64,000 bases of DNA, taken from positions 61,188,944 through 61,252,943 of the forward strand of contig CM026552.1 in the NCBI GenBank assembly GCA_015143295.1, read 5' to 3'. The notes below the pieces were generated by a model. It searched no databases, was not told the origin of the DNA, and saw only the letters and a program-made list of their open reading frames with translations. Positions 1-64,000 of the stretch are shown piece by piece. How positions within the stretch are numbered: position 1 is the stretch's first letter; the number at the start of each line of letters is the position of its first letter. Origin of the DNA: Tetracentron sinense. Taxonomy: Eukaryota > Streptophyta > Magnoliopsida > Trochodendrales > Trochodendraceae. The translations under genes and the position numbers were made by a program.

Positions 1-5
1 TGAGC

Positions 6-437
6 TTAGGAGGTGATAATCACCAAAATCTGAAATTCTAATGCTCCTTTCAACCATAACACCTTTTTACTAAAATACTCACTATAAAGCCGAGTAGCAG
101 TAGGGCTAATGAAGGGACCCAATAGAACATTCGAAGACGAACTAGCTTTTCCTTTTTGTTTCCAGGTTTTATCTGCCAAAGACTTTTGGCGATTTTCAGT
201 AGTAGAATCAACCATTCTACGGATTGGTCGATCCCCTTTTGAAATCCCATGACCTATTGGAGTGAAAGAGTAGGGTTCATTGAGTTCCTCTTCCTCTAGA
301 GGGTCCTCTTGGTTGTTGAGGACCAATCTCCGACATTTTGAGATACCGGACATGAGGAATGCAAGAATAACTAAGGAGTATGAAAAAATCATCACGAATT
401 TTTGATGCCCTAGATATGAAAAGTAAACCAAAATCAA
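6..437 (-). pseudogene. Possible envelope-like third ORF of the Sirevirus (partial)
   Basis: A reading frame downstream of RNase H on the same strand as the Sirevirus pol. Its product is basic and Ser-rich in the middle (KQKGKASSSS) and then reads GPFISPTATRLYSEYF. This resembles the start of the plant-transposon domain often found in the third ORF of envelope-bearing Sireviruses and in related plant transposon proteins. Similarity is weak and the frame is cut by the window edge, so it could instead be the start of another element's gag or a random open frame. No signal peptide or membrane segment is convincing. Confidence 0.35.
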
Positions 438-702
438 GAAAAGGATTAAAGTTTACCTTTTTAGAAGCTTGGAAACCCTTGAAGTAGAAAGAAATGAACG
501 TAAGAGAGATTTGGAGGAGAAGGAACTGAGAGATCGCTCTAGAGTTCGGAGAACAAAAGAATAGGAAAATGAGAAATGAGGTAATTATAACCCTGTTCAC
601 GAAAGACCGATTGATCGGTCATTAACACCAAGCGATCGGTGGTCTGCAAAATTTTTGAAATTGTTTTTTTTTTTTTCTTAAAACCATTTTTCTCCCCCTC
701 AA
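438..702 (-). repeat. Sirevirus 3' noncoding segment with palindromic boxes and a polypurine tract
   Basis: On the minus strand, positions 702-690 read TTGAGGGGGAGA, a typical Ty1-copia polypurine tract. Just beyond it, 597-645 holds degenerate ACCGATCGATCGGT boxes separated by CATTAACACC. The same spacer lies between the boxes of the Tekay LTR of element A (55318-55326). Sireviruses are known for repeated polypurine tracts and structured noncoding regions near the 3' end. I do not see a normal LTR start directly after the tract, so it may be one of several tract copies rather than the functional one. Confidence 0.45.
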
Positions 703-1800
703 TCAAAGCAAGATTTAAAATCATTTTTACTTCAAAATCACCTAATAACAATGCACTTATGCAAACATTTATGTCATCAAAATCATAAAGAATATTCAAC
801 CAAGAATGTATATAACAGAATAGTTATGAATAAGGATTATGTAAATAACTTTTAGTTTCCATAAGTGATTAATTTTGATTTTTGCATCAAATCCACAGTT
901 AGAGTAAAGAAACGCTCAGAAGTAATGTGTGTGTAATATTAAAAATTCATAACACGACTCTGAGGATTGGTTTCATCCACAAAACAAGATTTTGACATTA
1001 TAGCATAAAAGGTACTCTAGAATGTTCAAAAGCTAGAATTAAAACCAAGAGACATCCATAGAATTATGATGAGCAATGTTTACCCCAAATTTGATCAATA
1101 AGGTCATTTCATTTTATAATCAAATTTTACATATTATCTGTTCTTTGGACATTGGTGACTTTCACTCAAGTGAGAAGGTATCCCTCTCTAATGACAGTGG
1201 GGGCTTTCACACTAGCAACCCATATAGATACCTACTGTTTGTCTAGGTAGCCATTACTCACTGTTTGCATTCATTAGAAGCTATCACACAAACTCACAAG
1301 TAGTCCTTTCCATGTCAATAATTTTTTAAAACTAGGGGACTCACCTTATGGAATTTTAATCACTTTGGTTATACTAGATTTGATTAAGCTAGGGAACCAT
1401 ATGATATAATATTAGAATCTATAAATAGGAACTAATATCATCTCAAAAATCAGTTAGAGTGCATGTGTAACACATAACATCTTTGTTTACTCAACTCTAA
1501 CTGAGATTGGTGATCATGACCATTTTAAATCACTAGATAGAACTAATAGTTGAACTATCCTTATTTACTTAATCCTATGAAAAATTTAACCTTGGAATTA
1601 ATATTCAATTATGATTTCAAGGAAATAAATTTATGCATAATGATAGGAAAGAACATACGAACACACTATTTTATTTTTTTTTGCAACATTTTTCAATTTT
1701 TGAATGCTTTTTGGATTTTTATTAATTAAAGAAAACAAAAAATAGCTCTATGACTTAAATGAAACAAGAAGAACACGTAGGCTATGAAGAAAGCACACCA
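703..1800. other. AT-rich noncoding spacer, no gene seen
   Basis: This stretch between the Sirevirus RNase H region and the polypurine-like tract has no reading frame of note and no recognisable domain. It is AT-rich with poly-T runs near 1670-1690. It most likely belongs to the 3' untranslated part of the Sirevirus. Confidence 0.5.
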
Positions 1801-4800
1801 TCACTCAACTCCGCACAAACCAATGGATTTCCTAAGGAACTCAAACCTAAGGGAATCTAAGGGTTTTGTGAGAATGTCTGCAAATTGTTTCTCTGTTTGG
1901 ACATACTCAATACACACAACATTTTGCTCAACTAAATCACGAATGAAGTGATGCCTAATGTCAATGTGTTTTGTGCGAGAATGTTGAACGGGATTTTTGG
2001 AAATATTGATAGCACTTAAATTATCACAATACACAGTCATAGTCCCTTGTTCAATCCCGTAATCATGCAACATCTGCTTCATCCATAGAAGTTGAGTGCA
2101 ATAACTACTAGCTGCTATGTACTCAGCTTCGGTAGTGGACAGTGAAATTGAATTCTGCTTTTTGCTAAGCCAAGCAACTAAGCAGTTTCCAATATAGAAA
2201 CACCCTCCGGAGGTGCTCTTCCTATCATCAGCATTTCCGGCCCAGTCGGCATCGGAATATCAAACTATTGTGGCATTGGTATCAAAAGAATACCAGAGGC
2301 CAAATGATGGAGTTCCACTTACATATCGAATGATACGCTTGACTGCAAGTAAGTGAGACTCTTTTGGGCTTGCTTGATAGCGGGCACATGCTCCAACACT
2401 AAAGGCAATGTCTGGTCTAGTGGCAGTTAGGTAGAGCAAACTACCAATCATGCTTCTGTAAGAAGTTTGATCAACATTCTTACCTGAAGTATCTTTACAT
2501 AGTTTTGTTGTAGAACTCATAGGAGTCCTAGCATGCTTAGCAGAACTCATACCAAATTTCTTCACCAGATTTTTAGCATATTTGATTTGAGATACTGAGA
2601 TCCCAGAATCTAATTGCTTGATCTGAAGACCAAGGAAGAAACTCAGCTCACCTACCATGCTCATTTCAAAGTCATTTTTCCTTTGTTCAGCAAATGATTG
2701 AGCATGTAAGTCTAATGTGGAACCAAACACAATGTCATCAACATATATCTCTGGGCGATGACAATATCACCTTTCACATTTTTTATAAAAAGGGTTCTGT
2801 CTACTCCCCCTCTCGAAAATCCCTTTTCCAAGAGATAAGTAGTCAACCTCTCATACCAAGCTCTTGGAGCTTGCTTTAAACCATAGAGGGCCCTTTTTAA
2901 TCGATAGACTTGATCAAGGTGATGTGGATCTTTAAACCCTTTTGGTTGTTCCACATAGACTTCTTCCTGTAGAATGCCATTCAGAAAGGCACTCTTAACA
3001 TCCATTTGAAACAGCTTGAATTTCATATGGCAAGCCACAGCTAGAAGAATTCTGATTGATTCTAGCCTGGAAACAGGAGCAAAGGTCTCATCAAAGTCAA
3101 TGCCTTCAATTTGGGTGTATCCTTGTGCAACTAACCTAGCCTTATTCTTATGATAGTACCTTTTTCATCAGATTTGTTCTTGAAAATCCATTTGGTGCCT
3201 ATCACATTTGTATTGTTAGGTCTAGGTACTAAATACCAAACATCATTCCTAGTAAACTGAAGTAACTCTTGTTACATTGCATTGATCCAAAAATCATCTG
3301 CAAGGGCTTCAGCTACATTCTTGGGTTCAAAAGATGAAGTATAGCAAATGTAGCTAACTTCATTTTCAATTTGTTTCCTTGTTCTCACTCCACTTTCAAG
3401 ATCACCAATAATATCCGTGGAAGTGTGAGGACTTATGACCCTTGGATGTGTAGGTTTTAATGGAGATGATTGCTTAGTAATAAGTGGAGTTGAAGAAGTT
3501 TCAACATTTTCATTTCCAGCACTATCATCATCCTCAAGTTGCACATTTTCAACACCAGAGTCATCCACAACTACATTGATGGACTCCATAATTGTAGAGG
3601 TTCTCAAGTTATACACTCGATAAGCTCTACTGTTTGTGGAATACCAAAGAAATATCCCTTCATCACTCCGGGATTCAAATTTGCCCAGTTGCTCTCTACC
3701 CTTAAGGATATAGCATTTACTTCTGAATTCTCAAAAGTACTTGACACTGGGTTTCTTGTTATTCCACAACTCATATGGGGTTTTCTTTGTTCCAGGCCTT
3801 AGAAAAACTCGATTAACTATATAACAAGCAGTGTTTACTGCTTCAACCCAGAAATGAGAAGCTAGATTATTGTTATAGAGCATAACTCTAGCCATCTTTT
3901 GGAGAACCCTGTTCTTCCTCTCCACAACACCATTCTACTGAGGTATAATTGGTGCAGAAAATTCATGTTTGATACCCGACTCATCACAAAAGTCGTTGTA
4001 CTTAGAGTTTTCAAACTCCTTTCCATGATCACTTCGAATTCGAGTGATTGGATATCTTTTCTCATTTTGAATTTTCAAGCAAATACTTTTGAAATTTTCA
4101 AAAGCATCCGATTTCTCTCTTATAAATGCCACCCATGACATTCTTGAGAAATCATCAACCATGACTAGGATGTATCGCTTTCCACCTAGACTTTCAGTTC
4201 TTGTAGGACCCATAAGATCCATATGAATTAATTCCAGTGGATATGAAGTAGCAATACTTAAAGTCTTCTTATGTGGGGTTCTAATTTGTTTACCAATCTG
4301 ACATGGCCCACACATAGCAGTAGAAGGCTTTCCTAGTTTGGGCACACCTCTCACAAGTTCTTGCTTTGAGATTTTGCATAGGTCTTTGAAGTTCATGTGA
4401 CCTAGCCTTCGGTGCCACAAATCAACTTCCTCAATTTTAGCCCTATTACAGACATTTGAGAAATTAGAACTACGGATTAAGCCGTAGCAATTGTCAGTGG
4501 TTCTCAACCCTTCTAGAACACTTACCTTTACCATTAATGACTAAGCATTTATTTTGGGTAAAGTGCACAACATGGTTATCATCACATAGTTGACTTATGC
4601 TAATCAAATTAGCTTTCAGTCCTTCAACAAACAAGGCATTTTTCAATTTTGGTATGCTTAGTGAATCGATGATACCCTTCCCTTTAACTAATGACTTGCT
4701 TCCATCACCAAAAGTAACAGTCCCATCTGGACAGTCCTCAAATTGAGTAAATAGGGACTTGTTACCTGTCATATGCCGAGAACACCCACTGTCAAAGTAC

Positions 4801-4900
4801 CACATTTCTGTGTTTTGGGCTTTAAAGGCAGTATAAATGACAAGGCACTTAAGGTCATCCTTTCTCACATACACAGTTTTTAAACTTTGTTTAGACATTT
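1801..4900 (-). pseudogene. pol: Sirevirus pol: protease, integrase, reverse transcriptase, RNase H
   Basis: Domains follow the Ty1-copia order, with integrase before reverse transcriptase. Protease motif DSGCSRHMTG lies near 4760-4800. The integrase zinc-binding region (LWHRRLGHMNF, then CGPCQIGK) is near 4280-4425. The integrase core shows HMDLMGP near 4200 and RSDHGKEFEN near 4000-4045. Reverse transcriptase shows [18 protein letters not shown] near 2930-3000 and the copia active-site sequence near 2725-2745. The RNase H end (KHIDIRHHFIRD, ILTKPL) reaches 1801. The enzymes would copy element RNA into DNA and insert it. The region is broken in several places and cannot be expressed as it stands. 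Confidence 0.88.
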
Positions 4901-7121
4901 GAATATTGTTTTGTGTAGTAGAGACCTTTTTCTTTTTAGACCTTCTAGTCCTCTTTCTGTTCAGTTCAGTTCTAGCATAATGATTTGTCACATTCTTTCC
5001 TCTTGAGTAATCATAAGGAGTGAATGGACCATTTTCATTTCTAGACATTTGAGCAATCCTATTAACATCTTCACTCAAAATTTTAGATTTTTCAGCCAGA
5101 ACTTGAATCTGGATTTTAAGATTCCCTTGACTTTGATTTTGGTTCCATGAACCATTTCGGGGAGCTCTTCTAAACATATTACAGTTTGGTCGTATGTGAC
5201 CTCTTACACCACAAAAGTAACATGTGGGTATGATTCTAGAAAGAGGAGGAGGATTTCTTCTAAAAGGAATTTGATTCCTCAAAGCATTCACCCTAGGAGC
5301 TGCATTTCTAGGCTATACAACATTTGTATAAGCCTTAGTACTTGATGTGGAAGCTACATTCACTTTGGGATCAGAATGTATTGGTTTAAACACAGCACTA
5401 GCCATTGTACCAACAGCTAAAGGACCAGCTGGTGTGTCAGCATGTCCTATCCCAGATCTATTAGAATTTGATCCATATTTTCTAACTAATTCATCTAGGC
5501 AGCTAGTATTTCCAAACATTCTTACTTCTTTCTCAAGAGTATAGACCTTCTGAATCAAGTCAGTCTTGTTTTTAAGGGTTATATGATGTTCTTTTTCAAG
5601 AAATTTCACCATATCGACAAGAGAATCTTTTAAAGATTCCAGCTCCACTAATAGAGTCCTTGACTCTCCAACTTCTTTCAAGGAAGTGTCTCTTTCAACT
5701 TCTAATCTTCTGACAATATTAGTCAATGAGACATTTTCTTCCAAAAGACATTTAACTTTTTCAACAAAAGCTTCTTTCTCATTTTCAAGCTGCCTAACTA
5801 GAGCATTCATCTCCTTTGCTTCTAGTTTACAAGTATCTCTTTCATTTTGAATGATTTTGAGTTTTTTGCTCAAAGAGAGTTTTGCTTTAGTCAGTTTCAA
5901 ACTTTCAAAATACAACTTATCATAAGTTGTTTTCAAATCTTCATCACTTTCAGAGTCAGTATGACTCTTCTTAGTGTCTCCACTAGACTCAGCGTGACTA
6001 CTTTCATCACTTCTATCATTCTCATCAACCACCAAGGTAGTCTCAAGAATCCCAGAAAGGGATACAGTGAAAGCAGTATGATTATCAGTTTCTTCACTAG
6101 AAGAAGAACTGTCTGATTCTTCATTCTCGGAATCACTGTCATCCCAACAGGCATTCATCACCTTACCCTTACTTTTCTTCTTGTTAGGACAGTTAGGTGA
6201 AATATGACCGAAGCCATGACATTCATAACATTGAACACCTTGGGGTTTCTTGTCACCACTCTTGGAATTTTTCTTGATTTCCCAGGGCTTAGACTTTGAC
6301 TTCTCAAAAGATTTTCCTCCCTGTTTAGGATTGAACCACTTTTTCGTTCTAAAAAATTTTCAAAATTTTTTAACGAAGAGACCCATTTCTTCCTCATCCA
6401 TCTCTCCATTACTGTTATCGTCATCCAAAGATTCCTTAATTGATTTCAAGGCTAAAGATTTGGTTTTCTTGGATGGTTGAAGATTGAGTTCATAAGTTTG
6501 GAGTAAACCAACTAATTCTTCAATCTTCAGAGAGTCAACATTTTTACTCTCTTCAATAGCAGTGACCTTGGGTTGAAATCTCTCAGGTAGAGATCTAAGG
6601 ACTTTTCTAACTATCTTAGACTCAGTTAATCTTTCACCTAAGTTGAAACTAGCATTGACAATGTCACTAAGTTTTGCATAAAAGTCATCAAATGTGTCAT
6701 CGTCTTCCATTTTCAAATATTCAAATTTGGTGGTTAACATTTGGAGTTTTGAGATATTAACAGTGGTCGTACCCTCATGGGTAATCTCTAGTATGTCCCA
6801 TGCCTCCTTTGCTGTTTCACATGAAGAAATTCGTCTGAATTCCTTAGCTGTGACTGCAGTAAAGATAGCATTGAGTCCTTTAGTATTCCAACCACTTGTC
6901 TCAAGCTCTTCTCTGGTCTATTCATTAGAATATTTGACGACAGTCAAATCACCTAGAGTTTTCACAGGCGTAGTCCACCCATTTTGAATAGACATCCAAA
7001 TTCTCTCGTCATTTGATTTGAGAAAAGCTCTCATACGGGCTTTCCAATATGCGTAATTATTCTCATCGAACAGTGGGGGACGAGAGACTGAACCACCCTC
7101 TCTTAGAGTACTCATGATCAC
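4901..7121 (-). pseudogene. gag: Sirevirus gag with coiled coil and CCHC zinc knuckle
   Basis: The N-terminal end (near 7121-6920) has the copia gag signature PPLFDENNYAYWKARM. The central part at 6740-6360 matches the UBN2-type gag fold (LKMEDDDTFDDFYAKL). An acidic Ser/Asp/Glu stretch beginning CWDDSDSENEE lies near 6150 and is followed by a long heptad-rich coiled coil (about 5950-5500). A CCHC knuckle, CYFCGVRGHIRPNC, lies at 5182-5222. The acidic stretch plus coiled coil is typical of Sirevirus gag. The protein would form the particle shell around element RNA. The region is broken in a few places. Confidence 0.85.
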
Positions 7122-7171
7122 AGAGTAAGATATACAGGATCACACTAAAGGGTTTAGTCTTAAAGGTGAAC

Positions 7172-7187
7172 CCGCTCTGATACTAAT
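7172..7187 (-). promoter_or_regulatory. Sirevirus primer binding site (initiator Met tRNA type)
   Basis: The minus strand reads TTAGTATCAGAGCGGG directly after the LTR end. TATCAGAGC matches the 3' end of the complement of plant initiator methionine tRNA, the usual primer for copia elements. Its position fixes the LTR border at 7188. Confidence 0.8.
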
Positions 7188-7867
7188 TGAAATTACTCTG
7201 ATCAATGATCTCTATGACCTAGAGGGGGGATGAATAGGTCTATCTAAGAACTTCTAACCAATTTTTAATTTTTTTTCTAATTAGATTACAAATCAATAAA
7301 CCATTCACACAAACAATCCACACAAATCAAACACACCAGATTTTTACGTGGAAAACCCTTACGGGAAAAAACCACGGGACCTCGTCCAGCAACAAACTTC
7401 ACTATAAGAAGAATTCAAGTACAAGACAAGACCTTACCCAAACCGGACTCGACGTTCCTAGGTACAGAATCTTACTCTTGATTTCCACGAACCAGCAGGT
7501 TCGATCTCCGTTGTAGCAACTTCGGTTCCTAACCGACCAAATTTTCTCAAGCTACTTCAATACCACGATCACACATGATCGATCTCCTTCCACGAAGGCT
7601 CCGGATCATACACCGGACACACACACAAAGTGTAGGGTTGTGAATCAATTTAGAAAGCTTCAAACCCTAGAGGGATCTCATACAGATCTAAGATCACACA
7701 ATGCAAGATCAAAAGAATAGATCTATACTTGCATTCTCTAGGATGATTGAAAAAGGAGGGATCACTAAAGATCTATGAGGAACAATGGAAAAAGCCCTAG
7801 AAGGGTTTCTCAGACCTCTACTCTATCAAAAATAAACAAAGATCCAAATTAGGTCTCCAAAAATTTG

Positions 7868-7875
7868 TTTATATA
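7868..7875 (-). promoter_or_regulatory. Putative TATA box of the Sirevirus LTR
   Basis: The minus strand reads TATATAAA in an otherwise mixed context, about 45 bp downstream of the palindromic box array. It is the best TATA candidate in this LTR. Confidence 0.5.
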
Positions 7876-7920
7876 GGGTTTAGAAAAGAGTCCAGAAAAA
7901 ATAAAATTATGTTTATGAGG

Positions 7921-8104
7921 ACCGATCGATCGGTGCTTATAACAGATCGCTCGGTCCAAAACCGATCGATCGCTACTTTCACCGAGAGATCGGTTAAAAA
8001 TAGTCTCTCTGGAAAAATACCCCATACAAAGTTTTTGACCAGTCGATAGCCACCGATCGCTCGGTAGGCCACCGATCGATCGGTCGCAACACCCAGCGAT
8101 CGGT
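7921..8104 (-). repeat. ACCGATCG palindromic module in the Sirevirus LTR
   Basis: About eight boxes related to the 14-nt palindrome ACCGATCGATCGGT surround a non-repeated core at 8004-8051 that includes CTCTCTGG, CCCATACAAA and CAGTCGATAGCC. The same core, in the same orientation relative to the element's transcription, lies in Tekay LTRs at 13924-13972 and 55206-55252. Confidence 0.85.
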
Positions 8105-8549
8105 TGAGACAGAATTTCAGCCTAAACATTTTTCTTTTGTTTTTGTTTGATTCAAATGAGATCAAACCTCTTTGGTAGGCTTAAAAATATCCTCCTAGGT
8201 ATTTTTAGAGTTATCTAAGTCAAATCCAACCTAGGTAGGGGTCTCTAAGTCCACTACCTGACTAGATCCGGGGTAGAAGCTTTTTCTTCAATATCTTCAG
8301 TCTTCTTGAAACTTTAACTCTTCCGACAAGTTAAACAAGACACAACACTCATGACCTATCTAATAATCACGAAATTTTCCAACACCTATTTATGGATTTA
8401 TAATAAAAAGTATGGCTGAGCATGGAATACTCAGCGTGTACCAAGTACTAACCAACAGCCATAGCATAACCATAGCAATATATAAAGCAGAGAACAATTC
8501 ATATTATGACGCTGGAAACAATTCATATTATAACGCTGGAAACAATCCA

Positions 8550-10270
8550 TAATCTCCCTCAGAAGATCCACGTTGGCTGGTAAACAAAGTCTTCCCTTGA
8601 ATGTAATAGCACCACGGCTAGTGAGCGAAAAGTCTTCACTACCCTTGGCAACTTCCTTGTCCTGGAAAGCCAACAAGTCAGCATCCGTGGCTTAATACTC
8701 TTGGATCAAATCTATAATGTACGGCTGGACTGTGACATTTTCCAAAATAGGATTGCGGACAGAATCATTCACACTGATGTCCAGATTTGCCAAATCTTCC
8801 AATAGTCTCCATTCTTCCACCAACCTGTGAGCCAACAAACCTGGAGGTGTTCTACTCAAGGCGTCCGCTACAATATTTGCTTTGCCCGGGTGGTATTAGA
8901 TGGTGCAGTCATAGTCCTTCAAAAATTCCATCCAACGCCGTTGCCTTAGATTTAGCTCCTTTTGGGAAAAGAGATACTTGAGAATCTTGTGATCCGTGAA
9001 CACATAGAACTCCACCCCATAAAGGTAATGGTGCCAAATCTTGAGTGCAAATACAACTGTCGCAAGCTCTAGGTCGTGCGTGGGGTAATGACCTTCTTGT
9101 GCTGCATGAGAACGCACCCAAGTCCAACGTGCGAGGCATAACTGTACACCTCATACCCGCCATGTCCAGATGGCACTGTAAGAACGGGGGCCGTGGCAAG
9201 CCTCTTTTTCAGTTCCATGAAACTGATCTCGCACTTATCACTCCATACAACCTTGGCGTTCTTCCTTGTTAGGTAAGTGAGCGGTGCAGCAAGGCTAGAG
9301 AAACCCTCGACGAATCTCCAGTAATAGCCTGCCAACCCAAGGAAACTACGTATCTCTGTGACACTCTTGGGCCTCGCCCAACTCATGACTGCCTCTATCT
9401 TCTTCGGATCTACCGATATGCCTTCCGCGGATACAACGTGGCCTAGGAATGCCACTTCTTCCAACCAAAACTCAGACTTACTGAGTTTGGTGTATAGCTT
9501 GTGCTCTCTCAGCATTTCCAAAGCAAGACGAAGGTCTCACATGTGATCTTCCCGTGTCTAAGAATACACCAAGATATCATCGACAAACACGATCATGCAT
9601 CGATCAAGATATGGTCGGAACACCCGGTTCATTAAATCCATAAAGGCTACCGGCGCATTTGTGAGACTAAAAGGCATCACCAAGAACTCGTAGTGTCCGT
9701 ATCGAGTCCGAAAAGCAGTTTTGGGCACATCCTTGGCCTTGATCTTCAACTGGTGGTAACCGGACCGAAGATCGATTTTAGAAAAAAAATTTGCTCCCTT
9801 CAACTGATCGAACAAGTCATCAATCCTAGGCAATGGATACCTATTCTTTATAGTGACCTTGTTCAACTGTCGCTAATCGACGCATATCCGCATCGAGCCA
9901 TCCTTTTTAACAAATAACACCGGGTCACCCCACGGTGAGACACTTGGTCGAATGAAAGCAAGGCCTTGCAATTCCTCTAACTGAGTCTTCAACTCCTTGA
10001 GTTGAATAGGGGCCATTCTATACGGAGCCCTAAAAATAGGAGCTGTGCCTAGTGCAAGCTCGATCACAAACTTAATCTCCCTGTCTGGAGGCAATCTTGG
10101 CAACTCCTCTAGAAATACATCCAAGAATTCACTCACGACAGGAATAGTCAAAGAGTCCTTTGCCTCGGGGGTCGCTAGGCTCAACGCCGTAAAACGGGCA
10201 ATATCTCTACTTCTCAACCCCCAAATGAAATGGCTTGCCTTCCACTGGCCGGAAGAGTACCATCTTGACT
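8550..10270 (-). pseudogene. pol: Element B pol remnant
   Basis: Pieces matching the Tekay pol seen whole at 58790-62092: the region before the integrase zinc finger near 8560-8690, RNase H near 8900-9200 ([20 protein letters not shown]), and reverse transcriptase near 9300-9870 ([15 protein letters not shown] and the FVDD active site near 9580). The integrase core and chromodomain are not present in this copy. Confidence 0.82.
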
Positions 10271-10439
10271 AGTAAGGTTCCTAAAAGTTTAGCTGGCTAA
10301 GTCAATCCATTCATCAACAACGTATACATATCGATATATATACATATAATCATGCCATATACGTACACAATCGAATAATCCATTACAAAAATTTAAGGAA
10401 AATTAAATAAACTACAACTGCGTACCTTGCACTACATCA

Positions 10440-11674
10440 TCAGATGCAAGTGCATCACCCTCTGTCAAGGCAAAAACTCACCCCTGGTTCGCCTGGCGAG
10501 GTGGAGGTGCAGAACGTGCAGGCTGAGAGGACACCTGGTATGATCTTGCTAGGCATGCTGGGGGGCTAATCCCCTAAGACTGGCCAGGCAAATATCGATT
10601 CGGGAAATCCCGGATCATATGGCCCTGGCGACCGCAATGATAACATCCACTCGATGCTCTTCGGCAATCTCCTGCCGGATGCCTTCAGCGGCATGAAGTG
10701 CAGACCTCATATGTGTAAGTCGGAGGGGCCGGAGGTGGAGCATTCCTCACCATCTGAGGCGCAACTGGCCGTGGAGCTGGAAGAGCCAGAGGTCGTGGCA
10801 CCTGAGGCACGTACGACCGTGGGACTGGAGGCGCATAAGATGGCCTCATCGGTGGTGCTGGCCACATGTACTTATAAGGGCCGGTATGAGCCCGCCTCTC
10901 TGGAGGTGCTGAACTACTGGCTTGGCCTCTCGCCAACTCCCTTTTCTTGGACATGGTCTCTGAATTGGCCTTGACTAATAAGGCTTTGTCCACTACCTCA
11001 GGGTAGGTAGCATGTCTGAAAACCGAAACCTTCTCCATGATAATGTCCTTGAGCCCTTGCTCAAACCTTCTCACCTTCATTGCCTCGGTAGCAACCATGT
11101 GAGACGCAAATCTAGAAAGCTCCGAGAATTTAGCCCAATAAGCGGCCACAGTCATTCAACCTTGCTCTAGGTTGATGAACTCTCTTTCCTTCTTTTCCTG
11201 TGCCCCAATCGGAAGATACTTCGTATAAAAAGTGTCCTTGAACTCCTCCTAAGTCCAATGTTGACCCTGCATGGTGAAATCTCGTGTCCTCAAGGCGGCC
11301 AACCACCAATGGTGTGGCTCACCCTTAAGCATCAAAACAGCCCATGCTATTTTCTCTTCCTCTATCAACGATAGGACCGCAAATATCTTTTCTAACTGGA
11401 GGATCCATGCCTCCGTAGTAAGAGGGTCCACACTCCCATGGAATGATGGAGCCCTCAATCTCCTGAATGCCTCAACCCCAGTTGTACGATGTACTGGAGC
11501 CGTAGGCGGTGGAGTAGGTGCCGCTCATGATGGTATAGTTTGCCCAGCCGCCAGGATGGCGAGAGTCTCAGCAATAGAGCCTAAGACCTGAGAGAGGTCC
11601 GACTGCTCAACCTCATCTCGAGAAGAAGATGAAGCTCTGGTATGTGGTCCACGACCCCGTGTCTCCCCTCTCAT
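10440..11674 (-). pseudogene. gag: Element B gag remnant
   Basis: Matches the open gag of element A (57372-58631). The retrotransposon gag domain (GEPHHWWLAALRTRDFTM) is near 11260-11330, and the Pro/Ala-rich linker (PPMRPSYAPP, PRPLALPAPR) is near 10720-10860. The CCHC region is near 10600-10660. Broken in several places. Confidence 0.8.
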
Positions 11675-12029
11675 GACTAAAGTCCTGAGAACAATAGCAC
11701 CACATGAGTCTCACTTGAAACCACAATTTATCACAGTTCCATTTCACAATAATTCAATTTGTATTAGTTGTATAATACTAATATACATCACATCACAACC
11801 ATTGGTGTATTTATAATATTATACCTTGGTGTTCTAGCATTCCTAAGACTTGTACTTGGTTGAAGCAACCATTTTGACTAAGACTAAAGTTTAGTCTTAC
11901 ACTTGGATCATGACTCGCTTCCGACTTACTTCCTTCCTAACTTGTTTCCTAACATATGCTCTTGTCAAGCCATGGTATTAGATTCTAAGTGACCATAGAG
12001 ACCTAAAGCCTAAGCTCTGATACAACTTC
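11675..12029 (-). promoter_or_regulatory. Element B untranslated leader and primer binding site
   Basis: About 350 bp between gag and LTR, colinear with the leaders at 28854-29214, 31824-32178 and 57011-57371. Its LTR end carries a slightly altered initiator-Met primer site (near 12013-12024). There is no gene in it. Confidence 0.7.
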
Positions 12030-12792
12030 TGTCGCGCCCCAAAACCCACCCTAGGAGTTAGAGTGAATCTTGGATGACTCATCATAACTTGCATGACTTG
12101 CTTGACCAAAATAACCTGCAAAAGACCTAGAGCATATACAATAGAGGACATAATAGTGGAAACATACTCTAACATAGCACAGCAGAAGACTTAACCAAAC
12201 CACTATGTATATATATATATGTGATCCAAGTTTATACAAAAAAATACACAAAAGAAAGTGCGGACAGCCTCTAAAAAATACACGAATACATCTCTCTCAA
12301 CTCACCCACAACTATTCACTCAGAATCTACCACATCTAATAATAATCCTCTACCTGAGGTTCTTCCATAGGTTCCTCGACGTACTCCTCCTCCACCCATT
12401 GCTCGGAGCACAGATATCAAAAGTAGCAGCCGCTCCGCTATCACCTACCGACATAAAAAGTACGGCTGAGCATGGAATACTTAGCGTGTACCAAATACTA
12501 ACCAACAGCCATAGCATAACCAAAGCAATATATAAAGCAGAGAACAATTCATATTATGACGCTGGAAACAATTCATATAATAACAAGGAAGTAAAGCAAT
12601 TTATATTCATGCTTGCATCACAGAAAAGCCGATAAAACCTCTTGAAATAGTCGTGCACTTGACTCGACTTAAAATACTTGTTGCGTACTTAAAATCCTGT
12701 CTGGTCTGCCTTGTCTTGTCGTATCATGTCGTGTCATGCGTGTTATGCCATGTCATGCTTGCTTGGAAAATAAACGTATTCATGCTACTTGT

Positions 12793-12931
12793 GAGGAAAG
12801 GGAGACCCTTCTTCCTAAATGCTCATGCTTGCCATGCCATGTATCAATCTTGCTTGGAAAATAAACTAGTGAGGGAAGGGAGACCCTTCTTCCTAAATGC
12901 TCTTGCGAGGGAAGGGAAACCCTTCTTATGC
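12793..12931 (-). repeat. GAAGGG-AGA-CCCTTC hairpin minisatellite (block II, type b)
   Basis: Three spaced copies of a GAAGGGAGACCCTTC unit, a 6-bp stem with a 3-nt loop. Equivalent arrays are at 19476-19620, 22806-22970, 29997-30131 and 32957-33093. In E and A this LTR position is held by an unrelated hairpin repeat. Confidence 0.75.
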
Positions 12932-13840
12932 ATGCTAGTCTTGTTCTTGCCAAAAGCGAGGTAAAACATATCGTAGGATATGTCCCACCTCTAATTCTCA
13001 TTCTTGAAAAAACTCGGTAAATCATGTCGTGCATGCCGTGCTCATGGAATCGTGTGCATACTTGCATTTAAATTTCAATATGACAATTTGGTAATTCACA
13101 ATACATATAACATCAATAATTTGAGCAAGTCAATATTCATGCAATTTATAGAAAACAAGCAAGCACACTATCATAGGCCCTAGCAATTTCCATAATTAAT
13201 TAAGCATGCATTTCTTAATTTATAACTCATTTTATTCACCTTGGCATTTCATCAAACATGGGGTGTGGTCATTATGTATTAAACCTACATCATGCTTTTC
13301 TAGGTGGATTGATGTTCACATCACATATGTATGTTTATTATGGATACAATGCCCTCCCCATTTCATTCATCACATCATTCACATAGCATTCATTCGCCCA
13401 AATCCATCCTCACACAACCATTCCATTCACACATTACAACTCATTTTATAGTTATAGATGGGGAAAAACAAAGAATAGAAAGGAAAAGAGAAACTATAAC
13501 TAAGAGGGTAGCACAAGGTACTGACCATGAAAATTTGAGGGAAGAAACCCCTTGCAAAAACATTCATGAGTCGCTGCCCTAGCTTGGGAACAGTGCTCCT
13601 CACAAGCTTGAGTCGAGACCTTGAAGAAGAACAAGCTTGAGGATGATTGTGGGTCTTCAACCCTTTGATTCCCCCTCAAAAGAAACCCTAGGTTTAGAAA
13701 CCCCTTTTCTTCTCTCCTTAACTCTCAAATCTTCTAAGTGTTGGGAATGAACCCTAAAGACTCGGGCAGGCCTTACATGTAAAGGGTATAACACCCAAAT
13801 TCCGAAAAAGCCCTTAAGGAAATTCTGCAAAAACGCGAAG

Positions 13841-14026
13841 ACCGAGCGATCGGTGGTTATGACTGATCGATCGGTTGCCTACCGAGATATCGGTGATACT
13901 GACCGAGCTCTTGGTCAAAAACAAGCTCTCTGGAAAATTTTTCCATACAAAAAAGTTAACCAGTCGATAGCCTCCAATCGATCGGTTGTGGACCGATCGA
14001 TCGCTACAATGGACCGAGCGATCGGT
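13841..14026 (-). repeat. ACCGATCG palindromic module, shared B/C LTR
   Basis: Boxes of the type ACCGATCGATCGGT and ACCGAGCGATCGGT flank the core CTCTCTGGAAAATTTT...CAGTCGATAGCC (13924-13972). It is colinear with the Sirevirus LTR block at 7921-8104. Confidence 0.85.
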
Positions 14027-14271
14027 GGTTTGTAGGTTTTGACATTGAGTCCATTTTTCACCCATTCCTACTAGTTGGACCCATTCTATTTCTATTCTAA
14101 CATCTTCTAAACTTGACTAGGACCCCTTTAAAGCTTATAGGCTTTATTAAATAATTTATCTAATTAATTATAGCATTTTTGACACAATTCCATCGAAGTT
14201 TCAAATTTTCATTTCATGAAATTGAGATTACACGATGTCAAGGCATATACAAAAAGTTTCGGGGCTCTACA

Positions 14272-14308
14272 TCCTCCCCCCCTTATAAAAATTTCATCCT
14301 CGAAATTT
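14272..14308 (-). promoter_or_regulatory. Element C polypurine tract and preceding palindrome
   Basis: The minus strand reads TAAGGGGGGGAGGA directly before the LTR. Upstream of it is an AAATTTCG-AGGA-TGAAATTT inverted repeat, a slightly decayed form of the perfect palindrome at 62159-62178. Confidence 0.75.
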
Positions 14309-14379
14309 GGACGATTACATGCATTACAAAACCCAAACAATTTACAAGGTACATACACAAGCCTATTCGAACAACTCGG

Positions 14380-17340
14380 GATACTTTGCTTTGACTTCGG
14401 CTTCACGTCCCATGTATCTTCTTCTCAAGCATGATGCTGCCATTGCATGAGAACCAATGGAATAGTTTTGTTGCGAAGGACTTGCTCTTTCCGATCCAAT
14501 ATATGAAGCTGCTTCTCAACTTAAGTGAGATCCTCCCGTATTTCCAACGGCTCCAAGTCTATGACATGCGAAGGATCTGCAATGTATTTCTGAAGCATAG
14601 ACACATGAAAAACGTTGTGAACCGCGGCCATGTGAGGTGGAAGAGCTACCATGTAAGCAACTTCACCAACTCGTGTGATGATCCCGAACGGGCCAACATA
14701 TCGAGGACTAAGCTTGCCTCGCCTGGCAAATCTCATAACTCCTTTGCTAGGAGATACCTTCACAAAGACTTGATCCCCAACCTGGAATTCCAAGACCCTG
14801 CGGTGCGTGTCCACATGGCTCTTTTGATGATCTTGAGCGGCTTTCAACCGATCCCAGATGATCTTGACTATACTCGCAGTTTGCTCGATCAACTCCGGAC
14901 CTAACACCTTTCTTTCTCCTACCTCATCCCAATAGAGAGGAGACCTGCAGTTTCGCACATACAAGGCCTCAAATGGAGCCATTTGGACGCTCGCCTGGTA
15001 CCTATTATTATAGGTGAATTCAACCAAAGGCAAGTGCTCTTCCCAACTGCCTTTGAAATCCAGCATACCAGCTCGAAGTATGTCTTCGATAACTTGGTTC
15101 ACTCTCTCGGTTTGTCCATCCGTTTGTGGATGAAAAGCGGTGCTGAAATCAAGTCAGGAACCCATATCTTCCTAAAAACTCTTCCAAAACCTAGAAGTGC
15201 TCTGCCTTCACCTGTTGGCACACCAAGCACCGTGCCACATACTCCACAACATCCCTCTTCATATTCCGCCACCAAAAGTGATTCTTGAGGTTCCGGTACA
15301 TCTTTCTACCCCCAGAATGTACTGTGTACTTCGAACGGTGTGCTTCATCCATAATCTCCCTTCGAAGATCCACATTGGTTGGTACACAAAGTCTTCCCTT
15401 GAATGTAATAGCACCACGGCTAGTGAGAGAAAAGTCTTTACTACCCTTGGCAACTTTCTTGTCCCGGAAAGCCAACAAGTCAGCATCCGTGGCTTGATAC
15501 TCTTGGATCAAATCTATAATGTACGGCCGGACTGTGACAATGGCCAAAATAGGACTGCGGACAGAATCATTCTCACTGATGTCCAGATTTACCAAAATCT
15601 TCCAATAGTCTCCATTCGTCCACCAACATGTGAGCCAACAAACCTGGAGGTCTTCTACTCAAGGCGTCCGCTACAATGTTTGCTTTGCCCAGGTGGTATT
15701 GGATGGTGCAGTCATAGTCTTTCTAAAATTCCATCCAACGCCGTTGCCTTAGATTCAGCTCCTTCTGGGAAAAGAGATACTTGAGACTCTTGTGATCCAT
15801 GAACACATAGAACTCCACCCCATAAAGGTAATGGCGCCAAATCTTGAGTGCAAACACGACCGCCGCAAGCTCCAGGTCGTGCGTGGGGTAATTCTTTTCA
15901 TGCTCTTTCAATTGCCTTGATGCATAGGCAATGACCTTCTTGTGCTGCATGAGAACACACCCAAGTCCAACGTGCGAGGCATCATTGTACACCTCATACC
16001 CACCATGTCCGGATGGCACTGTAAGGACGGGGGCCATGGTAAGCCTTTTTTTCAGTTCCATGAAACTTATCACTCCATACAAACTTGGCGTTCTTCCTTG
16101 TCAGGTAAGTGAGCGGTGCAGCAAGGCTAGAGAAACCCTCTACAAATCTCTGGTAATAGCCTGCCAACCCAAGGAAACGGCGTATCTCTGTGACACTCTT
16201 GGGTCTTGCCCAACTCATGACTGCCTCTATCTTCTTCGGATCTACCGATATGCCTTCCACGGATATACCGTGGCCTACGAATGCCACCTCTTTCAACCAA
16301 AACTCAGACTTACTGAGTTTGCCGTATAGCTTGTGCTCTATCGTCGACAAACACGATCACACATCGATCAAGATATGGTTGGAACACCCGGTTTATTAAA
16401 TCTATAAAGGCTGTAGGTGCATTTGTGAGACTAAAAGGCATCACCAAGAACTCGAAGTGTCCGTATTGAGTCTGAAAAGCAGTTTTGGGCACATCCTCGG
16501 CCTTGATCTTCAACTGGTGGTAACCGGACCGAAGATCGATCTTTGAGAAAAATTTTGCTCCCTTCAACTGATCGAACAAGTCATCAATCCTAGGCAATGG
16601 ATACCTATTCTTTATAGTGACCTTGTTCAAATGTCGGTAATCGACACACATCCGCATCGAGCCATCCTTCTTCTTATGTAATAACACCTGGGCACCCCAC
16701 GGTGAGACACTTGGTCGAATGAAACCAAGGCCTTGCAATTCCTCCAACTGAGTCTTCAACTCCCTGAGTTTAATAGGGGCCATTCTAAATGGAGCCCTGA
16801 AAATAGGAGCTGTGCCTGGTGCAAGCTCGATCATAAACTCAATTTCCTTGTCTGGAGGCAATCCTGGCAACTCCTCTGGAAATACATCCAAGAATTCACT
16901 CACAACTGGAATAGTCAAAGAGTCCTTTGCCTCGGGGTTCGCTAGGCTCAACGCCGTAAAACGGGCAATATCTCTACTTCTCAACCCCCGAAAATGAAAT
17001 GGTTTGCCTTCCACTGGCCGGAAGAGTACCATCTTTTCAAAAAAAGCCACATGCCCATGATGTGTTGCTAACCAATCCATTCCGAAGATGACATCGAAGT
17101 CTTGAAATCCGAGGATGATTAGATCAACCGCTAACTCGTGGCTCCCCACTTGAACCACACTGTTTCTATACACTTTATCCGCCAATACTGTCATGCCAAG
17201 AGGAGTCGAAATGGCTAACTCCAGTTCTAGCAGACTAGGCTCCACAAAAAAGCCTTCTGAAAAACTCGGTGAGACAAACGAATGAGTAGACCCGGTATCA
17301 ATCAACACTTGAGCCAAACATTCATTGACTAGTAAGGTTC
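14380..17340 (-). pseudogene. pol: Element C pol remnant
   Basis: Chromodomain-side end and integrase C-terminal part near 14400-15100 ([22 protein letters not shown]), integrase zinc-binding region near 15200-15400 ([24 protein letters not shown]), RNase H near 15730-16080, reverse transcriptase near 16100-16720 and protease near 17270-17317 ([18 protein letters not shown]). Closely matches the open pol of A. Broken at several places. Confidence 0.85.
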
Positions 17341-17499
17341 CTGAAATTTTAGCTAGCTAAGTCAATCCATTCATCAACAGCGTATACATATCGGTATATA
17401 TACATATAATCATGCCATATACATACACAATCGAATAATCCATAACAAAAATTTAAGGAAAATTAAATAAACTACAACTGCGTACCTTGCACTACATCG

Positions 17500-18703
17500 T
17501 CAGACGCAAGTGCATCACCCTCTGTCAAGGTAAAAACTCACCCCTGGTTCACCTGGCGAGGCGGAGGTGCAGAATGTACAGGTTGAGAGGATGCCTGGTA
17601 TGATCCTGCTGGGCGTGCTGGGACCTAATTCCCTTAGACTGGCCAGGCAAATGCCGACTCGGGCAATCCCAGATCATATGGCCCTGGCGACCGCAATGAT
17701 AACATCCACCCGATGCTCTTCGAAAATCTCATACTGGATGCCTTCGGCAGCATGAAGTGCAGACCTCATATGTGTAAGTCGGAGGGGCCGGAGGTGGAGC
17801 ATTCCCCACCGTCTGAGGCGCAATTGGCCGTGGAGCTGGAAGAGCCTGAGGTCGTGGCGCCAGAGGCACGTATGACCGTGGGACTGGAGGCGCATAAGAT
17901 GGCCTCATCGGTGGAGCTGGCCACATGTACTGATAAGGGCCGGTACGAGCCAGCCTCTCTGGAGGTGCTGAACTACTGGCTTAGCCTCTCGCCAACTCCC
18001 TCTTCTTGGACACGGTCTCTGAATTGGCCTTGACTAATAAGGCCTTATTCACTACCTCAGGGTAGGTAGCATGTCTGAAAACCGAAACCTTCTCCCTGAT
18101 AACATCCTTGAGCCCTTGCTCAAACCTTCTCACCTTCATTTCCTCGGTAGCAACCATGTGAGGCACAAATCTAGAAAGCTCTGAGAACTTAGCCTCATAA
18201 GCGGCCACAGTCATCGAACCTTGCTCTAGGTTGATGAACCCTCTTTCCTTCTCTTCCCGTGCCCTAATCGAAAAATACTTCTTATAAAAAGTGTCCTTGA
18301 ACTCCTCCCAAGTCAAGGTTGACCCTGCATGGTGAAATCTCGTGTCCTTAAGGCGGACAACCACCAATGGTGTGCCTCACCCTCAAGCATGAAAACAGCC
18401 CATGCTACTTTCGATTCCTCTATCGACGATAGGACCGTAAATATCTTTTCCAACAGGAGGATCCATGCCTTCGTAGCAAGAGGGTCCACACTCCCATGGA
18501 ATGAAGGAGGCCTCAATCTCCTGAATACCTCAACCCTAGCTGTACGATGTACTGGAGCCGTAGGCGGTGGAGTAGGTGCCGCTGATGATGGTATAGTTTG
18601 CTGAGTAGCCAGGATGGCGAGAGTCTCAGCAATAAAGCCTAAGACCTGAGAGGGGAATGGTTGCTCAATTTCATCTCGATAAGAAGATGAAGCTCTGGTA
18701 TCT
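17500..18703 (-). pseudogene. gag: Element C gag, main part
   Basis: Gag domain near 18100-18600 (LEGEAHHWWLSALRTRDFTM) and Pro/Ala linker near 17730-17930, followed by the CCHC region. The N-terminal end lies at 31795-31823, on the other side of inserted element D. Broken in a few places. Confidence 0.8.
18699..18703. repeat. Target site duplication TATCT of element D (left)
   Basis: TATCT directly before the D LTR start and again at 31790-31794 directly after the D LTR end. It is a perfect 5-bp duplication in the gag sequence of C. Confidence 0.93.
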
Positions 18704-18993
18704 TGTTGCGACCCAAAACCCACCCTAGGAGTTAGAGTGAACTTTGGACGACTAATCATGACTTGCTTGACAACCAACCTGCAAAACCTATAGAGCATAT
18801 ACAATAGAGGACATTATAGCGGAAACATAACCATAAAGCACAGCGGAAGTCTACCAAACCTCTATGTATATACATACGCAAATCCAAGTTTATACAAAAA
18901 GTAATCAAAAGAAAGTGCGGACAGACCCGCCAAAATACATGAATGTTTATCTCTCATCTCACCCACAGCTATCCACTCAGAATCTATGACCAC

Positions 18994-19113
18994 CTAATGG
19001 TAACCCTCTACTGGAGGTTCCTCCAAAGGTTCCTTGACGTACTCCTCTTCCATCCATGGACCAGGAGCACAAACATCAAATGGAGCAGCAGCTCCCTCAG
19101 AACCTGCCGACAT
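18994..19113 (-). CDS. LTR micro-ORF, 39 aa, copy in D 3' LTR
   Basis: Reads MSAGSEGAAAPFDVCAPG at the N terminus and ends EPPVEGYH. It is acidic, Pro-rich and has no known domain. Its start, length and stop match the copies at 23326, 29505, 32485, 36085, 43553 and 56590. Whether it is translated is unknown; see findings. Confidence 0.4.
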   Translation of the reverse strand: MSAGSEGAAAPFDVCAPGPWMEEEYVKEPLEEPPVEGYH

Positions 19114-20544
19114 AAGAAGTACGGCTGAGCATGGAATACTCAGTGGGTACTAAATACTAACCAACAATTATAGCATAAAAATGACAATACATAATCAGGA
19201 GCAATTCATATATGTCAGACGGAAACAATTCATATCATACAAGGAAGTAAAGCAATTTATAATCATGCTTGTATTTCGTAAAAAGCCGATAAAACCTCTT
19301 GAAAATATCGTACACTTGACTTGGCTTGAAATATCTTTTCGTACTTGAAAGCTTGTCTTGTCTATCTTGCTTGATTCTTGTATGTCGTGTCATGTCATGC
19401 ATGTCATGCGTGCTTGCTTGTGATCATGTAACTTGTGAGATTCTCTTGTGAGATATCCTTGTGAGATGCGCTTGAGAGATGCCTTGAGAGGGAAGGGAGA
19501 CCCTTCTTTATGCAATGCACTTGCGAGGGAAGGGAGACCCTTCTTCATGATATGTATGTACTTGCGAGGGAAGGGAGGCCCTTCTTCATGATATGCACTT
19601 GTGAGTGAGGGGAGACCCCTCATGGAATGTTGGTTCTTGTTCTCTTGTGAAAAGCGAGGTAAAACATATCGTAGGATATGTCCCACCTCTAACCATGTTC
19701 TTGAAAACCTCGATAAATCATGTCATGCATGCCGTGCTCGTGGAAACCGTGTACATACTTGCATTTAAATTTAAATATGACATTGGGTAATTTCACAACA
19801 CATATAACATCAATGATTGAGCAATGTAATATTCATATCATTTAGGGAAAGCAAGAAACACACTATCATAGGCCCTAGCAATATTCATAATTTATTAGGC
19901 ATGCATTTCCTAATTTACAACTCACTTTATTCACCTTGGCATTTCATCAAACATGGGGTGTTCATTATTCATCATTCATTTAAACCTAAATCATGCTTTT
20001 CTAGGTGGGTTATGCTCACATCACACTTGTATGTTCATTATTAGTACAATGCCCTTTCCCATTCATTCATCACATCATCCACACGGCATCCATTCGCCAA
20101 CATCCTCCTCCATTCACCATTCATAACCATCCATCTCATAGCACAGGTGTAAATAAAGAAAAATAAAGAGAAATAAAGGGGAAGAAGAGGAACTATAACT
20201 AGGAGGGTAGTAAGAAGTACCGACCTTGATCAAGTGAGGAAGAAACCCCCTTCCAAAACGATCGTGAGTTGCTGCCCTAGCTTGGATCGCGAGCTCCACG
20301 AATGCTTGAACCGAAATCTTGAAGAAAACGGGCTTGGGGTTGATCTAGGGTTTCAAAACCCTTTGATTTCTCTCCAAAATGGAAACCCTAGATTGGAATC
20401 GCCTTCTCCCCTTTCTCCTATTCTCTCAAACTCTCTAAGTGTCGAATGATGCCCTAAAGGCTCGGGTTAAACTCTTAAGGTAAGAGTGAACCGACCAAAA
20501 GACCCTAATGCCCTTACTGAAAATTCTGCAAAACGCGAGGACCG

Positions 20545-21076
20545 AACACGTTGTGCTGTGAACAGTGCCGAACACGTAGTGCTGTGAACAGTGCCGAATA
20601 CGTAGTGCTGTGAACAGTGCCAAACACGTTGTGCCGTGAACAGTGCTGAACACGTTGTCCGTTGTGGATAGTGCTGAACACGTTGTCCGTTGTGGATAGT
20701 GCCGAACACGTTGTCTGTTGTGGATAGTGCCGAACACGTTGTCCGTTGTGTTGTGCATAGTGCTGAGCTCGCTGTCCGTTGTATTATGTACAACGTACCC
20801 GTTGAGTTGCACAACATACCCGTTGTTGCTGTACAACGTACCCGTTGAGTTGCACAACGTACCCGTTGTTGCTGTACAACGTACCTGTTGAGTTGCACAA
20901 CGTACCCGTTGTTGCTGTACAACGTAAGCACAACGTATACGTTGTCTATGCGTTGCATGTGCCTCATCAGAGCACATTGTCAGAGCTACGTCCTTAGTGC
21001 ATAACCGAGCTACGTCCTTAGTGCATTCCGAGCTACGTCCTTAGTGCCTAACCGAGCTACGTCCTTAGTGCATTCC
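20545..21076 (-). repeat. AACACGTTGT and TACGTCC satellite array (block I) in D 3' LTR
   Basis: About 26-bp units built on AACACGTTGTGCTGTGAACAG, then CAACGTACCCGTTG units, then 18-nt GAGCTACGTCCTTAGTGC units. It continues at 23753-23832 after the solo LTR. It occupies the LTR position where other copies have ACCGATCG boxes. Confidence 0.85.
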
Positions 21077-21293
21077 TGTAGAGCCCCGGACCTTTTCACA
21101 TTTTTTGCATGACACTTCGTTGCCATTTTGCCTTTAAAGAGGTATAATTAATAAATAAGGAAGAAATTGGAAATTCTAAAATGTTAGAAATGTTCCTTTT
21201 CGAAGTTCGAACCCAACGCAAGTTGAATCGTCAAAATCGGACGAACGAGTCAAAAGATATGGCCAAAACAGTCTGGACCTGTAGGAAATCGTA

Positions 21294-21908
21294 GCTCGAA
21301 AGGCGCTAAGGACGTAGCTCGGAAGGCGCTAAGGACGTACTCTGATAACGTATACGTTGTGCAACCGTCGTACAGCAGATAACGTATTCGTTGTACATCC
21401 GTCGTACAGCAGATAACGTATTCGTTGTACATCCGTCGTGTAGCAGACAACGTGTACGTTGTACAGCACAACGAGCTCAGCACCATGCACAACACAACGG
21501 ACAACGTGTTCGGCACTATCCACAACGGACAACGTGCTTGGCACTGTTCACAGCACAACGAGCTCAGCACCATGCACAACACAACGGACAACGTGTTCGG
21601 CACTATCCACAATGGACAACGTGCTTGGCACTGTTCACAGCACAACGAGCTCAGCACCATGCACAACACAACGGACAACGTGTTCGGCACTATCCACAAC
21701 GGACAACGTGCTTGGCACTGTTCACAGCACAACGAGCTCAGCACCATGCACAACACAACGGACAACGTGTTCAACACTGTTCACAGCACAACGTGTTTGA
21801 CACTGTTCACAACACAACGTGTTTAGCACTGTTCACAGCATAACGTGTTCAACACTGTTCACAGCACAACGTGTTTAGCACTGTTCACAGCACAACGTGT
21901 TCAGCACT
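21294..21908 (+). repeat. ACAACGTGTT satellite (block I) with an 87-bp higher-order unit
   Basis: Short words ACAACGTGTTC and CACTGTTCACAGC repeat throughout. Between about 21466 and 21790 they form an 87-bp higher-order unit, with AGCTCAGCACC recurring at 21474, 21561, 21648 and 21735. Because 87 is divisible by three, long meaningless reading frames arise here on both strands. Confidence 0.9.
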
Positions 21909-23325
21909 CGTGCTCTTGCAGAAATTTCAGTAAGGGTATTATGGTCTTTTGGTCAGTTCACTCTTACCTTAAGAGTTTAACCCGAGCCTTTAGGGCATCA
22001 TTCGACACTTAGAGAGTTTGAGAGAATAGGAGAAAGGGGAGAAGGCGATTCCAACCTAGGGTTTCCATTTTGGAGAGAAATCAAAGGGTTTTGAGACCCT
22101 AGATCACTTCAAGCTCGGCTCTTCTCCAAGATCTCGGCTCAAGCATTCGTGAGGAACATCTCCTCATGCTAGGGCAGCAGCTACACAGTCGTTTTGGAAA
22201 GGGGTTTCTTCCTCATTTCTTCAAGGTCGGTACTTCTTGCTACCCTCCTAGTTATAGTTCCTCTTCTTCCCCTTTATTTCTCTTTATTTTCCTTTATTTA
22301 CACCTGTGCTATGAGATGGATGGTTATGAATGGTGAATGAAGGAGGATGTTGGCGAATGGATGCCGTGTGGATGATGTGATGAATGAATGGGAAAGGGCA
22401 TTGTACTAATAATGAACATACCAGTGTGATGTGAGTAAACTCACCTAGAAAAGCATGAGTTAGGTTTAAAGGAATAATGAATAATGAACGCACCATGTTT
22501 GATGAAATGCCAAGGTGAATAAAATGAGTTGTAAATTAAGAAATGCATGCCTAATAAATTCTGAATATTGCTAGGGCCTATGATAGTGTGTTTTATTGCT
22601 TTCCCTAAATGATATGAATGTTACATTGCTCAATCATTGAGGTTATATGTGTTGTGAAATTTCCCAAATGTCATGTTTAAATTTAAATGCAAGTATGTAC
22701 GCGGTTCCCACGAGCACGGCATGCATGACATGATTTATCGAGGTTTTCAAGAACATGGTTAGGGGTGGGACATATCCTACGATATGTTTTACCTCGCTTT
22801 CCATAAGAAGACAAGAACCAACATTCCACGAGGGGTCTCCCCTCACTCACAAGTGCATATCATGAAGAAGGGCCTCCCTTCCCTCGCAAGTACATACATA
22901 TCATGAAGAAGGGTCTCCCTTCCCTCACAAGTGCATTGCATAAAGAAGGGTCTCCCTTCCCTCTCAAGGCATCTCTCAAGTACATCTCACAAGGATATCT
23001 CACAAGTGACATGACCACAAGCAAGCACGCATGACATGCATGACATGACACGACATACAAGAATCAAGCAAGATAGACAAGACAAGCTTTCAAGTACGAA
23101 AAGAGATTTCAAGCCAAGTCAAGTGCACGATGTTTTCAAGAGGTTTTATCGGCTTTCTACGAAATACAAGCATGATTATAAATTGCTTTACTTCCTTGTA
23201 TGATATGAATTGTTTCCGTCTAACATATGTGAATTACTCCTGATTTATGTATTGCCATTTTTATGCTATAATTGTTGGTTAGTATTTAGTACCCGCTGAG
23301 TATTCCATGCTCAGCCGTACTTCTT

Positions 23326-23445
23326 ATGTCGGCAGGTTCTGAGGGAGCTGCTGCTCCATTTGATGTTTGTGCTCCTGGTATATGGGTGGAAGAGGAGTAC
23401 ATCGAGGAACCTTTGGAGGAACCCCCCGTAGAGGGTTATCAGTAG
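23326..23445 (+). CDS. LTR micro-ORF, 39 aa, copy in solo LTR
   Basis: Same start (MSAGSEGAAAPF), length and stop as other copies, with conservative changes (EEEYIEEP). It lies downstream of the GCTGAG...CTCAGC hairpin at 23295-23315. Confidence 0.4.
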   Translation: MSAGSEGAAAPFDVCAPGIWVEEEYIEEPLEEPPVEGYQ

Positions 23446-24045
23446 GTGGTGTTAGATTCTGAGTGGATTAGCTGTGGGTGAGCATGAGTGATTATATCCA
23501 TGTATTTTGGCGGGCATGTCCGCACATTCTTTTGGTTACTTTTTGTATAAACTTGGATTTGTGTATGTATATACATAGAGGTTTGGTAGACTTCCGCTGT
23601 GCTTTATGGTTATGTTTCCACTATAATGTCCTCTATTGTGTATGCCCTGTGGGTTTTTGCAGGTTGGTTTGTCAAGCAAGTCATGTAAGCCATGATTAGT
23701 CGTCCAAAGTTCACTCTAACTCCTAGGGTGGGTTTTGGGTCGCGACAATTCCGAGCTACGTCCTTAGTGCCTAACCGAGCTACGTCCTAAGTGCATTCCG
23801 AGCTACGTCCTTAGTGCCTAACCGAGCTACGATTTCCTGCAGGTCCAGACTGTTTTGGCCATATCTTTTGACTCGTTCATCCGATTTTGACGATTCAACT
23901 TACGTTGGGTTCGTACTTCGAAAAGGAACATTTCTGATGTTTCAAAATTTCCAATTTCTTCCTTATTTATTAATTATACCTCTTTAAAGGAAGAATGACA
24001 ACGAAAGTGCCATGCATTAAATGTGAAAAGGTCCAGGGCTCTACA

Positions 24046-24082
24046 TCCTCCCCCCCTTACAAAAATTTCGTCCTCGAAATTT
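24046..24082 (-). promoter_or_regulatory. Element D polypurine tract and preceding palindrome
   Basis: The minus strand reads TAAGGGGGGGAGGA next to the LTR. Upstream, AAATTTCG-AGGA-CGAAATTT (24063-24082) is a perfect 8-bp inverted repeat. Confidence 0.8.
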
Positions 24083-24158
24083 AGACGCTACTTGCATTAC
24101 ACACCAAAAGAAAATTACAATTCAGATACAAACTTATACCAAAAACTCATTCAATTAA

Positions 24159-27100
24159 TTATGGGTACTTTGCTTTGACTTCGGCTTCACACTCCCATGT
24201 AGCTTCTTCCCGAGCATGGTGTTGCCATTGCACAAGAACCAAAGGGATTGTCTTGTTGCGAAGCACCCGATCTCTTCGATCCAAAATCTGAACCGGCTCT
24301 TCAATCAAGGTGAGGTCCTCTCGAATCTCCAACGCTTCCAAGTCTATGACATGCGAAGGATCCGAAATGTACTTCTGAAGCATAAACACATGGAAGACGT
24401 TGTGAACTGCGGCCATGTGAGGTGGGAGAGCTACCCTGTAAGCAACCTCACCAACTCGTGTAATAATCTCAAAAGGCCCAACATACCGAGGACTGAGCTT
24501 GCCTCGCTTTCCAAATCTCATGATCTCTTTGCTAGGAGATACTTTCACAAAAACTTGATCCCCTACTTGAAATTCCAAGTCCCTACGGCACGTGTCCGCA
24601 TAACTTTTCTGGCGATCGTGAGCGGCTTTCAATCGATCCCGGATGATCTTAACTGTGCCTGCAGTTTGCTCAATCAACTCTGGACCAAGTACTTTCCTTT
24701 CTCCTACCTCATCCCAATAGAGAGGAGACCTACAACTTCGCCCATACAAGGCCTCAAATGGTGTCATTTGGATACTTGCCTGATAGCTGTTATTATAGGC
24801 GAATTCAACCAAAGGCAAGTGCTCTTCCCAACTGCCTCTGAAGTCCAACATACAAGCTCGAAGCATGTCTTCAATGACTTGGTTCACTCTCTCGGTTTGT
24901 CCATCCGTCTGTGGATGAAAAGCAGTGCTGAAATCAAGTCGGGAACCCATAGCCTCCTGGAAGCTTTTCCAGAATCGTGATGTGAATCTTGGATCCCGAT
25001 CCGACACAATACTGACGGGCACTCCGTGCAACCTCACCACTTCCTTGATGTACAAAGCGGCTAACTGACTAGAGTTGAAAGTAGTTCGGTAAGGTAAGAA
25101 GTGAGCGGACTTCGTCAAACGATCCACTACTACCCATATTGCATCTGAGCCCCTTGCCGTCTTTGGCAGGCCAACTATGAAATCCATGGATATGTTCTCC
25201 CATTTCCACTCGGGAATCGGAAGGGATTGTAATAGACCTGCGGGCCGCATGTGTTCTGCTTTTACCTGTTGACACACCAAGCACCGTGCTACATATTCCG
25301 CAACCTCCCTCTTCATATTCCGCCACCAAAAGTGACTCTTGAGGTTCCGGTACATCTTTGTACCCCCTGGATGCACTGTGTACTTCGAACGGTGTGCTTC
25401 ATCCAAAATCTCTCTTCGAAGATCTACATTGGCTGGGACGCACAGCCTTCCCTTGAATGTGATAGCACCCCAACTAGTGAGAGAGAAGTCCTCACTACCC
25501 TTAGCAACTTCCTTGTCCCGATAAGCCAACAATTCGGCATCCGTGGCTTGGTATTCTTAGATCAAATCTATAATGTATGGCCGAACCGTGACATTTGCCA
25601 AGATAGGACTACGGACAGAGTCATTCACGCTAATGTCTAGATTTGCCAAATCTTCAAGTAGCTTCCATTCTTGCACAAACATATGTGCTAATAACCCCGG
25701 AGGTCTTCTACTCAAAGCATCAGCCACTACATTTGCTTTACCCGGGTGGTATTGAATGGTACAATCATAGTCTTTCAAAAATTCCATCCAACGCCGTTGC
25801 CTTAGATTCAGCTCCTTTTGGGAAAAGAGATACTTGAGACTCTTGTGATCAGTGAACACATAGAACTCCACCCCATAAAGGTAATGACGCTAAATCTAAA
25901 GTGCAAACACGACCGCCGCAAGCTCCAAGTCGTGCGTGGGATAATTCTTCTCATGCTCCTTCAACTGCCTTGATGCATAGGCAATGACTTTCTTGTGCTG
26001 CATGAGTACGCACCCAAGTCCAACGTGCGAGGCATCACTATACACCTCATACCCATAAGGTCCGGATGGCACAGTAAGGACAGGGGCTGTAGTAAGCCTC
26101 TTCTTCAGTTCCGTGAAACTGATCTTGCACTTATCACTCTATACAAACTTTGCGTTCTTCCTTGTCAGGTAAGTGAGCGGTGCTGCAAGGCTAGAGAAAC
26201 CCTCTACAAATCTCCTGTAGTAGCCTGCCAACCCAAGAAAGCTGCGTATCTCGGTAACACTCTTGGGCCTCGCCCAACTCATGACTGCCTCTATCTTCTT
26301 TGGATCCACCGAAATGCCTTCTGCAGAAACAACGTGGCCTAGGAATGCCACCTCTTCCAACCAAAACTCACACTTGTTAAGTTTGGCGTATAGCTTGTGC
26401 TCTCTTAGCATTTCCAAAGCAAGGCATAGGTCGCGTGTGTGATCTTCCCGTGTCTGGGAATAGACCAAAATGTCATCAACAAATACAATCACGCACCTAT
26501 CAAGATATGGCCGGAACACCCGGTTCATTAAATCCATAAAAGCTGCCGGAGCGTTCGTGAGACCAAAAGGCATCACCAAGAACTCGTAGTGTCCATACCG
26601 AGTCCTGAAAGCAGTTTTGGGAACATCTTCCACCTTAATCTTCAACTGGTGATAACCCGATCGAAGGTCCATCTTTGAGAAAAATCTCGCTCCCTTCAAC
26701 TGATCGAACAAGTCATCAATCCTAGGCAAGGGATACCTATTCTTTATAGTGACTTTGTTCAACTGCCTGTAATCGACACACATCCGCATCGAGCCATCTT
26801 TCTTCTTAACAAACAACACAGGGGCACCCCACGGTGAGACACTTGGTCGAATGAAGCCAAGGCCTTGCAATTCCTCCAACTGAGTCTTCAACTCCTTGAG
26901 TTCAATAGGGGCCATCCTATATGGAGCTCTGAAAACAGGAGCTGTGCCTGGTGCAAGCTGGATCATAAACTCAATCTCCCTGTCTGGAGGCTATCCTGGC
27001 AACTCCTCTGGAAATACATCCAAGAATTCACTCATAACCGGAATAGTCGATGAGTCCTTTACCTCGGGGTTAGCTAAGCTCAACGCCGCAAAACGAACGA

Positions 27101-27449
27101 TATCTCTACTTTTTAACCCGCGAAAGTGGAATGGTTTTCCTTCTACTGGCTTGAAGAGTACCATTTTCTCAAAGCAAGCTACATGCCCATGATGTGCTAC
27201 TAACCAATCCATTCCCAATATAACATCAAAGTCTTGGAATCCAAGGACGATGAGATCAACCGCCAACTCGTGGCTTCCAACTTGGACCACACTATTTCTA
27301 TACACTTTATCTGCCACTACTGTTTTGCCGAGGGGAGTCAAAATGGCTAACTCCGATTTTAGCTGACTTGGCTCTACAGAAAAGCCTTCTGAAAAATTCG
27401 GCGAGACAAACAAATGAGTAGACCCGGTATCAATCAACACTCGAGCCAA
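24159..27449 (-). pseudogene. pol: Element D pol
   Basis: From the N terminus: protease ([13 protein letters not shown], near 27410-27440), reverse transcriptase ([20 protein letters not shown] and FVDD, 26400-26850), RNase H (25900-26100), integrase with zinc-binding region (25280-25440) and core ([21 protein letters not shown], 24950-25200), and a chromodomain near 24160-24300 ([24 protein letters not shown]). The C-terminal 457 residues are open. The whole region is broken in only a few places. Confidence 0.9.
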
Positions 27450-27488
27450 ACACTCATTGACTAGTAGGGTTCCTGAAATTTTAGCTAG

Positions 27489-28853
27489 TTACGTCAATTC
27501 AAGCATCAACAGTGTATACACATAGGTATATATATATATAGCATACCAAGTACGTACACAAGGAATAAAACATAACATAACAATTACGAATAAAGAAAAT
27601 AACTCCAAACGCGTACCTTGCACCACATCGTCGGATGCAAGTGCATCACCCTCTGTGAAGGCAAAAACTCGCCCCTGGTTCGCCTGGCGAGGCTGAGGTG
27701 TAGACCGAGTAGTCTGAGATGACCCCTGGTATGATCCTGCTGGGTGTGCTGGTGGCGTAATCCCCTGAGATTGGCCTGCTAAATGCCAACTGGGGCAATC
27801 CCTGATCATATGGCCCTGGCGACCACAATGAAAACATCCACCCGATGCTCTTCGGTAATCTCCTGTCGGGTGCCTTCGGCCGCACGAAGTGCAGACCTTG
27901 TGTGTAAAATTCAGAGGTGGAGCATACCTCATCGTCTGAGGTGCAACAGGCCGTGGGGCCGGAAGAGCCTGAGGTCGCGGTGCCTGAGGCACATACTGCC
28001 GTGGAGCTGGAGGCGCATAAGATGGCCTCATCGGTGGTGCTGGCCACGCATACTGATAAGGGCCGGTACGAGGCCGCCTCTCTGGAGGTGCTGAACTACT
28101 AGCTTGGCCTCTCGTCAACTCCCTCTTCTTGGACACTGTCTCTGAATTGGCCTCGACCAATAAGGCCTTGTCTACTACCTCAAGGTAGGTAGCATGTCTG
28201 AAGACCGAAACCTTCTCCATGATAACATCTTTGAGCCCTTGCTCAAACCTTCTTGCCTTCATTGCCTCGGTGGCAATCATGTGTGTCGCGAAGCGTGATA
28301 GCTCCGAGAACTTGGCCTCATAAGCGGCCACAGACATCGAACCTTGCTCAAGGTTGATGAACTCTCTCTCTTTCTTTTCCCGTGCACCAATCGGAAAATA
28401 CTTCTTGTAGAAAGTATCCTTGAACTCCTCCCAAGTCCAAGGTTTACCTTGCATGGTCAAGTCCCGTGTCCTCAATGCGGACAACCACCAATGGTGGGCT
28501 TCACATTCTAGCACGAAAACTGCCCATGCTACCCTATCCTCCTCTGTAGGCGAGAGGACCGCAAAGATCTTCTCCATCTGGAGGATCCATGCCTCCGCAG
28601 CAAGAGGGTCCACCCCATGGAAGGGTGGAGGCCTCAATCTCCTGAATGCCTCAACTCCAGCTGTACGATGTACTGGAGCTGCGGGCGGTGGAGTAGGTGC
28701 CGCCGATGATGGTATAGCCTGCCAAGCCGCCAGTATGGCGAGTGTCTCAGCAATAGAGCCTAAGACCTGGGAGAGGTCCGGCTGCTCATCCTCATCTCTG
28801 GAAGAAGATGAAGCTCTGGTGTGTGGTCCACGACCCCGTGTGCCCCGCCTCAT
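27489..28853 (-). pseudogene. gag: Element D gag
   Basis: Starts MRRGTRGRGPHTRASSSSRD. It has a gag domain (HHWWLSALRTRDLTM), a Pro/Ala linker and the CCHC knuckle CFHCGRQGHMIRDC near 27790-27840. The length is close to the 419-residue gag of element A. The reading frame is open over the gag part, but the element as a whole is broken. Confidence 0.88.
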
Positions 28854-29214
28854 GACTAAAGTCCTGAGAACAATAGCACCACATGAGTCTCACTTGAAAC
28901 CACAGTTTATTTCAATGTCGTTTCACAATAATTCAATTTGTATTAGTTGTATAATACTAATATACATCGCATCAAGTTATCAGAGTATTCATCACATTAT
29001 ACTTATACTTTAGCGTTCTAGCGTACCTAGGACCCGTACTTGGTTAAAGCAACCATTTTAGACTAAGACTAAAGTCTAGTCTTACACTTGGATCAAGACT
29101 CTCTTCCGACTTACTTTCTTCCTAACTTGTTTCCTGACATATGCTCTTGTCAAGCCGTGGTATAAGATTCTAAGTGACCCTAGAGACCTAAAGCCTAAGC
29201 TCTGATACCACTTC
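28854..29214 (-). promoter_or_regulatory. Element D leader with primer binding site
   Basis: Untranslated leader of about 360 bp. The minus strand reads TGGTATCAGAGC at 29210-29199, the initiator-Met tRNA primer site, 4 nt from the LTR. Confidence 0.85.
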
Positions 29215-29504
29215 TGTCGTGACCCAAAACCCACCCTAGGAGTTAGAGTGAACTTTGGACGACTAATCATGACTTGCTTGACAACCAACCTGCAAAACCT
29301 ACAGAGTATATACAATAGAGGACATTATAGCGGAAACATAACCATAAAGCACAACGGAAGTCTACCAAACCTCTATGTATATACATACGCAAATCCAAGT
29401 TTATACAAAAAGTAATCAAAAGAAAGTGCGGACAGAACTGCCAAAATACATGAATGTTTATCTCTCATCTCACCCACAGCTATCCACTCAGAATCTACGA
29501 CCAC

Positions 29505-29624
29505 CTAATGGTAACCCACTACTGGAGGTTCGTCCAAAGGTTCCTTGACGTACTCCTCTTCCATCCATGGACCAGGAGCACAAACATCAAATGGAGCAGC
29601 AGCTCCCTCAGAACCTGCCGACAT
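29505..29624 (-). CDS. LTR micro-ORF, 39 aa, copy in D 5' LTR
   Basis: Open copy with the same start, length and stop as at 18994-19113. Confidence 0.4.
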   Translation of the reverse strand: MSAGSEGAAAPFDVCAPGPWMEEEYVKEPLDEPPVVGYH

Positions 29625-31054
29625 AAGAAGTACGGCTGAGCATGGAATACTCAGTGGGTACTAAATACTAACCAACAATTATAGCATAAAAATGGCAATA
29701 CATAATCAGGAGCAATTCATATATGTCAGACGGAAACAATTCATATCATACAAGGAAGTAAAGCAATTTATAATCATGCTTGTATTTCGTAAAAAGCCGA
29801 TAAAACCTCTTGAAAACATCGTGCACTTGACTTGGCTTGAAATATCTTTTCGTACTTGAAAGCTTGTCTTGTCTATCTTGCTTGATTCTTGTATGTCGTG
29901 TCATGTTATGCATGTCATGCGTGCTTGCTTGTGATCATGTAACTTGTGAGATTCTCTTGTGAGATATCCTTGTGAGATGCGCCTGAGAGATGCCTTGTGA
30001 GGGAAGGGAGACCCTTCTTTATGCAATGCACTTGCGAGGGAAGGGAGACCCTTCTTCATGATATGTATGTACTTGCGAGGGAAGGGAGGCCCTTCTTCAT
30101 GATATGCACTTGTGAGTGAGGGGAGACCCCTCATGGAATGTTGGTTCTTGTTCTTTTGTGAAAAGCGAGGTAAAACATATCGTAGGATATGTCCCACCTC
30201 TAACCATGTTCTTGAAAACCTCGATAAATCATGTCATGCATGCCGTGCTCGTGGAAACCGTGTACATACTTGCATTTAAATTTAAATATGACATTGGGTA
30301 ATTTCACAACACATATAACATCAATGATTGAGCAATGTAATATTCATATCATTTAGGGAAAGCAAGAAACACACTATCATAGGCCCTAGCAATATTCATA
30401 ATTTATTAGGCATGCATTTCCTAATTTACAACTCACTTTATTCTCCTTGGCATTTCATCAAACATGGGGTGTTCATTATTCATCATTCATTTCAACCTAA
30501 ATCATGCTTTTCTAGGTGGGTTATGCTCACATCACACTTGTATGTTCATTATTAGTACAATGCCCTTTCCCATTCATTCATCACATCATCCACACGGCAT
30601 CCATTTGCCAACATCCTCCTCCATTCACCATTCATAACCATCCATCTCATAGCACAGGTGTAAATAAAGAAAAATAAAGAGAAATAAAGGGGAAGAAGAG
30701 GAACTATAACTAGGGGGGTAGTAAGAAGTACCGACCTTGATCAAGTGAGGAAGAAACCCCCTTCCAAAACGATCGTGAGTTGCTGCCCTAGCTTGGATCG
30801 CGAGCTCCACGAATGCTTGAACCGAAATCTTGAAGAAAACGGGCTTGGGGTTGATCTAGGGTTTCAAAACCCTTTGATTTCTCTCCAAAATGGAAACCCT
30901 AGATTGGAATCGCCTTCTCCCCTTTCTCCTATTCTCTCAAACTCTCTAAGTGTCGAATGATGCCCTAAAGGCTCGGGTTAAACTCTTAAGGTAAGAGTGA
31001 ACCGACCAAAAGACCCTAATGCCCTTACTGAAAATTCTGCAAAACGCGAGGACC

Positions 31055-31574
31055 GAACACGTTGTGCTGTGAACAGTGCCGAACACGTAGTGCTGTGAAC
31101 AGTGCCAAACACGTTGTGCCGTGAACAGTGCTGAACACGTTGTCCGTTGTGGATAGTGCTAAACACGTTGTCCGTTGTGGATAGTGCTGAACACGTTGTC
31201 CGTTGTGGATAGTGCCGAACACGTTGTCCGTTGTGTTGTGCATAGTGCTGAGCTCGTTGTCCATTGTATTATGTACAACGTACCCGTTGTGTTGCACAAC
31301 GTACCCGTTGTGTTGCACAACGTACCCGTTGTTGCTGTACAACGTAAGCACAACGTATACGTTGTCTATGCGTTGCCTGTGCCTCATCAGAGCACGTTGT
31401 CAGAGCTACGTCCTTAGTGCATAACCGAGCTACGTCCTTAGTGCATTCCGAGCTACGTCCTTAGTGCCTAACCGAGCTACGTCCTTAGTGCATTCCGAGC
31501 TACGTCCTTAGTGCCTAACCGAGCTACGTCCTTAGTGCATTCCGAGCTACGTCCTTAGTGCCTAACCGAGCTAC
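31055..31574 (-). repeat. AACACGTTGT and TACGTCC array (block I) in D 5' LTR
   Basis: Same repeat words as in the 3' LTR, but with fewer AACACGTTGT-type units and more GAGCTACGTCCTTAGTGC units. This shows that array length changes quickly. Confidence 0.85.
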
Positions 31575-31794
31575 GATTTCCTGTAGGTCCAGACTGTTTT
31601 GGCCATATTTTTTGACTCGTTCGTCCGATTTTGACGATTCAACTTGCGTTGGGTTCGTACTACGAAAAGGAACATTTCTAACATTTCAGAATTTCTAATT
31701 TCTTCCTTATTTATTAATTATACCTCTTTAAAGGAAGAATGGCAACGAAAGTGCCATGCATTAAATGTGAAAAGGTCCGGGGCTCTACATATCT

Positions 31795-32178
31795 GGTCCA
31801 TGACCCTGTGTGCCCCCTCTCATGACTAAAGTCTTGAGAACAATAGCACCACATGAGTCTCACTTGAAACCAAAATTTATCACAGTTCCATTTCACAATA
31901 ATTCAATTTGTATTAGTTGTATAATACTAATATACATCGCATCACAACCATCGATGTATTTATAATATTACACCTTGGTGTTCTAGCATTCCTAAGACTC
32001 GTACTTGGTTGAAGCAACCATTTTGACTAAGACTAAAGTTTAGTCTTACACTTGGATCATGACTCGCTTCCAACTTACTTCCTTCCTAACTTGTTTCCGA
32101 ACATATGCTCTTGTCAAGCCGTGGTATTAGATTCTAAGTGACCCTAGAGACCTAAAGCCCAAGCTCTGATACCACTTC
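31795..32178 (-). mobile_element. Element C gag N-terminal end, leader and primer site (right of D)
   Basis: Continues element C after the TATCT duplication. It holds the first gag codons (to 31823), a 350-bp leader like those of B, D and A, and a primer binding site at 32163-32174 (minus strand TGGTATCAGAGC). Confidence 0.88.
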
Positions 32179-32484
32179 TATCGCGCCCCAAAACCCACCC
32201 TAGGAGTTAGAGTGAATCTTGGACGACTCATCATAACTTGCATGACTTGCTTGAGCAAAATAACCTGCAAAAGACCTGGAGCATATACAATAGAGGACAT
32301 AATAGCGGAAACATACTCTAACATAGCACAGCGGAAGACTTAACTAAACCTCTATGTATATATATATATGTGATCCAAGTTTATACAAAGAAATACACAA
32401 AAGAAAGTGCGGACAGACCAGCCAAAATACATGAATACATCTCTCTTAACTCACCCATTGCTATTCACTCAGAATCTACCACCT

Positions 32485-32604
32485 CTAATAATAACCCTCT
32501 ACCGGAGGTTCTTCCACAGGTTCCTCGATGTACTCCTCCTCCACCCATGGGCTCGGAGTACAGATGTCAAAAGGAGCAGCCGCTCCGCTATCACCTACCG
32601 ACAT
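32485..32604 (-). CDS. LTR micro-ORF, 39 aa, copy in C 5' LTR
   Basis: The most divergent open copy: MSVGDSGAAAPFDICTPS at the start, EEEYIEEP in the middle and EPPVEGYY at the end. Length and stop are kept despite several substitutions. Confidence 0.42.
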   Translation of the reverse strand: MSVGDSGAAAPFDICTPSPWVEEEYIEEPVEEPPVEGYY

Positions 32605-34007
32605 AAGAAGTCCGGCTGAGCATGGAATACTCAGCGTGTATCAAATACTAACCAACAGCCATAGCATAACTATAGCAATATTTATAGCAGAGAACAATTC
32701 ATATTATGACGCTGGAAACAATTCATATTATGATGCTGGAAATAATTCATATAATAACAAGGAAGTAAAGCAATTTATATTCATGCTTGCATCACAGAAG
32801 AGCCGATAAAACCTCTTGAAATAGTTGTGCACTTGACTTGACTTAATATACTTGTTGGGTGCTTGAAATCCTGTCTGGTCTGTCTTGTCTTGTCGTATCA
32901 TGTCGTGTCATGCCATGTCATGCTTGTTTGGAAAATAAACGTGTTCATGCTACTTATGTGGGAAGGGAGACCCTTCTTCCTAAATGCTCATGCTCGCCAT
33001 GCCATGTATCTTGCTTGCTTGGAAAATAAACTACTTGTGAGGGAAGGGAAACCCTTCTTCCTAAATGCTCTTGCGAGGGAAGGAAAACCCTTCTTAAGCA
33101 TGCTAGTCTTGTTCTTGCCAAAAGCGAGGTAAAACATATCGTAGGATATGTCCCACCTCTAATTCTCATTCTTGAAAAAACTCGGTAAATCATGTCATGC
33201 ATGCTGTGCTCTTGGAATCGTGTGCGTACTTGCATTTAAATTTCAATATGACAATTGGGTAATTCACAATACATATAACATCAATAATTTGAGCAAGTCA
33301 ATATTCATGCAATTTATAGAAAACAAGTAAGCTCACTATCATAGGCCCTAGCAATTTCCATAATTAATTAAGCATGCATTTCTAAATTTATAACTCATTT
33401 TATTCACCTTGGCATTTCATCAAACATGGGGTGTGTTCATTATGTATTAAACCTACATCATGCTTTTCTAGGTGGATTGATGTTCACATCACATATGTAT
33501 GTTTATTATGAATACAATGCCCTCCCCATTTCATTCATCATATCATTCACACGGTATCCATTCGCCCAAATCCATCCTCACACAACCATTCCATTCACAC
33601 ATTACAACTCATTTTATAGTTATAGATGGGGGAAAACAAAGAATAGAAAGGAGAAGAGAAACTATAACTAAGAGGGTAGCACAAGGTACCGACCATGACA
33701 ATTTGAGGGAAGAAACCCCTTGCAAAAATGTGCATGAGTCGCTGCCCTAGCTTGGGAAAAGTGCTCCTCATGAGCTTGAGTCGAGAACTTGAAGAAGAAC
33801 AAGCTTGAGGATGATTGTGGGTCTTCAACCCTTTGATTCCTCCTCAAAAAAACCCTAGGTTTAGAAACCCCTTTTCTTCTCTCCTTATCTCTCAAATCTT
33901 CTAAGTGTTGGGAATGAGACCTAAAGACTCGGGCAGGCCTTATATGTAAAGGGTATAACACCCAAATGCCGAAAAAGCCCTTAATGAAATTCTGTAAAAA
34001 TGTGAAG

Positions 34008-34128
34008 ACCGAACGGTCGGTGGTTATGACCTATCGATCGGTTGCCTACGGGGCGACTGGTGATATTGACCGAGCTCTCGGTCAAAAACAAGCTCTCTGG
34101 AAATTTTCCCCATACAAAAAAGTTAACC
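34008..34128 (-). repeat. ACCGATCG module of C 5' LTR, left part
   Basis: Decayed boxes and part of the core; the module resumes at 43980-44044 on the far side of element E. Confidence 0.75.
34124..34128. repeat. Target site duplication of element E (TAACC / CAACC)
   Basis: TAACC at 34124-34128 and CAACC at 43975-43979 flank E. The uninterrupted sequence at 13955-13965 (GTTAACCAGTCG) shows the original target. One of the five bases differs, consistent with later mutation. Confidence 0.85.
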
Positions 34129-34340
34129 TGTAGAGCCCCGGACTTTTTCACATTTAATGCATGACACTTTCGTTGCCATTTTGCCTTTAAAGAGGAATAA
34201 TTAATAAATAAAGAATAAATTAGAAATTCTGAAATGTCATAAATGTTCATTTTCAAAGTACGAACCCAACGCAAGTTGAATCGTCAAAATCGGACGAACG
34301 AGTCAAAAGTTATGGCCAAAACAGTTTGGACCTGCAGACC

Positions 34341-34464
34341 ACCGATCGCTCGGTCCATGGAGTGATCGATCGGTCCAAAACCGATCGCTCGGAGGCTATC
34401 GAATGGTCAAGATTTTTGTATGGGAAAATTTTCCAGAGAGTGAAATTTTAACCGATCGCTCGGT
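34341..34464 (+). repeat. ACCGATCG module of E 5' LTR
   Basis: ACCGATCGCTCGGT-type boxes flank the core GGCTATCGAATGGTC...TTTTCCAGAGAG. It is shorter than the module of A. Confidence 0.85.
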
Positions 34465-35483
34465 ACTCGCGTTTTTGCAGAAATTTCAGTAAGGGTATTA
34501 TGGTCTTTTGGTCGGTTTACTCTTACTTTAAGAGTCTTGCCCGAGCCTTTAGGGCATCATTCGACACTTAGAGAGTTTGAGAGAATAGGAGAAAGGGGAG
34601 AAGGTGATTCCAACCTAGGGCTTGTCTTTGGAAGAGAAATCAAAGGGTTTTGAGACCCTAGATTACTTCAAGCTCGGCTCTTCTCCAAGATCACGGCTCA
34701 AACACTCGTGGAGAGCGTTCTCCAAGCTAGGGCAGCAGCTACACGGTCGTTTTGGAAAGGGGTTTCTCCCCTCATTGTTCAAGGTCGGTACTTCTTGCTA
34801 TCCTCCTAGTTATAGTTCCTCTTTTCCCTTTATTTCCCTTTGTTTTCCTTTATTTACACATGTGCTATGAGATGGATGGTTGTGAATGGTGAATCGAGAT
34901 GGAATGGGCGATTGGATGCCAATGGTTGTGTTGAGATGATTAAAATGGGGAGGGCATTGTTCCAATAATGAACATACATGCATGATTTGAGTAAAATCCA
35001 TCTAGAAAAGCATGTTGTAGGGTAAATCAATAATGAACACACCATGTTTGATGAAATGCCAAGATGAATGAAAAGAATAATAAATAAAGAAAATGCATGC
35101 TTAAACATTTATGGAAATTGCTAAGGTTATGATAGTGTGTTTTCGCGCTTTCCCTAAATTTTTTAATTTATTACTTGTATATATGGTAATGTGCAATGTA
35201 TTGTGAATTCCCCAAATGTCATATTTAATTTCCATCGCAAGTGTGAACACGATTACACGAGCACGGCATGAAACGACGTGATTTACCGATGTTTTCAAGG
35301 ACGAGATGTAGAGGTGGGGCATATCCTACGATATGTTTCACTTCGCTTTTGGCAAGGACAAGATGATCATGCATTGCATAGGGAAGGGTCTCTCATCCCA
35401 TCGCATTACACGCATGGCATGGCATCGCATCACACGCATGGCATAGCATCTCATGACACTCAAGGCATGGCATGACACGCATG

Positions 35484-35745
35484 GATGCTAGTTGCGACGG
35501 GCTATGAACGGTAACTAGGCATACACATTTCGCATGGATGCTAGTTGCGACGGGCTATGAACGGAAACTAGGCATACACATTTCGCATGCATGCTAGTTG
35601 CGACGGGCTATGAACGGCAACTAGGTATGCACATTTCGCATGGATGCTAGTTGCGACGGACTATGAACGGCAACTAGGCATATGATGCATCATATAGGAT
35701 ACTAGTTGCGATGGGCTATGAACGGCAACTAGGCATGTGAACATG
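35484..35745 (+). repeat. 53-bp hairpin minisatellite, five copies (block II, type a)
   Basis: Units start at 35484, 35537, 35590 and 35643, with a fifth diverged copy near 35699. Each unit contains CTAGTTGC and GCAACTAG, an 8-bp stem with a loop of about 15 nt. Confidence 0.88.
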
Positions 35746-36084
35746 TTTAAATTCTGAATAAGCAAGCATGATACACGCATGACACGCATAGCATGACATG
35801 ACACGCATGATACAAGCATAACAAGCATGACACGGTAAATAAGTTCCCAATTACGCGAAGGCTATTTTAAGTCAAGTCAAGTGCATGGTGTTTTTCAAGG
35901 ACTTTATCGGCTTTTCATGAACTACAAGCATGATTATGAATTTCCTTATTTCTTTGTATGATATTAACTGTTCCTGATTCATATATATCTATATTGTTTC
36001 CTGGGTATGCATTGCTATCCCTTGCTATAACTATTGGTTAGTATTTAGTACCCACTGAGTATTCCATTCTTAGCCGTACTTCTT

Positions 36085-36204
36085 ATGTCGGCAGGTTCTG
36101 AGGGAGCTGCTGCTTCATTTGATGTTTGTGCTCCTGGTCCATGGGTGGAGGAGGAGTACGTCGAGGAGCCTTTGGAGGAACCTCCCGTAGAGGGTTATCA
36201 GTAG
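36085..36204 (+). CDS. LTR micro-ORF, 39 aa, copy in E 5' LTR
   Basis: MSAGSEGAAASFDVCAPG at the start and EPPVEGYQ at the end. The stop is kept in the same place as in the other copies. Confidence 0.4.
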   Translation: MSAGSEGAAASFDVCAPGPWVEEEYVEEPLEEPPVEGYQ

Positions 36205-36510
36205 GTGGTGTTAGATTCTGAGTGGATTAGCTGTGGGTGAGCATGAGTGATTATATCCATGTATTTTGGCGGGCATGTCCGCACTTTCTTTGTTTTGATT
36301 TCTTTGTAATAAAACTTGGACCATGTGTATATACTTAGAGGTTTGTTAGACTTCCGCTGTGTCTTATAGTTATGCTTCCGCTGTTATGCTCTATTGTATA
36401 TGCTCTGTGGGTGTTTTGCAGGTGGTTTGTCAAGCAAGTCATGTAAGTCATGATTTAGTCGTCCACGATTCACTCTAACTCCTAGGGTGGGTTTTGGGTC
36501 GCGACAGAAG

Positions 36511-36522
36511 TGGTATCAGAGC
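36511..36522 (+). promoter_or_regulatory. Element E primer binding site
   Basis: TGGTATCAGAGC, 4 nt after the LTR end, complementary to initiator Met tRNA. Confidence 0.88.
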
Positions 36523-36871
36523 TTATGCTTTAGGTCTCTATAGTCACTTAGAATCTTATACCACGGCTTGACAAGAGCATATGTTAGGAAATAAGTTAGG
36601 AAGGAAGTAAGTCGGGAGCGAGTCTGGTTCCAAGTGTAAGACTAAACTTTAGTCTTAGTCTAAAAGGGTTGTTTTAACCAAGTACGGGTCCTAGGTATGC
36701 TAGAACACTAAAGTATAAGTATAATGTGATGAATACTCTGATGACTTGATGTGATGTATATTAGTATTATACAACTAATACAAATTCAATTATTGTGAAA
36801 TGGCATTGAAATAAACTGTGGTTTCAAGTTAGACTCATGTGGTGTTATTATTCTCAGGACTTTAGTCATAA
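36523..36871 (+). promoter_or_regulatory. Element E untranslated leader
   Basis: About 350 bp between primer site and gag, colinear with the other Tekay leaders; no gene seen. Confidence 0.7.
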
Positions 36872-38076
36872 GACGGAACACACGGGGTCGTGGGCCACAT
36901 ACCAGAGCTTCCTCTTCTTCACGGGATGAGGATGAGCAGCCGGACCTCTCTCAGGTCTTAGGCTCTATTGCTGAGACACTCGCCATCCTGGCGGCTCGGC
37001 AAACTATACCGGCATCAGCGGCACCTACTCCACCGCCTGGAGCTCCAGTACATCGTACAGCTGGAGTTGAGGCATTCCGGAGATTGAGGCCTCCATCCTT
37101 CCGTGCGAGTGTGGACCCTCTTGCTGCGGAGGCTTGGATCCTCCAGGTTGAGAAGATATTTGTGGTGCTCTCTCCTACAGAGGAAGAGAAAGTAGCATGG
37201 GCAGTTTTCATGCTAGAAGGTGAAGCCCACCATTGGTGGTTGTCCGCATTGAGGACACGGGACTTGACCATGCAAGGTCAACCATGGACTTGGGAGGAGT
37301 TTAAGGATACGTTCTATAAGAAGTATTTCCTGGTTGGAGCTCGGGAAAAGAAAGAGAGAGAATTCATCAACCTTGAGCAAGGTTCGATGTCTGTGGCCGC
37401 TTATGAGGCCAAGTTCACGGACCTATCACGCTTCGCGACACATATGATTTCCACCGAGGCAATGAAGGCGAGGAGGTTTGAGCAAGGACTCAAGGATGTC
37501 ATCATGGAGAAAGTATTGGTCTTTAGGCACGCCACTTACGCTGAAGTGGTGGATAAAGCCTTGTTGGTTGAGACCAACTCTGAGGCGGTGTCCAAGAAGA
37601 GGGAATTGACGAGAGGCCAATCCAGTAGTTCAGCACCTCTAGAGAGGCGGGCTCGTACCGACCCTTATCAGTATACATGGCTAGCACCACCGATGAGGCT
37701 GACTTATGCGCCTCTAGCACCACAGCAGTATGTACCACAGGCGCCTCGACCTCAGGCCCTCCCGGACCCACGGCCAGTTGCACCTCAGGTGGCGAGATAT
37801 GCTCCACCTCAGGTCCCTCCTACCCGCACACACGAGGCCTGCCCTTTATGCGGCCGAAGGCACCCAGCAGGGGATTGCCTAAGAGCATCGGGTGGATGTT
37901 TTCACTGTGGTCGCCAGGGCCACGTGATCAGGGATTGCCCTACCCGGCATTTACCAGGCCAGTCTCAGGGGATTAGGCCACCAGCACGCCAGCAGGATCA
38001 TATCAGGCGTCATCTCAGACTACCCGGTCTACACCTCAGTCTCGCCAGGCGAACTAGGGGCGTGTATTTGCTTTGA
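36872..38076 (+). pseudogene. gag: Element E gag
   Basis: Gag domain (AVFMLEGEAHHWWLSALRTR) near 37200, Pro/Ala linker near 37680-37830 and CCHC knuckle CFHCGRQGHVIRDC near 37900-37940. Similar in length to the gag of A, but broken. Confidence 0.85.
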
Positions 38077-38280
38077 CAGAGGGTGATGCACTTGCATCTG
38101 ATGATGTGGTGCAAGGTACGCGTTTGGAGTTATTTTCTTTATTCGTGATTGTTATGTTATGTTTTATTCCTTGTGTACGTACTTGGTATGCTATATATAT
38201 ATACCTATGTGTATACGCTGTTGATGCTTGAATTGACGTAACTAGTTAAAATTTCAGGAACCCTACTAGTCAATGAGTAT

Positions 38281-41200
38281 TTGGCTCGAGTATTGATTGA
38301 TACCGGGTCTACTCATTCGTTTGTCTCGCTGAGTTTTTCAGAAGGCTTTTCTGTGGAGCCTAGTCAGCTAAAACCGGAGTTAGCCATTTCGACTCCTCTC
38401 AGCAAAACAGTATTGGCAGATAAAGTGTATAGAAATAGTGTGGCCCAAGTTGGAAGCCACGAGTTGGCGGTTGATCTCATCGTCCTTGGATTCCAAGACT
38501 TTGATGTTATATTGGGAATGGATTGGTTAGCAGCGCATCATGGGCATGTAGCTTGCTTTGAGAAGATGGTACTCTTCAAGCCGGTAGAAGGAAAACCATT
38601 TCACTTTCGGGGGTTGAAAGGTAGAGATATTGCTCGCTTTACGGCATTGTACCTAGCGAACCTCGAGGCAAAGGACTCTTCGACTATTCCGGTCGTGAGT
38701 GAATTCCTGGATGTATTTCCAGAGGAGTTGCCAGGATTACCTCCAGACAGGGAGATTGAGTTTGTGATCGAGCTTGCACCAGGCACAGCTCCCATCTTTC
38801 GGGCTCCGTATAGAATGGCCCCGGTTGAACTTAAGGAGTTGAAGACCTAGTTGGAGGAATTGCAAGGCCTTGGCTTCATTCGACTAAGTGTCTTACCGTG
38901 GGGTGCCCCGGTGTTGTTTGTTAAGATGCGGATGTGCGTCGATTACCGGCAATTGAACAAAGTCACTATAAAGAATAGGTATCCCTTGCCTAGGATTGAT
39001 GACTTGTTCGATCAGTTGAAGGGAGCGAAATTTTTCTCGAAGATAGAACTTCGATCGGGTTATCACCAGTTGAAGATTAAGGTGGAAGATGTTCCCAAAA
39101 CTGCTTTCAAGACTCGATATGGGCACTACGAGTTCTTGGTGATGCCTTTTGGTCTCACGAACGTGCCGGCAGCCTTTATGGATTTGATGAACCGGGTGTT
39201 CCGGCCATATCTTGATAGGTGCGTGATTGTATTTGTTGATGACATTTTAGTCTATTCCCAGACACGGGAAGATCACACACGCGATCTACGCCTTGCTTTG
39301 GAAATGCTAAGAGAGCACAAGCTATATGCCAAACTTAGCAAGTGTGAGTTTTGGTTCGAAGAGGTGGCATTTCTAGGCCACGTTGTTTCCGCGGAAGGCA
39401 TATCGGTAGATCCAAAGAAGATAGAGGCTGTTTTGAGTTGGGCAAGGCCCAAGAGTTTCACAGAGATACGCAGTTTTCTTGGGCTGGCAGGCTACTACAG
39501 GAGATTCGTAGAGGGTTTCTCCAGCCTTGCAGCACCGCTCACTTACCTGACAAGGAAGAACGCCAAGTTTGTATGGAGTGATAAGTGCGAGATCAGTTTC
39601 ACGGAACTGAAGAAGAGGCTTACTACAGCCCGTGTCCTTACTGTGCCATCTGGACCTTATGGGTATGAGGTGTATAGTGATGCCTCACACGTTGGACTTG
39701 GGTGTGTACTCATGCAGCACAAGAAAGTCATTGCCTATGCATCAAGGCAATTGAAGGAGCATGAGAAGAATTATCCCACGCACGACTTGGAGCTTGCGGC
39801 GGTTGTGTTTGCACTTAAGATTTGGCGTCATTACCTTTATGGGGTGGAGTTCTATGTGTTTACCGATCACACGAGTCTCAAGTATCTCTTCCCAAAAGGA
39901 GCTGAATCTAAGGCAACGGCGTTGGATGGAATTTTTGAAAGACTATGATTGTACCATTCAATACCACCTGGGTAAAGCAAAAGTAGTGGCTGATGCTTTG
40001 AGTAGAAGACCTCTGGGGTTATTAGCATGTATGTTAGTGCAGGAATGGATGCTACTTGAAGACTTGGCAAATTTAGACATTAGTGTGAATGACTCTGTCT
40101 GTAGTCCTATCTTGGCAAATGTCACGGTTCGGCCATACATTATAGATTTGATCCAAGAATACCAAGCCACGGATGCTGAATTGTTGGCTTATCGGGACAA
40201 GGAAGTTGCTAAGGGTAGTGAGGACTTCTCTCTCACTAGCCAAGGTGCTATCACATTCAAGGGAAGGCTGTGTGTCCCAGCCAATGCAGATCTTCGGAGG
40301 GAGATTATGGATGAAGCCCACCGGACAAAGTACACTGTGCATCCAGGGGGTACGAAGATGTACCGAAACCTCAAGAGTCACTTTTGGTGGCGGAATATGA
40401 AGAGGGATGTTGCAGAATATGTGGCACGGTGCTTAGTGTGCCAACAGGTGAAAGCAGAACACATGCGAATCGCCGATCTATTGCATTCTCTTCCTATTCC
40501 CGAGTGGAAATGGGAGAACATATCCATGGATTTCATAGTTGGCTTGCCAAAAACGGCAAGGGGCTCAGATGCGATTTGGGTTGTAGTGGATCGTCTGACA
40601 AAGTCCGCACATTTCTTACCCTATCGAACTACTTTCAACTCTAGTCAGTTAGCCTCTTTGTACATCAAGGAAGTGGTGAGGTTGCACGGAGTGCCCGTCA
40701 GTATTGTGTCGGATCGGGATCCAAGATTCACGTCAATATTTTGGAAAAGTTTCCAAGAGGCTATGGGTTCCTGACTTGATTTTAGCACCGCTTTTCATCC
40801 ACAGACGGATGGACAAACCGAGAGAGTGAACCAATTCATTGAAGACATGCTTCGGGCTTATATGTTGGATTTTAGAGGCAGTTGGGAAGAGCACTTGCCT
40901 TTGGTTGAATTCGCCTATAATAACAGCTATCAGACGAGAATCCAAATGGCACCATTTGAGGCCTTGTATGGGCGAAGTTGTAGGTCTCCTCTCTATTGGG
41001 ATGAGGTAGGAGAAAGGAAAGTACTTGGTTCGGAGTTGATCGAGCAAACTGCAAACACAGTTAAGATCATCCGGGATCGATTGAAAGCCGCTCAAGATCG
41101 CCAGAAAAGTTATCCGTACACGCGCCTTAGGGACTCGGAATTTCAAGTAGGGGATCAAGTTTTTGTGAAAGTATCTCCTAGCAAAGGGATCATGAGATTT

Positions 41201-41566
41201 GGCAAGCGAGGCAAGCTCAGTCCTCGGTATGTTGCGCCTTTTGAGATTATCACGTGAGTTGGTGAGGTTGCTTACAGGGTAGCTCTCCCACCTCACATGG
41301 CCACAGTTCACAACGTTTTCCATGTGTCTATGCTTCGGAAGTACATTGTGGATCCTTCGCATGTCATAGACTTGGAACCGTTGGAGATTCGAGAGGACCT
41401 CACCTTGATTGAAGAGCCGGTTCAGATTTTGGATCGAAGAGATCAAGTGCTTCACAACAAGACAATCCCTTTGGTTCTTGTGCAATGGCAACACCATGCT
41501 CGGGAAGAAGCTACATGGGAGCGTGAAGCCGAAGTCAAAGCGAAGTACCCAGAATTATTTGAATGA
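38281..41566 (+). pseudogene. pol: Element E pol
   Basis: Protease ([20 protein letters not shown] near 38290), reverse transcriptase ([24 protein letters not shown] near 39234), RNase H ([18 protein letters not shown] near 39670), integrase zinc region (40310-40450), catalytic core (40520-40760) and chromodomain (41430-41560, ending KAKYPELFE). About five breaks. Confidence 0.9.
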
Positions 41567-41630
41567 GTTTTTGCATAAGTTTGTATATGACTTGTAATTT
41601 TCTTTTTGGTTTGTAACGCAAGTAGCGTCT

Positions 41631-41667
41631 AAATTTCGAGGACGAAATTTTTGTAAGGGGGGGAGGA
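41631..41667 (+). promoter_or_regulatory. Element E polypurine tract and preceding palindrome
   Basis: AAATTTCG-AGGA-CGAAATTT (41631-41650), then TAAGGGGGGGAGGA directly before the 3' LTR. Confidence 0.85.
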
Positions 41668-43022
41668 TGTAGAGCCCCGGACTTTTTCACATTTATTGCA
41701 TGACACTTTCGTTGCCATTTTACCTTTAAAGAGGTATAATTAATAAATAAGGAAGAAATTAGAAATTCCAAAACGTCATAAATGTTCGTTTTCGAAGTAT
41801 GAACCCAACGCAAGTTGAATCGTCAAAATCGGACGAACAAGTCAAAAGTTATGGCCAAAATAGTTTGGACCTGCAGACCACCGATCGTTCGGTCCATGGA
41901 GCGATCGATCGGTCCAAAACCGATCGCTCGGAGGCTATCGAATGGTCAAGATTTTTGTATGGGAAAATTTTCCAGAGCGTGACATTTTAACCGATCGCTC
42001 GGTACTCGCGTTTTGCAGAAATTTTAGTAAGGGTATTATGGTCTTTTGGTCGGTTTACTCTTACTTTAAGAGTCTTGCCCTAGCCTTTAGGGCATCATTC
42101 GACACTTAGAGAGTTTGAGAGAATAGGAGAAAGGGGAGAAGGCGATTCCAACCTAGGGCTTGTCTTTGGAAGAGAAATCAAAGGGTTTTGAGACCCTAGA
42201 TTACTTCAAGCTCGGCTCTTCTCCAAGATCACGGCTCAAACACTAGTGGAGAGCGTTCTCCAAGCTAGGGCAGCAGCTACACGGTCGTTTTGGAAAGGGG
42301 TTTCTCCCCTCATTGTTCAAGGTCGGTACTTCTTGCTACCCTCCTAGTTATAGTTCCTCTTTTCCCTTTATTTCCCTTTGTTTTCCTTTATTTACACATG
42401 TGCTATGAGATGAATGGTTGTGAATGGTGAATCGAGATGGAATGGGCGATTGGATGCCAATGGTTGTGTTGAGATGATTAAAATGGGGAGGGCATTGTTC
42501 TAATAATGAACAAACATGCATGATTTGAGTCAAATCCATCTAGAAAAGCATGTTGTAGGGTAAATCAATAATGAACACACCATGTTTGATGAAATGCCAA
42601 GATGAATGAAAAGAATAATAAATAAAGAAAATGCATGCTTAAACATTTATGGAAATTGCTAAGGTTATGATAGTGTGTTTTCGCGCTTTCCCTAAATTGT
42701 TTAATTTATTACTTGTATATATGGTAATGTGCAATGTATTGTGAATTCCCCAAAGTGTCATATTTAATTTCCATCGCAAGTGTGTACACGATTACACGAG
42801 CACGGCATGAAACGACGTGATTTACCGATGTTTTCAAGGACGAGATGTAGAGGTGGGGCATATCCTACGATATGTTTCACTTCGCTTTTGGCAAGGACAA
42901 GATGATCATGCATTGCATAGGGAAAGGTCTCTCATCCCATCGCATTACACGCATGGCATGGCATCGCATTACACGCATGGCATAGCATCTCATGACACTC
43001 AAGGCATGGCATGACACGCATG

Positions 43023-43223
43023 GATGCTAGTTGCGACGGGCTATGAACGGCAACTAGGCATACACATTTCGCATGGATGCTAGTTGCAACGGGCTATGAA
43101 CGGCAACTAGGCATACACATTTCGCATGGATGCTAGTTGCGACGGACTATGAACGGCAACTAGGCATATGATTCATCATATAGGATACTAGTTGCGATGG
43201 GCTATGAACGGCAACTAGGCATG
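43023..43223 (+). repeat. 53-bp hairpin minisatellite, four copies (E 3' LTR)
   Basis: Same unit as at 35484-35745, with CTAGTTGC/GCAACTAG stems and one copy fewer. Confidence 0.85.
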
Positions 43224-43552
43224 TGAACATGTTTAAATTCCGAATAAGCAAGCATGATACACGCATAGCATGACATGGCACGCATGATACAAGCATGACA
43301 AGGTAAATAAGTTCCCAATTACGCGAAGGGTATTTTAAGTCAAGTCAAGTGCATGGTGTTTTTCAAGGATTTTATCGGCTTTTCATGAACTACAAGCATG
43401 ATTATGAATTTCCTTATTTCTTTGTATGATATCAACTGTTCCTGATTCATATATATCTATATTGTTTCCTGGGTATGCATTGCTATCTCTTGCTATAACT
43501 GTTGGTTAGTATTTAGTACCCGCTGAGTATTCCATGCTCAGCTGTACTTCTT

Positions 43553-43672
43553 ATGTCGGCAGGTTCTGAGGGAGCTGCTGCTCCATTTGATGTTTGTGCT
43601 CCTGGTCCATGGGTGGAGGAGGAGTACGTCGAGCAGCCTTTGGAGGAACCTCCCGTAGAGGGTTATCAGTAG
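43553..43672 (+). CDS. LTR micro-ORF, 39 aa, copy in E 3' LTR
   Basis: MSAGSEGAAAPFDVCAPG at the start and EPPVEGYQ at the end; open. Confidence 0.4.
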   Translation: MSAGSEGAAAPFDVCAPGPWVEEEYVEQPLEEPPVEGYQ

Positions 43673-44292
43673 GTGGTGTTAGATTCTGAGTGGATTAGCT
43701 GTGGGTGAGCATGAGTGATTATATCCATGTATTTTGGCAGGCATGTCCGCACTTTCTTTGTTTTGATTTCTTTGTAATAAAACTTGGACCATGTGTATAT
43801 ACTTAGAGGTTTGTTAGACTTCCGCTGTGTCTTATAGTTATGCTTCCGCTGTTATCCTCTATTGTATATGCTCTGTGGGTGTTTTGCAGGTGGTTTGTCA
43901 AGCAAGTCATGAAAATCATGATTTAGTCGTCCACGATTCACTCTAACTCCTAGGGTGGGTTTTGGGTCGCGACACAACCAGTCGATAGCCTCCGATCGAT
44001 CGGTTGTGGACTGATCGATCGCTACAATGGACCGAGCGATCGGTGGTTTACAGGTTTTGACACTGAGTCCATTTTTCACCCATTCCTACTAGTTGGACCC
44101 ATTCTACTTCTATTCTAACATCTTCTAAACTTGACTAGGACCCCTTTAAGGCTTATGGGCTTTATTAAATAATTTATCTAATTAATTATCGCATTCTTGA
44201 CACAATTCCATCGAAGTTTCAAATTTTCATTTCATGAAATTGAGATTACACGATGTGAAGGCATATACAAAACGTTTCGGGGCTCTACAAGA

Positions 44293-45887
44293 TGTTAGCA
44301 CCCGAACTATCCTAGGTTACCAACATCATTGACAATTCAATGTAATCGTGCATGTGAGATTGTACTTGTATTTCCTTATGAGTTTCATTCATTTGTTTCA
44401 TTCTTAGTGTTTATGAGAAAACCTCAGTCATGTAAAACGTAGAGTGCATGGAGTGCTTGTGAGCATCATCATGTATTTGTGGAAATCCTTAAACAACTCA
44501 TATGATTCATACAAGATATGGTGGCATCATAGCATATTTTCATTCACTGCATTACATCACTAAGATCATGGCTTTTGAGCCTATTTCATCACATCATGCT
44601 TAAATTCATGGTTTATTGAAAAATAATAATACTCACCTACAAGTATAACTATATTCATCATCTCATTGAAAAACCCCCAATTCTTAACCTCTACTTACTC
44701 ATTTGATCACAATGTAGTTTACCCAAAATCCTACATTTACTATTTGCATCATAACCTAGTTAGATAATAGTGTTCTTAGTATTTTTATTCAACTCATACA
44801 TTCAACCTCATTTCAATCTTTATATCATAGCAAAGATAGATAATAGTAGGTACTTACAATACCCATTCAAAATCATACTTTCAGTCTTTGCATTATAACA
44901 AAGTTAGTTAGTAGGAGTACTTACTTAAAAGGATTAAATCTTAGATTGGAGGGATGATTGAACACGAACTTGAGCTTGGAAATGGAGATCCATGCTCTAG
45001 GAAGAAGATTCAAGATTGGGGAAGCTTTGAGAAGTGAAGATTCGAGCTCCTCCTTGGTCTCCAACAAAATCCCTCTTTGGAAACCCAGGTTTCCTTCTTT
45101 TTCTCTCAAAAAGTCTCTCTCTAAGTGTTGGAACCCTTGCACCCCTGAAAATTGGGTATATATGGTGTTAGGTTAGTGAAAAACCTTTAAAACAAAATAT
45201 GTCTATGCGATCTCACTTGAGCGGGCTGCTCCTTAGACTCAAAAAACTTAGTTTTGGTCGAGCTTGCTCGAGCAGGCTTGGAGCTCGCTCGAGCGGGTTT
45301 TTCTGCAAAAACGCGTTTTGGTATTTCAGCCATAACTTTAGACTCCCTTATCAAACTTTGACAATTCAACTTGCGTTAGACTCATCATTCAAAGGGGAAC
45401 AATTTTGTCTCTAACAGACAAATCCTAAATCTGAGGTTTTAATTACCTTAATGGGAACCCATATTTTCAGCAGATCCGATTTTGGAAATCGGATGTTTAC
45501 CATATCTTAGACTAAGAATATGGAAAAATGATAAACATGAACCTCGAAGAGGGTTTAAATACCTTTCCAAAATTCAAGAATCGCTCGATTCCGATCAGCG
45601 GTGAGAGAACTAGAGCTACTTAAGGTTGAGAGTATGCTAAGGCATAACCCTTGTTAATACTTAAGAGTATTTTGTACTCTTATTTCCTTCATCCCAAACA
45701 CCCATATTCTTAAAAAGGTATTCTTAAAGCTTTACTACATGTCATCAAACACCATACACCTGAAATATATCAAACCAAGGTTCTCATTAGTTTGATAACC
45801 ATTCAAACCTTACAATAGGCTATAAGCCTTAGACAATATTCATAGCACTATTTGCCATACTAAGCCATCAAGATCCGGGGTTCTACA
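44293..45887 (-). repeat. Diverged LTR of a Tekay-like element (about 1.6 kb)
   Basis: On the minus strand it starts TGTAGAACCCCGGATC and ends near a CCTAGG...GGGTGCTAACA sequence. It keeps scaffold words of the other LTRs: CAACTTGCGTT-like near 45365, the GCAAAAACGCG segment near 45305 and CTAAGTGTTGG near 45120. Between them sit CTCGAG palindromes. No flanking duplication is visible and no internal region adjoins it, so it may be an old solo LTR, possibly cut by the insertion of C at its left. Confidence 0.6.
45217..45297 (-). repeat. CTCGAG palindrome cluster in the diverged LTR (block I, third type)
   Basis: Contains the perfect 10-nt palindromes TGCTCGAGCA (45265-45274) and CGCTCGAGCG (45286-45295), plus GAGCGGGCTGCTC near the left. 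It lies next to GCAAAAACGCG, exactly where the other LTRs have block I. Confidence 0.75.
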
Positions 45888-45888
45888 T

Positions 45889-47050
45889 TTGATCATAGAA
45901 CTGAATAAAAAGATTATATATATATATATATATATTTTAGAACAAATTCCTCCTAAAAGAGCCGTGTTAGATACTAAAATGAATACGGATAAAACATCTC
46001 CTTTAGAAGAAAATGTTTCAATGGAGCTTTTTGCTCAACCTTCTGAAATCTTGGAGAAAGAAAATTTGGGTAATGAAAGTATTGAAGCTATGGAGATTAC
46101 CACCTCTTTTCCTGGTGTGGACTAAATTGCTCTTCTTGAAGGGGCTCAAACCGGTTAGTGTTTTCATCAATTCATATGTTCATATACGCGTCCAACACAT
46201 AAATAAAACTTTCATTAAATGACATAATTTGTAGGAGAAACCATAACTGAGACGGTAATGGAAGAAGTTACTGAAGAAGCTATCAGTGGAATGCCTGTTG
46301 AAAGGGTTGATACTTCTGTGATGGAAGACGTGTTAGATCAAGTTGTTTTTACTGAAGAAGATGAGGCTTTTACAGAAGGTGTAGATCCTTCAACCGAAGA
46401 AGATTCTGACCATCAAGCCGCTATTTGTTCTTCTGATATTCCTCCGCCTTCATCTTTTGAATCTTTAGAAGCCTTCGTTGGACTGTATCAGTTTCTTCTA
46501 ATTTTTAGGACCTATGGAGGAAAATAGTTAAAAGATATGGTGATATTACCAACTCTTGCGTTCTGACCAGTCCGTCTTTAAGAGCTGTTTTAGTGGATAC
46601 AGTTTGCTCCGTTGTGAATAAAGTCCAAAATATTAACCCTAGGATGCTGAGGGTGAAGGAGATCACTCAATGGGACAATGAACTACATGAATTGGAAAAG
46701 ATTAATGTGAAGGTGCAATGGTTAAGGGAGCTTTTGTAAACATTGATTTCGTCAGCCATTCAGACCCACCGTTTCTTATTAGCAATGGAGTCTTTCAACA
46801 ATAAGACCATCAAAATTCAAGAGAGAAAGCAACTTATTTCTGTTTACGTGAAAGAAGTTGAAGATCCTTGTCAAGAAATTCTTCAAAAAGAGATTATTTT
46901 TTAAGAGAAGGAGAAAGCAGCTGTTACTTAGAAGAAATGGAGAAAGATGTTGATGCGGCTCGACTGGAACGAGATCTATTGAAAGCTTCCGTCAAGAAGT
47001 TGATTATCTTGAGAACAAAAGGCTTTACTTCCGAAATACTTTGATTCTGA
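45889..47050 (+). pseudogene. Antisense ORF region of the Tat-lineage element
   Basis: Plus-strand frames lie in the stretch between integrase and the missing 3' LTR. The products are acidic (EEVTEEAISGMPVERVD) and, further right, rich in Glu/Lys heptads near 46640-47030, suggesting a coiled coil. Tat-lineage elements such as Grande and Ogre/Retand relatives are known to carry an ORF on the opposite strand at this place. The match is by position and composition, not by a recognised domain. Broken in several places. Confidence 0.5.
45915..45934. repeat. (TA)10 microsatellite
   Basis: Ten TA units next to the right end of the diverged LTR. Confidence 0.9.
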
Positions 47051-47183
47051 GATACTTCAACTGATTATCCAGATACTTTTTTTTGTAATGGTGAAAACTT
47101 CATTTTACTTTTGCTTAAAACTTTGAATGTTTTTAAAGTATGCACAGCTAATGCATCTTTGAACAAACCACTCTATTTATCTT

Positions 47184-48050
47184 TTATGCATAATACTTTT
47201 TCAGCCATTTCAAATTGATAGGATCATGCAACAGTTCTCTAGATTGAGTAGATAACAAATGGTATCCACTTTCAAAACTTTTACTAATGAAAAAAGGCCC
47301 CTCCCAGTTAGGAGTAAATTTCGAAGCTTTTGTACCATTCTGAATGTGAATAGCAGTTCTGAGAACCAAATCTCCTTCTCTTAGGACTTGATGTTGTACC
47401 ATTTTATCATAGGCTCTGATAGCGCTTGCTCTTTATCATTTACCACTTCCCGCCTTTCATCAGCTATTTCCAACTGAGCTAATCAGGTTGCTTGAAGGCT
47501 CTCCAACTCTTCACCAAACACTTCAACTCGTGTTGATGGTATCTTAATTTCTAAAGGTACCACAGCCTCCAAGACATACACTAGGGAGAAAGAGGTAACA
47601 CCAGTGGCTGCCCTTGTTGAATTTTTGTAAGCCCATAATGCTTCTGGAAGCTTTTCACACCACTTTTTATGAGCCTTTTCAATCATTTTCCCGAGTATCT
47701 TCAAAATTGTTTTATGAGTAGCCTCTGCTTGACCATTGCCTTTTGGATAATAAGGAGTCGATCTTCTATGTTTAATAGCATATTTTTCTAGTAAACTCTT
47801 TACATCAGAATTAATGAAAGACGTACCATTTTCTGTAACCACCTTTGGTATCCCGAATCGGCAGATGATATTTTCTTTAATAAAACCGGCTACGACAGCT
47901 CCTGTAGCATTTCTCAAGGGCCCAGCTTCCACCCATTTCGTAAAATATTCTATCGGCACTAAAATCCAGATACATCTTTCAGCAGGTAGACTGATTGGGC
48001 CAATTAAGTCTAGCCCCCAAGTGTGAAAGGGCCATGGAGTAGTAACTTAC
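47184..48050 (-). pseudogene. Tat-lineage integrase
   Basis: The catalytic core has EYFTKWVEAGPLRNATGA, FIKENIICRFGIPKVVTENG and HRRSTPYYPKGNGQAEATHK (47570-47950). The C-terminal part has FTPNWEGPFFISKSF and LKKYYA (47184-47330). These are characteristic Tat/Ogre integrase phrases. Broken. Confidence 0.85.
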
Positions 48051-48552
48051 TGCAAGGATTGAGTTGGTGCATATATCACATTGCCTTTAACTTGACATTG
48101 ATGACACTTCTGCAAATGCATATTAGCATTTGTCTCCATCGTAGGCTAATAATACCCCAAACCAAGGATGCGCTGATACAACTTTCGCTTTCCTTGATGA
48201 GCACCACAGTCACCATTATGAGTTTCATGTAATGCTATCTCAATTTCATCTCCTATTAAACACTTGAGTGTAATACCAATGTAGCCAAGGCATCCGTATA
48301 GCGGTTCCTAGACCTTTCTTTGTATTTGAACCTAATAGATTCGAAGCTTTTCATTATCTATGGAGTTGTTGTTCTGTAAGGAGCAAAGCCAACATCTTTG
48401 ACGCTGAACAAGCCATTCGTCTTACTAACTACCAAGTTAGAATCACCCATAACCTTCAATTTTTTGTTACCCATTTCCTTGGCAATTATGAGCCCTATTA
48501 GAAAAGCTTCATATTATGTAATATTATTGGAACAAGGAAAACCCAATTTAAA

Positions 48553-49990
48553 TTAGAAAGAGATAATATTACCTTCAGGAGCTTTTAGCACAATGCCTGC
48601 TCCAGCAGAATCAGCAATCTTTGACCCGTCAAAATACATCAGCCATTCTTCTGGAATATCTGTCATAATTATTTCTGGTAATTCTCTTGGTAACTCTTCA
48701 TTTAATGTAGTGTCATCTGCTACGGGAAAATTGGCTAATAGATCTACTAAAGCTTGTCCTTTGATGGCATGTGGGTTGAGGAATGTAATGTCAAATTCTG
48801 AGAGTGAAAGAAGCCATTTAGCTGCTCGTCCCAAAAGAACAGGTTTCAGTAATAGATATCTGATTGGATCAGACTTTGTGACCAAAAATATTTTGTGATA
48901 TAAGAGATAGTGACAAAATTTCTGTAGAGCATAAACCAATGAAAGACAAATCCTTTCCACAAGAGGATATTTCAATTCTAAATCCCCGAACGATTCTACT
49001 GAGATAATCGATAGGACGTTCTCGACCATCATGATCTTCCTGAGTCAATAAAGAACCAATTACGCGTTCTGTAGATGCCAAGTATAACACCAAAGGCTTA
49101 TGCAAAATAGATGCCATCATAGTCTTTGGAGAACTCATCATCATTTGAAGTTTCCTAAAAGCTTCGTTACACGTTTTGCTCCATTTGAATTCAACATTTT
49201 TCTGTAATAAAAGCATCAAAGGTGTAGTGATCTCAACAAGACTAGGTATGAAACACTGGATATAAGATACTCTACCCAAGAAGCTTTTCAATTCCTTGAC
49301 ACTTTTTGGAGCCATCATAGTTGAAATAGCTTGAGTTTTTATTAGGTCAACATCTATTCCATGCCTTTTGACAACAAAGCCCAGGAACTTTCCACAAGAC
49401 ACTCCAAAAGCGCACTTCAAAGGATTCATTTCTAATTGATATTGGTGGCATCTTTCGAAAATTTTCTTAAAATCAGCAATATGATTTTCACTCTTTCGGG
49501 ACTTGATTACAATATCATCAACAAAATCTTCCATGAGATTGTGAAACATGTCATGGAAAATGGCTGTCATCGCCCTTTGATATGTAGCTCCTGCATTTTT
49601 TAGTCAAAAAGACATTATAGTACAAAGAAATTACCAATGAGAGTTCTAAAGGCTGTCTTCTCTGCATCTTTCGGAGCCATTTTGATTTGGTTATATCCAC
49701 TATCCATCCATAAATGAAAAGGAGTCGTGGCCAGCTGTTGCGTTAACTAATAGATCCATATTCAGCAAAGGAAATTCATCCTTTGGGCAAGCTTTATTTA
49801 GATCTCAAAAATCAACACAATAACGTATCTGACCATTTTTCTTTTTGACTGGTACCACATTTTCCAACCAGGTTGGATGTTGTATAGGCTTTATGAAACC
49901 TACTTTTAGTAACTTTTCAACTTCAGCTTTGATCTAGTTTTTAACTTCTGGATGAAATCTTCTTGGTGGCTACTTGACTGGAGTATATCC
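48553..49990 (-). pseudogene. Tat-lineage reverse transcriptase and double RNase H
   Basis: The reverse transcriptase segment has FVDDIVIKSRKSENHIADF near 49500 and the LNP-type LEMNPLKCAFGV near 49400. The first RNase H is near 48870-49050 and the added RNase H (WLMYFDGSKIADSAGAG) is near 48570-48660. The N-terminal reverse transcriptase part, near 49600-49990, is fragmentary. Broken in many places. Confidence 0.82.
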
Positions 49991-50071
49991 AGGATTTATG
50001 TTCAGTTTATGAGTCACCTGCTTTGTATCTAAGCTAGCCATCTCCTCATATGTCCATGCAAAGACTTCTTT

Positions 50072-51214
50072 CTACTCTTTTAGCAATTTTATCAATTCCT
50101 CATTTTTGCTTTGACTTATTTTTGAGCTAATTAACACTGGGCGAGGGCTGCCATCGCCATCTGCCAGGTTTACTTCTTGCAATTTTTCTTGTACTGTCTT
50201 GATATTATCTTGTAACTGCTTTGGAGCTTTTATAACTTCTTCAAACATGCTTTCTTCCTTCTGCATCAGCCGCCCTTCTGGCATTAGTGTTAGACTCGGT
50301 ATTGGTGAGTTCAATTCCTTGGATTGTCACAAGATGTAAACAACCTTGCCATCCGGCTGAACCATCCTCTTGCATTCACCTGGACTTCTCTTCTCATCCT
50401 TGTCCCGCGGTCTCTTTGACGACGTCAAGCTTTCAGAAGTCGTTAAAGAGACCTCAACATCCTTCAGCAGTTCAATTCCAGTAGGTTGCGCAAATACATT
50501 TTCCCCTTCAACAGCCAACTCATCATAAAACAATGCATTAACAGTATGAACTTCTGAATGGTCAAAAGGCGTAGAGGTAGTTGGTATGTGAATACTTCGG
50601 CCTTTATATACTCCCTTAACATATTGATGGAAAGTGGATGGTACAAGTTGAAATTTGTGAAGCCAAGAACGACCAAGTAATACATGATAATTCACATTAA
50701 CTTCAATGACATGCATTCTAATTAAAGCATTAATGGGACCAACTTGTAAACTGACTAAAATAAAACCCACTGTATTTTGACACTTTCCTCCAAAACCAGA
50801 TATTTCAATCGGTTGCTTCACAATCTTGGAAAGGTTTAGACCCATTACCTTGGTTGTTGATAATGGCAATAGATTTAGAGAGGAACTTGGATCCATCAAG
50901 AATCTTTTGGCTTCGAAAGTATTGATCAGAGCAATGATATAGAGAGGCCTGTTGTGAGCAGTTGAGGAAACGGCCTTGTCATCAGTAGTAAAAGTGATAT
51001 CCTGAACAGCTTCTCGGATCGGCTTCCTTGTTCCAGCATATGTGAGCAAACAATGCTTAGAAGATTCTTCAACTATTGCAATTAAGGTAGCTGTGGTAGC
51101 TATCCTTGATGTTGCTGAAAACCTTAATTGGTCAAAGAAGCTTTTGAACTTCGGTGATCGGGACAAAATTTCTATCTCAGAAGGGGCGCTGGAGGTAAAT
51201 AACCTTTTGATCAT
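50072..51214 (-). pseudogene. Tat-lineage protease region
   Basis: Includes RPLYIIALINTFEAKRFLMD, SSLNLLPLSTTKVMGL and YHVLLGRSWLHKFQLVPSTF, the aspartic-protease region typical of Tat/Ogre elements, where the catalytic triplet environment reads differently from Tekay. The frame is long (295 residues), but the element around it is decayed. Confidence 0.8.
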
Positions 51215-51325
51215 CCTCTTCTATCATTTTCAATGGATTATGACTGACCATTGCAACCACATCCTTACCATTATGACTTGGTAAAGGATTCTTGTGCACT
51301 GACTTCTCTGGATCAGTGGAGATTT

Positions 51326-52581
51326 TCAAGTGTCCCGCAATAATCTTTTCATGAAAAATTCGTCATAAAGAAAAAAATCGTTGGTTGCATGACACACCAT
51401 TTTGTGATATAAATAATACTTTTCACTTTCTAAAGGCGGATGCAACGGTGGAGGAGGATATAAAACGCCATCACTTATCCATTTACCCAGAATATGAGTC
51501 ACTTCTGCCATACTCTACAAGGAAAAGGCAGTGAAATATCTTATAGATTAAATTTGAATCTCTTGTCTGGCCGAGGGGCATATTGCCTTGATGCTGGTCG
51601 TCCTTCACGAGCTTCTACAGCCAATGCTGAACTTCTTCTATCAAGATGATTAGGTTTGTCATCATAATTGAATTGAAGAGCTCTGGACGTATTGGTGCAT
51701 GAAACAACAGTATTAAGGCGTTGAGCCACATCATATAACTTTGCAAATGTACCGATAACAGCTACTTCCAAGTAAGCTCTATACTCCCTTGTGGTACCAT
51801 CCACACACAGCTGAACAAGCCTTTCTTCAGTGGCAGGTTCATGACAGTCTAGAACCAGATGCCAAAAATGGTGCATGTTCAGTTAAGTCTTCACTACTTT
51901 TCTACCTTTCCTTAGAAAGAGTGTTCAAAGTAATACTCTCTTCCATAGGAAAAAAATTCTTTGAAAAAGCACTAACCATCTCTTCCCAGGAATGGATTGT
52001 ATTAGTCGGTAGTGTGGTGTACTAGGAAAAAGCTCTATTTGTAAGAGACTTTGAGAATTCTCAAAGGCGTAAGTTTTCACTTCTAGCATACTTGCCCAAA
52101 TTATCAACAAAACACATAACGTGTTCTCTAGCATTTCCTGTCCTTCTATTGTAAAGAGTGAATTAAGGAGTGATATAACCTGGCGGATACTCCATTTGAA
52201 GGAGTTCTGGTGAAAATGGTGGTCTGATGTCAAAGGCACTTGCAATTCCTGATCGCTGTGCTTGCTCCTTCTCAAACATAGCTGAGAAATCCTCTGTTGT
52301 AACGAAGGCTACAGTCTTATCATGATCACAATCTCTAGGTTCATGATAATCATGATTAGGAGATGGAGTGAAATCTCTTCCATGACTACCATGTAAAGGA
52401 TTTTTGTTAACTGGAGATCCTCCTTCGGGATTTCAATTTGGTGAAGGAGTCCGATTTGGACGATCATGATGATCCTCCACTCGAGTGTGCCGAACTTTAT
52501 TGAAATTTTCCTCCATTTATTTTTAGAAGCTAAAATTTGGGCAGCTACTCTATCATGCATTTCTTGGATCTGGTTCTGCAA
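51326..52581 (-). pseudogene. gag: Tat-lineage gag remnant
   Basis: Fragments such as YYLYHKMVCHATNDFFLY (51330-51430) and ERLVQLCVDGTTREYRAYLE (51700-51830) fit a Ty3 gag. The stretch at 52300-52581 is low in recognisable motifs. Strongly broken. Confidence 0.65.
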
Positions 52582-52780
52582 CTGAGTTTACATTTGGATC
52601 TGCATCTATGCTTGCGAAGCTTGAAGTTGCGCAATGATTAGTCCAAGGATAGAATTCAGATTTGACCCTTCAGGTTTAGATGTAGTAGATCGTTCACGAA
52701 CATCTTCTGGAACAACAAAATTTGAAGGATTAGTTCTCTTATTCACAATCTTCTTTCAGGATGGATGCAATTGTTGGTCC

Positions 52781-52795
52781 CCAGTGGAGTCGCCA
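52781..52795 (-). promoter_or_regulatory. Tat-lineage primer binding site
   Basis: The minus strand reads TGGCGACTCCACTGG right after the LTR end. This is the motif seen in Tat/Ogre elements (a tRNA other than initiator Met), and it fixes the LTR border at 52798. Confidence 0.75.
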
Positions 52796-52797
52796 AT

Positions 52798-54666
52798 TGT
52801 TAAAACTGAGGATTCAGAAGCTTGTTGATTAGGATAGGTCTTCAAGCCCTTGGTGACTGGATCATCATATTCAAGGTCCACCTCAAGTATTTCTAGGTGA
52901 TCAGTCTACAAGCCAAAGGAGTTCAGCTACACTTCTCGTTAACTGTCCTTCTTTGGTTTTCTAAAAGGGTAAAACAAGAGAAGAAGGGAGAGGAAAATAT
53001 GGGAGTGATCCGAGGGAGAGAAAAGAGAACAGTGAAGGAATTTTGATGAGCTTGGCAGCCTTTCTCCTTCAGAACACTCAAGAACATATGAAGTCTCTAA
53101 AAACAAAAACTTCTCTCTCAAGGTTTCTTATTCCAGAAAGATCCAAGAGTACTGGTCAAAATTAGATCTGATCTGATACCTCATTCCTATTGTTCCTTTC
53201 CTATTTATAAAGAAAAATCATTTTAATCAATAATAATATATCAAAAATATTCCTTGATGTGACATCTAACTGATTCTGACATATGATAACTGTATTATGT
53301 TAAAAGGAGCCATTTTGTTAAAATGTAGACATAATCCATTAAATGGAGCCTATCTATTTACAAATGGATGTATTCTGTTAAAAGTAACTGACATCCATTA
53401 AAGGGAGCCTATCTGTTAAATATCACATGTACTTTTAGAAAAGAGCTGTCAGCTCATCAAACCACCATAACTGACTTTTAGTTATGACTTAATCCTTTAA
53501 ATTGTTATGACTCAAACAATCCTTTAGATGTATTCTTCAAAGGTTAAAAGAGTAAATTAATTTTAGAAAAAAGTTCATCTATTTTAAGAAATTCCTTCCT
53601 AGCCCTCCAAAACACATCTCATAATCCTTCCCCCAGATATATAATATATATATATAAATCATCGCACACCAAAGGTGGGTCATAAGCCTTTAGGATACCT
53701 TGTTTAGAGAAATCATAAGTACTGGACGAAGGCACTACTCTCAGGGCGGATGTGATATCCACCATCAGGTCTCAATCATCAAGTACGAGAGAATGGAACT
53801 ATCGAGGCCTCGTTTTCCTCCAATAGCCCACAGGGAAATGGGGGCAAGATACATCCCAGCATTCCCTCGTAACTGTTAGCCCAGGAAGTAATCAATACTT
53901 TGCTGGAATAGGAGATAGGGGGAACACACACACCCACAAGGCAATAGAGTACATAGTGATTTGATTCCACCGAATCCCTATGAAGACGAGGCTAAACTGG
54001 TAACCGCCTTTTCGTCTCAATAGAGTATGACTCCTTCGAGCTTCTGATCAGCATAAACTCGCAATGCCATTGATTCAAGACCTGTCTTGAAGAATAAGAT
54101 ATCATAATGGAGTTAGAAAACATTCAGTAATCTGATTCTACTGAAGTCTTACCAAGGATAAATCTGGTCCTAACGGAGTGTGCCTCCTTTTGAGCTTTCT
54201 ATCAGATGTTGAAAGCTTATTAATTAGTCAAAATCCGCTCCTTTGACTACATCATCTGTTGAGTACTCATCTACTTTAGACCATGAAGGCGTAGTGAGTT
54301 GATCAACATGCTTGAAGTCTGGATCTTATTCTTGAATGTGGAATACTTTGAGATATCTAATCCTTTCAAATCATTTGAGCTTTTCACCCAAATCTAACAA
54401 CTTATTACAGTATCTGTAAAAGATTACTTAGGTCAGAAAATGCGTTAGTAATTAAGCTCTGAAGGCTTATTATGCTTTCGGAAAGCAGAGAACTATAGAA
54501 CAGTGTAAATGAGTATCTGATACACTATTAATCTTAAACACTTTAAAGCGATAGATCTTTTTCGGATCATCATAACCTTTATCCACGTGGCTTCTGACTA
54601 GGCCAGATTTTGATCTGACTAGGAAATAACTTCCACATGTCAACTTATCATTTTCTATCATCAACA
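52798..54666 (-). repeat. Tat-lineage 5' LTR (about 1.87 kb)
   Basis: In plus orientation it runs from TGTTAAAACTGAGG to ATCATCAACA. The inner border is fixed by the primer site; the outer border is inferred from the TG...CA rule and the change to CACTA-like repeats. It contains no gene. AT-rich TATATA runs lie at 53635-53660. Confidence 0.65.
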
Positions 54667-54679
54667 AAATTAAAGGCCT

Positions 54680-54942
54680 TTAGGGGCAAGGTTTTAGAGG
54701 CGGTTCTACATAACCGCCTCTTAAACATATATATTGAGGCGGTTATGTTGAACCGCCTCTTCTGGTGCTATTGTAACGGCTGTTTACTGGACACCACCAT
54801 TAATAAATTGTTTTATAACGGCAGTGTTTAGAAAACTGCCTCATCTACATATTCATTTGAGGTGGTTTTTACGAAACTGCCTCAGAAAGCTTTCCCACCA
54901 TCACTTTTCGTGTTCCCGCCTAACCATTCCCATGAATTTATT
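54680..54942. repeat. Inverted-repeat box array, probable CACTA-type subterminal fragment
   Basis: GAGGCGGTT/AACCGCCTC pairs form short hairpins at 54697-54720 and 54736-54759. Diverged pairs (GAGGTGGTT, AACTGCCTC, TAACGGC) follow to about 54881. Subterminal arrays of short inverted boxes are typical of plant CACTA (En/Spm) transposons. The terminal CACTA sequence and any transposase are not in the window, and element A interrupts it at 54942. A MITE is the alternative. Confidence 0.5.
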
Positions 54943-55152
54943 TGTAGAGCCCCGGACCTTTTCACATTTATGCATGACCCTTCGTAGCCATTTTTCCTTT
55001 AAAGTAATGCAATTAATAAATAAGGAAGAAATTGGAAATTCCAAAATGTCAGAAATGTTCGTTTTCGAAGTACGAACCCAACGCAAGTTGAATCGTCGAA
55101 ATCGGACGAACGAGTCAAAAGTTATGGCCAAAACAGTTTGGACCTGCAGACC

Positions 55153-55336
55153 ACCGATCGCTCGGTCCATGGAGCGATCGATCGGTCCAAAACCGATCGC
55201 TCGGAGGCTATCGACTGGTCGAGATTTTTCTATGGGGAAATTTTCCAGAGAGTGAAATTTCAACCGATCGCTCGGTTATGAAACCGATCGATCGGTAGGC
55301 AACCGATCGATCGGTCATTAACACCGATCGCTCGGT
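55153..55336 (+). repeat. ACCGATCG palindromic module of A 5' LTR
   Basis: At least seven boxes, including perfect ACCGATCGATCGGT palindromes, around the core GGCTATCGACTGG...TTTTCCAGAGAG (55206-55252). The same block is at 62406-62589 in the 3' LTR. Confidence 0.9.
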
Positions 55337-55398
55337 CCTCGCGTTTTACAGAATTTTCACTAAGGGCATTTTCGGCATTCGGGTGTTATACCCTTTCT

Positions 55399-55404
55399 TA
55401 TATA
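55399..55404 (+). promoter_or_regulatory. Putative TATA box of element A LTR
   Basis: TATATA in CTTATATAGG, about 60 bp downstream of the palindromic module and the best core-promoter candidate in the LTR (62652-62657 in the 3' LTR). Transcription from here would leave a long leader that includes the micro-ORF. Confidence 0.45.
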
Positions 55405-56362
55405 GGATTACCCGAGCCTTTAGGGCTCATTCTCAACCCTTAGAAGATTTGGGAGATTAGAGAGAAAGGAGAAGGTTTTCCAAAACCTAGGTTTCCATTT
55501 TGGAGAGAAATCAAAGGGTTTTGAAACCCTAGATCAACCTCAAGCCCGATTTCTTCAAGATTTCGGTTCAAGCATTCGTGGAGCTCGTGTGGGGCACTCT
55601 CCTCAAGCTAGGGCAGCAACTCACGTGCGTTTGGTGGAGGATTTCTTCCCCCATTTGTCAAGGTCGGTACTTCTTATTACCCTCCTAGTTATAGCTTCTC
55701 TTTCCCTTTATTTCTTCTTGTTTTCTTTCACCTATATATGTGTTATGAGATTGGTGGTATGAATGGTGAATGGAGATGGATGTTGGCGAATGGATGCCGT
55801 GTGGATGATGTAATGAACGAATGGGAAAGGGCATTGTACTAATAATGAACATACAAGTGTGATGTGAGCATAACCCACATAGAAAAGCATGATCTAGGTT
55901 TAAGTGAATAATGAACACACCCCATGTTTGATGAAATGCCAAGGTGAACAAAATAAATGATAAATTAAGGGAACCCATGTTTAATTGCTCCTGAAATTTG
56001 TTAGGGTTCATGATAGTGTGTTTCTTACATTTCTTAAAATGTGTAGATTATTAATTACTTAAATTGTTATATGCTATGCCTTGTGAATCACTCCAAATTG
56101 TCATATTTAATTCCAAATGCAAGTATGCACACGATCTCACGAGCACGCATGAAATGACGTGATTTACCGATGTTTTGAGTATGGGACGTAGAGGTGGGGC
56201 ATATCCTAAGATATGTTTCACTTCGCTTTTGACAAGGGCAAGACAATCATGCATTGCATAGGGAAAGGTCTCCCATCCCCTCGCATGACTTGCATAGCAT
56301 CGCATGACACGCATAGCATAGCATGGCATGACACGCATAACATAGCATTCACATTCCGCATG

Positions 56363-56510
56363 GATGCTAGTTGCGACGGGCTATGAACGGCAACTAGGCA
56401 TTCACATTCTGCATGGATGCTAGTTGCGACGGGCTATGAACGGCAACTAGGCATACCCATCTGCATATAGGGTACTAGTTGTGACGGACTATGAACGGCA
56501 ACTAGGCATG
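56363..56510 (+). repeat. Hairpin minisatellite, three copies (A 5' LTR)
   Basis: CTAGTTGC...GCAACTAG units as in element E; also at 63616-63763 in the 3' LTR. Confidence 0.85.
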
Positions 56511-56589
56511 TGAACATGTTTAAATTATGAACAAGCAAGCATGATACTCGCATGACACGCTGAGTATTCCATGCTCAGCCGTACTTCTT

Positions 56590-56709
56590 ATGTCGGCAGG
56601 TGACGGCGGAGCAGCTGCTCCATTTGATATCTGTACTCCGAGTCCATGGGTGGAGGAGGAGTACGTCGAGGAGCCTTTTGAGGAACCTCCAGTTGAGGGT
56701 TACCATTAG
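56590..56709 (+). CDS. LTR micro-ORF, 39 aa, copy in A 5' LTR
   Basis: MSAGDGGAAAPFDICTPS at the start, WVEEEYVEEP in the middle and EPPVEGYH at the end. This is the copy in the youngest element and is therefore the best one to test for translation. Confidence 0.45.
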   Translation: MSAGDGGAAAPFDICTPSPWVEEEYVEEPFEEPPVEGYH

Positions 56710-57014
56710 GTGGTTGTAGATTCTGAGAGGATTAGCTGTGGGTGAGATGAGAGATTTTATCCATGTATTTTGGCGGGTCTGTCCGCACTTTCTTTTGGTT
56801 ACCTTTTTTGTATAAACTTGGACCATATGTATATACTTAGAGGTTTGTTAGACTTCCGCTGTGTTTTATAGTTATGTTTCCGCTATAATGTCCTCTATTG
56901 TATATGCTCTGTGGGGTTTTGCAGGTTGGTTCGTCAAGCAAGTCATGTAAGTCATGATTGAGTCGTCCAAGATTCACTCTAACTCCTAGGGTGGGTTTTG
57001 GGTCGCGACAGAAG

Positions 57015-57026
57015 TGGTATCAGAGC
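57015..57026 (+). promoter_or_regulatory. Element A primer binding site
   Basis: TGGTATCAGAGC, 4 nt after the LTR, complementary to plant initiator Met tRNA. Confidence 0.9.
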
Positions 57027-57371
57027 TTAGGCTTTAGGTCTCTAGGGTCACTTAGAATTTTATACCACGGCTGGACAAGAGCATATGTTAGGAAACAAGT
57101 TAGGAAGGAAGTGAGTCGGGAGCGAGTCTGGTTCCAAGTTTAAGACTAAACTTTAGTCTTAGTCTAAAATGGTTGCTTTAACCAAGTACGGGTCCTAGGT
57201 ACGCTAGAACACTAAAGTATAAGTATAATGTGATGAATACTCTGATGACTTGATGTGATGTATATTAGTATTATACAACTAATACAAATTGAATTATTGT
57301 GAAATGACATGGAAATAAACTGTGGTTTCGAGTGAGACTCATGTGGTGCTATTGTTCTCAGGACTTTAGTC
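57027..57371 (+). promoter_or_regulatory. Element A untranslated leader
   Basis: About 345 bp between primer site and gag start; no gene seen. Conserved in all Tekay copies in the window. Confidence 0.7.
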
Positions 57372-58631
57372 ATGAGGCGGGGCACACGGGGTCGTGGACC
57401 ACACACCAGAGCTTCATCTTCTTCCAGAGATGAGGATGAGCAGCCGGACCTCTCCCAGGTCTTAGGCTCTATTGCTGAGACACTCGCCATCCTGGCGGCT
57501 CGGCAAACTATACCGGCATCAGCGGCACCTACTCCACCGCCCGCAGCTCCAGTACATCGTACAGCTGGAGTTGAGGCATTCAGGAGATTGAGGCCTCCAT
57601 CCTTCCACGGGAGTGTGGACCCTCTTATTGCGGAGGCTTGGATCCTCCAGGTTGAGAAGATATTTGCGGTGCTCTCTCCTACAGAGGAAGAGAAAGTGGC
57701 ATGGGCAGTTTTTATGCTAGAGGGCGAAGCCCACCATTGGTGGTTGTCCGCATTGAGGACACGGGACTTGACCATGCAGGGTCAACCGTGGACTTGGGAG
57801 GAGTTTAAGGACACGTTCTATAAGAAGTATTTTCCGATCGGTGCACGGGAAAGGAAAGAGAGAGAATTCATCAACCTTGAGCAAGGTTCGATGTCTGTGG
57901 CTGCTTATGAGGCCAAGTTCTCGGAGCTATCACGCTTCGCGACGCATATGATTGCCACCGAGGCAATGAAGGCGAGGAGGTTTGAGCAAGGGCTCAAGGA
58001 TGTCATCATGGAGAAAGTGTCGGTTTTCAGGCATGCCACTTACGCCGAAGTAGTGGATAAGGCCTTATTGGTTGAGGCCAATTCTGAAGCGGTGTCTAAG
58101 AAGAGAGAGTTGGCGAGAGGCCAAGCCAGTAGTTCAGCACCTCCAGAGAGACGGGCTCGTACCGGCCCTTATCAGTATACATGGCCAGTACCACCGATGA
58201 GGCCGACTTATGCGGCCCCAGCACCACGGCAGTACGTGCCACAGGCACCTCGACCTCAGGCTCTCCCGGCCTCATGGCCAGTTGTACCTCAGGTGGCGAG
58301 ATATGCTCCACCTCAGGCCCCTCCTACCCGCACGCACGAGCCCTGCCCTTCATGCGGCCGAAGGCACCCAGCAGGGGATTGCCTAAGAGCATCGGGTGGA
58401 TGTTTTCACTGTGGTCGCCAGGGCCACGTGATCAGGGATTGCCCTACCCGGCATTTACCAGGCCAGTCTCAGGGGATCAGGCCACCAGCACGCCCAGCAG
58501 GATCACATCAGGCGTCATCTCAGACTACCCGGTCCACACCTCAGTCTCGCCAGGCGAACCAGGGGCGAGTTTTTGCCTTGACAGAGGGCGATGCACTTGC
58601 ATCTGACGATGTGGTGCAAGGTACGCGTTAG
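57372..58631 (+). CDS. gag: Gag polyprotein of element A (419 aa), open
   Basis: Structural protein that would form the particle around element RNA. The start MRRGTRGRGPHTRASSSSRD is chosen because the same start is kept in D (28853) and it follows the leader directly. A helical N-terminal part (residues 28-60) is followed by the retrotransposon gag domain (about 85-215; HHWWLSALRTRD, EFKDTFYKKYFPIGARE), a Pro/Ala-rich linker (about 255-320) and a CCHC knuckle with Cys344, Cys347, His352 and Cys357 (CFHCGRQGHVIRDC). A second Cys pair (CPSCGRRHPAGDC) lies just before it. The size fits chromovirus gag. It is followed by a 158-bp AT-rich spacer and then pol. Confidence 0.92.
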   Translation: MRRGTRGRGPHTRASSSSRDEDEQPDLSQVLGSIAETLAILAARQTIPASAAPTPPPAAPVHRTAGVEAFRRLRPPSFHGSVDPLIAEAWILQVEKIFAVLSPTEEEKVAWAVFMLEGEAHHWWLSALRTRDLTMQGQPWTWEEFKDTFYKKYFPIGARERKEREFINLEQGSMSVAAYEAKFSELSRFATHMIATEAMKARRFEQGLKDVIMEKVSVFRHATYAEVVDKALLVEANSEAVSKKRELARGQASSSAPPERRARTGPYQYTWPVPPMRPTYAAPAPRQYVPQAPRPQALPASWPVVPQVARYAPPQAPPTRTHEPCPSCGRRHPAGDCLRASGGCFHCGRQGHVIRDCPTRHLPGQSQGIRPPARPAGSHQASSQTTRSTPQSRQANQGRVFALTEGDALASDDVVQGTR

Positions 58632-58789
58632 GAGTTATTTTTCCTTATTCGTGATTGTTATGTTATGTTTTATTCCTTGTGTACGTAGTTGATATGCTAT
58701 ATATATATATACCTACGTGTATACACTGTTGAGGCTTGAATTGACGTAACTAGCCTAAAATTTCAGGAACCCTACTAGTCAATGAGTAT
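58632..58789 (+). other. AT-rich gag-pol spacer
   Basis: A short spacer with a TATATATATA run, conserved in position in C (about 17340-17490), D (27450-27610) and E (38110-38270). How gag and pol expression are coupled in this family is not evident from the sequence. Confidence 0.6.
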
Positions 58790-61700
58790 TTGGCTCGAGT
58801 GTTGATTGATACCGGGTCTACTCATTCGTTTGTCTCGCCGAGTTTTTCAGAAGGCTTTTCTGTGGAGCCTAGTCAGCTAAAACCGGAGTTAGCCATTTCG
58901 ACTCCGCTCGGCAAAACAGTATTGGCAGATAAAGTGTATAGAAATAGTGCGGTCCAAGTTGGAAGCCACGAGTTGGCGGTTGACCTCATCGTCCTTGGAT
59001 TCCAAGACTTTGATGTTATATTGGGAATGGATTGGTTAGCAGCACATCATGGGCATGTAGCTTGCTTTGAGAAAATGGTACTCTTCAAGCCAGTAGAAGG
59101 AAAACCATTCCACTTTCGGGGGTTCAAAAGTAGAGACATTGCCCGTTTTGCGGCGTTGAGCTTAGCTAACCCCGAGGCAAAGGACTCATCGACTATTCCG
59201 GTTGTGAGTGAGTTCCTGGATGTATTTCCAGAGGAGTTGCCAGGATTGCCTCCAGACAGGGAGATTGAGTTTATGATCGAGCTTGCACCAGGCACAGCTC
59301 CTGTATTCAGAGCTCCATATAGAATGGCCCCTATTGAACTCAAGGAGTTGAAGACTCAGTTGGAGGAATTGCAAGGCCTTGGCTTCATTCGACCAAGTGT
59401 CTCACCGTGGGGTGCCCCAGTGTTGTTTGTTAAGAAGAAAGATGGCTCGATGCGGATGTGTGTCGATTACCGGCAATTGAACAAAGTCACTATAAAGAAT
59501 AGGTATCCATTGCCTAGGATTGACGACTTGTTCGATCAGTTGAAGGGAGCAAGATTTTTCTCAAAGATAGATCTTCGATCGGGTTATCACCAATTGAAGA
59601 TTAAGGTGGAAGATGTTTCCAAAACTGCTTTCAGGACTCGATATGGGCACTATGAGTTCTTGGTGATGCCTTTTGGTCTCACGAACGCGCCGGCAGCCTT
59701 TATGGATTTGATGAACCGGGTGTTCAGACCATACCTAGATCGGTGCGTGATTGTATTTGTTGATGACATTTTGGTCTATTCCCAGAACCGGGAAGATCAC
59801 ATACGCGACCTTCGCCTTGCATTGGAAATGTTAAGAGAGCACAAGCTATACGCCAAAATTAGCAAGTGTGAGTTTTGGTTGGAAGAGGTGGCATTCCTAG
59901 GCCACGTTGTTTCTGCGGAAGGCATCTCTGTTGATCCGAAGAAGATAGAAGCTGTTATGAGTTGGGCGAGGCCCAAGAGTGTTACTGAGATACGCAGCTT
60001 TCTTGGGCTGGCAGGCTACTACAGGAGATTCGTAGAGGGTTTCTCTAGCATTGCAGCACCGCTTACTCACCTGACAAGGAAGAATGCGAAGTTTGTTTGG
60101 AGCGACAAGTGTGAGATCAGTTTCACGGAACTGAAGAAGAGGCTTACTACAGCTCCTGTCCTTACAGTGCCATCTGGACCTCTTGGGTATGAGGTGTACA
60201 GTGATGCCTCACACGTTGGACTTGGATGTGTGCTTATGCAACACAAGAAGGTCATTGCCTATGCATCGAGGCAATTGAAGGAGCATGAGAAGAATTACCC
60301 CACGCACGACTTAGAGCTTGCCGCTGTCGTGTTTGCGCTCAAGATCTGGCGACATTACTTATACGGGGTGGAATTCTATGTGTATACGGATCACAAGAGT
60401 CTCAAATACCTCTTTTCCCAAAAGGAGCTGAATCTAAGGCAAAGGCGTTGGATGGAATTTCTGAAGGACTATGATTGTACCATTCAATATCACCCGGGCA
60501 AAGCAAATGTAGTGGCTGATGCTTTGAGTAGAAGAACTCCGGGGTTGTTAGCATGCATGTTAGTGCAGGAATGGAAGCTACTTGAAGACTTGGCAAATCT
60601 GGACATTAGTGTGAATGACTCTGTCCGTAGTCCTATCTTGGCAAATGTCACGGTTCGGCCATACATTATAGATTTGATCCAAGAATACCAAGCCACGGAT
60701 GCTGAATTGTTGGCTTATCGGGACAAGGAAGTTGCTAAGGGTAGTGAGGACTTCTCTCTCACTAGCCGAGGTGCTATCACATTCAAGGGAAGGCTGTGTG
60801 TTCCAGCCAATGCAAATCTTCGGAGGGAGATTATGGATGAAGCCCACCGGGCAAAGTACACTGTGCATCCAGGGGGTACGAAGATGTACCGGAACCTCAA
60901 GAGTCACTTTTGGTGGCGGAATATGAAGAGGGATGTTGCAGAATATGTGGCACGGTGCTTGGTGTGCCAACAGGTGAAAGCAGAACACATGCGGCCCGCA
61001 GGTCTATTACAGTCCCTTCCGATTCCCGAGTGGAAATGGGAGAACATATCCATGGATTTCATAGTTGGCTTGCCAAAGACGGCAAGGGGTTCAGATGCGA
61101 TATGGGTAGTAGTGGATCGTTTGACGAAGTCCGCTCACTTCTTGCCTTACCGAACTACTTTCAACTCTAGTCAGTTAGCTGCTTTGTACATCAAGGAAGT
61201 GGTGAGGTTGCACGGAGTGCCTGTCAGTATTGTGTCGGATCGGGATCCAAGATTCACATCACGATTCTGGAAAAGCTTTCAGGAAGCTATGGGTTCCCGA
61301 CTTGATTTCAGCACTGCTTTTCATCCACAAACGGATGGACAAACTGAGAGGGTGAACCAAATAATAGAAGATATGCTTCGGGCTTGTATGCTGGATTTCA
61401 AAGGCAGTTGGGAAGAGCACTTGCCTTTGGTGGAGTTCGCCTACAACAATAGCTATCAGGCGAGTATCCAAATGGCTCCGTTCGAGGCTTTGTATGGGCG
61501 AAGCTGCAGGTCTCCTCTCTACTGGGATGAGGTAGGAGAAAGAAAAGTACTTGGTCCGGAGTTGATTGAGCAAACTGCTAGCATAGTCAAGATCATCCGG
61601 GATCGGTTGAAAGCCGCTCAAGATCGCCAAAAGAGCTATGCAGACACGCGCCGCAGGGACTTGAAATTTCAAGTAGGGGATCGAGTCTTTGTGAAAGTAT

Positions 61701-62092
61701 CTCCTAGCAAAGGGATTATGAGATTCGGCAAAAGAGGCAAGCTTAGTCCTCGCTATGTTGGACCGTTTGAGATTATCACGCGGGTTGGTGAAGTTGCTTA
61801 TCGAGTAGCTCTTCCACCTCACATGGCCGCGGTTCACAACGTTTTCCACGTGTCTATGCTTCGGAAGTACATTGCGGACCCTTCGCATATACTAGAATTG
61901 GAACCGTTGGAAATTCGAGAAGATCTCACGTTGGTTGAGAAGCCGATTCACATATTGGATCGGAGAGATCAAGTGCTTCGCAACAAGACAATCCCTTTGG
62001 TTCTTGTGCAATGGAAACACCATGCTCGGGAAGAAACTACATGGGAGCGTGAAGCCGAAGTCAAAGCGAAGTACCCGGAATTGTTTGAATGA
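58790..62092 (+). CDS. pol: Pol polyprotein of element A (1100 aa), open, with chromodomain
   Basis: Enzymes for copying and inserting the element. Protease: [11 protein letters not shown], Asp7-Thr8-Gly9. Reverse transcriptase about residues 195-390: [31 protein letters not shown] and the active site FVDD at 323-326. RNase H about 460-580: [28 protein letters not shown]. Integrase: zinc-binding His/Cys region about 684-730 (RCLVCQQ), catalytic triad Asp756, Asp817, Glu853 with DD35E spacing. The C-terminal chromodomain, about 1045-1099 ([30 protein letters not shown]), is the kind that steers integration to heterochromatin. The start follows the first Met before the protease; a longer N-terminus cannot be excluded. 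All key residues are present. Confidence 0.94.
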
Positions 62093-62158
62093 ATTTTTTT
62101 TTTAGTTTTGTATATGTAGCTTGTAATATTATTTGATTCTGTAATGCATGTCTCATCC

Positions 62159-62195
62159 AAATTTCGAGGACGAAATTTTTGTAAGGGGGGAAGGA
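62159..62195 (+). promoter_or_regulatory. Element A polypurine tract and preceding palindrome
   Basis: AAATTTCG-AGGA-CGAAATTT (62159-62178), a perfect 8-bp inverted repeat, then TAAGGGGGGAAGGA just before the 3' LTR. The tract would prime plus-strand DNA. Confidence 0.88.
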
Positions 62196-64000
62196 TGTAG
62201 AGCCCCGGACCTTTTCACATTTATGCATGACCCTTCGTAGCCATTTTTCCTTTAAAGTAATGCAATTAATAAATAAGGAAGAAATTGGAAATTCCGAAAT
62301 GTCAGAAATGTTCGTTTTCGAAGTACGAACCCAACGCAAGTTGAATCGTCGAAATCGGACGAACGAGTCAAAAGTTATGGCCAAAACAGTTTGGACCTGC
62401 AGACCACCGATCGCTCGGTCCATGGAGCGATCGATCGGTCCAAAACCGATCGCTCGGAGGCTATCGACTGGTCGAGATTTTTCTATGGGGAAATTTTCCA
62501 GAGAGTGAAATTTCAACCGATCGCTCGGTTATGAAACCGATCGATCGGTAGGCAACCGATCGATCGGTCATTAACACCGATCGCTCGGTCCTCGCGTTTT
62601 ACAGAATTTTCACTAAGGGCATTTTCGGCATTCGGGTGTTATACCCTTTCTTATATAGGATTACCCGAGCCTTTAGGGCTCATTCTCAACCCTTAGAAGA
62701 TTTGGGAGATTAGAGAGAAAGGAGAAGGTTTTCCAAAACCTAGGTTTCCATTTTGGAGAGAAATCAAAGGGTTTTGAAACCCTAGATCAACCTCAAGCCC
62801 GATTTCTTCAAGATTTCGGTTCAAGCATTCGTGGAGCTCGTGTGGGGCACTCTCCTCAAGCTAGGGCAGCAACTCACGTGCGTTTGGTGGAGGATTTCTT
62901 CCCCCATTTGTCAAGGTCGGTACTTCTTACTACCCTCCTAGTTATAGCTTCTCTTTCCCTTTATTTCTTCTTGTTTTCTTTCACCTATATATGTGTTATG
63001 AGATTGGTGGTATGAATGGTGAATGGAGATGGATGTTGGCGAATGGATGCCGTGTGGATGATGTAATGAACGAATGGGAAAGGGCATTGTACTAATAATG
63101 AACATACAAGTGTGATGTGAGCATAACCCACATAGAAAAGCATGATCTAGGTTTAAGTGAATAATGAACACACCCCATGTTTGATGAAATGCCAAGGTGA
63201 ACAAAATAAATGATAAATTAAGGGAACCCATGTTTAATTGCTCCTGAAATTTGTTAGGGTTCATGATAGTGTGTTTCTTACATTTCTTAAAATGTGTAGA
63301 TTATTAATTACTTAAATTGTTATATGCTATGCCTTGTGAATCACTCCAAATTGTCATATTTAATTCCAAATGCAAGTATGCACACGATCTCACGAGCACG
63401 CATGAAATGACGTGATTTACCGATGTTTTGAGTATGGGACGTAGAGGTGGGGCATATCCTAAGATATGTTTCACTTCGCTTTTGACAAGGGCAAGACAAT
63501 CATGCATTGCATAGGGAAAGGTCTCCCATCCCCTCGCATGACATGCATAGCATCGCATGACACGCATAGCATAGCATGGCATGACACGCATAACATAGCA
63601 TTCACATTCCGCATGGATGCTAGTTGCGACGGGCTATGAACGGCAACTAGGCATTCACATTCTGCATGGATGCTAGTTGCGACGGGCTATGAACGGCAAC
63701 TAGGCATACCCATCTGCATATAGGGTACTAGTTGTGACGGACTATGAACGGCAACTAGGCATGTGAACATGTTTAAATTATGAACAAGCAAGCATGATAC
63801 TCGCATGACACGCATGACATGACATGACACGCATGATATGACAAGATAAGACAACATAACAAGTTTCAAGCACGGAAATGGTATTTTCAAGTCAAGTCAA
63901 GTGCACGATGTTTTCAAGAGGTTTCATCGGCTTTCTACGAAATACAAGTATGATTATAAATTGTTTTGTTTCCTTGTATGATATAAATTGTTCATGTTCT
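62196..64000 (+). repeat. Element A 3' LTR (partial, cut by window end)
   Basis: Starts TGTAGAGCCCCGG. Nearly identical to the 5' LTR over the shared part; the palindromic module is at 62406-62589 and hairpin repeats at 63616-63763. The region that should carry the micro-ORF lies beyond the window. Confidence 0.93.

Follow-up and report, generated by a model that had tools for sequence, protein, structure and literature searches.

The window, the whole 64,000-nucleotide stretch of Tetracentron sinense DNA analysed here, contains a Sirevirus element of the Ty1/copia type on the minus strand and several gypsy elements that we call Tekay. Matches to copia domains on the minus strand comprise Retrotran_gag_2 (6360-6917), Pol_BBD (4494-5312) and gag_pre-integrs with rve (3935-4540), that is, both a copia gag and a copia integrase, in a Pfam scan that left out the frames between 2260 and 3730. 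A protein search with the frame at 5313-6359 gave no match at E 1e-10. The features of this element are as follows.

7188-8402 (approximate), minus strand: Sirevirus 5' LTR, with the 3' LTR of the element used to infer where it starts
7174-7182, minus strand: PBS TATCAGAGC, after CA-ATTAG, one base off ATTGG
7869-7875, minus strand: TATA-like word TATATAA, 45 bp beyond box 7 of the block described below
606-640, minus strand: two more boxes of the same type in the linker, placed by box matches

In the consulted parts of Bousios et al. 2010 (PMC2829016), a Sirevirus has a PPT of the form AGGGGGAG followed by AT/TG at the 3' LTR, further PPTs in the linker, and the PBS TATCAGAGC after CA/ATTGG. 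The present element conforms to this description. Its own 3' LTR lies just beyond the window with AGGGGGAG-AT-TG directly before the LTR start, the PPT there reading AGGGGGAGATTG; a second AGGGGGAG is located about 320 bp upstream of it, and more copies occur at 699 and at 2811, the second of which may lie in pol. Of the 1195 positions compared between the two LTRs, 1156 agree (96.7%), and each LTR contains seven boxes. The 5' LTR start reads TA and the 3' LTR reads TG, and at 8402-8403 the element adjoins Tekay LTR-derived DNA. The two linker boxes are situated upstream of an open frame (6-452) without a Pfam match, and their position makes them a possible internal promoter ahead of a putative env-like region. 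The eight bases TGCAGACC flank the linker boxes and also precede the first box of the Tekay type-B block, a short match.

The Tekay element at 54943 encodes a gypsy gag and pol, with RVP_2, RVT_1, RNase H, Integrase_H2C2 and SH3_Tf2-1 recognised within 58754-62092, while Chromo (E 0.00039, 20.7 bits) and rve (23.2 bits) scored under the curated Pfam cut-offs. The label Tekay is the clade name used in the earlier note on this DNA and is provisional here. The LTR pieces of this element are 99.75% identical over 1622 columns, and a protein search with Tekay pol retrieved plant relatives with 47-70% identity among the best 120 of 8,000. Three Tekay elements have open frames antisense to the 3' part of pol (24159-24980, plus; 40733-41554, minus; 61259-61891, minus) of 273, 273 and 210 aa, possibly an effect of codon use. 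A 53-bp tandem repeat further down the Tekay LTR varies in copy number from 3.1 to 4.8 (35478-35736, 43017-43222, 56345-56509 and 63598-63762). The element referred to as T2 (34129-43974, both LTRs included) sits inside the core of another Tekay LTR cassette within 34008-44289, and the five bases at its junctions, TAACC and CAACC, are equal at four of five positions.

A block common to Sirevirus and Tekay LTRs

The LTRs of both families contain a block of short palindromic boxes arranged around a non-repeated core. The following copies were located.

7917-8104, minus strand: Sirevirus 5' LTR block, with boxes 1-3 at 8104-8052, core at 8051-7995, boxes 4-7 at 7994-7921 and CCTC at 7920-7917
7995-8051, minus strand: core of the Sirevirus block, from blastn of the core alone
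13837-14026, minus strand: Tekay type-A block, seven boxes (two degenerate) and core, from self-blastn
55153-55340, plus strand: Tekay type-B block in the 5' LTR of the element at 54943, seven boxes and core, from self-blastn
62406-62593, plus strand: Tekay type-B block in the 3' LTR of the same element, from box matches and self-blastn
55399-55404, plus strand: TATA-like word TATATA of the type-B LTR, 62 bp beyond box 7
34341-34464, plus strand: T2 block, 5' LTR, with boxes 1-3, core and one box
41880-42003, plus strand: T2 block, 3' LTR, with boxes 1-3, core and one box
34008-34134, minus strand: second type-A block interrupted by T2, right half, with the core match extending a few bases into T2
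43977-44044, minus strand: left half of the second type-A block, cut by T2

The box is a 14-bp palindrome that reads CCG...CGG and has the half-sites ACCGA and TCGGT. Matches to ACCGATCGATCGGT with at most three mismatches number 43 in the window against 1.16 expected, and the core 13-mer with at most two mismatches yields 7 matches against 0.84 expected. In the Sirevirus block and in the Tekay block at 55153 the layout is three ACCGATCGATCGGT-type boxes, the core and four boxes. The earlier note had proposed that the two families share this block with the same box order and core orientation, and both proposals were borne out: in the sense of transcription, Sirevirus 8104-7917 and Tekay 55153-55340 align without gaps over 188 bp, the box order and the orientation of the core are the same, and all seven box offsets are identical (1, 21, 40, 111, 131, 150 and 171). 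The self-blastn match of 7917-8104 to 55340-55153 had an identity of 76.7% (E 1.4e-22) and that to 13837-14026, in which the offsets are 1, 22, 41, 112, 133, 152 and 173, an identity of 73.3% (E 1.8e-11).

Two other statements in the note held in part. Boxes do occur on both sides of the core in all copies that it named, but there is only one right-hand box at 34341-34464 and 41880-42003. A TATA-like box, placed by the note about 45-60 bp beyond the block, was found at 45 bp in the Sirevirus LTR and at 62 bp in the Tekay LTR at 55153, whereas TATATA is absent from the equivalent place in the Tekay LTRs at 13841 and 34341. The type-A halves at 34008-34134 and 43977-44044 and the linker boxes at 606-640 are additions to its list.

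The similarity is unevenly distributed along the alignment. Between the Sirevirus and the Tekay 55153 blocks, the boxes agree at 88 of 98 positions, the core at 45 of 57 and the bases after box 7 at 4 of 4. The five spacers agree at 6 of 29 positions without gaps, which is the chance level, and at 8 of 29 with gaps (shuffled mean 10.4). The flanks are likewise at chance (5/30 and 9/30); among 32 flank comparisons a single one had p <0.05 (0.04), and this was a match to the TATA box on the opposite strand.

In view of the repetitive nature of the boxes, we tested the core on its own. The Smith-Waterman score of the core alone was 59 against Tekay 55206 (maximum 40 in 5,000 dinucleotide shuffles), 52 against Tekay 13972 (maximum 31) and 59 against Tekay 34394 (maximum 29), so that none of the 5,000 shuffles scored as well as the real core in any of the three comparisons and the core alignment exceeds chance. 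In blastn the 57-bp Sirevirus core matched the full Tekay copies in the window with E-values of 1.5e-11 to 1.2e-9 and the two cut copies more weakly (8.8e-7 and 0.16); the next match was an unrelated one of 19 bp (E 0.47). The three core types are identical in 39 of 57 columns, with conserved sub-blocks GGCTATCGACTGG, TATGG and TTTTCCAGAGAG, and the first 47 bp contain two or three conserved sub-sites. These alignments show that the core has one origin in Sirevirus and Tekay. The observed/expected CpG ratio was 1.53-1.8 in the three blocks measured versus 0.65 for the whole window. A protein search with the translated Sirevirus block gave no match at E 0.001.

Carriers of the core in the host genome

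The exact core 13-mer, CCAGTCGATAGCC, occurs 5,364 times (2,690 + 2,674) in the 1.16-Gb host genome, as compared to 2 times for the reversed control. A 44-base Sirevirus-type word extending from box 2 to the core start has 895 + 988 matches with at most three mismatches, and its control has 0. To identify the carriers, we classified 88 copies (68 + 20) by their flanks, taken from 100 places listed in part of one contig and found by the exact 13-mer; one more listed place falls inside an already classified locus and was not counted apart. Thirty-two copies were located in Sirevirus LTRs, 56 in Tekay LTRs and none elsewhere, and one of the 32 has the Sirevirus U3 with no matching promoter piece. 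The search of the genome with the core, as suggested in the note, thus returned Sirevirus and Tekay LTRs as the only carriers and no free-standing source among the 88 sampled copies. Carriers of diverged cores and arrays without a core fall outside a sample drawn with the exact word, which therefore identifies the families with the core but gives no measure of its frequency within either family.

We also selected Sirevirus LTRs by a 280-bp piece of U3 that excludes the block. A first look gave 2,039 candidates; 40 of these were scored, and the 30 best matches, which include the two LTRs of the window element, were examined. In all 30 the core was present where expected, together with four or more boxes, and 26 of them had at least seven boxes.

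The architecture was examined in 98 loci (53 Sirevirus and 45 Tekay), a sample that excludes the later 20 classified copies. The layout of three boxes, core and four boxes was found in 48 of the 53 Sirevirus and 29 of the 45 Tekay loci, and intervals of 19-21 bp separated neighbouring boxes in 255 of 257 Sirevirus and 203 of 207 Tekay cases. In ungapped comparisons, core identity was 32-51 of 57 positions between the families (median 45), 30-57 within Tekay (median 47) and 36-57 within Sirevirus (median 51).

Spacers, mosaic LTRs and the mode of exchange

In a tree of 94 different blocks, Sirevirus and Tekay were split on one branch with support of 100/100, although the bootstrap had not settled. 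The alignment consisted of core, boxes and spacers, so that the family-specific spacers help to create this central branch, and 48 of the 91 inner branches of the joint tree are open. The split fits a single exchange within the sampled diversity.

The spacers were compared in the loci with the full layout (77 of 98; 48 Sirevirus and 29 Tekay blocks), a set in which the 30 LTRs that best matched the window copy supplied most of the Sirevirus rows. Mean identities between families for same-numbered spacers 1-5 were 0.25, 0.04, 0.37, 0.07 and 0.59, respectively. Jointly, same-numbered spacers gave 0.26 versus 0.29 off the diagonal, with 65% of permutations as good; for same-numbered boxes 17% of permutations were as good in this sample and 36% for the window pair. 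For spacer 2, 45 of 48 Sirevirus blocks have GGCCT and 23 of 29 Tekay blocks have CCAAA; for spacer 4, the predominant readings are TTTGG in Sirevirus (38 of 48) and AGGCA in Tekay (26 of 29). Spacer 5, the most alike, reads CATAAGC in 9 of 48 Sirevirus blocks and 1 of 29 Tekay blocks and is weak evidence, since other spacer pairs reach 0.49-0.51. After box 7, CCTCGT is found in 28 of 48 Sirevirus and CCTCGC in 6 of 29 Tekay blocks, which, with spacer 5, tentatively suggests a common origin also for the right end of the block.

Spacers 2 and 4 being conserved within each family and unrelated between them, the two families probably exchanged pieces of the block, joined at the boxes. We infer that box sequence served as the joint when the core, perhaps together with the right end, was moved, and that the same boxes were present beforehand in the arrays concerned or arose there afterwards. 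If the exchange was piecewise, the equal box spacing would reflect constraint. A transfer of the whole block with drifted spacers is weakened by the divergence levels: the cores of Tekay types A and B agree at 43 of 57 positions, about the same as copia and Tekay cores (44-45/57), yet spacers agree only within Tekay (21/29, versus 8-9/29 between copia and Tekay; Fisher p 0.0014 for 8/29 versus 21/29). A single block transfer after which each family replaced its spacers may also account for the pattern. The proposal in the earlier note that a cassette moved between the families is upheld in part, by a core of one origin, its promoter-proximal place in U3 and the thousands of copies, but a move in one piece is not favoured by the spacers.

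Joints at the block edges are supported by mosaics within Tekay. Types A and B have the block and the promoter type in common, and their U3 starts are 53% identical beyond the first 12 bases (42, 43 and 51% in three shuffled controls). The U3 starts of types B and C are 90-92% identical, yet their arrays differ, type C having ACAACG/CGTTGT-type and other short units at the same place in U3 (20542-21076, 21290-21908 and 31055-31575). In T2, a block of type B (118/124) is combined with a promoter of type C (70/74 to C1 and 43/74 to B), and boxes 5-7 are missing from the block, as would result from recombination between boxes 4 and 7. Since T2, B and C are all about 92% identical in their internal regions, U3 is swapped at a higher rate than that at which the genes diverge. 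Each of the four possible pairings of U3 and promoter types was found among the 45 Tekay loci (II-P1 19, II-P2 18, I-P1 5 and I-P2 3), the promoter types being set by the best blastn match, many at 75-80% identity. Label changes on the Tekay block tree, 5 and 7 as minimum counts, may point in the same direction as the mosaics. The observed/expected CpG ratio is also high outside the blocks (1.31 at the type-B U3 start and up to 1.2 in the C arrays).

The exchange may have run in either direction. Sirevirus as the source is favoured by palindromic boxes being a published trait of the genus and by their recurrence in the Sirevirus linker. Tekay as the source is favoured by its wider core diversity (lowest 30/57 versus 36/57; medians 47 versus 51), a comparison that is biased because 30 of the 53 Sirevirus loci are best matches to the window copy.

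Function of the cassette and comparison with known systems

We consider it probable that the block works as a cis-regulatory cassette in the U3 of both LTR retrotransposon families, unrelated as these are, and that its core was passed between them. Two clusters of boxes, three and four with 19-21 bp between neighbours, would flank the core immediately upstream of the promoter. One dimeric plant DNA-binding factor, common to both families, would bind the boxes and a second factor the core, and together the two would drive or unlock transcription from the LTR. A single event would have carried the core, perhaps with the right end, from an element of one family to an element of the other, either through a template switch between co-packaged RNAs or through gene conversion, the boxes serving as joints; selection for the common factor would maintain the architecture. 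The position, the palindromy, the spacing of about two helical turns, the unique core with its sub-blocks and the high CpG ratio would fit an activator array for a dimeric factor. This reading is equally probable with the right end only suggested, because it rests on the core.

Alternatively, the boxes may act chiefly as inverted repeats in RNA, the hairpins feeding small RNAs and silencing, with conservation as a by-product. The predicted RNA folding was indeed more stable than expected (z -6.0 for Sirevirus and -5.25 for Tekay, with 0 of 200 shuffles as stable in each), the transcript would include the 3' LTR copy of the block, and palindrome-rich regions of maize Sirevirus LTRs are small-RNA hotspots according to the consulted parts of PMC5311732 and PMC10760457, which cite Bousios et al. 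2016. However, hairpins leave the non-palindromic core, the fixed spacing and the promoter-proximal place unexplained, and the predicted folds of the Sirevirus and Tekay blocks differ, so that we regard this explanation as unlikely. In a further, rather unlikely, reading the boxes serve as a key to a single factor that activates or prevents silencing, perhaps a product of one of the families in the manner of VANC, and the other superfamily has hijacked this factor by acquiring the key; the box arrays would then, with the same low probability, be exchangeable locks and the activator the transposon's own.

A third source, such as a host promoter, a satellite or another transposon, from which both families independently captured the cassette, as the note had offered as its alternative, would fit the one-branch split of the tree equally, as two captures from one source, and a palindrome present in both copia elements and Helitrons has been described in maize (PMC10760457, in the part consulted). 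Against this, 0 of the 88 core copies sampled by the exact core word in part of one contig lie outside Sirevirus and Tekay LTRs, and scans of viral contigs gave one chance phage match and otherwise none; we therefore hold a third source to be improbable. Searches of viral contigs with Tekay pol and with a copia integrase frame likewise yielded no relatives that could be confirmed. Still less probable is that the block is a recombination hotspot over which gene conversion spreads boxes with no regulatory role. The breakpoints at the block edges and the exchange between boxes 4 and 7 suggested by T2 agree with such a hotspot, but it would not account for the conserved core sub-blocks and box spacing or for the same promoter-proximal place in two families. 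Finally, that the Sirevirus block is a nested Tekay LTR fragment peculiar to this copy, as the Tekay LTR-derived DNA at 8403 might suggest and as the note had named as a way to overturn its claim, is excluded for practical purposes by the presence of the block at the same place in all 30 fetched Sirevirus LTRs and in the 32 sampled by the core word, and its flanks are not Tekay.

Copia and gypsy elements are usually viewed as separate lineages with LTRs that evolve alone. A cassette present in thousands of copies of both in one genome implies that regulatory DNA can cross the border between copia and gypsy, and two abundant families may be switched on or off together. The retention of boxes, spacing and core by two unrelated promoters also provides a natural experiment in which a box-binding factor can now be sought. 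The combination is real and, although composed of known parts, unexpected: an abundant promoter cassette with a core common to two superfamilies, which suggests that one family borrowed part of its control switch from the other.

The description of the locus as an undescribed system in the earlier note was overstated, as the palindromic boxes of Sirevirus (PMC2829016) and the variable CpG islands of Del/Tekay (PMC4029996) are already published; for the sharing of one cassette we found no report. Among the papers listed in a literature search by titles and openings of abstracts, mostly open-access, none described a promoter block present in both copia and gypsy, and the consulted parts of PMC10398659, PMC12844716 (VANC/VANDAL system) and PMC3485330 (a long-LTR rice gypsy element) contained nothing on sharing. 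The comparisons below likewise refer to the consulted parts of each paper.

The closest parallel is with the repeated motifs (RM) of Bousios et al. 2010 (PMC2829016), which are palindromes situated on the upstream side of the TATA box in the LTRs of Sirevirus elements, with others before the env-like gene; they were called Sirevirus-specific, with no common binding factor found. The boxes described here resemble them in being palindromic, CpG-rich and present in many copies 200-400 bp into the LTR, shortly upstream of a TATA box, and in having extra copies upstream of a putative env-like gene. RM are characterised by a minimum of eight boxes in each element, located in the LTR and ahead of ENV; the window element has seven boxes per LTR and two in the linker, before a putative ENV, and agrees with this. 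In our reading of their Table 3, 12 of 13 RMs have a CGG-CCG core and several hold CGGT...ACCG half-sites; the box here lacks that core signature and is inside out (ACCGA...TCGGT), CGGT...ACCG forming across spacers only. Two further differences from the RM are the unique core between the arrays and the presence of the same arrays in a gypsy element.

Cruz et al. 2014 (PMC4029996) described variable CpG islands in Del/Tekay LTRs and suggested that they are a moving target for silencing. The Tekay elements in the window likewise have a variable CpG-rich stretch in the 5' part of the LTR, as judged by the observed/expected ratio, with array types that differ among elements as the islands do among subgroups of the lineage. 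No such island was seen there in eudicot Del elements, the island being called derived in monocots, and the main text mentions no palindromes and reports no sharing with copia. Dense motif arrays in transposons are targeted by a sequence-specific anti-silencing protein in the VANC/VANDAL system (Hosaka et al. 2017, PMC5735166). Those factor-bound targets are also short motifs in dense arrays in noncoding transposon DNA, but belong to one family of DNA transposons, have one orientation and are bound by a transposon-encoded protein. The ORF3 of bdelloid rotifers (PMC5408684) is similarly a module common to retroelements of different classes, although it consists of coding genes whereas the module here is a promoter cassette. 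Template switching during reverse transcription produces mosaic elements in the LTR complexes of Triticeae (PMC1950507); those are large fusions of related copies, whereas here a small U3 block is found across superfamilies.
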